Shown here: positions 1-64,000 of the stretch, piece after piece
Numbering within the stretch: the stretch's first letter is position 1
Layout of the letters: the number at the start of each line of letters is the position of its first letter
From: Trichodelitschia bisporula
Taxonomy: Eukaryota > Ascomycota > Dothideomycetes > Phaeotrichales > Phaeotrichaceae
NCBI GenBank assembly: GCA_010356995.1
Contig: ML996706.1
Coordinates: 569,509 to 633,508 of the forward strand
Direction: 5' to 3'
DNA length: 64,000 nucleotides
Translations under genes and position numbers: made by a program
Notes under the pieces: generated by a model
The model's input: the letters and a program-made list of their open reading frames with translations, nothing else
Told to the model about the DNA's origin: nothing
The model's database searches: none

Positions 1-15
1 ACCTGCTAAGGTGCG

Positions 16-790
16 ATGGCTGCATGCAGGTACGGCCTGATAGCACCGAATACAACTGGAAGATGATGCCCTTTCCGAGCACCGTTCGAGCTATCAGGAG
101 TACGTCGCCTTCCTAGTATACCAGGAGTTTTAGCGCCTGTACCAGCTGCAAGTGTGGCTCATGGCCGCCGAAAGGATGGAGCACCTTCAACGCATCCAGT
201 TGTTCTTCTCCGAGTCTGCTGATAGGCGATAGCTGAATACACGTGCGACCTGTTAGCAGCGCGTAGAGCTGGAAGATGATGCTCTTTCCGAACGCGAGAG
301 CACGTCGCCTTCCTGGTATGCCAAGCGTTTCGGCGCCTGTACCTGCTGCGGGTGCGGCTCATGGCCACCGGAAGGATGGAGCACCTTCAACGCATCCAGT
401 TGCTCTTCTCCGGGGCTATTGAGGGGTGAGAGCTACATACACGTGCAACCCAGCTAGCCAGCGACGGGATAGCTGGAAGACGATACTCTTCCCGAACGCC
501 GTTCGGGATATCAGGAGCATGTCGCCCTCCTGGTATACCGAGAATTTTAGCGCATGTACTTGCTGCGGGTGTGGCTCATGGCCGCCGGAGAAATCGATCG
601 CCTTTAACACATCCAGTTGCTCTGCTCCAAATTTTTGAGGGGCGGTAGCTGCAGACACGTACGGCCTGTTAGCAGCGGGTAAAGCTGGAAGATAATACTC
701 TTCCCGAACGCCGTTCGGGATATCAGGAGCACGTCGCCCTCCTGGTATAACAGGCGTTTCAGCGTCTGTGCCTGCCGCACGTGCGCCCAC
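16..790 (-). pseudogene. Tandem fragments of a RecQ-like helicase gene
   Basis: Four head-to-tail copies of about 200-220 bp begin near 16, 228, 428 and 646. On the minus strand the best copies read through a helicase ATP-binding segment: QEGDVLLISRTAFGKS in the copy ending near 804, and QEGDMLLISRTAFGKS in the one before. A glutamine-containing stretch (HPQQ) precedes the GKS, and the lysine-serine of Walker A is kept. This resembles the start of the RecQ domain, including telomere-linked helicases of fungi. No DEAH box or later motif follows in any copy, so these are repeated gene pieces, not an enzyme. The copies differ by many substitutions and small indels, so the amplification is not recent. 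The family assignment rests on motif recognition only, and the sequence continues beyond the left edge. Confidence 0.55.
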
Positions 791-3700
791 ACCCATCTAG
801 CCATCGTAACCTCGGATCAACCTCCGCGGTGCCGGCGGACGAAACATCGGTAGAATCGAAAAACCTTGGACCAGAGCCAGATAATCCGAGCCGAGTGCCA
901 CCCATACTCTCAGCGAAACGGGGTTTCGAATTGGACGCCCTTTCCCACATTCGGTGCGCGATGGGTATATGACGGGCGTGGGACATCGCCGGGCTCGATG
1001 GTGTTGCGGAAGAGAGCAACCGGGCAGGTGTTTGTACGGGTACGGTACCAGAGCGATGGAACTCAAGGGCGCCAGCAGACAAAGCCCGGCTAGCATACTG
1101 GACGGAAGCCCTTGGTAGGGGGTGAGTCGAGGCCATGCGCGGCATCAGGAAGAAGTGCAGACCGCAGGCCGGGGTGTCCGTGGTCAATGAGTCTTTCTTG
1201 TGTCACAGCAGAGCAGATGGTTCGCAACTTCGGGTCTTCCTCGCAGGCACATCGCGGAGCGTGTGGCGGGCCAAGGGAGGCATTGCCGTGCCCCAGCTGG
1301 TGCGCTGAAGGCTTCGAGGAAATGATGAAACGTTTCCCAGAAGCGTCACACTACGTTCCAACAGTCGACTAGGCGTACCATTACAATTGCTGGGTTGTTG
1401 ATGGCGAAGAAGAGGCCCTTCCTGAAGGGATTATACACAACACTGACCACGGGCTGCTTGACGGCGGACAAGGAGGGCAAAATTGCTGTGCTCCGGAAGG
1501 CGTGAATGAAGTTCAGAGTCTCATCAATGGAGTCGACAACGAAAGTGAGTGGAACGCGCACTCCCGAGGCTCCCGGCTCCGCGTGCGGAGGGTGCGAGTC
1601 GGATTCGCCTCGTCGGGCTTAAGCCAAGGGACAGAGTGGAAAAGGATGCTCAGTTTTTGGAATTTATAGAGCCAACCACGCCCGTCGGCGGAGGCCTGGA
1701 CATCGAGCTCCTAAAGGAAGGGATGGAGTTTTTGGGCTGTCTGATTTTGGCGACGGGTAAGGGGAGTTGGTGTGAAAGTGAAGGGCCGGGTCGTATATTC
1801 TTCGGCCGGGACGGGTTCTCCAGGCCTGTATGGAGACCGGCCGGTTGCTGACTGAACTCACCGGGCGAAGGCGACCCATCCTTCGGGGTATGTAGGCGGC
1901 ACGTAAGACTTGGACTTCTTCGAGGGCTCGTCAGCCCAATTTGAAGCGTCTTTCTTTCGCCGCTTGGAGGCGGCCTCAATGCCGGCATGGGTGCTGGCGC
2001 TGGCAAGCTCCCTAGCCGTATCCAGCGACGCAGCAATCCCCTTCGTCGGAACGATGGAGCGACCGCTGGAAGACCTCGGTGCTGGCGAAACACCGACGGT
2101 GGCTCGCGGCGCTTTGACGAGAATGACTGCGGTTGAGCATGTCGGCGGTGGTTGGCTTGTAATTGCGGATGGAGATGGGTGCCTCGTGAACCTCTATACG
2201 TGGGCTGAGAGAGCAGCCTGCGACGAGGGCGCACCGCTCACATGCCGCACGAACGTCGTGAGTTGAGTTTTTGTGATTCTTCATGTGGATGGCGTAGGCA
2301 GAGTTAATGTGTTCAAGCGCCACGACGCTTGAACATGTGCACGATGGCTGACTCGAAGCTATGGGTGAGATAGACGCCTTGCGGACCAGATACGAATTCC
2401 ACCAGAGTAGCGTGCGGCGACTGCGGACCGATCAAATGTCGCACGAATATCGTGAGTTGAGTTCTTGTGGTTCTTCACGTCACTGGAATGTACGCCGAAG
2501 CATCTCATTTTTGATCTTCGCGAAGAGGGCCGGGGCCGTCGGAATATCAAAGAAACGCTCCATCCAGATCTTCGCTTTCAGCTCCGACGAAAGTTGCTTC
2601 ACCAGCCACACCCGGAGCTCATGGTGCAAGTTCTTCATATCGATGACGTAGGCAGCGTTCATGTGTTCAAGCGCCACGTCGGGTGCCTTCTTCGTGCCGT
2701 AGCGGAAATGAGAATGAGTGCGAAGGTGGGAGGAATAGATGGAAGTGACAAGAAGATACCGGTGAGATTGACAAGACCGGAGGCGAGAATCGCAGCTTGA
2801 AGCTCCGGTGTGCAAACGCCATCGCTTGTTAGCTATACCCAAAGCGCAGCTGAAGAACGAGAAACAGCTCTTGTATATAATCGGCACAGACCACAGTGTA
2901 GAAGAGAACGCGGAAGGCAACGGAAGTATGCGTTGATGGTTGAAGGTGGTAATGTCATCGCGCTTGGGGAAGATTCGGAGAATGTCCGAGGACTCTTATG
3001 TGGCCCGGATGGCTGCACTCCAAATCAGAGACTGAAGCTGGGGTAAGCGCCAGGCGCCATGTCATCGCTGGACTGAGCCTACCCGAGAAGAGTGTTGGCA
3101 TTGTTGTAGCTGCGCATGGAAACAAGGTGAGGTACTGGCGGGACCGTTCGTGTCGGGTTCTTGCGCCGCAGTCGAAGTATATCTACACTCTGTCAGGGTG
3201 GCGCAGATGCGGTGAAGGCGGAAGAGCTTGCCTTGTTTTTCGGATTAGTCTTTAGCTTCGCGAAGATGTTTTGCGACTCGGTCTTCGTTGCGACAGACGT
3301 GTTGAGCAACCATAAGAGAGAATGTTAGGAGTAAGGAGCGTCTGCGTGGAGAAGAGAGATGCAGCGTCAAATATTGGGAATTGACCAAAGCGGCGCGAAC
3401 ACGTCCTCAAAGCGATCGACGCTGCGTCGAGTAACTTTCAGACGGGCAGTTAAAATGATGGCGGTGCTGGGCTTCTGTGCGTGCATTGAAGGAAAAAGGA
3501 TGCCAAGTTGAACGAGCTGAAGAGCCGTGACAACGAGAGAAGCAGTCCAGCGCCGGCCGTTGTCGAAGAACGAAGAAATGATGTGGTCTGCCTTGGCGAT
3601 TGAAATCTCGCGCCGGCACCGCCTCCACCGGTAAATCCGAAGAGCGTGCCCACCCAGCAAGCTTGATGTTAAACCATCGCTGCTGGCACCGGACGCATGC

Positions 3701-4798
3701 TTGCGAACCTGAGCGCCCTCCAGAACTCTGTCCCGCAGCCACGTCCAGAAGGAGATCCCGCAGACCAGCTGACCTCAGGGAGTGTCCAAGCGGGCCAGAA
3801 CGGGAGTAGGCAAGACGGGTGCTGAGGGTAGGATGGATGTGCGATAGCGTGAAAGGAGTGTTTCACAGGCGCAGTTTCGGAAAGGGTTTGGTGCACCGAG
3901 AGAAACAGGAACACGGATGCTTGGGGTGAGTTTGGAGCGCCCGCGAGCGGACACCGCATGTCGAGAGGTACCAGACCGCTCCATGCCCTGTGTCAGGGGA
4001 TGTTGAGTCCGGTGAGCCGATATGGTGGGCGCGATGAGCGCGGGCCGAGGGCATCGGAAAGGCAGAACGGATGGTGAAGCATGGCGGTTGGAAGCTTCAT
4101 CGAAGTATAAAAGATGACGTCGTCCTTGATGTCAGTGGTGGTAGATTTGTGATTAAGGTGAAATACCCTCAGCACGACCGATGACCAGTATATACGTCAA
4201 AAGAACTCCTCACGGAACCGTATAGGGCCTGCCTTGTCAAGCATCACATGGCGTTGGAGCATGGCGATGTCAGAGCTCCGGTTGCGCTCCTCGTGCTCCG
4301 GATACATCGGCAGGGCATCCTTCACGAAGGCACTACTATTAGCAAGCAGCCGTGTAATCAGTCGATAACGCACCTTGTCCTTGAGAATCTTCGCCACTGT
4401 CAGAAAGATTGGCATATATAGCTATACAGTTGATGGATGAAGAGTGACCGTCAACACAAAGACGGCGTGCGTATATACCTAGTGGACGAAGAGAGATCAT
4501 CAACCCGCGGGGTGGCGAGCGTATATATCGCCCCCCATTCAACACCTAGGGACAAAGCAAGAAACAAGCACACGGGATAGACGTGACTCACGGCGGGCAA
4601 ATGCCGAACGCTGGGGAGCAGGTTTGAACAACGCCGCTTGCCGTGGCGGGACAAACACCAAAGCGGATGCGAGCAAGCGGTTTGCCGAAATATCTTTCAA
4701 TCGACCGCGGGCAAGTGCGGCCATATCGTCTATCATCTACTGTGATATCACGAGAGCCTACATACCGTCAGCCTTCGCTTTTACGGGGTATACACGCA
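791..4798. other. Gene-poor relic region
   Basis: Apart from the phosphatase fragment, I find no gene I can support. Short degenerate repeats lie at about 2256-2325, 2448-2480 and 2618-2690. Each contains a minus-strand phrase like ALEHINSAYAIHMKN or ALEHMNAAYVIDMKN, so one coding segment seems to have been copied and eroded. A minus-strand frame at 4197-4415 (72 codons) looks protein-like but matches nothing I know. The region probably belongs with the helicase pieces as an accumulation of broken gene copies. Confidence 0.4.
1346..1561 (-). pseudogene. Inositol monophosphatase family fragment
   Basis: The minus-strand frame reads like the central part of an inositol monophosphatase (IMPase/QutG type): FVVDSIDETLNFIHAF, then a hydrophobic stretch, then PVVSVVYNPF. 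In the family the metal-binding motif is D-P-I-D-G-T followed by NF-hydrophobic-H, and PVVGVVYNP is a conserved strand. Here the motif is D-S-I-D-E-T, with the usual Pro and Gly replaced. Only about 70 of some 270-300 family residues are present, ending in a stop. I found no convincing N-terminal or C-terminal portion on either side. It lies among other gene relics, so I read it as a decayed fragment of a once functional enzyme gene. A small exon of a badly eroded gene is the alternative. Confidence 0.6.
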
Positions 4799-7593
4799 TC
4801 ATCCCGTCCCCGCCCCCTTGTCCACCGTCTCCTTGTCCCCCGTCTTTCCCTTCTTTCTCCTTGGCTTCCCCTCCTCCGGCACCGGCAGCTTCTTCCTCCC
4901 CGGCTTCTGCTTCGGCCCAAACACAACCGGCGCCTTCCACGTCCTCTTCCTCTTCTCCCCCTTCTCCCCGGGCAACCGCAACTTCTTCCGCCTGCCCGGT
5001 CTCATCTTCGGCCCAAACACTACCTCCCCGCAAATCTTCGTCAAACCCCCGTTATGCCAAGTTTCCGCGCGCGGGTACGTCCGCGGCCGCCGTATACGCC
5101 TCGACGCCTCCCCCCCCGCCGCGCGGATCTGATCCGCCTTCATCTTGACCACGAAACGCGGCACTACGCCGCTGAACGTCTCTAAAGCAAAGTCCCATAT
5201 CTCGTGCCAGCCCACCGCGCTTAGCTCCAGCGGCCCGGGGAGGACCCCGAACCTGGGGGCGGTGGCCTCGCCCGGCCCCGCGCCCGGCGTCGGCAGCGTG
5301 ACCCACCGCCGCACCGCACCGGGCACTTCCTCCTTCCTGTGCGAGACAACGATCAGCGCCTGCTCGTCCGTCAAGCCGCGGATCGTGACCAGCCCCGCGC
5401 GGACATGGTCCGAGATCCGCGCCGGCGGCTCGCGCGCCTGCATGTTCATCGTGGAGCGGCGGAAGTGGCGATGCACCGCCTCCTCCCCCTTACTCAGGAA
5501 CAAAATACACTTGTCGCGCGCCGCGTCGTCCATGCCGCTGAACGCCTCGTCCAGGACCACGACATCGGGCTGCGCGATAATGGCGCGCAGAAACAGCGCC
5601 ACACGCTGCGCACTAAAGTCCAGCTCTCCAAAGCGCACATCGTCCGCAAAGGCCATCGAGCTCTCATCCAGCGCCTGCGCGCGCAGCTTAGCGCTCAACT
5701 CCTTCCGGATCGTGAACCAGCGCTTGCCGTGGCGGTCGGGCGGGGGCGCGACTTGCTCGGTGCTGAACGGGTCGTAGCACTTGGCGCCGTCGAAGTTGGG
5801 GTCTAGCTCTGGGGCGAACCAGCGCAGGGCGGCGGAGACGCGCACGTCGATTGCGTTGGTGAGTTTGGGGCGGGCGAGGGGCGCGTCGGCCCAGGCGGAT
5901 TCGAGGACGCGTCGCACGGAGAGGTGTTTGGGGAAGAAGGCGTGAACTTCGGGGGAGGAGTGGCCGATGCGGCGCTGGAGGGCGAAGAGCGGGATGCCGG
6001 GTTTGCCGGGGGAGGGGAGGCGGGATTGGCCGAAGTGCTTGATGGGGAGGGAGTAGGATTGGGGGTGGTCGGAGGTGAGGAGGCTGATGAGTGTGGTTTT
6101 GCCCGAGCCTGGGCGATGTTAGATCCTGTAGCTAGACGTATGGGGAACGTACCGTTGGCCCCAAAGACGCCCCAGCGCTCGCCGCGGCGAATCGTCCACC
6201 ACAGGCCCTGACGCTGCTCCCCTTCAACCTCCTGCGTCCAGTCGCCCAGCACCGTCTTATCCCCATACGCAACCTTAACCCCCTCCATCTCAATCAGCGG
6301 CTCGCCCACTACCTCCGGCCCAAACAATTTGCCATACCCATCGCGACTCTGAAGCCATGACTTGGGGGACTTCTCCAGCGCGCCCCTCTGCCGCAGCTTG
6401 AACTCGCGGCAGAAGTATATGTAGTTCTTGTCGATATAAGAGTTCAGCACCTGGTACAGCTTCGACACATGCCCCTTGAGATGCTGCGCCACCTCGTACA
6501 GCTCCGCGTCTTGCGCGCTGATCGCCGTGTGCGGGTCGTGGAATCCCCTACCGTGCACCGCCTCCCCCCGCTTGCTCAGCGACTCAAGCACCTTGTCCAT
6601 GGGACCCTGCTCCAGGATATCGAAGCCACGGCTCACGTAGATCAGATGCGTGACCCACGCAGGTATATGCTCGTCCGGCCTAAGGGAAAACAACACGCGC
6701 GGCGCCCGCTCCACAGCCACCGAGTGAAGAAGATTAGAAACAAACTTCACGCTCGCAGGATCAAGCCCCATAAACGCGCCATCCACAAGCACCAACTCGG
6801 GCCTCATCGCCAGCGCCCTCGCAATCTTCGCCCGCCTCATCTGTCCATTACTCAGCGCCTCTACCGGGCGCTCCTCCAACCCGCCCAGCCCCACCCCTTG
6901 CAAAATATACCTCACCTCCTCTTCACTCGGCCAGAACCCCACCTCCCCATCTACCAGCGCATTCAGCCCCATCCGCCCGCCCACGTACTCCGCGACGCTG
7001 GCCCCGCGATCCCCGCCCCAGGCCTCGTACCGCGAGGCTAAATACCCACCCCCTGCCTTCACGCGCTCGGCGTCGAAGCCAATGTACGCGATTGCGGATT
7101 CGGGGGTACGCCAGTGGGGCCGCGCAGCGGCGAAGGCGGGGTCGCTGAGGAGCGGGTATCGCCGCGCGGTCGGCGGGACGCACGAATAGGATCCACGGAG
7201 CATTTGTAGGAAGGAGGTGCGGGAGAGGGCGGCGGCGGACATTACGGCCCAGTGTTGTTCGGCGGGGGCGGGCGGGGAGGTGGGGGACGTGTCGTCGGTG
7301 GGAGTTGGGTCGGGGGCGCCTCCGATTTTCATTGTGAGGCCGCTGAACATGGGGGGATTCCCCGCTCTGGCCGTCTCCTCGGATAGCACCGCTGTGAGCG
7401 GATGTCGGTAGAAGGTCGCATCCTTGATGTCAATTAGCGGGAGATCCGAAAAGCCTTCATCACGGCGTCGCGAAGCGGCATGAATTCGCGCGGTCGCGGT
7501 GTATGTGAGTCCAAGGGGTAGTATGAGTCCGGGATGTATTCGCCGTCCAGCATGAGTATAGGCGCGTATTCGCACGGGGCGTGCGAGCAACAT
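4799..7593 (-). CDS. Soluble twin-cassette ABC ATPase (YDR061W-like)
   Basis: Two exons (7593-6153 and 6108-4799) encode about 916 residues. The 44-bp intron (GTACGT...CCCAG with a CTAAC branch) splits the second Walker A, and splicing restores GVFGANGSGKTTLIS. There are no membrane spans: it has two nucleotide-binding domains, like yeast YDR061W and bacterial ModF/PhrA-type proteins. Domain 1 has an LSNGQ signature and LVLVDGAFMGLDP, but its Walker A position reads WAVMSAAALSRTS, lacking the glycines and lysine, and the catalytic Glu after Walker B is Gly. Domain 2 has intact Walker A and VVVLDEAFSGMD, with a divergent signature (LDFSAQR). The C-terminus is a lysine/arginine-rich tail. I chose the ATG at 7593 because the first 40 residues then resemble a mitochondrial presequence; the frame stays open to 7827. 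Its substrate is unknown. It is divergent from the small gene at 7804. Confidence 0.85.
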
Positions 7594-7803
7594 TGGTGTC
7601 GTAGTCCTCCAGCAGGGGTCGTGATGACTTTTTGGAGTTGAAGTCGAAATACGCGGAGCCACTCGCGCCAAGCTTGCGGGGTTAGCGGCGTTAGCCCGCG
7701 TGGCGGGATGACGCCGGCCGAGGCTAGCTCCTCCGCGTCGCAACCTCACGCATCGCCAACTTCGACGCCACTTCGACATTATCAACTCCCTGGTGCAATT
7801 GCG

Positions 7804-8058
7804 ATGTTTTCTACGCTCCAGCCCCATCGGCCGCAGGTGCGTCGTACTCCTTGTTGGATTAGCAGAAAGCTAATGCGAATTCAGGTCCGCCCGAATCCGT
7901 TCCCGGCGCAGCAGACAAGGCAATATGATCCCGCGACGACGCATCCCGTTTTCTTCAGCGGGACGCTGCGCAAAGCGCCGGCGGCTAGGATGAATGCGGG
8001 GACGAATCCGGCAGCGGCGGGATATGTGGTGCAAGAGAGGAGGGAGGTTAAATTGTGA
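7804..8058 (+). CDS. Small conserved-looking protein, two exons
   Basis: The exons are 7804-7836 and 7885-8058, giving about 68 residues. The 48-bp intron has GTGCGT at its donor, GCTAATG as branch point and TTCAG as acceptor. Its length is a multiple of three and it has no stop, so retention would insert 16 residues. The protein starts MFSTLQPHRPQ, continues VRPNPFPAQQTRQYDP and ends in a charged REVKL tail. The N-terminal Arg/Pro-rich half without acids could be an organelle-targeting peptide, but this is inference. The upstream in-frame ATG at 7708 is possible. The start at 7804 lies 210 bp from the divergent ABC gene, implying a shared promoter. I do not recognise the family. Confidence 0.5.
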   Translation: MFSTLQPHRPQVRRTPCWISRKLMRIQVRPNPFPAQQTRQYDPATTHPVFFSGTLRKAPAARMNAGTNPAAAGYVVQERREVKL

Positions 8059-8508
8059 TGGAGGGGGTGGGGCGGGATGCTGGTTTTTACGGAACGATAG
8101 GATATGCGGTGATGATGGTTTAAGCGCGCGATGGGATACACACAAATGCATATTATTTACTGTACAAGCTCGGGAGTATGCACATGCTTAACCCTTCGTA
8201 TGATGGCCAGGGGCCTCAGTGTTGGGGTTAGGTATGGGGTTGTGGTTGGTGATTTGACGGGCTTTAATGGGTATGGACTGGGAGGGAGGATAGGGAGGGG
8301 GACGGTTAGGTGGCGGCATGAGAGTTAGGGTTAGGGTTAAGGAACGTTGGGGATGTGGTGCGGGTACGTCAACTGTTCTCGCCGGCCCCAGGCCGCATCG
8401 CGAGCACGACACCGTGAACAAGAGACGAGATATCCACAAATGCATTGATATACAAACCAACAAAGTATGCACAAGCCCAGCCCTCCAACCCATATCCTTA
8501 CACACCTC
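8059..8508. other. Intergenic, with short telomere-like repeat
   Basis: No gene is visible between the small plus-strand gene and the 3' end of the convergent acyltransferase gene. It contains two and a half TTAGGG units at 8325-8339, set in G-rich sequence. Confidence 0.6.
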
Positions 8509-10963
8509 TCATAACCTCCCCAAATCCACCCGTCTCCTCCGTCCCCTCGCCCTAACCTCCCCCCCCGCCCCCCTCTCCTCCTCAAACAACAACCCCCCCA
8601 CAGTCTCCACCAACCCCAGCACCCTCCTCCTCACCGTCCCCCCATCCCGCCTATTCTTCCCCTCCCTCCTAAACGCACTAATCCCCTCCGCAAACTCCCA
8701 CAGCCTGCCCTCAGCCCTCACCTTCCCATCCTCCCCGCGCATCGGAACCCACTCCTCTGCCAGCCTCACAACCTCCCCGCGCGGTCCCTTACTAACAACC
8801 ACAATCCCCTCCTCCTCAAACCTTGCGTACGCATTCTTAAGCGTCTCTTTGTTGACAGCCTCAAAGTAGCTCAGATCCCCTTGGTGATACAACGTCTTGC
8901 CCAGCACCTGCGCCGCATTCTGCACCGCCTTCATCCCCAACCACGCACTTCCCCCCTCCGTCCCCGCCGGCGGCGCAAGCATAATCAGCGACACGGCACC
9001 CAGCCAACTCGCCTCCACAAACGGCCAAATCAGGAAACAATAGAAGTCGAAGTTCTCCCGTCCCGATTCCCTCTCCTTCGCACTCAACTCCACGGTCAAA
9101 ATCTCCCCCTTCCCTTCCTCATCCCCGACCCCAGCCGCATGGGTCACGGTAAGAACAGCATCCCCCTCGAGTCTCGCCACCGTCCTTGCGAGATTGGCAT
9201 CCAGCCCTTCAGGCGGGAAGATAAATTCGCCGCGGAAGAGCTGAGAGAGGAAGAAGACGGCCCGGCGTAGGTCGGACCAGGGCATGCGTTCTGCGGCTGC
9301 GCCGCCGCCGGCTTTGACGCGGGTGTAGAGTGCGGCGGAGACGAGGGCTTCGAGGATGAAGAGGTGGATTGTCATGTTGCGGTAGAAGGAGAGTTGGAAT
9401 CTGCTCCGCGTTAGTGAAGGCTCCATGCCAAAGAGTGGCGACTTACCGGTCGACGGCGAAGTAGGTCTCTTCGACGAGGCCGTCTACTCGTCCTACGAGC
9501 CCGCTCCCGAGTACTTCCAACCCGCGCTCGACGACCACGCCCGTCGGCTGCCCGCCAAAATGCGCGACTCGTCCACCCGCCGCGCGAACCCGCTCGCACA
9601 GCCACTCCACCCGCCGAATCAACTCCGCGCGCCCAACCCCACGGCCCCTCAGCGTAAGTAGCACCGTGCCAATAAGCGCCGTGGGCATCGTAACGCTAAC
9701 CTCATTAATATCTGCCAGCACGCGGTACCCCAAACTCCTCAACAACCGCACCCTGCGCTCCGGCTCCGTCTCCAGCGGGCCCGGCACGGCATCAAACCGC
9801 GCGAACTGGTCGACGCAGAACTCGCGCAGAGACCATGGCTTGTGGAACCGCACGTCGACGCGGCCGAGCTTGAGGCTGAGGATGGACGAGGCGGAGAGAA
9901 AGTCCCGGAGATTTTCCTTCGGTTTGGGTTGTCCGAGGAGTTCGCTGATGTAGCTGTCGACCTCGATAACCTTGTCGTATGCCGTGCTAACCGGGCAGAC
10001 GATCGCGTCCTCAACCCGGCCGGAGAGCACGCTGTCGAGTAAAAAGCGCAAGATGCCGAATTTCGGGCCCAGCAGCTTCCCCGTCCTACTCCGCCCTCCC
10101 TCAATGAAACACTCAAAATTGAACCCGCCCTGCAGCAACGTATCAATATACGCCTGCACCAACGTGCCATAAAGCTGATCATCCCCAAAACTCCGTCTAA
10201 TCCACATCGCCCCCGCATGTTGCAAAAACGGCCCCACCAGCGGAAAATTAAGATTATCCCCAGCCACAACCGTCGGAAGCCCAATCCCCAACCTGTAACA
10301 TATAATCTGCAGCGAGACATAGTCCACATGGCTCTTATGACAGGGCAAGAAAATAATGCTCTGCTTCTTCTTCGCCGCTTGCGCCGCGACGTGCCGGAGC
10401 GCAACGACCTCTTCGCTGCTGACGTGGATCCCCTGGTGGTACGCGCGGGTCAGGAGTTGCGTGACGAGGTAATACGCGCTGCGGATGAAGCGCTTGGAAT
10501 CCATCTTGCAAATCATCGCATCGGTCCATTTATCCGCCACATCGCCCAACTGCGCCCTCAACACCCTCTCCCTCGCCTCCCTTTCCTCAGCAGCACACAA
10601 ATGCCCACCAACCTCCACCTCCACCCTCCTCCTCGCCAGCTCCGCGATCTTAGCCTGCAGCATCGGACTCCCGAGCACAGCATCGCGCATCTTCTCACTG
10701 AACCCGGGGTAAAAAATTGGCTGCCCGACCACATCTTCATAGCTCCTCCATCCCGTCCCACTAACATGCAGCCCGACTTCGCGGAAGAAATCGAGCGGCG
10801 CGCGACGAAACCGTGCCATCGTCTCGATGAGCTCGCGCTCCGAATCGGTCTGCGCGGTGAAGCCCGGTGGGTGGAGGCTGACTTCGGAACCCAGAATGGA
10901 GAGGTCGGGCGGCATGGTGACATCGCCTGAGGGCGCCATGGCTGGATCGTCGGGGGGTGGCAT
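8509..10963 (-). CDS. Glycerone-/glycerol-3-phosphate acyltransferase (GNPAT/PlsB type)
   Basis: Exons 10963-9447 and 9400-8509 encode about 802 residues. The 46-bp intron has GTAAGT, a CACTAACGC branch and GCAG, and the junction reads AVDRFQLSFYRN. The acyltransferase block is clear: HKSHVDYVS (HX4D) near residue 213, GAMWIRR, FIEGGRSRTGK, and a later VCPVSTAYDK. This is the glycerolipid acyltransferase family of animal peroxisomal DHAPAT and bacterial PlsB, which acylates sn-1 of dihydroxyacetone phosphate or glycerol 3-phosphate. Size and a long helical C-terminal region fit the family. I see no clear C-terminal SKL-type peroxisomal signal (it ends DLGRL), so the location is open. The ATG at 10963 opens a proline-rich leader. 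An upstream short exon cannot be excluded. Confidence 0.88.
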
Positions 10964-11507
10964 CGTTGTGAGTGGTAACGCGTTGATGTGTTTTCAATGG
11001 GAAGGTGGAGGTGACGTGCGTCGATGTGGCAGCGTTGGGGATAGGTGTGGCTGGAGCTTGTTGAGCGCCACGACGCTCTTCCGCGGGTCGCGGAGTCACG
11101 TTGCCGAGGCACGGCCGGGTGAGAACAGGCTCATTGGAGCGGTGGTGCTACTCTACGAGCGACAACGCCGACAAAGACAACGACAGCGATACACAACGAC
11201 AGCGAAACACAATGCGCCCAGAGACACGCAGCGCCGCGCCGGCGTATAACAGGTGCAGGCACCGACACGCTGCAGGCCAATGCTGCAGGTATATATTGAC
11301 TGCACATCCACGTCAGCTCCCCGGCCTGCTGGTTATCCAAGTTCACGTCTCGACGGAACATGCAACTCCAGCGAATTGTTCTCGACGATGTTTATCTACG
11401 GTGGTTATCAGGTTTCTGCACGCATTTCGGCATCCGGGTAGGCTGAACGAAGCTACATGGCCAATGGATAAAAAGAAGCGCTCATGAGGGAGCAAAGGGG
11501 TGGATTC
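10964..11507. other. Intergenic region upstream of the acyltransferase
   Basis: I see no gene. It presumably holds the acyltransferase promoter, and lies next to the tRNA-Ile 3' end. Confidence 0.5.
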
Positions 11508-11603
11508 TGGTCAGTACGGGGGTCGAACCCGCGACCTTGGCGTGTACAAGTACATTCAAGACTCATATTAGCACCACGCTCTAACCAACTGAGCTAACCG
11601 ACC
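11508..11603 (-). tRNA. tRNA-Ile: tRNA-Ile(AAU) with 22-nt intron
   Basis: On the minus strand the 5' acceptor arm GGTCGGT pairs with ACTGACC followed by discriminator A. The D arm GCTC...GAGC and the T arm CGGGTTCGACCCCCG are intact. The anticodon stem TGGTG/CGCCA closes the loop C-T-AAT-A, then a 22-nt intron at 11565-11544, then A. The intron sits one base 3' of the anticodon, the canonical place for nuclear tRNA introns. The mature tRNA is 74 nt before CCA addition. It decodes AUU and, after A34-to-I editing, AUC and AUA. It has no close neighbours in a gene-poor stretch. Confidence 0.95.
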
Positions 11604-13691
11604 GGTGGTGGATGCGATGCGGAGTTGGGAAACGGGTCTGAGAGGTGGTGGGCGCGGCGCGCGCGGAGACAGAGTTGACGGTATCGCGACCGAGCTGCTG
11701 CAAGTACCATGCATGTCGTGAGTTGGAGTGAACCGCTCGACGGCCATGCCAGACATGCAGCTGGTGACAGTGAGGATATGCGACATCGACGATATACCTG
11801 AGTAGCCAGTCGCACATCATGAAACCGCAGCAAGCACGCGCAAGGCAAGCCGGCTGAAGCAAAACCTCCGAGTAGAAACCCCACGAACCACGGACATCGT
11901 GATAGGACAGACGCACGACGCGTGGGGTGTACTTCAGCTCAGAACCTCTCGTCCAGTCATCCAATGCGACAGAAGTACACTGAAGTACATCAGACCAACG
12001 AACAAGCACCGTATTCTGCACCGTCTCCTGCACACGTCGCATTCGCATCTCCATCCCCCCCCCCAATCCCGTTAACCTCATAAGCCGAAAAACAGCCCCG
12101 AACGCCACAAACGTCACGCCGATCGAACATGCCCATCTCCAGCCCCCAATCGTCACCAGCGCCCCATAAGGCATAAGGCGTAAATTTCCCCGCACGCCGT
12201 CGCCGATCCCGTGCCAGCGCCACCAGAAAGAAGCCGTCGGAGGCAGCATCGGGGACCCGACACGGGACCTTCCCAACCCTCGCAACCTCTCATCCAGAAA
12301 GCACACACCGAAGTACCACCTCTTTCGCCAGCAGCCTAACCTCAATCTCCCATTCCTAAAAGCAATAAATGCTGTGAAATTCACTCACAGTCGCAAAAAT
12401 CCCATTGGTCCCCGCCGGTAATTTCCCTCCCCTCCTCCACCGATTCGCCGCACCCACACCGCGGGCGCACCTTATCTCAGCCCACGCGCCAATCGGCCTC
12501 CCGCAGCCCAGTGCGCCACTACGCAGTGGGTTTTCGACGCCCCCTGCATCTTCCACACCACATTCCACACAACGACGCAGTCCAAGCCCTCTAGCTGCGC
12601 AATGTGCGGAAGGAAGCAACACGTCCGGTGCACTTCCGCTGCGCACGCTGCGCGGACGCTGCGCTCTCCGCCTGCAGTCCCGGCCCGCAGACCGAACTCG
12701 CATGGCAATACACCGCGCATGCATATCGACGCCACCCTAGCACAGCAGCAGCGGGGAAATCGCAAGGCACACACCGAGCTAACAACGTACGGTAGGTCGG
12801 ACGGGATATGTTGTGCTCGGGGGGATCAACGCGGGGAAAAGAAGGGGTGCGCGACGTCCCCAACCCTCTCCAGAGCGCAAACCAAGGGCGCCATCTCGGC
12901 GTCGGCGAGCAAATCTGACAGTTCTATCCGCTATTCCATCGCCGCGGCGTCTCGCGGGCCGGTAGAGCAAGCGATTCGTCCGCTGTCAGCGAGATGAGAT
13001 TGCGGAGCTGAGGTCCTGGGTGAGCTGGGGATGAGTGGTGAGTGGTTGGGTGGTCCCTTGGTGGGTGGGTCGGGGTGCGATGTGAATGGGGCCGCGCCCT
13101 TGCATTGTCGCGTTGTGCTTGCCGGCCTGGTGGGTGTGGGTCTGTGGGTTTGGGGGCGGGACAGGGGGGGGCTCGCGGGACGGGACGGGGGCGGAGGGTT
13201 AGGTAAGCTGTTTTTTGGGTGGATAAGGGTTGAGTCAGCGTATGTTACGACGGGGGTATTTGGACTAGGGCTGGGTGTGACGTCAAACGAAGACGATCAA
13301 TGGCGAAGGGTGGAAGGTGGTGATCGTTTGGGAAGTGAATGAGGCGGGTGATGGGACGTGGGGGTTTGTTCTTTGATGGGTGAAAGGGTGGGACAAAGGA
13401 TGGGGGCTTTATTCGTGTTTTGGCGTTTGCGATGGCAAGGCTGAAACAGCCGCATTTTCAACATCACCAGTGAAAGCTCAAAGCTCTAGATTCAGCAACC
13501 TACGGCTTTAATCTAGCTACTGAACCTTTTCGCAGTCTTTATTCATCCTCCAGAGTCTCGAATCAGCTCTTTCGGACGTTGCCTCAAGCAAACATTTCGG
13601 TCCCGCATCGCCAGCACGGAGAGTCCAAGAGTTGAAGTCTCAGTTCCTAGCCTCCACGCGATAGCATCAAAGTCAGACCTCCGCTAATGCT
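11604..13691. other. Gene-free stretch
   Basis: No supported gene. The long minus-strand frame at 11581-12384 runs into the tRNA and has no family features, so I treat it as chance. The rest is GC-rich with G-runs at 13000-13400. Confidence 0.5.
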
Positions 13692-13892
13692 TTAATCATA
13701 TCTCCTCCGCATTGCGGCCTCTCTCGCCAGCACATCAAGGATCTGGATCTGACATTGCCGGCACCGAGTGCGTCCGAATGTCAGTCCATGTAAAACGGTC
13801 TCCCGACAGTGCTCTGGAGTTTCGTCGCAGGGGCGGACCATTTCCTTGTCCCTGTGGCCACAGATGTATTCGACCCACTGATAGATACACAT
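13692..13892 (-). CDS. MC-CGH small Cys/His protein, member 1
   Basis: An intact 66-codon frame starts MCIYQWVEYICGHRDKE and ends in a basic Arg-rich tail. It shows the array pattern: Met-Cys at the start, C-G-H at residues 11-13, a PC about ten residues later, and a C-x2-C pair (CRQC). The spacing suggests a small zinc-bound fold (family-level inference; no known domain recognised). There is no signal peptide or membrane span, so a soluble intracellular protein is likely. It is transcribed away from the plus-strand members of the array and in tandem with the copy at 14069. The stop is TAA. Confidence 0.6.
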   Translation of the reverse strand: MCIYQWVEYICGHRDKEMVRPCDETPEHCRETVLHGLTFGRTRCRQCQIQILDVLAREAAMRRRYD

Positions 13893-14068
13893 TATGGTTG
13901 AAATCGGATTGTGATGGATATGGGATGGATGGACTTAACATTTCGGATGGGATAGGAGGGTATATATACCTCAGACGGGCGATTCACGTCTAAGTTGGCA
14001 AGTGCATTGTAGCAGGTGAATTGTAGCAGGTGAATTAAGCTGATGAATTACAGGTCTTTACAAGGGAC

Positions 14069-14317
14069 TTAACGGCCGGTTAGCACAAGAAATCCAAAAG
14101 GCTGCGGATACTCCTTCGATCGAGATGCGAACGGAACGATCCGCCAACCGTCGGGGAACGTTCTTAATTTCTTACCCTTTACGCACATATAACAAAGCTC
14201 TCTTGTCTCATTCCAGATTGTCTGCTTGTGCCCGGTACGCGACTCGTCCTCGCAGACCTTGACAGGGACGGTGTATTCGTGCCCGCACCAATAAGTGATG
14301 ATCTGGAAGACGCACAT
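14069..14317 (-). CDS. MC-CGH small Cys/His protein, member 2
   Basis: An intact 82-codon frame starts at the ATG of MCVFQIITYWCGHEYT. Then come a further Cys (VKVCEDE), a G-H-K, a Trp, and LCYMC (C-x2-C), followed by a 35-residue tail rich in basic and aromatic residues. The frame stays open upstream to 14386, but the ATG at 14317 matches the start of every other family member, so I chose it. It lies about 180 bp upstream of, and parallel to, the copy at 13692. The function is unknown; the shared Cys/His spacing suggests metal binding. Confidence 0.6.
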   Translation of the reverse strand: MCVFQIITYWCGHEYTVPVKVCEDESRTGHKQTIWNETRELCYMCVKGKKLRTFPDGWRIVPFASRSKEYPQPFGFLVLTGR

Positions 14318-15276
14318 CTTGATCTGCAGAGTTGGATGGAAGGAGATGCTGGAAGTGGAAGATGGAAGGGTGGTGAATGAGTTCATGGGACACTCTTCAA
14401 CGGTATTATACCTGATCGGATGATAAAATGTGAGACCAAACTTTCACTCAGTGAACAACAAATTGTTCGAACCAACAAAGCAGAACCACTTTCATGAGTT
14501 AGCTCTGCGCCATGAGGCAGGCAGCACAGCGGCATTGTTGGAAGCCGCCGCTCAGCCAGAGCGGGCTTGTCAACTTGCTGGTCTCTGCCCGCCTGCCAAA
14601 GTGAGGGAAAAACAGCACCATGTTGAGTTTAGAAACTCGCTGACCTAGCTGAAGGATTAGTATCAATTGCACATCTTGTTGTATACTTCGAAGTCGTCTC
14701 CACTTCGTTGCCTGCCACGCGATCAGGCCTAGAACCACATGGACCCTTGCCGGAGTCCGGGGGTGGAGCTCGGAGGTGGTTCCGGGTCACCACCACAGCC
14801 CTTGCCTTAGGGCAGGATCATGGGAGTCGGGGATTGAAGTCGTCCCTCTACTCCATCTCCTCACGTTTTACCTTCGACTAGGCAATCTTAGAAGAAACAG
14901 CTGGCCTGGCCGCAGAATCAGTTCTATCGCACATTTCATTGAGCATTACGCCCTTGTCGGTCTTTGACGTCTCTCACAGCATTGCTACGGGCTTTGTTGT
15001 CGAAGAAAGGGAGATCAAGACTGCAACGTTTGTGGGCTAACCGCACAATCGTGAGTTCTCTGTGAAGCTTGCGATATCACTTCTGACTTTGCCCAGGGCG
15101 TTTATAGAGCTTCGCTTCCGCGCTTCATTTCTGCTCCTCGCCCGCTCTTCTTTGCAAACGCAGCTTGCTAGATCCCTGATTTAGGCAAACGACAACGCAT
15201 TCCAGAACCTCTGCTCTTCTCCGCCGCCCTTACTCGCCCACTTCCTTCACCGAGCCCGAAGATCTCCGTAAGCAAG
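14318..15276. other. Divergent intergenic region of the array
   Basis: It separates the minus-strand and plus-strand members of the family. I see no other gene. The last 200 bases before 15277 are pyrimidine-rich, typical of fungal core promoters. Confidence 0.45.
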
Positions 15277-15566
15277 ATGTGTGTCGGTTCGTATTACACC
15301 TACTCGTGCGGGCACGGCAACGACCGACCCATCATCGAGCCTTGCACGCAGAGAGCGAAGCCGGCGCACAAGCTTGTCGAGCGCCAATACACGCTCGATT
15401 ATCCTTGTGCCTATTGCAATGGGTATGTTGGCAAGTATCCGAAGGATGTATATGGGGACAGCAATTCCGAGTCTAAGACTCGGAGGAGGTGAGTCTGAAC
15501 TGACATAACGGCACGGTTGACGAATGATGGCTTACGATTGCTCCTTTTAGGTCGCACACAATTTGA
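15277..15566 (+). CDS. MC-CGH small Cys/His protein, member 3
   Basis: The first exon (15277-15488) encodes MCVGSYYTYSCGHGND, a PC about ten residues on, an AHK, and PCAYC (C-x2-C). A GTGAGT donor at 15489 and TTTTAG acceptor ending at 15550 define a 62-bp intron, after which four codons (SHTI) and a TGA follow. Unspliced, the frame ends at TGA inside the donor, so both forms are nearly identical (75 or 71 residues). The last residues are a basic RRR tail. No signal peptide. It is the first plus-strand member, about 950 bp from the minus-strand pair. I do not recognise a named domain. Confidence 0.62.
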
Positions 15567-16031
15567 CATCTTTTGAAACCTCTCTGCTAATGATTGGCGT
15601 GAAAAGAACCGCTCGCAGTGACCTTCAAGCCGCAGTAAGTATGCCCTTGTGGGCACTAGATCAGCACCGCACAGTGCTTCTGTTGTGACGTCCCTGCAAG
15701 TTTGCGCGTAGAAGTACATCTCTTAGTCCATCCCCGGTGAGTGATGCTGCTCGCATTCGCGTTCCTCCTGTCCGGCGACATGAAATGGGCGGCGACTTAT
15801 CTTCTCGGCATGCCCATTGACGCGGCTGCCCCGTTTTTCAAAATAGTGCTTCATGCCTTCGTATTCGTCTTCGAGAACGGCTTCTTGGCTTCTCGATTGC
15901 TCGTACTGGCCGCCTTCCCCCTTGATATTAACCTCATTCTCCCATGTCTCCGCAACCACGCCACAAACTTCGCAACCTCTTTCGCCATCCCCGTTCATTT
16001 TCTACAACCACTTCGCAAGTCCTTTATCAAA

Positions 16032-16672
16032 ATGTGCCTCCAGACCAACTATCTGTACGCCTGCGGCCACGACGGAGGCTTTGACTTCCGCCCGTGCTCC
16101 CGCCGCGACCCGCCGCATAGGCCCGCCTTATACTGCGCCATCCTCTCCCTTACCAAGACGAAAGAGGCAGAGTGCCAGGCATGCGCCGATGAGAAGACCT
16201 GCAAGAAGCTGAAGGATGCCAAGAATCTCGCTGAACAGTAAGTCTGCATCCGTGCTTAGTAGCGTGTGGATAGCATTATGGGCACTTAGAACTTACTAAC
16301 GGCAACAGGACTGCGACAACCGATACTGAGCCAAAGACTCTAGATCTTCTTGCAGAGTCGATCGAGACTCTCGCAAAGGCGACGGACGAGATGATAAAGG
16401 CTTTGCATGAGGTGGATGAGAAGACGCAGACGCTCAACGAGATGAAGACCGCCTATCAGGATGAGTCGGAGTCGGAGTCGTCGGAGGGGGGTGGGGTCAA
16501 GTTGCCCGCTCAGCTTGCGGAGGGGAAGACCGCCCATCAAGATGAGTCGGAGTCGGAGTCGGAGGAGGGTGGGGTCAAGCTGCCGCGCCAGTTTGCGGAG
16601 GGTACGTTCACTGTCCAGCAAGAGTCCGTGGACGATGACAGCGATGGCGACATGAAGTTGCCTGGCAACTGA
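16032..16672 (+). CDS. MC-CGH protein with acidic repeat tail, member 4
   Basis: Exons 16032-16237 and 16309-16672 give 189 residues. The 71-bp intron has GTAAGT, a TTACTAAC branch and CAACAG. The N-terminal part is a family module: MCLQTNYLYACGHDGG, a PC, then ECQACADEKTC (C-x2-C plus one Cys). The second exon adds a helical stretch of about 45 residues and two and a half copies of an acidic unit of about 25 residues (QDESESES...GGVKLP), ending DMKLPGN. No other copy has such a tail, so this member seems to have gained a new domain. Serine-glutamate runs are likely casein kinase 2 targets (inference). It is probably soluble and intracellular. Confidence 0.68.
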
Positions 16673-17995
16673 TACGTGGGCTCGAGCACTCTTCACACTT
16701 TCGTTTTCGGCATCGTGCCAAAACTTGTTTCTCAATGTCCAAGTCAGGTCAAATCTACCATGAATGACTTTTATTCTCGTACACTTCGATGTTTCTTCTC
16801 TTGTGGGCGTTTGAGCTGCCGCGCGTCACTATGAGGCTTCGTAGATATCTCGTCTTTCCACACGAACATTGCTTTCTACTTTCTGCATCGCTAGGAAGAC
16901 AGTTCACCTTTCGTATTCACATTTTAGGCGATTTTTGCGCCCCTTATACGGCCCTATTAACACACAAGCCGCACCGTAATGGCAGACACTAACTGATGGG
17001 CAGAGGAAGGGATATATTACCATACATCGTTACTACCTATACAGTATATACTTACTGCCTGTATTTGAACGGCAGGCATAGTTATAGTATAGTCATTGCC
17101 TACTATTAAGGCAGGCAAGGGAGCATGGTCAACACCGTACAGCTGGCAGGTGTTAGCTAGGGGACAGGAGAAGCATCTATATTGTTGACCTACATATATA
17201 CAGCAGCTCCCCGCGGCCCTTTTGGCCGCGTTGGCAGTTATTCAGTTTTGCTTCTCACACATTGCATCGTGGCATTGTGCTGTCACAATACTAACGCCGG
17301 CCGATACCATACTAACTCGCCAAGCTCAGCCTTGCAGGGATCGCAACGCCGCCGGCATCTGTCCAACATCTAGGAGTATGAAGCCCGTTGAGCTGCCCGC
17401 GCCGGCTGAAGCTTACAGTGATCTAGGACTTGAAGAAGGTGCATGCAAAGCCATGTATTTTGCAAAGGGTTAGGCGAGAGTGGAATTGGCATGTACTCGG
17501 TGAGTTCAAGCCGTTACCCGCTGCACTGGTTACCCGCAACGCTGTTTACCCGCAACACGCATTACCCGCAACGCTGATTACCCGCGACTCTCGTTTCCCG
17601 CAGCACGGAATAGCCACAAGACAAGTTATTCGCAACGCGCATTGCCTTCAGCACCCAGTACTCACCTCTAGGCATATTTCCTTAGATTTATTAGAGGCAT
17701 TATGTGTACTCACAACTTTCCTCACCAAATCGCATGCCGCCTGAGTGAAGCGAAGGGCGAGGAAAGTGATTCATGAATCCAACTACGAGGTTCACAGGGT
17801 GCCTCGAGTACAGCACAAGTTCGGCATTTTGGCTTCACTTGGGTTAATTATGGGTGATGTATAATCCCATTAGGCTGCAGTGTAGAATTGTTCCCTATCC
17901 GCCTCTACTACATCTTCTCTTCTCCACTTCAGCTTTACAGCCACACTTGAAAATATTCTTGATCGACTGACAGCTTTTTGCGGTGTCGTTGTAAG
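16673..17995. other. Gene-poor spacer with tandem repeat
   Basis: No supported gene. AT-rich sequence at 17020-17110 has a short hairpin-forming TGCCTG/CAGGCA pair. A 16-bp tandem repeat lies at 17513-17656 and is listed separately. Confidence 0.5.
17513..17656 (+). repeat. 16-bp tandem repeat, nine units
   Basis: Nine consecutive 16-mers share the core NTTACCCGCAACGCNN, with the second to fourth units most alike and the last three degraded. Three units make 48 bp, so one plus-strand frame (17430-17744) reads as three 16-residue repeats resembling TRNAVYPQHALPA. I see no other sign that this frame is a gene. It lies inside the small-protein array, between members 4 and 5. Confidence 0.8.
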
Positions 17996-18317
17996 ATGTT
18001 GTCCCACATTAAGGAGATGTTGTCTTGCATTGACGAGGATGTAAAGATGCTCTTACGAGGCTCAAATCAATGAAACTTCGCACAACGGCTTGCAAGATCC
18101 TCTGAATGAGCACCCTCACCCAGCCGGGTGTTACGACAAGCTTCAGAAATGCTCTACCTGCGAAAAGATGGCGGGGGACAAGGAGCTGGCATATCAGATA
18201 GCCTGGGTCCTTTTGTACAGCTACAATGATATCCTTAAGGCAACGAGAATGCGAGACTTGCGGACGAAGTTGGCCGCTCCCAAGAACTTCTCCCACACTC
18301 TCAAGCCTTCAATTTAA
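17996..18317 (+). other. Possible small gene or broken family member
   Basis: An ATG at 17996 starts MLSHIKEMLSCIDEDVKMLL and soon meets a TGA. Another frame (18090-18317) continues with CYDKLQKCSTCEKM, a C-x6-C-x2-C pattern, and a basic C-terminus. The two could be joined by an intron I cannot place, or be remains of an array member. The evidence is weak. Confidence 0.25.
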
Positions 18318-18367
18318 GATTTCTGCTCCGCTCACCTCAGATCCGCAGTTTCAAAAGCTCCGCAAAG

Positions 18368-18694
18368 ATTTGCATTGTTACCAAGCTCACGTTCAGCGGC
18401 TGTAAGCACGGCCACTTGGACCCTCGCAAGGGCCGGGTGTGCGATCGCGTGGGGGATCTAAGCAAAGATCACCTGCGCGTCTACGGATGGCTTCCGCGGC
18501 CAGGCTTTTGCCCTCCCTGCGAAGCACAGTTTAAAGAGCTGAATCGGGCGGAGGCTGAAGAGGCGCGGAGACTAGCGATCATTGAAGCGAAGAAGAAACA
18601 TGAACGGATGGCAGAGGAGAAAGATGGCAGAGGAAAAGTACCTCCGCGAGACGTTGGACCGCTTTTTGAGGGACGGCTCCGAATGAAGAGGTAA
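18368..18694 (+). pseudogene. MC-CGH family member 5, start codon missing
   Basis: An open frame of 108 codons reads I-C-I-V-T-K-L-T...G-C-K-H-G-H, then VYGWLPRPGFCPPC, the same block as members 6 to 10, followed by a charged helical tail of about 50 residues ending RLRMKR. Where the other members have ATG-TGC, this copy has ATT-TGC at 18368, so the usual start is lost by one base. The body has no stop, so selection may have acted until recently, or an upstream exon supplies the start. The tail is rich in Ala, Glu, Arg and Lys and probably forms a helix. Either a very recent pseudogene or a gene with an unseen first exon. Confidence 0.5.
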
Positions 18695-18946
18695 GGAGAG
18701 CAAGCCTTGATTGATCAGTCCAGCCTTTGAGCGAGATTAATACCATTCACCTTTTTTGACCTGTAAGAAATGAGTTCCATTTGCCCCGTGTGAAATGTGA
18801 TGCCCATTCACTCGTCTCCGCTGCCCATAAAGCGAGTCGAACCTCGGAAGCCAGTCTTTGTCTGCAACCCGACAAAGCACCTCAGAATCCACAAGGATCC
18901 TAAAGCAAATCACCTTTCCTCTATTGCACCGCTTCTAAAAGCCAAG

Positions 18947-19114
18947 ATGTGTATAGGGACCTACATCACATCCAGTGGATGTGGCTGCAAGCGCCTTAAA
19001 ATGATCACGCGCTGCGGCATGGCTGGTCAGGTGGGCCACGAACCGACAGTTTACGGATCGATATGTCGCCCTGGCCTCTGCGGAGGCTGTGCTGCGGTGA
19101 GATCGTTTTGGTGA
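18947..19114 (+). CDS. MC-CGH small Cys/His protein, member 6
   Basis: An intact 55-residue frame starts MCIGTYITSSGCGCKRLK, has a further Cys, a G-H, VYGSICRPGLCGGC and ends SFW-stop. It has the same length as the member at 20725. The usual C-G-H is C-G-C here, which keeps a metal-ligand-like residue. A duplicated promoter block with CATAAAG about 120 bp upstream precedes it. Ten glycines and eight cysteines make it highly unusual for a cytosolic protein. No signal peptide is evident. I do not recognise a named family. Confidence 0.58.
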   Translation: MCIGTYITSSGCGCKRLKMITRCGMAGQVGHEPTVYGSICRPGLCGGCAAVRSFW

Positions 19115-19369
19115 GTCGGGATGAGCTGGGTGTCAATCTAGCTCTGTGAGAAGATCAATACCATCCGCTTTCCAAAGGACATTGAATGAGTCCGCTTGCT
19201 GTGTGTAAAATGTGATGCCCATTCACCCATCTCCGCTGCCTACATAAGGCGAGTCGAACCGCAAAACTAGGCTTTGTCTGCAATCCAATAAAGCACCTCA
19301 GAATTCCAAAGATCCTTAAGAAACCCGTTTTTCGCTTCTTGTTGTACTGCATCCCGCTTGACATCCAAC

Positions 19370-19680
19370 ATGTGCCTGGGTACCAAAGTCACGCTGGAGG
19401 GCTGCGGCCACGCGGTGTGTTAAAATGAAGTGTGAACTTGACTGAGTTGCTTAACTAACTAGCAGTGGGAAGTGGGCTGACTATATACATCGCCGGGAGA
19501 CGACCCCTGTCTCCTGGCTCCACTCCAGCCACCCCAGGTTGCCACCACAAATTCAACACGGTGATTGACATTTGGGCGTACTGCAACTTGGCTGGTACGC
19601 GGAACCACAGGCTGAGGGCGTATGGGTGGATAAGCCGGCCTGGCGTTTGTGAGGATTGCCTCGCGGGGGCTCCGTGGTGA
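19370..19680 (+). pseudogene. MC-CGH family member 7, interrupted
   Basis: The start MCLGTKVTLEGCGHAV is followed within three codons by a stop. About 180 bp later the family's second half resumes in frame: VIDIWAYCNLAGTRNHR, YGWISRPGVCEDC, ending APW-stop. The intervening DNA has a GTGTGT and a TTAACTAACTAGCAG, so an intron is conceivable, but none of the donor-acceptor pairs I tried joins both halves with good consensus and frame. No other copy has an insert here. Either a gained intron-like insertion or a pseudogene. The flanking block is duplicated with member 8. Confidence 0.5.
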
Positions 19681-19982
19681 GAGAAACCGCAGGTCGAGGG
19701 TTGATGGATCGATAACTCGTCTTGCCATCCACGGAGGCTGCGCCGCAGTGTGATCGCTTCGGTAAGTGAGGATGAACCGGTTGTCAGCATAAGACCTTCA
19801 GAGGATCAATACCATCGCTTCTTTGAAATGCATCGGATGAATCCCACTTACCGCATGTGGAATCTGATGTGAATTCACTCAACATTAGCTGGCTATAAAA
19901 AGCGATCCGAAGTGCAGAACTACTCTTGGTAGTCGAAACCCCAACAAACCCCTCCATAATCCCATCGCATCGAGCATCCGGC

Positions 19983-20147
19983 ATGTATTTTGGTACCAAA
20001 GTCACGCGGGAGGACTGTGGCCATGTAGAGATTGACATGTGAGGATACTGCAACTTATATGGTACGCGGGGCCACAGGCCGAGGCTTTACGGATGGATAA
20101 GTCAACCGGGTTCCTGCGAGAGGTGCCTCCGGAGGAACCTGTTGTGA
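19983..20147 (+). pseudogene. MC-CGH family member 8, in-frame stop
   Basis: It begins MYFGTKVTREDCGHVEIDM, then TGA at 20040-20042 where member 7 has a tryptophan codon, then GYCNLYGTRGHRPR, YGWISQPGSCERC and a final stop. The initial Met-Cys is Met-Tyr. Apart from the internal stop the frame is open for all 55 codons, so the loss is young. The promoter block upstream (TATAAAA near 19893) looks complete. Confidence 0.6.
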
Positions 20148-20329
20148 GAGAAAGCCCAGAAAGAGGGTTTATGGATCGATTGCTTAGATGATTGAGCAGG
20201 AATCGGTTGTCAACCCAGCCTCTGAGAGAATCAATACCATCGCTTCTTTGAAATGCATTGAATGAATCCCACTTACCGTATGTGAATGCAATATGAATCG
20301 ACACATCATCAGCCAGCTGCGGCCTTACG

Positions 20330-20425
20330 GAGACTGACAGAATGGTAGCCTGTAGCCAGCTTGGTGAGAGGAACCGCAGGCCGAAGGCTCATGGATGGAT
20401 AGCCCGTGAGGACTGCAGCTCGTGG
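20330..20425 (+). pseudogene. MC-CGH family relic, member 9
   Basis: Only a degraded piece matching the YC-NL-GTR-NHR...YGW region of members 7 and 8 remains, downstream of the fourth promoter block. Small indels disrupt it. Confidence 0.45.
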
Positions 20426-20724
20426 ACATACGGCATTAGTCGGTTGCGATGAAAGTATTGAGCTTTCTCGTTGATTGTCTGCGAAGAAATCAATGCCCAC
20501 ATTCGTCGGCAAACAATTCGAATCGAGCGACCACCGCTGCTTACCTGTCCGCACATTCCACAATTCTCACAAGCTTCCCTTGACCATCAACCTCCCTCAA
20601 AAGTCAGTCTTTCATTCAGCCTCCGATTTCTAGCGGGAATCAAATTCCTCGCAAGCCCCTCCCCAGGTTTGTCATCCTTTTTTCGAAGTCCAGCGACTAA
20701 AAGCCACAGATCCTACTCGCAAAC

Positions 20725-20892
20725 ATGTGCATATCAACAAAAATCACGTACGCTTGCAGACACACCTACCTGATTGGTGTTACCTACTGCGAGAACCGCG
20801 ACACCTATGGCCATCAAAATAGCGTGTACGGGTGGCTCACACGTCCGGAGCTCTGCTTCTACTGCCTCCCAGAACGGTATGAAGAGATCTGA
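20725..20892 (+). CDS. MC-CGH small Cys/His protein, member 10
   Basis: An intact 55-residue frame starts MCISTKITYACRHTYLIG, continues with YC, TYGHQ, VYGWLTRPELCFYC and ends YEEI-stop. It shows the full family order: M-C, C-x-H, C, G-H, YGW-x2-RP, C-x2-C. It is the last member of the array, and its promoter is not part of the 420-bp blocks. It is the best candidate, with member 6, for a functional short form. Possible roles such as a zinc-bound peptide are inference only. Confidence 0.58.
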   Translation: MCISTKITYACRHTYLIGVTYCENRDTYGHQNSVYGWLTRPELCFYCLPERYEEI

Positions 20893-21480
20893 GGATGCTG
20901 ATGGGATTGTGAATCGGGACTGGTTGAAGGGTGATTGCCACGATGGTTTGATGATGTTCGATGGTGGACTAGAACCCTGAAATCAAGACCAACGTAATCC
21001 AATCCTTGCTGTCGCGTGAGTTCCATGTGCCTGCAGCCGTCAGTGCAGAACGTGGTGATCGCCCATGATCGCCGACAAGGCTACGCATCAACGTCGTCAG
21101 CCAAGCAGCGGGCATATAGATTACATACACGTACAGAACGTCATACGGTACTGTAAGATGTGGCAAACTGCGTCATCGCACCAAGCAAGGCACAGGCGGG
21201 TGCACGGACCGCCTGTGGGCTCTCGCAGGGGGCTTAATGTCCGATGAGCGCGTTGTAATTGGCCAGCGCGCGCCACCACTGAAATGGACGGGCGGGTGTC
21301 ACGTGGCCTGTGCTACCCGTACTTGACTGCCCAGAGCTGTCGCTTTGGGCTCGTCTCGCCTCTTCTCCCTCTCGCTTCGCATTAGCCTCATCTCCACCTA
21401 CCTTCGCTGTCTACATCACCACTTTCGCTCACCACGCGCACATCGACAACAATACCACCACATCCCACCACCCACATCTG
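20893..21480. other. Intergenic spacer
   Basis: No gene seen. The last part is the likely promoter and pyrimidine-rich leader of the gene at 21481. Confidence 0.5.
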
Positions 21481-23406
21481 ATGGCCTTTTGGCCGTTTCG
21501 CAGGAAACGTCGCCGCACAGTCTCTACCGCCCCCGAACCCGCCCCCGCCCCCGCCGCGCTCTACGCTTCCGACCCGGACGTCAAGTCCAAAGACTTCGGC
21601 CACCCCGCCTCGCCCACCTCGCCCACCTCCCCCTCCGACCCCAATCTCTACCGCCCACTCACCACCCTAAGCGCAGAAGACATCACCGCACTCCCACGCG
21701 CCCGCGCCCTGCACACAAGCCCGCATCTCCGACCCGTGCGCCACGACGCCGACATCCCCTACGACTTCCGCCTCCCGAGCAGCACCTCGCTCGCCATGCG
21801 CAACAACGAAGACGACACTATGCCGCGCCGCAAGCCGAGCAAGAAGCGCAAGCGCCCCGGCGACAAACGGCTGCTGCGCGAGGAAGAACTGCGCGCCATG
21901 AGCGCACCGATGCGCGTCCCGTCGCGACGAGGGCCGAATCTGTTGCGCAAGGATAGCAGGCGCGTGAGGGATGGGCTAGGCGTCGGGCGGCGAGGCTTCG
22001 AGCGCCCGGTTAGCCAGGTTAGCTTGCCGCTGGAAGACAGCGTGCATGAAGACATGGAGGCGTGGCCGCCGCATGCGGTGCGGCTGAGCATGATGAATAT
22101 GCTTGCGCCGCGGCCGGTGATTCGCTATGCGACGATGGCGCATTTGTCGAGTTCGAGTGAGCAGCTGGAGCAGCGGGCTGCGTCGCGCGCGCATCGACGG
22201 CCGCAGATGGAGGCGTTGCGGGAGGACACGAAGATTGATGGGTTGGCGGATGATTTGGATTCGAGTGGGTTGCGCGAGATTATGGAGCGCGATCAGCGGA
22301 GGCGTGATCGGAAGAGGAGGACGCATGCTGAGCGGGTGAAGGTTAAGCTGGAGGAGCCGCGCAAGAAGTCGAAGCGTGGGCGGCGGAGGAGGGAGCCTGA
22401 CGTGCGGCCGGCGACTGACGTGCAGCCCGAACCCGCCGCACAGCCCGAACCTGACGTACAGCAAACGGCCGATGTACACCAACACCCCGAAGCGCTGCAA
22501 AAGCTCACGATCCCGCCAATGCCCCTCCTGGAAGACAACGAACCCGAACGAGAACCAGAGCCCGTACCAATTCGCGACATCGCCTCCCCCTCCCCTACCC
22601 CCACGCCCCTCGAATCCCCAACCCCAACCTCCCCCCTCTCCCCCCGCCGCATCGGAATGTGGGCCTCCATCTTCCGCCGCGAACACTCCTCCCCCCACCG
22701 CCGTTCTACACGCCACGACTCCGGCGCCGCCCTCTCCGGGCGCTCAAGCCGCGAACCCCACTCCCCCTCGCCCATGGTCGCCGGCGTCGGCATGGGCGGC
22801 GTTTCCGACGCATTCAACAAAGACAAGGGTGTCGAATTTCCATCCGAACCCCAGTCTGAGCCCGAGCCCGAGCGCTCGTTTAGCAATACGAGTAGGGAAA
22901 GCATCATGGCCCGACACGCGCAGGGCGCGCTTCCGCCGGCGCATTTGTATCAGCCCCCTAGTGGGTCGACGAGGTCGGGGAGTGTGCGTGTGGGGGGGAG
23001 TATTAGGGCGACGAGTCGGTTTAGGGAGGATTTGCCTGAGTTGTCGGTACCGCTGCAGTCAGGGACGCCGACGCCGGTGGCTACGCCGCTTGCGGTGCAG
23101 CCGCCGCAAACGCCGGATAAAACGAGGCGACATCCGTACCGCTCTGGCTCCCCTGCGGAAGCGGTCCTGGGCCCGAGTCGGTCGCTGGCGAGCATTGATA
23201 GTGAGGGGGAGTGGTTGGCTTCCGGGGGGAGGAGGGTTAGTTCGAGGGTTAGTTCGAGGGCGGGGCCGGTGGAGGATGAGGAGGAGGATGAGGTTGTGAG
23301 GAAGGGGGGGGGGATTGCGAGGACGCCGACGGTTATTTGGAGGGAGAATCGGGTTAAGAGTTCGGAGGGCTTGTTGAGGGAGGCGGGGGATGGGGATGAT
23401 CGGTAG
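21481..23406 (+). CDS. Large disordered basic/Ser/Pro-rich fungal protein
   Basis: A single exon of 641 codons. I chose the ATG at 21481 because it opens MAFWPFRRKRRRTVST, a start typical of a group of fungal proteins of unknown function; the frame also runs open from 21310. The N-terminal half has basic clusters (PRRKPSKKRKRPGDKR) that may act as nuclear signals. A helical segment near residues 235-325 (REIMERDQRRRDRKRR) is followed by low-complexity Pro/Glu/Ser regions with SPTSP-type phosphosites. There are no transmembrane segments or catalytic motifs. It is probably a regulatory or scaffold protein, but I cannot name it. Codon use shifts from C-ending to G/T-ending along the gene. Confidence 0.75.
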   Translation: MAFWPFRRKRRRTVSTAPEPAPAPAALYASDPDVKSKDFGHPASPTSPTSPSDPNLYRPLTTLSAEDITALPRARALHTSPHLRPVRHDADIPYDFRLPSSTSLAMRNNEDDTMPRRKPSKKRKRPGDKRLLREEELRAMSAPMRVPSRRGPNLLRKDSRRVRDGLGVGRRGFERPVSQVSLPLEDSVHEDMEAWPPHAVRLSMMNMLAPRPVIRYATMAHLSSSSEQLEQRAASRAHRRPQMEALREDTKIDGLADDLDSSGLREIMERDQRRRDRKRRTHAERVKVKLEEPRKKSKRGRRRREPDVRPATDVQPEPAAQPEPDVQQTADVHQHPEALQKLTIPPMPLLEDNEPEREPEPVPIRDIASPSPTPTPLESPTPTSPLSPRRIGMWASIFRREHSSPHRRSTRHDSGAALSGRSSREPHSPSPMVAGVGMGGVSDAFNKDKGVEFPSEPQSEPEPERSFSNTSRESIMARHAQGALPPAHLYQPPSGSTRSGSVRVGGSIRATSRFREDLPELSVPLQSGTPTPVATPLAVQPPQTPDKTRRHPYRSGSPAEAVLGPSRSLASIDSEGEWLASGGRRVSSRVSSRAGPVEDEEEDEVVRKGGGIARTPTVIWRENRVKSSEGLLREAGDGDDR

Positions 23407-24421
23407 TGGAGAGAGGGTGATGATTGATGGGGGAAGGAGGGTGGGTGCGTAATGCTGCTGCTGTCTTTTTCGTTCCTGCTGTGTACTTCGCGAGGTGCTT
23501 TTTTTTGGTGTGATCTCGGATTTCCGCTCGTTACGCTCGCTGTTTTTTCTTTGGTTTGATCTCGGACTCGATACGCTGTCTGGCTTTTTTCTTGGTGTGG
23601 CTCGGACATCCATACACTCATTGTTTTTCCTTGGTGCGAGACTCGCGGGCTGGTTCGCAATCGTCGGAATAATGCTCGACCGCCGATGAGCATTCCTCCT
23701 AGGGAGGCATGCCACGGCCGGCCGGCACATCCGAAAACTGCAGTTCCCCCCCCCCATTCTTATCATTTTCTGCCAGCAGCACACCACGCACCCCCCCCCC
23801 CACCCACCTCCCATCATTTCTTATTTTCACTTCACAACTGTTTTGACTACAGCTTCTTGAGCGCTTGTAATATTGTATTTTGGTCTTACGCCTACAGCGG
23901 GAACTGGCTGGGAAAGGAGCGGCTGGGAAGGGAAGGGCGGGCGTTATTGAGGCAGTGTGCCTGCTGCTGGCACGGCTTGGATGGGAAAAACGCTTGGACA
24001 GGATGAGCAGGATTACTGTGGGCTACGGGATTAGCGATGGATGCGTTATGGGTATTGAGCATGCGGCGCTGAGCTGCTGTAGGGTAGTAGTAAGGTTAAT
24101 GCGCTGAATTGTCGTTAGACTACTGTCTCTGCATGATTCGAATTGGAGTGAAGTCAAGCCGCGCCGAGGCTCCCCCACATTCCCGGATGATCTGGAAGTT
24201 AATTTGGCACTTAAGGGAGGGTCCAGGGGTCTATGCGGGCGGGCTAGGGTAGGGTAAGGGTGCTGGGCTCGGTCCGATCCCGGGCTCGTTCTCGTTCCCG
24301 CAAGCCGGCCCGTGCCGAAGGCGTGGGCTGAGGGCTGCGGGGTATCGGGGTATAAGGCTGCCCTTCCCCACGGCCCCTACCCTTCCCCATCCTCACCCTC
24401 ACCATCAGGACAGAAGCAGCA
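23407..24421. other. Intergenic, GC-rich promoter of the P450 gene
   Basis: No gene seen. TATAAGG lies about 70 bp before the P450 start. A purine-rich 3' flank of the preceding gene and a run of Cs near 23800 are the only other features. Confidence 0.5.
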
Positions 24422-25833
24422 ATGGCTCCCGCCGTCCTCTCCCCCGCGCCACCATCGGCTCCTCATCCCATCTCCGCCGATTCGAAGGCCACACAATGTC
24501 CCTTTGTTACAGAGAAAACGGAGTCGGGCGGCCCGGTCCTCGATCCGAATTGGACGGTAGACACGAGCGCAGCGGTGCTCAGCGATGATCCGAAGCAGAT
24601 ATATGCCGAATATGAGTATATGCGCGAGCATTGTCCTGTTGCGTGGACGAGTGCGCATGGAGGGTATTGGATCCTCACCAAGTAATTCTCCCTTCCTCCA
24701 CCCACCCCATCTCGCGCCTGCTGACCACGGGATAGGTATGAGGATATCAAGGCCTGTGCTGGGGATGGGGTTACTTTTATTTCGTCTGTGTGCGCAATCG
24801 TGCCATCGGACCCAAGAGGAATCCGTCGCCCGCCCCTTAAATTCGACGGCGCAGCCCACACGCCCTACCGCAAGGCCCTCGATCGCACGCTAAACCCCCG
24901 CCGCCTCGCAAGGCTCGAACCCGCCCTGCGCGGCCACGCGAAGCGCGAACTCGCGCCTTTGCTCGAAGCCGGGCAAGGGGACATATGCCAGCGGTTCGGG
25001 GCGCGGTTTAGCGCGGCCGTGGAGAGCGAATGGTTGGGGTTGGATGAAGAGGCGGGACGCTTGTTGGCGGAGACGGTGGGGCCGTTTGTGCAGAGTTGGA
25101 GGGGGGGGGAATGGGAATTTGTGCTTAGGGCGAGTCAGGCGTTTTATAAGGTTGCGGAGGGGGTTATGGAGGATAGGAGAACCAACCCACGCGACCCTGA
25201 AGAAGACCCTGCTAGCAGCCTATTGTTGGAAAGGGACAGTGAGGGGAAGGAGCTGGATCCGTATCATTTGATGTGCGTCACCCGGGTCCTTGTGGGAAGG
25301 AAGGAGCTGATGAGAGTAGTGGTGCGATCCGCCAGGCGCTTATCGTCGCCATGGTCGCGCCGAGCATCCTCATGGGCGCGATAGTCGAGCACCTCGCAGC
25401 CGACAAAGCCCTGCAGAACCAACTCCGCTCCGACCCCAGCCTCATCCCGGCGGCAATCGAGGAATTCGTCCGGCTCTACACGCCCTACCGCGGTTTCGCG
25501 CGGACCGCAACCCACGAGGTAACCATCTCAGGCACGGTCGTCCCGCCCGAAACACCCATCACCATGACGTATGCAGCGGCGAATCGTGACGGGAGACAAT
25601 TCCCTGATCCGGAGACGTTTATGCTGGGGCGGGAGAATATTACGTCTCATCTTGGGTTTGGGAGGGGACGGCATCGGTGTGCGGGGGTGAATTTGGCGAG
25701 GATGATGTTGAGGGTTTTCTTGGAGACGTTGCTTGAGGGGACCAAGGATTGGAGTATTGTTGAGGAGGGGAGGGAGTTTGCGAAGTTGCCGGAGGTGGGG
25801 CTTATTGGGTGTAAGGTTAGGTTTGTGGTGTAG
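24422..25833 (+). CDS. Bacterial-type soluble cytochrome P450
   Basis: Three exons (24422-24681, 24736-25272, 25320-25833) give 436 residues, with introns of 54 and 47 bp. Splicing yields ILTKYEDIKAC and YHLIGAIRQALIV across the junctions. The heme-binding loop HLGFGRGRHRCAGVNLAR carries the axial Cys, and the K-helix ExxR is EEFVR. There is no N-terminal membrane anchor, the length is about 430 rather than 500, and the layout matches bacterial class I P450s such as P450cam. The I-helix, normally A/G-G-x-D/E-T, reads IVAMVAPSI, so the acid-alcohol pair seems to be absent. Some P450s that use other oxygen-activation routes also lack it. Redox partner and substrate are unknown. Bacterial origin by transfer is plausible but not tested. 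Confidence 0.85.
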
Positions 25834-26161
25834 TGGGTTAAGATATCATGTTTTTTTCTTGCGTGGTGATGCGAGACGATGGTGTTTTGCCGGTTGCCGG
25901 TTGTTGGTAGTTGTGTGTTATCACGTGATATAAAAGCCCCTGCCGATCTCGATCTCGACCGTGCTCGACGTCGACTTCAACTGTCGGTCGCCAACTTCTT
26001 AAAATGATGAGGCATGCTACGTAATCACCCCGCACCTGACAGACTACATAAGCGGCTCAGATTTCATCCGCAAAACAACCGCAACATCATTCCCATCCGC
26101 AAACCAACCTCAAGGCTCATCCCCATCCTGAACACCCATCCGTGCTCCTCTAACGGCCAAG

Positions 26162-27655
26162 ATGAGCGGCTACATTGCGGACGAGCCGCGTGCTGTCCTT
26201 GTGCCGGCGCGGTACGTCAAAACCGTCAAAACCGCCCTCGAAGCCAGGTCATGGTTGGACCGGAGGTCAAAAATCCGCCGCGACGATAAAGATCCCAGCC
26301 TCCACATCATCCCAACCACCCTGCACCACAACAGCCAAATCTGCGCCGAAGTGTTGTTGCTCGCTCACCTCAACCTCCCGCTTGACCTCCCTATCGAGCT
26401 CATCGACCATCCGGATCCCCCAGATCTGCCCAAAGAGTCGAGATTAAAAACTGCGGTGCGAGATTCCCTCCTCCACATGGACGTCCCGCGGGAGGAGATT
26501 ATCGAGCTGTTGAAGGACGTCGCGAAGGGCTATTCAATCTACTATCCAGTCCTACTCCTCCCTGCGCACGCCTTCTCCTCAGAAGCATGGACCAAGTTCC
26601 TCAACAATTGCGGTAAACACGCCTTTGACGATGAAAACAACTTCTTCGTCGCATTAGCACGGCGCATAGACGTCAAGTACATAGCGCGCAACGCGCCGAT
26701 CCCCCCTAATACGGTGAGGCGTGTACAAAACGTCATGCGCGTCCCGATGCGCCTCGAACCACTTTACGGCGAATGGCCCAGCAAACCTACTTTCAAGAAC
26801 GCGATCTGGATGTGCACAACTCAGTATGGGATTACCCAGATTTGGTCCCCCGTGCACAGCATGTTCAGCCGTGGCAATATCAAGGAGAAAAAACGGTTGC
26901 TGGGATTGGAATCTGTGAAGAGTGCGGCAGAGGAAGGCGGCGTGGCGGTGGATTTGTACGCCGGGATTGGGTATTTTGCCCTTTGCTATGCGAAGAAGGG
27001 ACTGAAAGTTCTGTGTTGGGAAGTTAATAAGTGGAGTGTGGAGGGGGTGAAAAGGGGGGCAAATTTCAACAAGTGGGATGTGGCGGTAGTGGATGCGGGG
27101 GGTGAGGAGAGTCTGGAGAATGAGGAGGTGCCGGAGGAGGATCTGAAACGGCAGATTGAGGCGGCGAAGAAGGTGCTAAAGGTTCCTGTTACCATCCCGC
27201 CAAGAGAACCGCTTCGCCTCCCACCGTACCAAGAGTCGCCACCACCGTTCGGGGAGCGGTACCCCTCGCCGGATCGGCTCTCCTACGAGGGGTACAAACT
27301 GATCGTCTTCCACGGGACGAATGCAGGTGCGGGACCGGTCGTCGACGCGTTGCGGTCAAAGCTAGGCCCGGTGCGGCATGTCAACTGCGGACTGCTGCCG
27401 ACGTCGCGGTGGAGTTGGCCCACAGCGGTGCGGTGTCTGGACGAGAGCGGCGGGTGGATCCACGTGCACGAGAACTTCTCAGCAGCCACCATTTCCGAGG
27501 AAGCGGAGGAAGTGCGCATGGGGATTCAGGCTGAGGTCGACAAGTTGTATGACCCAGGGCAGAGGGTGGCGAGTGTGGAGCATGTTGAGCGGGTGAAGAC
27601 GTATGCGCCGGGGGTGGTGCACTGCGTGGTGGATGTGAGGATCAGTCCTTATTAA
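26162..27655 (+). CDS. TRM12: tRNA wybutosine-synthesizing protein 2 (TYW2/Trm12)
   Basis: A single exon of 497 codons. It transfers the 3-amino-3-carboxypropyl group of S-adenosylmethionine to the tricyclic base at position 37 of tRNA-Phe, in wybutosine synthesis. The signature region SRGNIKEKKRLLG and the SAM-binding loop VDLYAGIGYFALCYAKKG are clear near residues 238-285, followed by CWEVNKWSVEG. A conserved N-terminal half precedes it. Compared with the usual Trm12 there is an acidic and proline-rich insertion (about residues 310-375) between the SAM loop and the C-terminal strands. It probably acts in the cytosol. ATG 26162 is the first start in frame after the pyrimidine-rich leader. 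No intron is needed. Confidence 0.92.
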   Translation: MSGYIADEPRAVLVPARYVKTVKTALEARSWLDRRSKIRRDDKDPSLHIIPTTLHHNSQICAEVLLLAHLNLPLDLPIELIDHPDPPDLPKESRLKTAVRDSLLHMDVPREEIIELLKDVAKGYSIYYPVLLLPAHAFSSEAWTKFLNNCGKHAFDDENNFFVALARRIDVKYIARNAPIPPNTVRRVQNVMRVPMRLEPLYGEWPSKPTFKNAIWMCTTQYGITQIWSPVHSMFSRGNIKEKKRLLGLESVKSAAEEGGVAVDLYAGIGYFALCYAKKGLKVLCWEVNKWSVEGVKRGANFNKWDVAVVDAGGEESLENEEVPEEDLKRQIEAAKKVLKVPVTIPPREPLRLPPYQESPPPFGERYPSPDRLSYEGYKLIVFHGTNAGAGPVVDALRSKLGPVRHVNCGLLPTSRWSWPTAVRCLDESGGWIHVHENFSAATISEEAEEVRMGIQAEVDKLYDPGQRVASVEHVERVKTYAPGVVHCVVDVRISPY

Positions 27656-27897
27656 TTACGAGGGGAAGAGAAAGGTGTCATCCAATGGCCAGTGCTTTTG
27701 TACTGTAGACTGATAGATCTGCGAGGACAATACCACCATAACGAGCCATAGATAGATGCATAAAACACAAACCGGGGATATACCTACACGTCAAGATTAG
27801 AGCCAAACAAGTTCATCAAACTTCCTTGCATTGTCGCGAGCTGCTACCCTTTCCCAAGCCCAACATGTAGCCCACCATTTTCTCCTCCCCCGCATGC

Positions 27898-28587
27898 CTA
27901 CAACTCCCTCAAAAACTTCCTCGGAATATTCTTGACCACAACCCTCCCCTCCTTCTCAATCTTCGCCCACTCCTCCTCCCTCCTCTCCCTCTCCTCATGC
28001 TCCGCATAATGCTTAATATCCTCAGGGTGATTCAACTCGCCCTCTCCCCCGGGTCCACCATGATACTTCTCCCAATGATGAATCTCATACTCATACTCAT
28101 CATCCCCATGATGTCCCGGCCCGAGCCCAAAATCCGGCAAGCGCTTCCCCTTCTCAATTCCAGCCACAAATTCCTCCCTGCTAACCGCACCGTCGTGATT
28201 CGAGTCATAGAGTTTGAGAATCGCGTCGCTGACGTCTTTGCGCTTTGAGGCGGGCACGTGCGAGGCGGATTTATCGTCTAGACCGTAGAAGCGTTGGATG
28301 TCTGCTGGGGACCACGTGCCGGTGTTGGAGAAGTCGTGGAGTTTGTGGAAGGAGGGAGGGTCGAAGTTGGAGATGTGGTGCTCTTCTGTTGCGCTTGTTA
28401 GTCTTGTTCCGGTTTGAGTTCTGGTTCTAAGGGAGGGGCGGGGGCGGGTGGGTGGGGGGAGGGGAAGAGGCGGACCTAGGAGATGCCACGTCGCCCAATC
28501 CGCGGGATGTCCACTCGCAGCAGCGGCGTCAGGCGCGCCATGCGCAGCTGCACCAGCGGCGGCGAGGAAGACGAGTGTTAAGCGCAT
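27898..28587 (-). CDS. Secreted/ER EF-hand protein, Ssp120-like
   Basis: Exons 28587-28476 and 28385-27898 encode 199 residues. The 90-bp intron ends with GACTAACAAGCGCAACAG; its donor is GTCCGC, weak, but the join gives the expected WHLLEEHHISNF. The N-terminus (MRLTLVFLAAAGAAAHG) is a signal peptide. Two EF-hands follow: a poor one around HDFSNTGTWSPADI and a good one, DSNHDGAVSREE. The family (yeast Ssp120, related to nucleobindin and MCFD2) binds calcium in the secretory pathway and is linked to cargo receptors. The C-terminal part is His/Glu-rich, with a coiled Glu-Arg helix (EEREREE-like). The upstream ATG at 28638 would hide the signal peptide, so I reject it. Confidence 0.8.
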   Translation of the reverse strand: MRLTLVFLAAAGAAAHGAPDAAAASGHPADWATWHLLGPPLPLPPPTRPRPSLRTRTQTGTRLTSATEEHHISNFDPPSFHKLHDFSNTGTWSPADIQRFYGLDDKSASHVPASKRKDVSDAILKLYDSNHDGAVSREEFVAGIEKGKRLPDFGLGPGHHGDDEYEYEIHHWEKYHGGPGGEGELNHPEDIKHYAEHEERERREEEWAKIEKEGRVVVKNIPRKFLREL

Positions 28588-29364
28588 GGTGGTGGTTGTA
28601 CTGGTGGAAGTTCGACGCGACGCGAAGTCGTTGCGCAAACGGCCAGGGACCAGGGCTTGTCTGGGCAGGGGCGCGTTGCTTGGCAGTGACGTTGAGCGAA
28701 GCTTTGCGGGTTAGGGCCACTAGTTCCAAACGAGTGCCGGGTAATAGCCAAGTGGAGATTACTCTTGCGGGGACCCGTCAGCCTTGCGGGAATAATGACA
28801 TTGGGGGGAGATCGAGCCCTCGGACGCCTGTGCGGGGTTGTACGATAAGGCTGGCCGGTGCCGAGCGGGGGCAGCGGGTGCCTGTCGTGCCTGTTTGGCT
28901 GAAGTTCGGGAGTTTGTTATCACGACATTTGAGGCACAGAATGTTTGTTGGCTTTCATCTGACGTCTGCCTGCGAGCATTGGATATGCTGCTTCTGCACC
29001 GCTGAGCCACTTCTTTTCCCATTGTACTGGGTAAAGGGACGTGCTTCCCAATACAACCCACCGGCCGGCCAATCTCTTCAAATTCAACCTTGTCAGCTCC
29101 TTGAGCTTAGATCTCTTGTCTGATGACGTTGATGGTTTGGATTCATGATATGCCAAGACCTCTACGTCTACCACAACCTGTGCACAGACCACCTTGCCTG
29201 CTATATAATACTCCTGAGAGCTGTACGCTCCATAACCAGTAATCTACACACACATTCTGACCTTGAGGCTTTGACGAACCTCATCCCAACATCCTACAAC
29301 AGAACCCCACAGCATCGTACGGTATGTCCGCTCCTCCAATCTCCTCCCTCTAACCACACCCCAG
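28588..29364. other. Divergent intergenic region
   Basis: No gene seen. It separates the SSP120-like gene from the plus-strand 2EXR gene and probably carries both promoters. Confidence 0.5.
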
Positions 29365-30423
29365 ATGATCCGCCCTCAATGCCGCAGCACCGAGTGTCGC
29401 AAATGCCACCCTCACACCCAAATCAAAAATCATGAATATGCACAGGACAGCTATACCAGAAGCACCGTCGCCTCCCGCCAGCGTTCCTTCACCCTCAGTA
29501 ACTCCACTCCCCGCCGTCCTAAACAGCCCCTCGTTCAACCACCCACCAAACCCCGAATCTCCTTACTCACACTCCCCCCCGAAATCCGCCTCGAAATCTA
29601 CTCCTACCTCCTAGACCACCGGTACTTCGGCTACTGGCACCCCATCGAGCACCTCCCCGAGGGCCATCAACTCTACGGGACCGTCATGGGCGGCGCCCGG
29701 CACCCCGACTACATAGCCGTAGGCCCCAACTCCTGCTTCCTACACCTCAGCCATACCTTCCCCGTCGCCATCCTCCGCACCTGCCGCACCATCAACAACG
29801 AAGCCAGCGCCGCGCTCTACGGTACCCTATCAGCGGGTCTGCTCGTCACCCGACCCGCGCACGTGGCTTGCGCCTCATACTGGCTAACTCAGCACCCGGT
29901 GCGCTTCTTGCATACCCTTGAGATGCCGCTGCTCGTCGAGCTGCGGAGGCAGGCCGATCTGATGAACTGCGAGTTCTGGCACCCGAAGGGTGAATCCCTA
30001 GGCGCAGCCGGGATTGCGCACCTGTGCCGCGTGCTCAGAGCCACAAGCGTGAAGATGCTGCGCTTGAAGATTGTGCTCAATTGTAGCGTGGAGTGGGAGC
30101 CGAGGCCTGGCCTTCCGAACGGGGCCCCGCGGCTTATAGTGCCCAGGCTTGGGAATGGGGGGTTGGAGAGGGCGTTAAAGGGTGTGGATGAGGTGGCGGG
30201 GACGAGAGGGAGAGAGGGCGTAGTGCTCTATGTTGGGGTGTAGGGGGTTACTAATGGTGCGCAGCCGAAGGGGGAGGTGATTGTGGAACGGGTTGCTGGG
30301 TGGTTGGAGGGGAGGGGGTGGAAAGTAGAGAGGTGTGGGGTTTGGCGGGGGACTGGGTGGCATATGCCGGCGTCTTTGAATGAGCGGAAACGTGAGGAGG
30401 TTCAGAGGAAATGGATTTCGTAG
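29365..30423 (+). CDS. 2EXR/F-box-like fungal protein
   Basis: Exons 29365-30219 and 30265-30423 give 337 residues. The 45-bp intron (GTAGTG...TTACTAATG...GCGCAG) is a multiple of three but contains a TAG. If retained, the protein stops at 292 residues. After splicing the frame continues REG-PKGEVIVERVAGWLEGRG and ends QRKWIS, clearly coding. The domain begins near residue 66 with LLTLPPEIRLEIYSYLL, the 2EXR signature shared by large lineage-specific gene families in ascomycetes, and continues ILRTCRTINNEASAALYGT. These proteins resemble F-box proteins but their function is mostly unknown. The first 60 residues are Arg/Ser-rich and the exact start is uncertain. Confidence 0.75.
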
Positions 30424-31117
30424 CATGTCCGGCTTTGTTGGAATGTATTGAGGCATAGCCTAAGTACGTGCAGAGCAACGAGTGCAAAGTTGAAAGTTCA
30501 TTGAAGGACGAAGAGAAGAAAAAGGAGAGGGGACGGCGGAGATATTTATACTGTCCTGCCAAGTGTCTACCTCCGCACTTGCCATAGTCGTATTGTCCCT
30601 TCCTCCAAAGCTAAGGACGTTCCTTTCGATGCTGATGCGTGCCTTCTTTAGAATAAAGATGCTCTTTCTCGCAGTGAGTTACGCCTTCCTCAGGGCTATG
30701 TCAGAAGGAGCGGTGATGGGGGGAAAGAGCGCTGAGGCCGGTGCGAAGAACTGATGATACTTTGGCGTGATGTCATGAACCACAGTGTTTATTATTCTGT
30801 CCCTTTGTTATCCGGCTGTAGGCTGGACTGGTATCATGCTCCACATTGTTGGAATTGAGCGACCATGAGGTAAAAGGCGCCGGAGTCGGTTCGGTGCATC
30901 GGATTGATACTGTCATCATTGTGTCATTGGGCTGCAGTCGCGATGCATCTATCCCATCCGTCATTCATCTATGCCACTTCCGTAACCATTGACATCGTAA
31001 AACTACAGTTTTAGTACCTATCCCATCCGTGATCCGTCTACGCCGTTTCCCGTCCAACCGCAGATACCACATCTTACGCCGCCATACCCACCATCCCAAC
31101 GCACTACCACCCACCAC
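30424..31117. other. Intergenic
   Basis: No gene seen. A GGATC-like short direct repeat pair (TATCCCATCCGT at 30951 and 31019) lies near the end of ELP4. Confidence 0.4.
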
Positions 31118-32210
31118 TCAAAACTCCAAATCCTTCTCCCCCCCCCCCACCCCCCCCCCCACAACAGGCGGCAAATAAAACGGCTGCACAACCACCCTCC
31201 TCCGCCCCACCGCAAACGCCATATCCCCCATAACCCCCAGCCCCCTCTCCCCCAGCACCGGCACCTTAACCACCCTCAACAACCCCTGCATCTTCTCCTC
31301 CTCCCCCCTCCCCTCCCCCCCCTCCCCACTAAACGCATGCGGAAACGGCTCCAGCACAATAACCCCATCGAACAAATGCCCCGCCCACCGCGCCACCACC
31401 CCGTCGGCTGGATACAACGCCAACGGCCACGACGCCATGATGGTCACACCGCGATGCCGCCGTAACAGGCCTCGCAACCCGTGTAACAGCGGAAGTAACT
31501 CCCCCGGCGCCGCCGCCTCCACCGGCCACGCCAGAGGCGTCAGCAATCCGGGGATGACAATCCGCGCCACCGGCGCCGTCGCGAGCTCGTCCTCTAGCAC
31601 CCTGAATAACGAGGTCCAGGGGTCGGGGCTCAGCAGGCCTGGCTGGGGAAAATACCGCACGCGGGGCGCGCCCGCCGGCAGCACGAGCCGCTTCGTCAGA
31701 TCGAATGCGTGGCAGAAGGGCGCATCCGCGTCCGGCGGGCGGTCTAGCTGTCAGCGCCTTGTGTCGTCAGTCCGCGGGCCACGCACCTCTCGTCTCCCCA
31801 TGCGGACCGAGCCGCTTATACCGCCACGCGATGCGCATATCCTCCCCCGCACCGGGCGCATCCTTCGCAGGAGGCGGCGCGCGCTCAGCGGCGAGTCCAG
31901 GCAGGGGAAGGGACCCTTCAGGTGCGAGGACGATGACGGTATGCCCCTGCAGGATGCCCTCGGAGGCATAGGTGCCGAGGAGGGCGCGGGCGAAGTCCGT
32001 GGTGCCTGATTCTTGGAGGAGGAGGGAGGTGCCGAGGGCGAGGCCCGCGCCTAGGCCGAGGAGTTTGTCCAGCGAGGGGGTGCCGGTTGAGGTTGTGGTG
32101 CGGGAGTGGGTTGTTGAGGGGCGGGTTCCTGGGAGAGCTTGGGGGGTTGATGAGGAGGTAGAGGGGGTGGAGGGGGAGGAGAGGGGGATGGAGCGCTTGC
32201 GGAAGGACAT
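31118..32210 (-). CDS. ELP4: Elongator complex protein 4
   Basis: Exons 32210-31787 and 31743-31118 encode 349 residues. The 43-bp intron has GTGCGT and ends GCTAG, and the join reads GETRDRPPDADAPFCHAFDL. Elp4 forms a RecA-like hexamer with Elp5 and Elp6, part of the Elongator complex that modifies wobble uridines of tRNAs. Family features: N-terminal disordered Ser/Thr/Pro leader, then GTPSLDKLLGLGAGLALGTS as the start of the RecA-like fold without a true Walker A, LLLQE, and IVIPGLLTPL and RGVTIMASWPLALYP strands. The ATG at 32210 (MSFRKRS) fits family starts. A C-run in the last codons gives a Gly/Val-rich stretch. It is divergent from the gene at 32520. Confidence 0.88.
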
Positions 32211-32519
32211 TTTTGTGGTGGTGGTGGTGGGGGAGTGGTGGGGTTCGTGATGTTTTGGTGGTGTTAGAGATGGCGATATGGGCCAGATAGCCACTAAAAG
32301 AAAGTTGTAGCAGCCCCGCCCAGGCGCTTTGGTGACAGAGGCGGCTACAACCTTTTAGGCAGACCCATGTCGATGCGGCTCCTGAGCGATCGGCCCGGAG
32401 AACCCCTGCTGAAATCTCAACCTCCTCTCGTCCCACATCAGACAAGAACCTCATCCAAAGCCTCCTTCCTCGCGTCTCTTGTGTCCTTGATGTAGCCCAT
32501 CTCGCCATACCTAGCCGCC

Positions 32520-32795
32520 ATGAACGGCGTCACTATAATCGTCCTGTTCGTCGTCCTGCCGCTGCTCCTGCTCTTCAGTAAGCCGTAGTCTGCCATTCGT
32601 CACCCCATCTCTAACCGCCTAGTCTATCTCGCCCTCTCGTCATGTCTCGGTGACTCACTTCGCCGTAGAGATTCTGTCCGGCCTGCGACTTTTGGCACCA
32701 TATACGCGCGCTCGCTGGCTGCTGGCCAGGGTGGCTGGGAGCAGATTGAGATGCAGGACGTGGTGAATCGGGATGACCACGAGAGGGGCTACTAG
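32520..32795 (+). CDS. Small single-span membrane protein
   Basis: Exons 32520-32577 and 32671-32795 give 60 residues. The 93-bp intron starts GTAAGC and ends GTAGAG; an alternative acceptor four bases earlier would give a different tail that ends sooner. The chosen frame has an N-terminal hydrophobic helix (TIIVLFVVLPLLLLF) and a polar tail, RPATFGTIYARSLAAGQGG then an acidic end with VNRDDHERGY. It is likely a short tail-out or secretory-membrane protein. It is 310 bp from the ELP4 start on the other strand, so the two probably share a promoter. I do not recognise the family. Confidence 0.6.
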
Positions 32796-33649
32796 CACAA
32801 CAATACGCATTGCATAGTTGTATCCCTCCGGAGAGGATCCGGACCGTCATTCCGGGATTCAGGCCGTCGCAGGACACTTGTCATTGGACACATGTCATTG
32901 GGAGCACCCACGGGAAGCTCAGTACCGGATTTTGGCTGGCATACGACCTCATCTCCAGGTGCATGCTACGAGTGCGTGGTGTGGAGTGTTCGCACAGTAT
33001 CGCGACTGCGGGCAGCTCGTCATGCTTTACCGATCCCGTCTCCTGTAAAACAGGGGTTCAGCGTGCAGGAGATCATCTTCAACATCCCACTATGGGACTT
33101 GCCATACATCCTAGGAATTTGGCTGCAACTCCATGGTCCGCTCCTTAGGAAGCTGGCACTCTTGTAATAAGTCTTTGGACACGACCCTCGACGATCTTGG
33201 TGTGGGCAAATGATGTTTCGATGAGAAGATCGATCAGAAAGAGGGTGAAGCCCATGAGTACTTTCCACAGCGGTCAGAAGGTGCTTCACAGACGACATGT
33301 TTTCTCCGTACTGGTCACGCAACAAGCAACAGCAAGGCTTCCGGTCAGGATCCAGCACATCTTTCCTCCAGGTTTTGGACCGCCTTGCCGAAAAGCGTGT
33401 GGAAGCAGCGTCAGACTAGGACGCCGGTAAAAAAGTGTCCAACCAGTCCGAACACCGTTATTACAGTCTCATCGCTGACGGGCTGCTGTCAGCCCTTTTT
33501 ATCCTATGTCGAAGGCATTCGATGTGGAAGGATGCCGTCAGGGGTGCGTTGTGGCGATGCAGTGTGTGGAGCTTGGTGCTGAAATCCGATTGCTACCAGG
33601 CGTTATGCAAGAAAGGGTTGCAACAAACGGCGTGCAACAAACGGCATGC
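32796..33649. other. Gene-free stretch
   Basis: I see no gene or repeat I can support between the small membrane protein and the minisatellite. Confidence 0.45.
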
Positions 33650-33873
33650 AGGATGCTGCCTCGACGCGGTGCTGTGCGGGATGCGACTTTGGGAAAATGG
33701 CGTGGAAGATGCAGCTTCAGCAAAGGGGCACGAAGGATGTGACATCGACAAAGTGCGGTAGGGGATGCGGCGTCGACAAAGTGCAGTAGGGGATGCGGCG
33801 TCGACAAAGTGCAGTGGGGGATGCGACGTCGACTAAGTGCGGTGCGGGATGCGACATCCACAAAATGGCGTGC
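33650..33873 (+). repeat. 28-bp minisatellite, eight units
   Basis: Eight adjacent 28-bp units follow the pattern GGGATGCGRCGTCGACAAAG plus TGCRGTRG. Units 4 to 7 are nearly identical; the first three and the last are diverged. The minus strand reads as a repetitive frame (SRTALSRRRIPH-like), which I take as a by-product. Confidence 0.85.
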
Positions 33874-34035
33874 ATCGCGGCTTCAAAAGGGTGTGGACGC
33901 TGTGCAGTGCCTGCAGGCAGACACCGGAGTCTACGTTGAATGCTGGCGGCTGAGCAAAAGCCTAGTGCTGCATACAATCAGCGACTTGGGGTTCATAAGG
34001 ACGTTTTTCGCAAAACCTTTCGCTGCGGCAGTGGA

Positions 34036-34160
34036 CTGCAGAGTTGGCCGAGTGGTCAACCTGTTCGTCCACTGCTCCGGGGGTTGGGACCAAGAGGTCA
34101 TTGCCGTAGAAACGTAGAAAGAGAGAAGTCCAGGGTTCAATTCCCGGACATGGCCCTCCT
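34036..34160 (+). other. tRNA-like element or tRNA pseudogene
   Basis: An A-box-like TGGCCGAGTGG at about 34044-34054 and a B-box-like GGTTCAATTCC at about 34134-34144 stand about 90 bases apart. The B-box sits in a hairpin (GTCC-A-GGG...CCC-GGAC). No 7-bp acceptor stem pairs across the element, and the T stem has a bulge. So it is not a normal tRNA. It may be a decayed Leu/Ser-type tRNA or the head of a tRNA-derived short element; a T-run (34268-34275) lies about 110 bp downstream. Confidence 0.35.
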
Positions 34161-35782
34161 AACAGGATGTGGTTTCGAAAGACAGAAAAAGGCATTCTCC
34201 ATATAACGGACCCGGGCGAAGCAGTTGGTGGCAATAGACGGGGGTTAACACACCCCATCTACAATATTTTTTTGCTCCTTTATCATTGGTATGGGCTTGT
34301 GGGGTGGCTGTGGATGCTGGTGGAGGCATCATAATGATGCTTTTTGACTTTTGACGCTGGCTTCGTCGCTTTTTCCCACCACCACCACCGCGTTTGTTGA
34401 CGAGCTGATTTCAGTGCCGTATTTGCCAGGCTCGATTCTAGGGGGTGCAGGCCTTTCAGGAGCGAAAAGGGGGTTGCTTTGCGTCCATCTCGGTGGTATG
34501 CAAAATCATCACGGAAACGGGCAGTCCGTTGGAATGGATTAGGATGAGATGGGCTTCCGGAGAGCACCCCGCGAGTCAAAGTACAACATTGCCATCTGGA
34601 CATGTAACTCCCGCAACGTAACTGCTGAACCCCCTGCCTGCAGGACGTTCCTTCTGACAAGCACGTCGGGACGTGACACTTCTCGGGTGGAAAGGTCTTT
34701 CCATTCGCTTGAGGAGCAGTGTCCTGCATCTTTATCTCATCTACGCCGGCGCCTGCGGAATCTCGAAGGTTAGACTCAATCTCGCTAGATTCATGTCCAC
34801 GGCCATCTCAACCCGCACACCTGCAGCAGGCATTCCTATTACCTTGTTTTACACTTGCAACCCGCACCTTCTCGAGACTGGTGTGCCATCTCCATCCCCC
34901 TCCCCCTTTTCGCACCCCCACGCCTACCACTCCCTCGTCCACTACCCTCATCCCCGAATGAATTCCGCAATCCGTACCCACTCCGCCAAGCCACCATCCC
35001 TCCTTACAGTTGCATCCCCACACCCAAATCTTAAGCTCCACACCCAGCATCGACTTCACCCCGATGTACATTTCAAATATGCCAGTCGTCCCGTTCCTAA
35101 CGCTAGTATCCCGGCACTGCCCGGATCCACACGCTAGCGCTGCGCGCGGGTCGGGCCGCGCCGAGATCCGGGGTAGATCCGCGGCTGAGGCGCGTCATCC
35201 CTATTTCCCGCAAATGTCTACCGTAGTTCTCAACTGTGGAGAACAGGAGAGAGCTTTGCTTGATCTACATGTAGCCAAAGGGGAGCATTACACCGCCAAG
35301 ATTTGTGATTGCTCTTTATGCTAGTTCTAGTACTTGTGCGTGGATGTCGTTTGCACAAGCTTTTTGTCCGTCCTACCTCCACATGCCGCTAGATCAGTGG
35401 TGGGAAGGAGCAGTCATACTGTTGGAAGGGACATACCTAGCCGGCGAAGTGGCAGTGGTAGGAGAGGAGGGAACATCGGAGGCTGTGGGCGGACACTGTA
35501 TCTAACACTGTTTCTAACCTATCTAGCTGTTTCCACCAACTTTCCGCGGTTACTTCCCTAGGAGTGGATGCTCTCTCCCAAACCCAGCTGTGGTTGCTCA
35601 TCCCAAGAATCGGAATGTGCCTTCTGATGTAAGAATACTCTTTCCTTTGGCTAGCCCACCCATTGCTACCATGTAGCCACTACGGACTTACGACGTTCAA
35701 CGTTCACTAGAGCTCCGAAGCATCCTGTTCTTCGTCAAAAGGTCTTGCAACATCCTGCATATTTTACCAACAGTCTTATAAA
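34161..35782. other. Gene-free stretch
   Basis: Only short frames without recognisable features. Confidence 0.45.
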
Positions 35783-36627
35783 ATGCTCCATCGTTTAGCA
35801 ACTATGGCGTCAACTGAAGAACTCGGCATGAGGCCGACCGTCTCCGTTAACTCTGATCCCAAATCTGACACGCCGCCGACAACGGAGCCCTGGAAGAAAA
35901 TTTTGCTGGATTTGCCATGCGAAATACGCCTTCGCATCTATTCATTCCTCACCCTGACTATGCCCTCGTCCCTCCGTATACAGGCTTTCACCATGCCCTA
36001 CCTCTTCCTCTGCGCCAGGACGGAGAGTTGTGCCACCCGGTTATACTCCGAGTCAACAGGCAGATCTACTATGAAGCGATGGAGATTTTCTACTCCAGGA
36101 CCTTCTATGAAATGCATATTCAAGATGGCTGGATTGGCCTTTGCGGCAGGTTATACGGTCCTTTTGTCTGTCCTGATGACCCGTTTACGAAACTCGCCTG
36201 GATCACGCGTCTTCAACTGACGATGGTTTTGGGAAGATGCTTGGCTTGCCCAAAGTTTGTGCGGGCGGCTCTTGGAAAAAATTTCAGTTCTCTCTCGGCC
36301 GGCACGTGTAAACTCTGGGACGTGGACATATGCATCTACGTCCAGTTGCCTGGTGGGGTGCCGAGTCGGAATACCGGGGACCGCCAGTTGGAGACCTGGA
36401 ATGTCGAGCTGGCCCCCCTCAGACAGCTTAAAGGCGTGTCAGTGGGTGATGCGTTCGTCCAGATCGACCCGACAGAAATCAGAATGATACAGCGGCCTGA
36501 TCAATTGGGCCTTGTCGTTAGGTGGATGGATGGGCTTGGCGACCATCTCAAAGACATTGTTCGTGAAATCGAGTGCGGGAATGGCGAGTCCGAGGGAGTA
36601 TCTGATCCGACGGTGGACAGCGGATGA
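35783..36627 (+). pseudogene. 2EXR-type gene with a frameshift
   Basis: The first frame (start at 35783, or 35804 for MASTEELG) reads ILLDLPCEIRLRIYSF, the 2EXR start. From about 35947 the conserved sequence moves to the next frame: PHPDYALVPPYTGFHHALPL, then ILRVNRQIYYEAMEIFYSRT, and on to a stop at 36625. No intron of reasonable size can join the two, since conservation is continuous through the shift. A missing base near 35945-35955 (or an assembly error) is the simplest cause. The rest, about 220 codons, is undamaged, so if real the event is young. Typical 2EXR proteins of this type have 250-300 residues, which fits the total. Confidence 0.65.
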
Positions 36628-37688
36628 GTGGCTCGACGGCAGCAGGGAGCGTGTTTCATTTTGCATCGTACTGAGAATCATAGGGGGCGTCTTATCGTTT
36701 TTCTTTTGGTCCGAGATGGTTTCGGGAAATGGTTATGCTCTGTCCGATGGAGCTGCATCTGAGTCGTGCGGTGTTTGCTTCAGCAATTGGATATTCTTGT
36801 CCCCTTGCTTTGGTCAAAGCTTGCGAGTAGGACGGAGAGATTTGTCTCCATCCCACTATGTATCTTGCTTACCTTGGCCTTCGGGCCAGTCGTCTGGTGG
36901 GCGCGTAGGCGTTAAACGACCTTCATGGGTACATGGTCAGGTTCACTCGAGAGCGGCATCCGTCGAGAGCAGGTCGTCAAGAAACGCTGCTTGCCGCTAA
37001 GCGCCCTACACTTTTAGTCGTTATGAGTCCCTAGCGAAGGAGAATCACTACAGAGGGCCATAGGTCGGAGAGTACCGCAGTACGTAGTATGGATGAAGAT
37101 GAGGTTGGCTTGGATTACGGCTTGTGAAGTTGGTCCTTGGTCCATGGGTTACTCAATAAAGTCGTAGCCGCTCCGACCTGCAAAGACGTTAGGCAGGGAG
37201 GCCACGACTTGTTCGACCGGCCCTTGGTCCATGGGAAGTTAGTTCGCCACCCAACAACTCCTAAAGTCCTGACCACCTCCGTCACCAAAGATGGCCTAGT
37301 TGGACAGCTATGACTTCCTGCGCCCGGCCTTTACACGTATGGTGGAAACCCAACCTCATTAATCCCCCCTTCGACCAACATATGCAGTACGTCAGTCGAC
37401 GGCTACATAATTCCCCATATGCAGCATCCCAGCGCACAAGGCAGGCAACAGTCCTATCAACGCCAATCAGACGTCATCACAGCGCAGGATTCACGTTGGA
37501 ACGTCGAACGCGCAAAGGCTGTGCCCCAACACCACTTCCCCATCCTCTGACTCGTCAGCTAACCAAGCAGCATCTCGCCTTTCGCACTCAAAAGCCGGCT
37601 GATTCCCTGGAAAGATCTAGTTCTAGCATCAGTTCTCACTTCCACAGACTCCATAGTTGTATTCCCGAATCACAGTGGCTGTTTCACG
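36628..37688. other. Intergenic
   Basis: I see no supported gene. An imperfect direct repeat around the phrase CTTGGTCCATGG occurs at 37135-37150 and 37223-37238. Confidence 0.45.
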
Positions 37689-38399
37689 ATGTCATTCCTC
37701 TTTTGCACGGCGTCTACTCTGAGTGATGCGCAGAGTGCAGATGTAAGCCTTACCCCACAATACGGATGGCCCTTCACTCTGAGCGCCTCGCTGACAATAC
37801 AGCTCGTCAACGAGCTAGTGCGAGAGTCCAATAGGTGTTCATATGGCCTGTGGTTCGTCCTCGCTCTGGACCCGATGAAAGCCTACGACCAGCATCAAGA
37901 CAGTATCAAGATCTCTCCCGCCTGTCATACCTCTCCTGCCATATGTCAGAATTTCCCTCTCAGTCCTGTAGACCTTCAGAACAACTCATTCCGAGGCTAC
38001 ACTCTCGAGCAACTGAAAGAGGTGTGTAGGGATCTCCAGGTAAAGCAGGGGAAACGAGATGGGCCTTGGTTGCCTGATCACTTTATCGTGCTGGACGATC
38101 GAAGTGCGAGGGATAAGTCCGCGCTCATTGTCAAGCACAGCTGGGCGCCACCTGACGAGCCACTGGAAGAAAGCTTTCAGCCTTGGACTTATACGCGCAC
38201 CATCTTCCGCCATGTTGGCTTCATTGCGACGCTGTATGAAGTGGCTGGTGGTTCTGGCTGGGATGAAATGGAGGACGGACGAGGGAAGTACACCGACGAG
38301 CACGGCATTGTGCAAATTCCCGAATGGGACCGTGACCCGAGTACCTTCCCTGATTTGCCGGAGGAGCTGTGGGCGCCTTGGGGTGATGAGAGGCGTTAA
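37689..38399 (+). CDS. Hypothetical protein, DUF6924-like
   Basis: A single exon of 236 codons from ATG 37689. The stretch YTLEQLKEVCRDLQ followed by DHFIVLDDRSARDKSALIV resembles fungal proteins given the DUF6924 label, in which a VLDxRSxxD motif precedes a strand. The N-terminal 70 residues are poorly conserved in appearance, and the start may lie further in. The C-terminus is acidic and tryptophan-rich (LPEELWAPWGDERR). No signal peptide or membrane span. The function of the family is unknown. The 3' end and flank are duplicated just downstream. Confidence 0.55.
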   Translation: MSFLFCTASTLSDAQSADVSLTPQYGWPFTLSASLTIQLVNELVRESNRCSYGLWFVLALDPMKAYDQHQDSIKISPACHTSPAICQNFPLSPVDLQNNSFRGYTLEQLKEVCRDLQVKQGKRDGPWLPDHFIVLDDRSARDKSALIVKHSWAPPDEPLEESFQPWTYTRTIFRHVGFIATLYEVAGGSGWDEMEDGRGKYTDEHGIVQIPEWDRDPSTFPDLPEELWAPWGDERR

Positions 38400-38870
38400 G
38401 AGGAAGGGAAGGCAAATATCTGATACGTCAACTGGTCTGTCCGCTATCATGTTTCCAAATTGTTATCGCTGAGCATTCTCTTTGAGAAAGGCAATGGAAC
38501 CTTGAATTCTAGCAACCCGCAATCGATCCTAAAGTCTTTCCGGTGCAAATCGCAACGCGCTGAAGGAGCGGAATCTTGAATTTTAGCAGCCCGCAATCGA
38601 CCCTTTAGTCTTCCCGGTGCAAATCACAACGAGCCAAATTGAACGGAACGCCCAGGGAGCTGTGGGAGCCTCGGGGTGAAAAAAGGCATTAAGAGGAAGA
38701 AGGGAAGGCAAAACTTTGACACACCAACTGGTATGTCCCCATCATCTTTTCAAATCGTTATCGCTGAGCATTCTCTTTGCGAAAGGCAATGGAATCTTGA
38801 ATTCTAGAACTAGCAACCCGCAATCGATCCTACAATCTTCCCGCTGCAAATCACAACGCATCAAAAGAGC
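38364..38870 (+). repeat. Tandem duplication of the gene's 3' end, period 293 bp
   Basis: The segment beginning GAGCTGTGGG at 38364 recurs at 38657. It includes the last codons of the gene at 37689 (the copy reads ELWEPRGEKRH-stop) and about 200 bp of 3' flank with AGCATTCTCTTTG and CAACCCGCAATCGATCCT. A third partial copy of the CCGCAATCGA segment lies at about 38587. Confidence 0.8.
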
Positions 38871-38967
38871 GGAACGCCTAGGGAAGCGCCACTTCGCCTG
38901 AGCTAAAAGTCAAAGACAAAGACACGAAGCAAAGCAAAGCAAAGCCCCAAGTTTCCTCCGCAGGTTA

Positions 38968-39655
38968 CTATGAGCTATCCTCCATCGCATAAGCGTCCCA
39001 TGTGACAACAGGGTCCCCGGTAGCCCACTGGCCTCCTTTGGTGTCCTTGTTTCTCGAGCCATAGCAGCTGGCTTTGGCATTATCGAACTGAGCGAAAGAC
39101 TGCTTGCATACAACCGTACTGGGTATCAACAGGGCAGAACCAAGGTTCGTAATGGTAACTTGGGACATTAGCCTGTTCATCAAGCAATCGGCGAGAAGAC
39201 GACTCACAGACTACACTGCCGACCCTTCCGTTGGTAAGCTTCACGCGCGGCGTGGTAAAGTCCCCTTCAATCCCATACTGCACAGCAGTGCTGAACCCAT
39301 GACCCTGGACCAAGCGAAGCGGGCTGCCGAGTGGATCCTGCATTCTGCTTTCGCAGAATCGGGTAACGGCGTCGGTGAACCCCATGAAGGCGGGATCTGA
39401 GTTTCTGAGTGGAACCCATTGCCAGGTTTTTTTGTCGCTTGCTCCGCACGTCCTGATACAGTTTTTGCAACTGCTACGCTTCTCGAGGGCGCTGGGGTCG
39501 ACTTGGAAGATTGTGGAGGTGACGTTTCCTACCGTCCAAGATTGTACCATGGTGGTCGATCTTGGGAGGTTGGGGTGCCGATGTACATCGGTGGACACGG
39601 CGAGGCTGAAGGCCACGCTGGCAAAGGCAAGGAGGCCAAGAGCAGGAAACTTCAT
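38968..39655 (-). CDS. Small secreted cysteine-containing protein
   Basis: The first exon starts at ATG 39655 with a signal peptide (MKFPALGLLAFASVAFSLA), then SSCKNCIRTCGASDKKTWQW, an FCE and a conserved-looking core. Coding resumes at about 39118 with VVCKQSFAQFDNAKASCYG and runs to a stop at 38968. An intron lies between about 39207 and 39119: GTGAGT is present, and CCCAG, with GCTAATG inside, but this pair gives the wrong frame, so the exact junction is unresolved. The mature protein would have about 190 residues and an even number of cysteines. Size, signal and Cys content fit an effector-like or cell-wall secreted protein. No known domain recognised. Confidence 0.55.
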
Positions 39656-40580
39656 GATGTGTGGATGGATTGAAATTGAATGGGATGTGAAGGTGGATGT
39701 ATGAATGGATGCCTCTTTGCCGCTGCTGTCGAAAGGTGAGAGGTCTGCATTGGTGCTTTATAGCTGCTCACTTTACTGATCGGTTGCCTCCAGTTCATCA
39801 AGCTCGTCTTCCATCAGCTAGATGTCCAAAAAAAACCAATACCAACACGAGTGGGATGATGTTCGTAACCAACACGGTTTCAGGATCTCGAACTTGTTGG
39901 CATCAAGTGATGCCGCGATAATGGTCTCTAGTTCTACTGCGCCCATCGAGGCCAGCATCTGGTATAGAGGCATTTTCTGCCGGTATTCTAGACATCCGAA
40001 GGTAACTCAGGATTATGTTGGCCGCCAACACGGTTTCAGGATCTTGAACTGCTGGCATCAAGTGAAGCTGCGATAATAGTCTCCATTGCGCCCATCAAAG
40101 CCAGCATCTGGTATGGATGCATTGTCTGCCGGTGTTCTAGATATTCGAAGGCAACCCAGTGGCTCAGTCCCAAGTCTTCCCTTTTTAGGAATAACTCATG
40201 ATCCCGCAGGTGCAGAAAGGGCATCAGCAGGAATGCGGCGCTCGAACGACGTTCTGCTCCATAAACCAACAAGCATAACACTACGATATCCATCGCAGAA
40301 GGATTTACCGTGAGTACGATATTCATCGGAGAAGGATTTTACCGTGAGAGAACCGAAGGCTGTGTAAGTATCCAAGGGCGAAGAGGTTGGTGCCGAAGAT
40401 GTTGGTAGCACGAGGATGTTGGACGGAGAGCATTGGAGGAATTGACACGTTGGAATTGGTCCTTTGGGTGCGAGGATATTGACGATAGCCTTCTAAATCT
40501 ACTGTGCCTGGTGAGAAAGTGGATATATAATGCTGTTCAATGAGCCCTCCAGAAGTCAGTATCAGTTCACGTAGCCCAAA
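39656..40580. other. Intergenic with a local direct repeat
   Basis: No gene seen. The phrase AACACGGTTTCAGGATCT recurs at 39873 and 40028, together with TGGCATCAAGTGA and TCTGCCGGT..TTCTAGA, giving two imperfect copies of about 130-150 bp, at roughly 39860-39995 and 40015-40145. Confidence 0.5.
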
Positions 40581-41398
40581 ATGCAGGTTTTCATCCTTAT
40601 TCAGTTGTTGCTGGCAGGCGCCTCTTGCCTTGTCATACCCTCTTTCAAAGCTCTTCTTCCATCAGCCTTCAAGCGGAATGGAGACTCAGCCTTGTCTATT
40701 TCCCCCAAGCAAACCGACAACGAAACACATCTCATCTCTCGTGCCAACACTCCAGACGGCTCGGACGCAAAACCTTTTCACATGCAATGGACAGTCAATC
40801 GCAACATTCTCCCCATTACAGAGGCGAATTGCTACGCATTACTTTGTCTCGGCGTCCCACAAGCCTTCCAATATGATAGCGTCAACGCTACACAAGATAC
40901 GCGAAGGAGAGAATGTGGGGCGTTGCCTTCCCCGTTTGGCAACTCTGCGTCGGAACGAGTAGCTCAACAGGTTTCCAAACCTTCGGACCATCCGGATTAC
41001 GTCAGTGCGGAGGAGATTCCATTTGCTAGCACACATCAAGGAGGAAACGGAGCCATTGTCTTTCCTGTACCCATTGGTGCACAGCGTGGTGAGTTCTTCT
41101 ACTGGAGTCGTTTGGGACGAGTTAACACTGTCCAGCACAAGGGGGGCAGCTGGGTGATTTTGTGCAACACTCGAACATGGGACAGGGCGATCATTACACA
41201 AATAGCTTCGTACAAGGCGAAATACCATTGGGGAAATGGTGCACAGCTTATATGGCGGGGGATAGGTCAAAGTGCCCGGAGAAACCGGAGGAGGGTGACG
41301 ATTTCCCTGAGGGGTACGCATACCGCAGGAATCAACTGAACCCGAAGAAGTACGAATTCATGGGTGAGGGCAAGAAGTGGACAAAGCCGGCGTATTAG
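40581..41398 (+). CDS. Secreted NucA/NucB-like deoxyribonuclease
   Basis: Exons 40581-41120 and 41186-41398 give 250 residues. The 65-bp intron begins GTTAAC and ends GACAG; it joins FYWSRLGR to GDHYTNSFVQ, the order known in the family. The N-terminus MQVFILIQLLLAGASC is a signal peptide, followed by a pro-like region. The core AEEIPFASTHQGGNGA matches the NucA/NucB block, usually C-D-E-Y-P-x-A-S/T-x-x-G-G. Here the Cys and Asp of C-D-E are Ala and Glu. Family members are extracellular non-specific DNases. The changed acid may weaken activity. The C-terminal part (GKWCTAYMAGDRSKCP) adds a Cys pair. If this intron is not used, the gene carries a frameshift instead. Confidence 0.65.
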
Positions 41399-43170
41399 TG
41401 ATGACAGCCGATGGGAAATTTAGGGTAGAGGACTTACGCGCTCGAGGGCCATCACCAGCTACCTGATACTGAGAGATGGGCAAGGCTGATGGAATACTAC
41501 CACACTTTCGTTAGCAAGAATCCAAAACTTCGGTCTCTTGAACACAAATGTAAGCGAGTCGTGTCCGTGCCTCTGGCCGTAAAACTTGGTGTTGATATGC
41601 GAGACCACCTTGCAAATCTAAAGGCCAAAAGCGTCTCTTTTGCTCTAGACACATCCAAGAAAGATAGTGAGCGGAAATATGCCATGCATGCTAAGCAGGA
41701 CGTGCCCGCAAGACTTTTGACTGACGTGACTTACCTCAGTGATATAAATTAGCCTTCACAGCACCGACCAATGTGCCAGCCGTCTAGCCGCAGGAGCTCA
41801 ACAGCCACTGACAGCATCGCTTCCGTACTAACAATCTCTGCCCTGCGCTCGCTCATTTCCGCCTAGAGCACCTCCGCCCTCCCTTCCTTACCTTCAGAAT
41901 CGGCACCCAGCGCCTCGCCGCTCATCTCCGCAAATTGCCGCCACAGCACCGCGCACACCGCGCTTAGAATCGGCGAGCGCCTCCCTAGCCGCCGCCGTAG
42001 GGCTGCGAAATGAACGTTCTCCGCGGTCGGGCCGGTCGTTCAAGGTACGTGCCCTACCAGGATTGGGCGGGGAATGCGGAGGTTAGGAAAATCAGTGGAA
42101 TGACGGCACGCACTATGGCAAAATTAGGTGGCGAGCGTGGCCTTAAGAGGCGTGATATGGGACGGGTTGAAGTGGAGAGGCGGAAATGAGGCGCCTGGCG
42201 AACTGGTATGGCGTCCGTAGGGGCATGCTGAACTGATTCCGCCTCCTGATATAGGTCCGGTCAAGAGCGGGACCTTGCCGATATGTGCCCCCGGTCGCAA
42301 TATCGGGCCGAAGCCATCGTCTTCGCCTCTGAGGCTTTGACCCGTTCGTGCCGTGCACACGAAATGAGCGCAATATATGGCGATCATGCAGGGCACAGGC
42401 GTCAAAAAACTGGTCGAACGAGCAGCGGCGAGGACGAAAGAAAACAGAAGAGCGGAAAGTCAATGATCTCCGTTGGCATGAAAGCTGGTGAGATTGACTT
42501 GCGGATTCGGACACGGAACGGGCAATTCTCATCTTGGTCCCCTGTGGAGATCAGGTACGCGGACGGGGGGACATCGTCATCCAGGCTCGATTTAGTGCTC
42601 GAAGAGTCCTGGACCTGGATGTGTGCATCTTAATAATCTCCCGACAGCTTGATATGCTGGTTGTTTACGGGTCTGACCTGGAAATGTTGGAGTGGGCACG
42701 GTCGATGACCGACGATATGCGGTTGCATATCATGGAAACCCCCGCCGGCCATTTGATCCTTCAGTAGCGCTCTCGTCTGTATACGATTCACGGTCGAGTG
42801 AGTGCCTGGATCCTGGATTGAAACTGCTATATCAAGTGCCTGAGATGGGTAACCTGGTTCGGAAGAGATGACGGTAAGAGGCCCTAATGGGCATTGTCTC
42901 TTCGCAAGTCGCATTTTACGGACTCGCCTTCTTGGACAATTCAATGCTGGGCACAAGTACTATGCGATCGACCCAATTTTGAGGAATGGTGGTGAAGGAG
43001 CGGCGCGGTCCTCCAAGATTATGCATTTGACCTGCTCGATGAAGTTAGCCTTCTGCAGTCGACAATTGCATATAATGGCTCCCCATCTCATCTCCTTCCA
43101 TCGCATATCACTGGTGGCAAAAATCATGTCAGGCGTCTTCAAATGCGTCGGACAAAAAGGCAAAAGGAAT
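41399..43170. other. Gene-free stretch
   Basis: Short frames only, none with family features. Confidence 0.5.
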
Positions 43171-43274
43171 CGACAACGGCAGGATTCGAACCTACGCTCC
43201 CGAAGGAACTGCCTTACTAACCCAAGATGATGGCGTATAGCAGGGCAGCGCGTTAACCACTCCGCCACGTTGCC
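43171..43274 (-). tRNA. tRNA-Ser: tRNA-Ser(GCU) with 23-nt intron
   Basis: On the minus strand GGCAACG pairs with CGTTGTC (one G-U), discriminator G. The D arm GGCGGAGTGGTTAACGC, the long class II variable arm TTCCTTCGGGAGC and the T arm GTAGGTTCGAATCCTGC are intact. The anticodon stem CTGCC/GGCAG holds the loop C-T-GCT-A, then the intron (43237-43215), then A. The mature molecule is 81 nt and decodes AGC/AGU serine codons. It stands alone in a gene-poor region. Confidence 0.95.
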
Positions 43275-46200
43275 TGTTGATGAACTTTGCGCTGCAGATA
43301 ACAAATATGTTCACCTAACTGCGTTGGGATGACATGAAAGTTTTGACCCTTCTTGCCGTAGTTGAGAGGATACACACTCGACTATCGTGACACAAACAGA
43401 AACCAACGTCGGTACAAGCTGCCCACGACAAAGACATCAAAATGCACTCGAATTGGCTAGCTCATCTGAAGCTTGATGATCCGTTCGCCTCCTGAAGTCA
43501 TGCCAATATTCGTCACCCGAGGCCTAGCGCTAGCCATCAACTTCATCCCGAACACAAAGCTTTCGGGGGCGCCGAGTTCGATGGAATGTCGATCGTGCGC
43601 CTCTGCAGCCCAGTTCCCGCACAGCGCCCCTCAACAAAGCTAGAAGTTGACATTCGGGATTTGGAAGGCGACTAGCCATGCGGTACATGGCTAGGGGCAT
43701 GGGGTGAAGCGGGATGGTTGTGATTGGAGTGTGCCTGTTTGTGCTGCTGTTCTTCCACAACTGAGACTGACGACTGACAAGTGAAAGGCACTGAGACTAA
43801 TCACATCGGCTGTGTGCGAGGGACGCGGAGCAGGCGACCCGCTATCGTCTTCAGATGCAAACTCATGGACGAGAGCACATCGTAAGGCACAATGCCATCC
43901 TCAACCACACGTAGCCGAGATACCGACTGGCAGGTTACCGGCAATGATGGATTCTCCGCACAGTACAGCCCTTCCTATACCGATGACACGTCGTCGGAGC
44001 AACACCGGCAAGCCCGATGCAAGAAGTTCCGAAGGCAGGCCCATCCATGCGACACGTCGCGACTCTGCCAAATTACCCTTCGAGCGTACAATCACGACCG
44101 TCCTCGCGCTCATGACAAATCTCGTACAAGCCAGCTGCCATCGTTGTGTCTACTTGCTTGATGCTGAATCGCCGAGCAGAACAAACTGCGTGCGGCATCG
44201 AGAAGACCGTGGTGTGTAATTCTGTGCTGGGCATGCTGTCATCGGAAAGTGTGCCAAATACTGTACCCAAACCGGACGTCCGAAACCCTTATCACATACC
44301 GAAGCGAAATGATCAATTCTCGCGTGTCTGCCATGTGTACGCCACACGAAAACGTCGAGAGCCGTCCGGCTCCTGGATCGTGTACAACGGCATCGTGAAC
44401 GCCATGCAGAAAGCAGTTCCCGGTTTCTACTTCATCAGATTCCAAAGCCATGGCCAGAGTGTGAAGTTAATTGGAATTCTATGTTGTTTGGATGAAGGCC
44501 AGCCAGTGAGGCGGGTTGCCATCGACGAGAATCCTTCGCGTCTTGGGGGGCGCATTGCACGAATCACAAGCGAAAGGAGCGACAATTTGCAAAATGCAGG
44601 GCCAATCACGACGCTTCGGGATGTGATGCTCGACGAAATGGTTGAAGCTCGACTTCTGAGGCTGAAGAGATATTCCAAAATCTTGCGGAAAGCTTGTTCA
44701 GTGGTCCTTTGGAACAAATGTCAGACCGCCTAATATGATCAGTTCGCCAACCTCACCTCGTACAAGAACTCCATCATCATGCTATCTGGCCAAAGCAACC
44801 AATCATATGCCACGGAATGCGGAGGAAGGGCTTCCACAGCCAGCCGCATCCCGAGACAACGGGCTGGCAGCGCCATCAGACCAACGGAGCTAGGGGCAAC
44901 CGAGCCGAGGAGCCGATGATGCTGGCCGTGTGCCTCTGTTCCGAACTCTGACAAAAAATGCATGTACTATCGCGGTACTGCCTGCTTATTGAGACAGCTG
45001 CCGCTGCGTATGAGGCGTGATGAGGTGCACCTATTCCCGGTCAGGTGATGTGATGGCGTCGTGGTCGGGTGTTCTTTGGGATTCGGGATTTGGGATATTG
45101 AGCAAGGACACTTGCGTGCTCAAATGCTGGCTTTCCAGTAGTCCTTTTAACACCACCCCCTAGCCACCATCGCAACCTCGGTGTGTTCCTGCGACGCAAC
45201 CTGTTTGCCGTTTCACGTCCGGAGCAACGCGCTTAACAGATCTGCGGCGGATCGGACGGATCCCGGGCTGCTGCAAAGCTGCATACCGCATTGGGGCGCC
45301 TGGAAACAGAGTGTGTGTAGGGATATTGATTGCGGTCGCGGGTATGTGGTATGCCGATTGGCCACTTGCCACTTGCCTTGCGCGTCACCTGGCGCGTATG
45401 GAGAGGGTGCTGCTATGAAGACCGTATCCCGCACACGCCAACAAGGTGTTGGCGTTGCGATGGCCGAAAGTTTGGGAGAGAGAACGAGCGTACCCAAAAC
45501 GGACCTGGTGACTGACGCGATGGCTGAAACTGCCGCAAATTAGCCTCCATATTCCCCGCAGGCAACACAGCTGGCAAGGGAATGCCTTTGCAAGGGGCTG
45601 AAACGACGCTTGAAGGGGTGCTTTTCTCCTTATCTTATTTCCAAACTCCCGTGGCGGGAAGGATTAACGGGGTTTCAGGACCGAGAGGGTTGGTTTTCTG
45701 CTTCAGCTCAAACTTTGGCTTCAAAATCCATCGAATCGGGAAGGCGGCGGCTGACGGTCAATTTCAAGGTTTTGAGCGACCAACGAACGGCGCTCCCCAC
45801 AATCGCTCTATCCACTCACAGGACAAATTACACGCATCAGCCGGCGGCTCGTGAGCATGGCACACACGATGTCCGCTAGGGCAACTGTACCCTAGGTGAC
45901 AACCAGCGGAAGCCGTCTCGATGCGCAGAGGCTGCTCTCTCCACGGGCCAAAGGCAGCTGCCCAAACGACAACCAACAAGGCCAATATCTTCCGACTGGC
46001 CGCGCGCTTCCCTGCCTGTACGACGGTCCAGGTTGCGACGAGAGCGCGCGCTGGCCTGCCGGGTAATATCCAGCCTTTCCGCCCGGCCCGGGCCTAGTTC
46101 TAGTACCGCCCTCCACATCCGCGCACCCCAGCCGCGTCAGTTGAGAAGGTACTCAACGAGTTCCGCAATCAATGCTGCCCCAAACAGACGCCATCTCGCC

Positions 46201-48131
46201 CAACGGAACATACAGTAACCCAGGTCTCCCCCGGATTCGCAGAGTGCGCCTAACTTGCAATTCTTCCTCTTCATCTCTCCCCTCTCCCTCCCCCCTTCCT
46301 CGACTCCCCGCGTCTATCCCCGCCAACCGTCCCGCCCTAACCCCAAACAGCCAGCGCCCAAATCTACGCCCCGCGGGCCGCATCGCATCCCCTCTGCCCC
46401 CCTCCCCCAATGCATACCCGCCATCCCTGCCACCCCGCGGCCGGCGGCTAGCGGGCACAGTCGGGCCAATAGCGGGGCGAGGCGCGGGTTGGCGCGGCGG
46501 TGCGGGGTGACGTGTGGGGAGAGCGTTCACCGACCGCGCAGCCGTGGGCGCAGCGTGGGAGCGAGCATTGACGCGAGTAGTGCAACGGCTGGCGGAGTGT
46601 CTGGCGGAGCGGACGGGGCGGTGGCATTGTCGGCGCTGGCCGGTTCCCGTGAGTGGGGTTGGCCAAAGTACTCTTCGTTTCGCGGCCGTTTCGTGCGCGC
46701 AGAGGGCCGGGGGTGGGATCCTTCATGGGCATGGGGGGGAATGCAAAGAGTGGGCGGATTAGGCGGGGGACGCTGTGCGAGCTGGCTGGCTTTGAGCGGG
46801 CTGGTGCGATGAAGGTGAAGCGTCATTCCGCTCACCCGTCCTTTTCTGGCCGCTCTCTGTTCCGGGTCATTGCTGCTGATGCTCCAACCGCTAAGAATTC
46901 TCAATACTGCGCCACTGTCGTCCAAGCAAGCTCGACTCTTCCGTGCCTGGCAACGCTGATGCATCGCTTCGTCCAGGGCTATCCATCGCAGACCATGCAC
47001 CGCGCGTACTCCTTTCGCGGGGTGCAGCCGCTGCGGCTATTACGCTGTTTGGCGGGGGGGGGGGGCATGCCCGCCCTTCGCACCGTGTGTGCCTCGTCTT
47101 CCGCCGCCGGCCGCCGCACAGCCGCGCTCAGTCATGGGATCTGGGCCGCAAAGCCGTTGTACGGTACTGCTGCTAGGGTTCAATTATCCGGAAAAGATGG
47201 TGTTGGGGCAAGACTAGGCTACGTCTTCGCCTTGTAGTCTACAGCCTGCCCCTCAGTCGCATCTAGCCCGGCGGTGTAATGAGCGCTGCTCCACCCCTGC
47301 GGAAGTCAAGCATTCGAGCAGAACTCGATAGGCCATCGTGCTCCCTGGCGAAAGGCAGGTACCTCCGCCGCCTCTCACGCACCCTGCAACGCCCCGCCCA
47401 CGACTTTCCCGAAGCGGCCATCGGTCACTCCGCCCACCCCCAGACGCCCCTCACGCAGCACTGCAACCCTTAGCCACTGGAATCTGGAATGACTTCACAG
47501 ACACGCAAGTCTCGTGGATGCCCGTGTGGCCGATATGTACAATACATTAAGGCTGCGTCCTGCCCGGCGCGGGCCAAGCACGCACAGTGCAGGCAGCGGG
47601 TCGCTGCCTGGACTATCATCGCTCACTCACTACTAGCTAGATACTGACTGCCGTTCGCTGCTTCAAGACCAAATTCCCCAAGACTGTTCGTGTGGCGCGT
47701 TGTCGGTGCCTGGTTCCCGACGACGGCGCAAGAGGTTTCCTCCGCATTACCTGGCTCTCAGGCTCTCTTCCTCCGGGCCGTGTAAAGACATGCGTGAATG
47801 CTCCTGCGGCAAAAGTGCAGGGCCAACACATCGTGAAGAAAAGAAAGGATCAGACCAAAACTCAACATCGCAACGCGTGATACCGCGCAAAAACAGATTC
47901 CCTCCACTGTGCCCTTGACATTCCCCACCCACCCAAAACGCCATAGCCTCGTCAATCGATTCCGCAGCGTGCTCAAAATAGGTTTCTCCAAACCAAAGAG
48001 CGACGACAACGAAAAACATTCGAGCTTTCGCAATCAATCTCCATTCCTCCCAACGCACCGTATCTTCCGCATCGAAATTGAGAATATTCATTATCCAGCC
48101 CCCAATCACACGTCAATTTCCAACCCGCATC
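43275..48131. other. Long stretch without supported genes
   Basis: About 4.9 kb. The longest frame is on the plus strand at 44161-44733 (about 190 codons, including NDQFSRVCHVYATRKRR); it has no recognisable motif and overlaps competing frames, so it remains only a possibility. G/C homopolymer runs occur near 47055. No repeats or RNA genes were found. Confidence 0.45.
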
Positions 48132-49545
48132 CTACGAAACCCACACCGCCCCCCCACCCGGCGAAATGCTACCTTCACGCTTCACGGGCCCGGCGGAGGT
48201 GAGGTAATGTGAGCCCAGGATCGAGATACCGGCTTGCGGAAGGAGAAGCTGATGGTTCGCATGAGGATTGGGCCCCGTCTGCTGTTGGGGCTGCATGTCC
48301 GTGGGGAGCGGCTTCGCGCGCAGCGTAGGGTTCGCCTTAGGCCCAGAGTGCGAAACGGATCGTGCCTTTTGTGAGCGCCGCTTTGTGCACCCGTCCTCAA
48401 CATGTCTGCACTCGTTAGCTACCATCCCTTGAGCCTTGAGCAGAGCCCTCGACCTACCTCCGCAGCGTATCCTTCCTCGCAAACGTACTCTTACAGTACC
48501 CACACGCATGCGGCCTCTTCTTCAAATGCTTCTGGTCACAAAATCAGCCCGCATCCCCACCACCCCCACAAGGGGTACAAGTACTCACACTACTCTCATG
48601 CCTCCTCAAATCCGTAAGCCTGACAAACGGATGCCCACACCCCGCATACGGACACACGAACGGCCGTTCCCTGTTCGGATTATGCACATGCATGTGCTGG
48701 TTGTAGTTATACGTCCTGTCGAAATGGTGTCCACACAGCGCGCACCGGTGCGTGGCGAATTCGCTGACCGTGGTCCGGCGCCGCCGTTTGCGGACCCGTG
48801 CTACGGAGGCTAGGATTGCGTCTTCGCCTTCGCCCCTTACTCCTTCCATGGGTGAGCTAGGGAGACTGGCGCTCCGCGTCTCGCGCTCGTCGACTGAGGC
48901 CGGGCACCGCGCTAGCGACGGGCTCGACGCGCTGCTGCCCGGCCACTGCTCCCCGTCGTACCGCACGTAGGGTCCCGCGGGGTACAGCGTCTCGGGGCCG
49001 GGCCACTCAGGGGGTGAGGCGAGACTGGCCGTTGAGTCGGAGGCGTAGAGTTCGGGGGCGTAGCCTGAGGAGACGGAGGAGCGGTTTGAAGGCTGACCAC
49101 GCTGCGGGAGCATGTCGGTGAAGGCGAGGGCGGCGCCGAGGGCGGCGCAGGTTGTGGTACTGCTTGGGAGGTGTTGCGAGGGATAGGAGGTTACGGAGGT
49201 GTCCCAGAGGTGTTGGGGGGAGGTTAGGGGGACGTCGAACCAGGGGATTGAGGAGGGGTCAATGTTGTGGGCATGGTTGTGCTGGGGGTCTTGATGTTGA
49301 TGTTGGTGTTGATGTTCATGTTGAGAGGGGAGTGGGCGCCATTGGTTTCCTGCGTCTCCGCTTCCGCCGCCGCTCCCGGGTGGAGAGATGGGATAGAGCG
49401 GGGGAGTCGGCTGGGCTGCAGTGAAGGTGTAGGCGTAGATTCCGAGAGCATCGGTGTTGCTGGTGGTGAAGCAGTCGGAGGAGGTGTCGAAGGGGGGGGT
49501 GTGGATGGTGGGCTGCATGATGGGGAGAATGATGGTGTTGGGCAT
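48132..49545 (-). CDS. C2H2 zinc-finger transcription factor
   Basis: Exons 49545-48589, 48531-48458 and 48405-48132 give 434 residues; introns of 57 and 52 bp have GTGAGT and GTAGGT donors, the second with a GCTAACG branch. The first 260 residues are low-complexity (His/Gln runs, Pro, Ser), typical of activation regions. Basic VRKRRRRTT precedes three fingers: CALCGHHFDRTYNYNQHMHVH, CPYAGCGHPFVRLTDLRRH, and CGYCKSTFARKDTLRRHVEDGC, whose last ligand is Cys (C2HC). Splicing is needed to complete fingers two to three. A Gln/Pro-rich tail follows. It should bind DNA in the nucleus; the target is unknown. The start is the first ATG (49545). Confidence 0.85.
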
Positions 49546-50418
49546 GAAGCGAAGGTGAGGTTGAAGGTACAAAGGTACAAAGAGCTATGAAATAGCTGTG
49601 ACCGCGAAGGGCATAAAGGTTAGGCGAAACGACCGATGCTGGACTGTAGGTAGAGTAGTGAAAGAGTAGTTGCAGCTTGGAGACTGGGATGTGTGGAGGG
49701 GGTGGGGGGCGTGGGAAGCAGCAGCTAAGTAGTAGCTAGTGGCCGTTTGGGCCGACAGGACGGTTTTGGCTCGAGGCTTGAATGGGAGGAATCATTCGAG
49801 AACGGGTCGAGGGCCATTAGATGAAGCCAAGGCAGACCTCAAAAGAGACATCAAGCATAAACTCCCACTGTCCAGGCTGGTCCTAGCACCGCGGCAGGCG
49901 GTTAATGACAATATGGCAGCGGGTGATAGACGGGCAGTGTGCCTATGGAGGGACCGGGGATGGCATGGAGGAGACCATGGATTCATGGGGGCGGGGTGGT
50001 GGGGAGTGTTGGAGGAGGAGGAGAGTGGGAGGGGGGTGATGGTGGATGGTGGATGATGGATTTCATGGGGGCCGGGGTTATTGAGATGGGGTGTGGGATG
50101 TGGGTTTGGAAGGAAAAAGAGTATGTGTGTTTTTTTTCCTCTCTTTTGTTCCGCCTGGCCAGTTGGGGAAAGTTGGGCTATGGGGTGGGGGGGGGGGGTT
50201 GCGGGATTAGGACGGCGGCTCACAGACTGAATGGTGGAGTTTAGACCAAGTCGCCTGTCGCCTGTCGCCTGCGGTACCGTCCGCTCGGGACGACGCGCCT
50301 CTCAGCCCGGGGATCAACGCAATCGAAGAGATTTGAGAGACATTTGCCCTCATTCAATCCATTTTGGTCGCATTATTTTCCTTCTCTTTGCGTTCCACTC
50401 TTTCTTTACAATTCCTCC
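49546..50418. other. Intergenic
   Basis: No gene. Purine-rich plus strand with a G-run at 50188-50197 near the convergent-side end of YVC1. Confidence 0.5.
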
Positions 50419-53335
50419 CTACAACTTCACCTTACCAGGTCCTAGCGAAGCCACCGCCGCTTGGAGCTCTTCCACCTGCTCGCTCAATCGCAGCACCAAC
50501 GGTCGGAGATCATCCGGAGTGGAATGCGGCGGCGCTGCGGACGTCGCAGACCTTGTCCCGCGAAACTCAGGGCTAAAGCCGGGGCCCGAGGCTGCAGCTG
50601 GGGCGCGCGCAAGCGGTCGCTTCAGCGATGCATTTGTACCGCTCATCGGCCCGCTCAGCGATGAGCTGCGCATGCTGCGCCTGGCTTGCACCCAGTCCAA
50701 GACAGCTTCAAAGGCGAAGATGGCTGCAACGTGCGGCGCGTGGGTCAATTTCAACAACACGATGCGTGCGCTGCGGAGTGTTTCCGTCGACACAACCAGG
50801 CGGAGCGGGCGCAGAAGCAGCGGGATGAGGTTCTAGCAAAATCAGCCTGGTTGCAACACAAAAAAATGCCCCGCAGTCAACGAGCGCTCGCACCCAACGG
50901 GCCTGCTCCCGAAGCGCCCTTTGCGCAATGCGCAGTGATGGGCTGTTCCGCGATGGCGGGGGTGCGAACGCCTCTGGCGCTTATCTGCAGTGCCGAGCGC
51001 CACCACAATTCGGACCACTCACCAGCGGCGGGAGATAGTATGTCAGCTTTTTGGACATGGACGCCTCCAGCACATACACCGAATAACTGTCCGTGTCAGT
51101 TGCATTGACGTGCCTGCGGGTTGGCTCACTTGTAGAGGTACTCCTCGCGCCCTTGATCGAGTACCTGGGCCTGTTAACGACGTTCGGAGCGAACCGCTTC
51201 ACCCACTCTAGTCAGACTGTTGCTAAGCAAACTGATGAGGGACGTGATGAGAAGTACGTTGGTCATGCACACGAAGATGAGCTGTTCGTTAATTTTCGCT
51301 CCGCTCAAAACGGCAAGGAACTCACCATCAACAAGGGTCCAAGGAACGGGCTTCTGTATGCTGTTAGCAAACTGCACATAGTCACGACTGCGTCTAGCCC
51401 GGAGGTTCCGCCCCACATTTGACGCGCAACATCCTGTACTTGTTAATTAATCCTCCCGGTGATAAGTGGACCGAAATACGTACAAATCCCAGGCTGGACG
51501 AGCTGCAAGTTGCGATTCATTAGCAGGTGGCCAGAGAAAGCAGTGCGCGCATTGACTCACCCGAAAAACACTCGGACAAGTACCCATGACATTTGCTCTA
51601 GCGTGAAATTGTCGCGCGCCAGCAGGGTGAAGGTCGTCAGGAAACCTACCCATTAGCCGCCGCCGGCCCGCAACCCGGTGATGCTCACCCAGATACAGAA
51701 TGATGACCAGTATCAAGAACTTTACAAAGTCCTTGGTCTGACGGGATTAGCAGTTGGGCCTGCACGGTACGTGCACACTTACCATCTCGCGCAGGCAGGG
51801 TATCTGCGCGGTCAGTCGCTCTTCGATCAGACGTTTCACTTAGCACTCACCAGGGTTCCAAAGTACGGGTTCAAGCTTAGCAGCGTTGAGCAGATCCTGT
51901 TCAATTAGACCGAGGCCGACGCCGCAATATAACTGACCGTGGGACCAAAAAGAGCGCTTCCAGGGCTAGAATGTCGAATGCAGTCTCGATGAGCTGGTCA
52001 GAGCCGTTGGCAATGCCAATGGATCCTGGTCGTTAGCGCCAGGCAGTGAGGGCAGTGACAAACTCACGCGTGACAAGAAATGCAACGCCGATGACTACGA
52101 TGGCTATGTCCCACAGGCTCCAGAAGTCGGTGGCGTAGAAAGCCTGGCCAGCATCGATGTATTCGCCGACTGCGGCCAGTGTCAGAGGTGGTGGGCAAAT
52201 GCAAATCAGAGAAACCCACACTCGTCGTACGCAAAACTCGCAACCCACACGTAGAGAAAGATCTCAGCCGGTGTAATGGAGCGCATCGCATGCGGCGCAA
52301 GCCCGGGCGATCCGCTGGTGCGCTGAATCGGGACAAGTACGGCGTAATAGAGTGCCAAAAACGAAATGAAGAAGATGCACTGGAATGCCTTGAGATATTG
52401 AGGCACTCGGAGCCTGCAAAACGGGTCCGCCTTTCTGCACCGGTTAGCCGGAAATTATCGCCGTAACTGGCACGGCAGCACCGGAGCACCTTTTGTTGTA
52501 GACTTTGGCCTCTTTGGTTGATTCGACGCTCAGGGTTTCCCAGAAGACAATATCGCCACGCCAGATGCTTTCGACGATGCGCTGCACCACTTTCTGGCTG
52601 AGAAACTTTTTGGCGCGCACGACCGCTGCAATCTCGAGGGCATGTAGGTTCTCGAACGAGGCCCCAAAGTCGTCCCGCTCAACCAGTGGGTCGCCAGTTC
52701 CGTCATTCTGTGGTGTGTCCCGCAAAAGTGGCGTTCCTTCGAAGGGGAGGCGGCCCGGGTGACTGCCAGCCGATGTGCCGGACTCAGATTCCTCGTCGGC
52801 GAATCGACGACCGCCGATGAATGCCGGCGGCAACTCAGTAAGCAGATAGTCGATGGCATCTCTGCCAGATAGACTGGACACAAAGCGCCATGCTACATAT
52901 TCGCACGCGGCACTGCGCGAGTCGTTGATGCCGCCATCATCGTCGGGGTCCAGAACGTCAAAATGGCCTTTGAGGGCGCTGCACACGCCGTGAGCACTTC
53001 AAATTTGGACAGGAGGTATCGGTAACTGACAGAAGTGCACAGACAATAGCACGATGGCTGACGTCCTCACTTAGATACCATATCAACGGGGAAATGGTCT
53101 TGTGGTGTCCGGTGATCCGCAGCTCGTCATACGTCTGCGGCACCCGCACAGCCTCCGTTATATAGCTAAAAGTATGTCAATAGGCATAAAATTACGTCTC
53201 CCTCTCCAGCGCAACTCGCCTTTCGAGCTTGCACAGTAAAACAGCGAAGGAATCATCATCCTTGATGTGGGGTAGTTGCGGGACATCTGCGGGCGATACA
53301 AAGGACGTGGCGGTCCCTGGCCTACTCCAGGACAT
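50419..53335 (-). CDS. YVC1: TRP-type vacuolar calcium channel Yvc1
   Basis: I read 17 exons: 53335-53196, 53165-53031, 52978-52490, 52413-52220, 52169-52068, 52025-51938, 51896-51851, 51803-51783, 51737-51689, 51645-51561, 51502-51484, 51433-51417, 51353-51326, 51281-51207, 51164-51130, 51086-51023, 50832-50419. They total 666 residues in one frame, close to yeast Yvc1 (675). Family landmarks include ITEAVRVPQTYDELR, ALEIAAVVRAKKFLSQKVV, QYLKAFQCIFFISFLALYYA (first span), YDEFGEYIDAGQAFYATDFW, SLNPYFGTLIPCLREMTKDF, LARDNFTLEQMSWVLVRVFF leading to the pore GSSSLGFDVARQISPFLGPL, and NVLLITSLISLLSNSLTRV. A coiled segment (LVLRLSEQVEELQAAVASL) ends the protein. It releases vacuolar calcium to the cytosol. 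Five exons are under 36 nt and the first intron is 30 nt. Upstream exons are possible. Confidence 0.88.
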
Positions 53336-53698
53336 CGGGGAGGTTCGATAGATGAGGCTTGCACAGTTTTTGAGCCATAAAACAAACGGTGTGGAGTAAA
53401 AGCCAAAGGGTGTCGCGGATGGGCTATGCGCATGTGGTCGGTTTGGAGCGTCTGTGGCGGCAGCTGCGGCAGAGCCCCAGCCACGCACTAATGCACGGCG
53501 GCAGGAGCGGCTCGATGCGCTTGGCTGTGGCGGGTAACGCGGGTATCCCGCTCGGCGTGATGCAAGGTACCGATTCCCGCGTCTAATCCCTGAACAGGCG
53601 ACGGTCCCCACTTTTTCGGTGGACCGAACATCACCATCAGCACAGTCAACCCCAGAAAACGTGTTCAACAGCACAAAAGAGCCGTCAAGTTTTGCTCA

Positions 53699-54503
53699 AT
53701 GGATACGCAGTCACTGTTCAGTCAGGCTCCGATGACTTATGATCAATACATTGCGGCCTCGCGCCGGAGGGTAAAGTTTCACGCAGAAAGCGATGGCCTT
53801 GTGCCAGACGCATCTCCTGCAATATACGAAGAGGAGTTTGGCAGTGACGATTCTGAAGCGGTTGCAGCAAATGACGTGCCCGATAACGTCACGAAGACTT
53901 GTGAGGATGCAAGTCTTAGAAGCATAACGGAGATCACAGCGAACATCCGCGGTGTGCCGCGCCGCCAAACGCCGTGGAAAACTCTACGGTCGGCAAGCTC
54001 ATTGAGTGATGGGTTCGAAGCGCATGAGCGCCAGATAGAGGGATACTCACGCGGCAAAGACCGTTCAAAGCGACACTCTCTTCCCAGAAAGCAGCTCGAG
54101 CTTGTTCATGTTCCGGTTCAAAACGTATGTTGCAGCAATGAGTCAAGATCAAGGCTTACTTCTCCAGCCCTCGGTTCCGAATCGAAGGACTGCCGCAGAA
54201 CTTGATGCATTGGCGCGGCCAGGTCAAGCCGAGCGTATGAGTGGCCACGGTCCTTGGGTGGAAGTTCCCGAGATCATCGAGGATGACCCACCGGCGGCTT
54301 CGAATGCCGTCAGCCCGGAAGGACAGTTGACGAGTATGCTCCATCCGAAGTTCGGATTTCGAATGTGCCCAGTCTACGCCTGGTTAATGCTAACAAATAT
54401 CTCAGCCTCTCAATTGTTGTTTGCCGAAGCTGAGGATCGAGCAGTTCCGCGCACCACATCGTTGTCCTTTGTCCCTCCCTTTCTCCCTTCATTTAGATTA
54501 TAA
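53699..54503 (+). CDS. Hypothetical protein, three exons
   Basis: The proposed exons are 53699-54124, 54168-54333 and 54406-54503, giving 229 residues. Intron 1 (GTATGT...CTTAC...TCCAG, 43 bp) and intron 2 (GTATGC...GCTAACA...CTCAG, 72 bp) have good signals and keep one frame. The protein starts MDTQSLFSQAPMTYDQYIAA, is rich in Ser, Asp and Arg, and contains GPWVEVPEIIEDDPP. No membrane segment or known domain. Another frame at 54421-54633 (KLQLRIKWRPLRQKIEFQG) also looks coding, so the last exon could differ. It is 360 bp from the YVC1 start on the opposite strand. Confidence 0.45.
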
Positions 54504-54633
54504 ACTTCAGTTGAGAATCAAATGGCGTCCGCTCCGCCAAAAAATTGAATTTCAGGGATCTCGGATAAGCCTGTCGAGATTGTCTGCGACCTATTTTCAT
54601 CCAATCTTTTCGCAAGCCATGGCAAACACATGA

Positions 54634-57600
54634 TCAAAGAGTGCTGCAGGTCATCCAAATGGGATATGCAAGCGCGAGAAGCTCAGTTGCCGCTAACCCG
54701 CTTGCAACCCCCACACTATCCGTGCAGCCAATGATTCTACGCGGATCATCGGGTAGATGGCAGCGCGGGGCTGACGGGCGCCGCCCCGGCCCGCAACCTC
54801 GGGATCGGGCCGTCGGCTCGATGAAGCTGCAGCCCGTGCACACACAGCCAGCACACTTCGCCCACCTACATTACGAAACGACGATTGGACGGCGTGCCGG
54901 CAAGAAAGATTGTGCCTGGACCAGCAGTTCGCCGATTTTCCGTTTGCACCTTGGTCGACGGCAGCAGCGGAATGTGGGGATCAAGCCTTCAATGATCTGC
55001 GTGGGTTCATCTTCTGAATCGCCATGCGATTGGCCGATGCTCCCAAATTTGTTTCGTCTGAGATGCGAAGCTTTTGTGCGGAAAGCTTCACCCCTGGTTT
55101 GAGTTGTTGAGTCGGTACGGGCTGAACGATTGGTAGGCGACGCTGGGAGCTTCTCCATTTTTCGCTAACCCACACGCACAATCGTTGCCAGCATGCCGCT
55201 TCGTGCTCATCCAACCCGCGCAGCGCCATCCACGTCGCCCGCGACGGATGTCACTTCTGGGGTGTTGCCAAGTCGTGCAAGCGCGGACGATGTCCGGCCC
55301 GCCAACCACGCTGCCCCGCTGCGTTCCAACCTCATCAGGTTGCATGACGCCAGACCCGCGCGGCCACCGCGTCACGGCCATGCTGGATGTGCGGGCCATC
55401 TATCGATCTACGTGTGGAATTCCGCGCACCTGGGTCGGAATAGTCTCCGTCATGAGAATCATTTCGCTACACTTTAGGACGAAGGGCCGACGGACGGGCA
55501 GTCAGCCACTATAAATCATCACGGCCGAATTGGTGCTTTGACTCGCTTGCTAAAACCCATCCGGTTGGGAAAGTCAAAGGACACCGCTTCCGGAGGTCGT
55601 TTCTGACCGGCACGGGCTGATCGGGATGTCATCCTCTGCTTCTCGAAAAAGCTGCTGCCACATGGTGGCTGCAAGACACTTTACGCGGGTGTCATGATTT
55701 AGATGTCCTGTTTGCATGGCGAGGTGTGCGTCTCGTTCATGCGGGTTAGACTGAGTCGGGTGTTGTTGCCGTTTGCAGCGGCTTGGATGTCTGATGCCTT
55801 TGCGCCGGCCTCCTGCAAGAGGGTGTATGGGGATATGTCCCGACTGGGCCTTGCATGAATGCCATGCGCTCCGGGATGGCGGGAACACCATGCAGTATTT
55901 TTCTGACTCTCTCACTGCAACCTCTCTACGGCTGACCGTATATCTGATTTCTGATCTGGGTAGATTTGCGGCCTTTCGTTCCTGTTTGACCATTCGGATT
56001 TCGGATAGCGGCCCGTGGCTGGCGCCAGGTGATGGTCGAGAAGGTGTTGCCCCGCTGAGGTACTGCTTCGGGAGCAGTTTGCCCGTCCGCAATCGCTTAC
56101 AATGACAATCTGTCATTGAGCTTCCAACCACCAGACTCTGTCGCTGTCCTAACTAATACTTCTCGGTCAACGAACCCGCCACGCGGGAAAAGTACTCCTC
56201 ACCAGCGGCTAGACGGCTCGATATTGTCTAGACAAGCGCCATGTGCCCACGCCTTCGCACTGCATTTCTCATAGCCCCCACAAGCTCGTAGCTTGCAGGC
56301 CTGTTGTCTAGCGTCCTCTCGTGGAACCTCAGTCCCCACGACCTCTCCACGATTAACCCCATAACCCTCGGCAAACAGTGTCCCATCCTCTCCGCCACCG
56401 CGGCATTGACTCCTCTGCAGAACGGCATTCCCTCGCCTCGATCTCGCGCGCGCCCCCTCTCCAACCCATCCCCCACTCCGTACCTCCCGATGCCGTTGAA
56501 GACGTCCATGCAACCCAACACACAGACATCCTTATCCCCCCGCAGGTCGTATCTCCAAGCCCCACATACGAAGTACAGCCACGAAGTACCTCCGCGGCGT
56601 TTAACCCGCACCATTAAGCGCAGGGGTACATGTACCGTACCTCACCAGGGTCTTGCTCACGCATGCCGCGTCAAATCCAGCTGGGCCCATCTCCACGACT
56701 GGCAACGCGGTCACACTTTGCAGCGCCTGGCGCCACGCCTGTGATCGCGCCCGCTGCTGCGGAGAAGCAGCTGATCAGATGCGCATGCGGGCTTCCCTGC
56801 TGTTTCTCACATGGATTGATGCTGTGCGCGCATAGGTTGATATGTGGAACTGTCGGCGTGGTGGTCCGCGCTTCCGCGCGAGCCGGAGTGACTCTTTCAC
56901 TATAGGTGTGCCTGCGTTGGCGACGTGCTGCTGTGCTGTATTGCTGGGGATGGGAGTGAGGGAGTCCGGTGTGAGGGGATTAAGGGGTTGGGGGCGGGGA
57001 TTTGGCTGGATGTGTTTGGGGTTCGTGGGGGGGAGGGCGGTTGTTGCGAGGCCTTACTGGTACCCGTAGAGACGGAGTTCACGGGCTCAGTGCTATTTAT
57101 GGGGTTGAAGACACGGTACTGGTGCTGTGTTCGCCTTGAGTGGGATGGAGAAGATTAGGGTGGGATGCTGTGGGTTTGTGATGTGATGAACTGACAATCC
57201 CGCGCTCGCGGGAATGAGAGAGGTGAAGGAGCTGATGAAAATGTCTTATGAGGGCCCGGCGCGTTGGGTTTCTGGACGGCTGAGGGAGAGACGGTTTGTG
57301 AGGGAAAGTTGGGCTGCGTTGGGTTGTCGGGCAGCAATCTGGTCTGACAGTCTTTCCGGGTAAGTTGTTCCCTTCGGTTTTACTGCTCTCCTTCAAACCG
57401 TTTCGTACCGTCGGTCTTGTTCTAGTTCTATTCCTCTAGGACATCCTTCTGACAAACGCGTTATCCCGAGTCCAGTCTCGAGGTATCCGATCCCCTGCCC
57501 TTCAGGCTCTTGTTGTTTTCCCGCCCCCTGGCCCGCGAGCGCTCCCATCGCCGGCATCACACAATGGAGCTGTACGAGTGTTCGTTGCGGGGGAGTATGG

Positions 57601-59783
57601 CACGGAGCCATCGCTGCTGCGCTCGGCTGAGGCTTGCTTTCAGTCATTTGAACCTGGTCACTGGTGCTTACTGCCGTTTTCGAGCCCATGGAGTTCCCTC
57701 AGTCACAGCGACGCTGGCGGCGATACTCTCAATCCAGTCGAACCTCATACCGTCCGAACAAGCTTTTCGAAGTTGATGCTTTGTCAAGACTCCTGCCTAC
57801 GATCCTACTATTACAGACTCATGTTGCTAACGGACCGTTGATATACAGCGGGAGACGGGATGCTGCCGCTTCGCAGCTCCGTTACCGTCTCTGCATTGGC
57901 CTCACATCGCACACACCGTGTAACGGCGTGTAGCACGCTTGCAAAGCGCAGTCACGTCTCTCCGCTCATCGGTTCCCAGCAATGTGAACGACCGGAGGCT
58001 GTTTCCCGCTGGCAGCGAGACGCATTCTCCTCTCCGACGTCTGCAAATCCACCGCAACCCGCCCATCCGCAGCCATGAAGCTAGCCCCCTCTCCGACAAG
58101 CTTCCCCCACGCTGTACGCCGACACAATGGCCTAGACTCCGCACCCCCCCCGCTGCACGCCGGCCCAACAGCCTAGACTCCGCAGCCGTGGTCCTCAGTC
58201 CCGGGTACTCCCCATCGGCGCACCCATCTCTGACCACATGGCCAGCATCAAGTTGCCCGCCGGCACATTCAGCGTACGTCCACCCGCGGCCCTCGGCTGA
58301 GAAAACCTACATATCCATATCTCCCCTCAGGCCCCGTGACCGCATCGGATACCAACCCGCGCCGGCTGAATACCTACTGTGCAATGGGATGCGGAAGGCG
58401 GTTGTTGCTGCGGATGGAGGCCGGCGGCTGGCGAGCTGGCGGGAGGGTGAGGCGGCTGAGGGGATGGATTTGGGCTGGGGGGTGGAAGGGGAGGTGGAGG
58501 GGTGATTTGAGTGTGGAGGGCGCGCGGGTGGGCTGGTAGGGAAGCGGGCAAAGGCCTTGCTGAGCGGCTGTTGGTGGGAGCGGTTGGGTGCCTGATGTAG
58601 AGGGCTGGGGGGTCGGATACTGTGTGTGGGAGAGCGATGGGCGTGGGTTGGGGTCTTGGGACGCTGGGTGGGTTGAGGAGGGAGGCTGATGCGGAGATGT
58701 CTTTGGCTGGAGGGTTAAATACGGGAGACTGTGGGAATACCGGATGGTGTCGTGTTGGATGAATGGGACTTCTGTTGGGAGGAAATTGTTGGACTGCGTT
58801 ATGCCGGAGAGGCGGATGTAAGGACGGCACAGGAGTCGCCATGGTGGTCTAACGGAAAAAATCCATAAAATGAAACAAGATGGAGGCGAGAAGCGGGGAT
58901 GCTGGCATAGGGAGCACTTGAGAACGTCCGTTTCGCGCCCAGCATGCTACCATTGATTCGCAAGGACATTATTTCCTAGCCCAAGTATCGACGGAAGGGG
59001 CACCAGGCGTAGAGCTCGAGGTTCTCGGCACTTATCTTTTCCCAAGGACAGAGGATCTACCAGATCCACTACTCAAATTTGATCACCATCATGTCTCCCT
59101 CCGCAGTCCCTCCCAAGACAGTGTACAAAGCCCATCTGCCCTCCCCTCTTGATCACCTCTCGCTGGCGACCTGCCTGTTAGAAAACCAGACGTCGCATCA
59201 TGTGACTCAGCCTTGCCGGCGGACGGAGGCAGTGCGTCTCATCACCACTTCAAAATCCCACTCTGATATCGTCGTGCAAATACTTGGACTACCTCACCAA
59301 CCCGGTCACACGCGGTCTACCCGAAGGCCGCTACATCTCTCCACTCCCCTTGTAAGGCAAAGTTCGGCACGAACCAGCATCGGTATCAAACTCCGTCAGC
59401 GTCCCCTCACGCCTCGCGGGACGTTGGAAAAAGGGTTGGAAATTGATTTAGGTCGAGACAGCGCCTTAAGCTGGAGGTCGCTGTGGGGTTTGATCATCGA
59501 TATCTCAAGGCCTTCTCCTCAAGTGGCCTTTGAGAGGTGGGATGCTGCACGGCCAGCCAGGGCCATGCAAAGCGAGGCGGGCGCCAAAAGCATCCAGGCA
59601 CGGCAACGTCGACAGATGCTCAACAACGACACATCGCATCGCATTCATTACACCATCTACACAAACAAAAACAATCCCCCAAGCGCCCATCTACCCACCC
59701 CCTCGTACCCGCCCCGCCCATCAACGCCCCATATCGCGCCATCCACCCCCCCCCAAACCTAGAACCCCACAACCCCACAACAC
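54634..59783. other. Long stretch without supported genes
   Basis: About 5.1 kb. Frames at 58327-58842 (minus, proline-rich) and 59079-59762 (plus, 227 codons) are open but have biased composition and no family features, so I do not call them genes. No RNA genes or repeats were noticed. Confidence 0.45.
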
Positions 59784-62164
59784 CTACCGCACATGCCTCG
59801 CCTCCTCAATCGCCGCCCTACTCCCCTCCCCCGGCCACGCCTCCCCATGCAACAGCACACGATAAAGACACGTATGATTAGCCCCATAATTCCCCGTAAC
59901 CCTCACCACCGCCCTCGTAGCACGAATATGCTCCGCCCCCTCCACAAACTCAAACGTCTGCGCACCACCCCCAACCCCCGGCCCAAAAGCATATTCAAAC
60001 ACAGACACACACCACCACCCCGCCTCCCCCCGCTCCCTCTTAGGCACCGCAAATTTACACGGCGCGTCGACGATGCGCATGCGGCCCAGAGCGTCCCAGT
60101 CCATTTCGCCCTGGAGCCACACCTCAACGGACCGCGGCATGCCCCCGACGTCGAGCACGGCGTCGAAGACAGGCCCGTCGATGGAGAGCGCGCGCGCGTG
60201 CACCGTGTGCGCCATGTCGACTGCGAGCTGGATGTGCCCGTACTTGTTCAGCGGACTGCACCAGCAGTTCCCGGGCTCGGTCCAGGGTTCCAGGGCCTGT
60301 AGGGGCGGTAACTGGCCGGGGAGCCAGAAGAGCGCTTTGTACCACCATGGATGTCTATGGCCGGATTTCCAGGTGGGCGTTGTCATTATCCCGTCGACTG
60401 TGGCGCCGAGTTGTGGGGAGAAGAAGTTTTTCATATGCGACAGGGGGCGCGGGGGCGCGGCGATGGGCACTTGGGGGGGAGGAGGGGCGGGGTGCGTGGC
60501 GCGCTCGGCGAGGTGCAGGATTTTGGATTCGACGGCTTTGAGGCGCTTTTCGAAGCGATGCAGGTTCGCTTTTAGCGGGTCGAGGGCGCGGAAGTCGAAG
60601 GCGCGGTCGATGGTGCGGTCGATGGTGGTGGAGGGGGGGTAGTTGAAGGAGCGGAGGAGGGCGAGGGTGCTTAGGATGAGGACGAGGATTTGGAGCCATG
60701 ATGTTCCGGACAGCATGCGGCGCGGGGAATACCACGGTCTTGAGGGGGTGCCGGAGCGGGCGCGGTCGCGGGGTGGGGGACGACGCGGGGTGGAGGTCTT
60801 GTCGCCACGGATCGATGCCTCGCGATAGAGGTCGTCGCGATGGGAGCCTGACCGCCGGGCAGCCAGTTCCTCGCGATGGAAGTCCGACAACTCATGACGA
60901 AGCGATCCGCCGTGCGCAGAACCCGGTGCGCCGCGGCGCGCAGGCGATCCCTCAGTCGTGGGAAGCGCGCTCTCGTCCCTGGCAGGCGATTCCACGATTG
61001 TGGGGAGCGAATAGCGGCGCTCTGCATATGACACCTCGGGGTCTGGATAGAACTGCGAAAGACGGGAATTATCCGAAGCGACGGAGCCATTCTCACTCTC
61101 CGTGATTGAACCTTTCGAGGCAAACCTCCCCCCCTCGCCACGGTTAAGGGGACGCTTCTTGCTCTTCGCCCTAGTGCCCGCTCCACCGAACAGCGGCGGC
61201 AATCTCCAGCGGCCACCGACCACGCCGTAAGTCTCGTCGTCGTCGTCGTCGTCGGATTCGGCGTCCGGCTCCCGCTGCATGGAGTCGTGCATCGCGGTTG
61301 CGATTTCTTGCTCTGTGAAGGCGGAGGGCACGTGAGGGCCCGGGTCTTCGGTGTATGCGCGCGTGTAGTCCTCGCGCCTGTAGGAGTTGACGAGGTGGAT
61401 CATCTCGGCGGACCCAAGAGTCACCATTGGGGATTCCGGGGTGGCGGGCGGGACGGCGGTAGTGGGTTCGCCGCGGGTGCTGTTGGTGGTGGGCGCGGCG
61501 GGTGGGACAGCGGGGGTAGGTTCGCTGCGGGTGCTGTTGATCAAGTGCACGACAGGTGGGACGGTAGCAGTGCCTTCGCTGTGGGTGGGGCTCTGGGCGT
61601 GGCTCTGGGCGTGGCTCTGGGCGTCAACAGTAGAAGCTGAGGGAGGCGGTCCCATATCCTCTGGTAGAACCGGGTACCGCGGGTCATGCCCCGGCCCCGG
61701 CGGCTGCGGGTATATCTTAATCGGCTCATGCCCGCGCGCCGCATATTCCGGCCCCGCGACATGACTCCAACCGATTCCGCCCTTGAGCGGCGCACGGCGT
61801 GGCTGCGCAGACCCCGCGCGCGGCGTCTCGGTCCAGACGTCGCCGGTGCCATCAACAGCGGCCGGCGCAGTGTCTCCTGCTTGTGTCAGGTCCTCCGCAA
61901 TCGCGTCCTCCAGGTGCCGCGCTAACGAACTCTTGTTCTTGTAGGTCATGAGCGCGGGCACGGTGTGGGTGTGGCCGGCGCCGTAGGTGTGCGATGGGCT
62001 GCCGGAGGCGGCGAAGGGGAGTTTGCGGGGGGGGCGGTCGCGACGCGTCGCGCGGGGGGGGGTGCCGTTGACTGGGACGGGCTGCGCGTGGGGTTAGAGA
62101 CGAAAACTAGACGGTGACGGGAAGGCCACGGAAAACTTACTCCAGAGTTATCGCGAAGTGACAT
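59784..62164 (-). CDS. SAD1: SUN-domain nuclear envelope protein Sad1
   Basis: Exons 62164-62141 (24 nt) and 62081-59784 give 773 residues. The 59-bp intron starts GTAAGT and ends CGCGCAG, and joins MSLRDNSG to PVPVNGTPPRA. The N-terminal 400 residues are basic and Ser/Pro-rich and would face the nucleus. One membrane span (WLQILVLILSTLALL) follows near residue 470, then a coiled-coil, then the SUN domain: ALEPWTEPGNCWCSPLN, GHIQLAVDMAHTVHARAL, MPRSVEVWLQGEMDW, and GNYGANHTCLYRVLLHG near the end. SUN proteins bind KASH partners between the nuclear membranes and link the spindle pole body or telomeres to the cytoskeleton. Length and order match fungal Sad1. Without the tiny first exon there is no good ATG. 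Confidence 0.88.
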
Positions 62165-62515
62165 TGCTGGTGTTGCGGGCGCAAAGCGCGTGCTGCGGCG
62201 GTGAGAGGGAAAAGTGGGGAGGGAGACGATAGAATGTGGGAGGAGAAGAGATGGAGAGGTTTGCGGGAGACGGTGAGGACAGAAGTATGCGACTGAACTG
62301 CAGGTGGCCGCATTCGTCGGCGTTGCATTCCTTTTCAGCGCGGATTGTTTTGTTGAGAGTGTTTTCTTTGATGTTGCCGGGCGTTCTTTTGTGTTGTCAA
62401 CTTTGCTCCACTGACGCCCGACACCAGACAGATGCGTTGGCAGCCTGAGGTTTGCTGGCCGCAAGCGGACCCACGTCATTGGGCACTGGTGCGTGTGGGG
62501 AAGCAGGGGGGGCGG

Positions 62516-62546
<31 letters not shown>

Positions 62547-63546
62547 AGGAGAAGGCTGATCCGCCTGCGGCCTGGGACCGCTCACTCCTCACCGAACAAC
62601 CACACGCGCCTCATGCACGACATTTCTTCTGGAGGTCTCTCGTCTCGTCTTCTCAGCGGCCGCCATTGTTTGCTGACTCCTGCTGGACGAGTCTTGTGCA
62701 TATCGTACCTCGTACCTTGCAGCCTCGTCTTAAAGCTGTCAATGGTGATTGGACACGCTTCCTTTCACCACGTTGCGGACCTGGTGCCTTGCTGTCAAAC
62801 GAAACAGATGTATATGCACGAGCTTGAGCCTCATCAAAGGGAAGGCCATCCATCATTGACGTCTAAGAGCCAGCATGCGAAGATCATTTGCGTCCTTGTC
62901 GCGAAGCTATTTTCAGGACGATTCTGGTTGTTTGACTCTTATGATGAGTGCTGCTTCACTGTCCCCGAGGTTTGCCGCCATCACCACGGCCGAGTCAGGA
63001 TGTCGGGATGAAAGATTCTCTCAACCACGTTTGTAGGGCCAAGTCTACCTTCGACCGCGACAAACGCTGGCCCGGAATGAGAGCCATCTACTCGTGCTCG
63101 GCATCTGACAAGGACCAAGCAATGAACTCCCAATGTGTTGCCAACAGCAACCTCAGTGGAATGTGATGCTTGACGTGGGCAAGAGGAAAAGAGATGCTCG
63201 TTCAGCATCAGAAAGGTGTCGCGTTCTTGCAACTGATGCGGTATCCGCTCTGCGTCCAGCACACGAAATACCGCAGCTTTTGCTTCATCTCGCTACGACC
63301 CATCCACAGAACCTGCAAAGCCTCAAACAAAACGCTGCCTGGTGCAGTCATGTCCACAACGAGGAAAACAGCACACCCTGTTGCCCTTCAAGCTTGGAAC
63401 AGACGCCCATGACATCCTTCATTTTGTACTGCTGGTTCTTCCAGGTGTGGGCACTGGTCCGTTACATGAAAACGGCGTATGGACAACTTCCTGAAAGGAT
63501 TATTCCGCCAAAGTCTTCACCACGAAAGGCACATCAGCTTTGTGCT
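62165..63546. other. Upstream region of SAD1 and spacer
   Basis: No gene seen. It contains the SAD1 promoter and a 29-base G run listed separately. Confidence 0.45.
62518..62546 (+). repeat. 29-base poly-G tract
   Basis: An unbroken run of G on the plus strand, about 350 bp upstream of the SAD1 start (C run on its coding strand). Its exact length may be affected by sequencing. Confidence 0.8.
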
Positions 63547-63636
63547 GATTGAGCCGATTCGTGCCGATTGTGTCGATTGTGCCGATTGTGCCGATTGTGC
63601 CGATTGTGCCGATTGTGCCGATTGTGCCGATTGTGT
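63547..63636 (+). repeat. 9-bp tandem repeat (GATTGTGCC)
   Basis: About ten units of GATTGTGCC; the first three are variant and the last six or seven identical. One frame reads Asp-Cys-Ala repeated, another on the minus strand Gln-Ser-Ala. No surrounding gene is recognised. Confidence 0.85.
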
Positions 63637-63786
63637 CAAAGTTCTTTGTTTGCTGAAAGCGCCCCGTGAGGCAACCCTTTGATATCTCGCTGGACGAGAC
63701 CACTCCAAGGGCCACCCGAAAAAGGCATGTCCCCCTCTCTCCACAATTTGGCAGAGGCCATGCTGCCGGGGTGGTCATGACTTTCG

Positions 63787-63862
63787 CGATGAGCTTTTGC
63801 GCTGAGCTTTTGCGCTGAGCCTTTGCGCTGAGCCTTTGCGCTGAGCTTTTGCGATGAGCTTG
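63787..63862 (+). repeat. 13-bp tandem repeat (GCGCTGAGCYTTT)
   Basis: About six units, the central four nearly identical and the outer ones with GCGATGAGC. It lies 150 bp from the 9-bp repeat. Confidence 0.8.
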
Positions 63863-64000
63863 TGCTCCCACTCCGGAGCTCTCCCTCAGCTCCAGCCATG
63901 GTTATGTAAGCCAGTTTGGCCCCGCGACTGGTGGCGCATGTCATCCTTGATGTGGCGCTGCTGTGCAATGGTGCCACCCGACTTGAGTTGAACAGTTTGC

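What the first reader, a model, noticed from the sequence alone, without database searches (positions are those of the whole stretch)
13692..20892. An array of about ten tiny Cys/His genes of one undescribed-looking family
Seen: at least nine frames begin Met-Cys (or decayed versions of it) and share the order C-x-H, C, G-H, Y-G-W-x2-R-P, C-x2-C, in 55-110 residues; two lie on the minus strand, the rest on the plus. They range from intact to relic. The conserved Cys/His spacing suggests a mini metal-binding fold. I know no named family with this layout. A birth-and-death cluster of such short proteins is the best candidate here for a new system, for example in defence, competition or host interaction (inference).
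Basis: partly seen in the sequence, partly recalled or inferred. Interest (0 to 1): 0.82.

Follow-up and report, generated by a model that had tools for sequence, protein, structure and literature searches.

The report
Fungal family of mini zinc-binding proteins
A filamentous fungus carries small gene clusters for an unnamed family of tiny proteins that begin Met-Cys and keep the same seven likely metal-binding positions while almost everything else in them changes; what they do in the cell is not known.

Summary
The array is real. Six intact frames start Met-Cys and keep C-x-[H/C] … C … [C/H] … C-x2-C; three further stretches are relics and a fourth is doubtful. The pattern gave no match in 60 Markov resamplings of the window. 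The window shows one of several sites: this 25.65-Mb genome holds at least 16 intact members on five contigs (6+5+2+2+1) plus relics. No pair shares a 5-residue word (0 of 120), yet a profile of 15 recognises the 16th in 16 of 16 cases (E 8e-6 to 2e-12). Seven Cys/His-rich columns average 88% identity, 43 others 13%; two ligand positions swap Cys and His, as metal sites do. No Pfam or NCBIfam model reaches its cut-off. Two AlphaFold models give three strands; the closest solved fold, not significantly, is ribosomal protein bL31. Best reading: an intracellular two-site zinc mini-domain at the extreme N-terminus, used as a binding module and spread by duplication and loss. Defence or competition roles have no support here. 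Distribution in other fungi could not be tested fairly: the protein search needs shared 5-mers that even these paralogs lack.

The parts
13692..13892 (-). intact member, 66 aa, MC...CGH...C...C-x2-C
   Evidence: profile of the other 15 members E 8.1e-11
14069..14317 (-). intact member, 82 aa; an in-frame ATG 23 codons upstream exists
   Evidence: leave-one-out E 7.6e-11
15277..15492 (+). intact member, 71 aa as read; splice-donor-like GTGAGT at the end of the frame (from 15489)
   Evidence: leave-one-out E 1.3e-9
16032..16672 (+). intact two-exon member, predicted 189 aa: exon 1 16032-16237 = the Cys/His domain, intron 16238-16308, exon 2 16309-16672 = acidic tail (helical by eye only) with an in-frame repeat of about 26-27 residues
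   Evidence: leave-one-out E 7.8e-6; decayed relatives on C2, C3, C24
18368..18694 (+). near-intact relic, 108 codons, start codon replaced by ATT, keeps YGWLPRP and C-x2-C
   Evidence: 14.5 bits in six-frame scan
18769..18908 (+). upstream region of the 18947 gene, 82% identical to 19185-19323 upstream of the 19370 relic
18947..19114 (+). intact member, 55 aa as read, CGC instead of CGH; GTGAGT at the end of the frame
   Evidence: leave-one-out E 1.3e-6
19370..19680 (+). broken copy: 5' piece 19370-19420 (ends at a stop after 17 codons) and displaced 3' piece 19558-19680
   Evidence: 13.8 and 16.1 bits; offset from repeats D2 and D4
19983..20145 (+). broken copy: starts Met-Tyr, TGA at codon 20, keeps the 3' half
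   Evidence: 3' half 15.1 bits
20302..20407 (+). doubtful remnant of the 3' half of a unit
   Evidence: direct repeat D1; profile E 0.2
20725..20892 (+). intact member, 55 aa, modelled with AlphaFold2
   Evidence: leave-one-out E 1.5e-11

Best explanation
This is one of several small arrays of an unnamed fungal gene family coding for an intracellular mini zinc domain of about 50 residues that sits at the very start of the protein. SHOWN: conserved layout; one family by profile; several arrays plus a singleton in the genome; relics; near-invariant ligand positions against strong divergence elsewhere; a canonical intron right after the domain in one member. INFERRED: seven ligands hold two metal ions. 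Site A (C-x-[H/C] plus C-x2-C) is a structural knuckle like that of bL31. Site B uses Cys2, the middle Cys and the Cys/His of the 'GH' position, probably completed by the N-terminal amine after removal of Met, by water, or by a partner. The domain acts as a small folded docking module (for protein or RNA) whose surface and C-terminal tail diverge quickly; copies arise by tandem duplication and are lost. What they bind is unknown; my first guess is intracellular adaptor or regulator peptides rather than secreted effectors.
For: Six intact window members; at least 16 genome-wide on five contigs: C20 6, C15 5, C4 2, C5 2, C9 1. Nine of the ten members outside the window were found by protein similarity, one (C5_a) only by the local motif scan. 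Leave-one-out profiles recognise 16 of 16 (24-45 bits; best shuffle per run 8.7-16.0 bits). Seven columns with 12 or more C/H (2, 12, 14, 24, 33, 52, 55) average 0.88 identity, 43 other columns 0.13; column 14 is His in 14 and Cys in 2; Cys at column 32 or His at column 33 in 16 of 16; TGT and TGC both occur at each of the five Cys columns tabulated, so Cys is kept while codons change. The internal second domain of C5_b keeps CGH and CPAC but lacks the Cys2, middle-Cys and GH-His equivalents together (my hand alignment of the sequence; profile 11.7 bits in the whole frame, 15.1 bits alone), which suggests the 4+3 split. AF2: pLDDT 85.6 and 70.0, same three strands; bL31 chains are first in both Foldseek lists (E 0.15 and 0.20; chain names). 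In 10 of 16 genes no in-frame ATG lies between the preceding stop and Met-Cys. Exon-1 fragments of the 16032 type differ at 18/109, 19/110 and 32/107 of codon positions 1, 2, 3 (summed from four comparisons, all against one gene).
Confidence: 0.62

Rival explanations
1. Small cysteine-rich secreted effectors or antimicrobial peptides, with Cys in disulfides.
For: Short, Cys-rich, fast-diverging tandem genes are typical of fungal effectors (general knowledge; paper listings).
Against: Frames read from the conserved Met-Cys have no hydrophobic signal-like start by eye; two positions exchange Cys with His, which disulfides would not tolerate; the domain starts at residue 1, where a signal peptide would have to be. 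Upstream in-frame ATGs in 6 of 16 genes leave a small opening.
Confidence: 0.1
2. A Met-Cys N-degron family: the invariant Cys2 is there to be exposed and oxidised, making the proteins oxygen- or redox-controlled.
For: M1-C2 in 16 of 16 (M1 is partly imposed by the motif scan); Met-Cys proteins are the substrates of this pathway in plants (PMC11773813, start of abstract and passages).
Against: The same review says PCO and ADO oxidases are almost entirely absent from fungi except Chytridiomycota (passage); the internal domain of C5_b lost other ligands together with Cys2, which fits a metal site better.
Confidence: 0.08
3. A decaying remnant family: most copies are neutral relics and only the 16032 type or none is functional.
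For: Three relics and a doubtful piece in the window, scattered fragments on C2, C3 and C24, ACG in place of ATG in a C4 copy, a ligand lost in C15_a.
Against: 16 open copies with 88% identity at Cys/His-rich columns against 13% elsewhere, with synonymous codon changes at the Cys columns, are hard to explain by neutral drift.
Confidence: 0.12
4. Genomic-conflict genes (spore killers, incompatibility or anti-element factors) expanding by birth and death.
For: Tandem arrays, relics and strong divergence are what such genes show (general knowledge).
Against: No known conflict gene among the ten window frames scanned; the only evidence is the mode of evolution.
Confidence: 0.1

Closest known systems
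Bacterial ribosomal protein bL31 (zinc-binding form)
   Same: Short, mostly beta protein with C-x-C ... G-H ... C-x2-C (sequence recalled, accepted as L31); rank 1 in both Foldseek lists.
Fungal small secreted protein families with a short conserved motif, e.g. the IGY family of Marssonina brunnea (PMC4367982; search listing and start of abstract only)
   Same: Large family of short fungal proteins with a conserved N-terminal motif.
   Different: Those are secreted; here the conserved domain starts at residue 1 with no evident signal peptide, and Cys/His exchange points to metal.
RING finger of ZNF598 (Pfam PF25447)
   Same: Best single Pfam hit of any member: C15_d, E 0.0024, 18.6 bits, residues 6-61.
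   Different: Below the cut-off of 27 bits and seen in 1 of 16 members; the RING ligand order was not compared.
Unnamed short Met-Cys proteins of other filamentous ascomycetes (recalled, from no call)
   Different: Recall is a lead only; no record was retrieved, and that sequence matches no Pfam model.

Membership tests
bL31 ribosomal proteins | sequence similarity to bL31 | tested here: inconclusive
   profile A2 against solved structures: five hits at E <= 10, none bL31
bL31 ribosomal proteins | bL31 fold | tested here: inconclusive
   top-ranked but not significant
Any Pfam-A family | score above the gathering cut-off | tested here: not met
   six window members and ten others: no hit reaches its cut-off; best 18.6 bits against 27 (RING_ZNF598, 1 member)
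Any NCBIfam family | score above the curated cut-off | tested here: not met
   16 members, best 19.8 bits against a cut-off of 32
Secreted cysteine-rich effectors | N-terminal signal peptide | tested here: inconclusive
   none seen by eye in frames from Met-Cys; no predictor was run; upstream in-frame ATGs in 6 of 16
Zinc-binding domains | bound zinc | not testable with these tools
   inferred from Cys/His exchange
Cys N-degron substrates | N-terminal Cys oxidised and protein degraded | not testable with these tools
   oxidases reported almost absent from fungi (PMC11773813 passage)

The most novel reading that the evidence does not exclude
A new kind of zinc mini-domain that can only form at a protein's N-terminus: after Met removal, Cys2 gives both its thiol and its free amine to a second, partly open metal site. 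This would explain why the domain begins at residue 2, why only three side-chain ligands are left over for that site, and why the one internal copy found (C5_b) has lost exactly those three. Such a site could act as an intracellular metal or redox switch, duplicated into arrays with different tails.
Probability: 0.17. Interest if true: 0.72.

Novelty: new variant of a known kind. Interest (0 to 1): 0.5.

Why it matters
The family escapes annotation because its members are mostly 50-70 residues long, share no words and match no Pfam model, although a profile joins them clearly. Such families may be common among fungal 'orphan' genes, and the motif given here lets others count them. If the N-terminal metal site is real, it is an unusual way to build a regulated metal centre.

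Tried and rejected
Protein database: two searches with alignments A1 (16 candidates, none at E <= 0.01) and A2 (9 candidates, none at E <= 10). Not read as absence: 0 of 120 pairs of our own members share a 5-mer. Control: the window's TYW2-like protein found 1522 proteins at E <= 0.001 (120 listed; only 7993 candidates scored), the named ones listed being fungal, the best-scoring non-self one 40% identical over 99%, so the database holds fungi but no close relative of this host appeared.

Mended on review: the cut-off claims for Pfam and NCBIfam, which and one search showed only for one member, were re-run member by member.
Full report
OBSERVATION. The ORF listing and a six-frame motif scan find six intact frames with Met-Cys, C-x-[H/C], C and C-x2-C at 13692-13892(-), 14069-14317(-), 15277-15492(+), 16032-16241(+), 18947-19114(+) and 20725-20892(+). 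They are the only six matches of the full pattern in the window; 60 order-2 Markov resamplings of 64 kb gave none. The pattern was drawn from these sequences, so the leave-one-out test below is the better evidence. Relics: 18368-18694 (ATT for ATG), 19370-19420 with 19558-19680, and 19983-20145 (four pieces at 13.8-16.1 bits, E 0.0017-0.0091), and a doubtful piece at 20302-20407 (E 0.2). A frame antisense to the 13692 member scores 12.8 bits in the same scan, so the relics rest on DNA similarity to their neighbours as much as on the profile.

ONE FAMILY, SEVERAL ARRAYS. Searching the host's own genome (G000, 25.65 Mb, 30 contigs) with single members gave further members on other contigs. Reading eight 10-kb regions around them gives ten more intact frames: C15 five within about 3.2 kb, C4 two (with a third copy between them whose first codon is ACG), C5 two, C9 one. 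With the six of the window that makes 16 on five contigs. Nine of the ten were found by similarity, C5_a only by the motif scan. These numbers are lower bounds, since the genome tool scores only its best candidates and the scan covered only the regions fetched. One C5 protein is 336 aa; the other, 149 aa, has a second, internal copy of the domain. Fragments related to the 16032 gene lie on C2, C3 and C24. No pair of the 16 shares an exact 5-mer (0 of 120), yet a profile of the other 15 recognises each one at 24-45 bits, E 7.8e-6 to 2.3e-12, against best shuffles of 8.7-16.0 bits. C15_a, counted as intact, has Tyr for one of the C-x2-C cysteines.

SELECTION AND METAL. On the 16-row alignment, seven columns with at least 12 C or H (2, 12, 14, 24, 33, 52, 55) average 0.88 pairwise identity and 43 other columns 0.13; column 32 is not among the seven. 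M1 and the Cys of columns 2, 12, 24 and 55 are invariant, that of column 52 is present in 15 of 16. Column 14 is His in 14 and Cys in 2. At columns 32/33 every member has Cys at 32 or His at 33 (16 of 16). Cys/His exchange is expected of metal ligands and not of disulfides. TGT and TGC both occur at each of the five Cys columns tabulated (1 TGT of 16 in column 24). M1 is partly imposed by the motif scan. For the 16032 exon 1 and its broken relatives the differences sum to 18/109, 19/110 and 32/107 at codon positions 1, 2, 3, a modest third-position excess that counts one gene four times; exon 2 shows none (4/34, 7/33, 7/34), and the relic pair 19540/19983 gives 4/38, 10/39, 12/38.

GENE STRUCTURE. 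The 16032 gene has a textbook fungal intron (16238-16308) and then runs to 16672: 189 aa, exon 1 being the domain, exon 2 an acidic tail with an in-frame repeat. The frames of 15277, 18947 and C9 also end on GTGAGT-type donors, so exon 1 = domain may be general; no transcript was available and no acceptor was tested for these three. In 10 of 16 genes no in-frame ATG lies between the Met-Cys codon and the preceding stop; in 6 of 16 (14317, 16032, 18947, C4_b, C15_a, C15_e) there is one or more.

MECHANISM (INFERENCE). Seven ligands suggest two metal sites. The internal second domain of the C5 149-aa protein keeps C-G-H and C-x2-C, but the residues at the places of Cys2, the middle Cys and the GH-His are Ser, Thr and Gly by my hand alignment; the profile finds this domain with 11.7 bits in the whole frame and 15.1 bits alone. 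That single case suggests site A = C-x-[H/C] + C-x2-C and site B = Cys2 + middle Cys + Cys/His, and that site B needs the N-terminus. N-terminal Cys as a degron is less likely because the oxidases are reported almost absent from fungi outside Chytridiomycota (PMC11773813, passages seen). I therefore favour intracellular zinc mini-domains acting as docking modules with variable surfaces and tails. What they dock to is not known; defence, competition or conflict roles are possible but rest only on the way the genes evolve.

SURROUNDINGS. To the left lie a glycerol-3-phosphate acyltransferase gene (9446-10993) and a tRNA, to the right a long open frame (21283-23406). GC is 0.51-0.52 in the three 2-kb bins from 14 to 20 kb against 0.57-0.61 in the neighbouring bins. 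No repeat-induced mutation signature. Upstream DNA is duplicated with the genes (18769-18908 and 19185-19323, 82%). Host: the named relatives of the TYW2-like protein in the listed 120 are filamentous ascomycetes, the best-scoring hit of any kind 40% identical, so I take it for an isolated lineage of Pezizomycotina; the species was not determined.

KNOWN OR NEW. No Pfam or NCBIfam model reaches its cut-off for any of the 16 members (best 18.6 of 27 and 19.8 of 32 bits, one member each), and five literature searches aimed at it listed nothing. That is a lead, not a test. I rate the family as an undescribed variant of a known kind (small zinc domains), and the N-terminal metal site as its most interesting open possibility.

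Noticed in passing
window 18769-18908 and 19185-19323: Tandem copies share upstream DNA at 82% identity (115/140) while the first 42 coding bases downstream match only 24/42: shared promoter under constraint, or gene conversion.
   Followed up: partly
window 40581-41336 (+): Frame starting with a hydrophobic leader (by eye) and matching DNase NucA/NucB (PF14040, E 1.1e-7): a likely secreted nuclease.
   Followed up: no
window 39083-39655 (-): Putative secreted protein with a hydrophobic start (by eye), no Pfam match.
   Followed up: no
window 34001-46000: Second AT-richer stretch (GC 0.51-0.55) with secreted-looking and unnamed frames, like the array region.
   Followed up: no
window 11508-11603 (-) and 43171-43274 (-): tRNA genes of 96 and 104 bp, long enough to hold introns (Rfam).
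   Followed up: no
window 17514-17609: 16-bp tandem repeat TTACCCGCAACACTGA, about 4.5 copies, between the 16032 gene and the next relic.
   Followed up: no
L043 (C24), L042 (C3), L044 (C2): Fragments of the 16032-type gene, 75-82% identical in DNA, in separate pieces on C24 and C3 and one piece on C2: a formerly larger subfamily now mostly broken.
   Followed up: partly
L037 6108-6383 (C4): Complete-looking domain whose first codon is ACG instead of ATG: lost start or non-standard start.
   Followed up: no
L040 4897-5343 (C5): Two-domain protein whose internal copy lacks the three presumed site-B ligands.
   Followed up: partly
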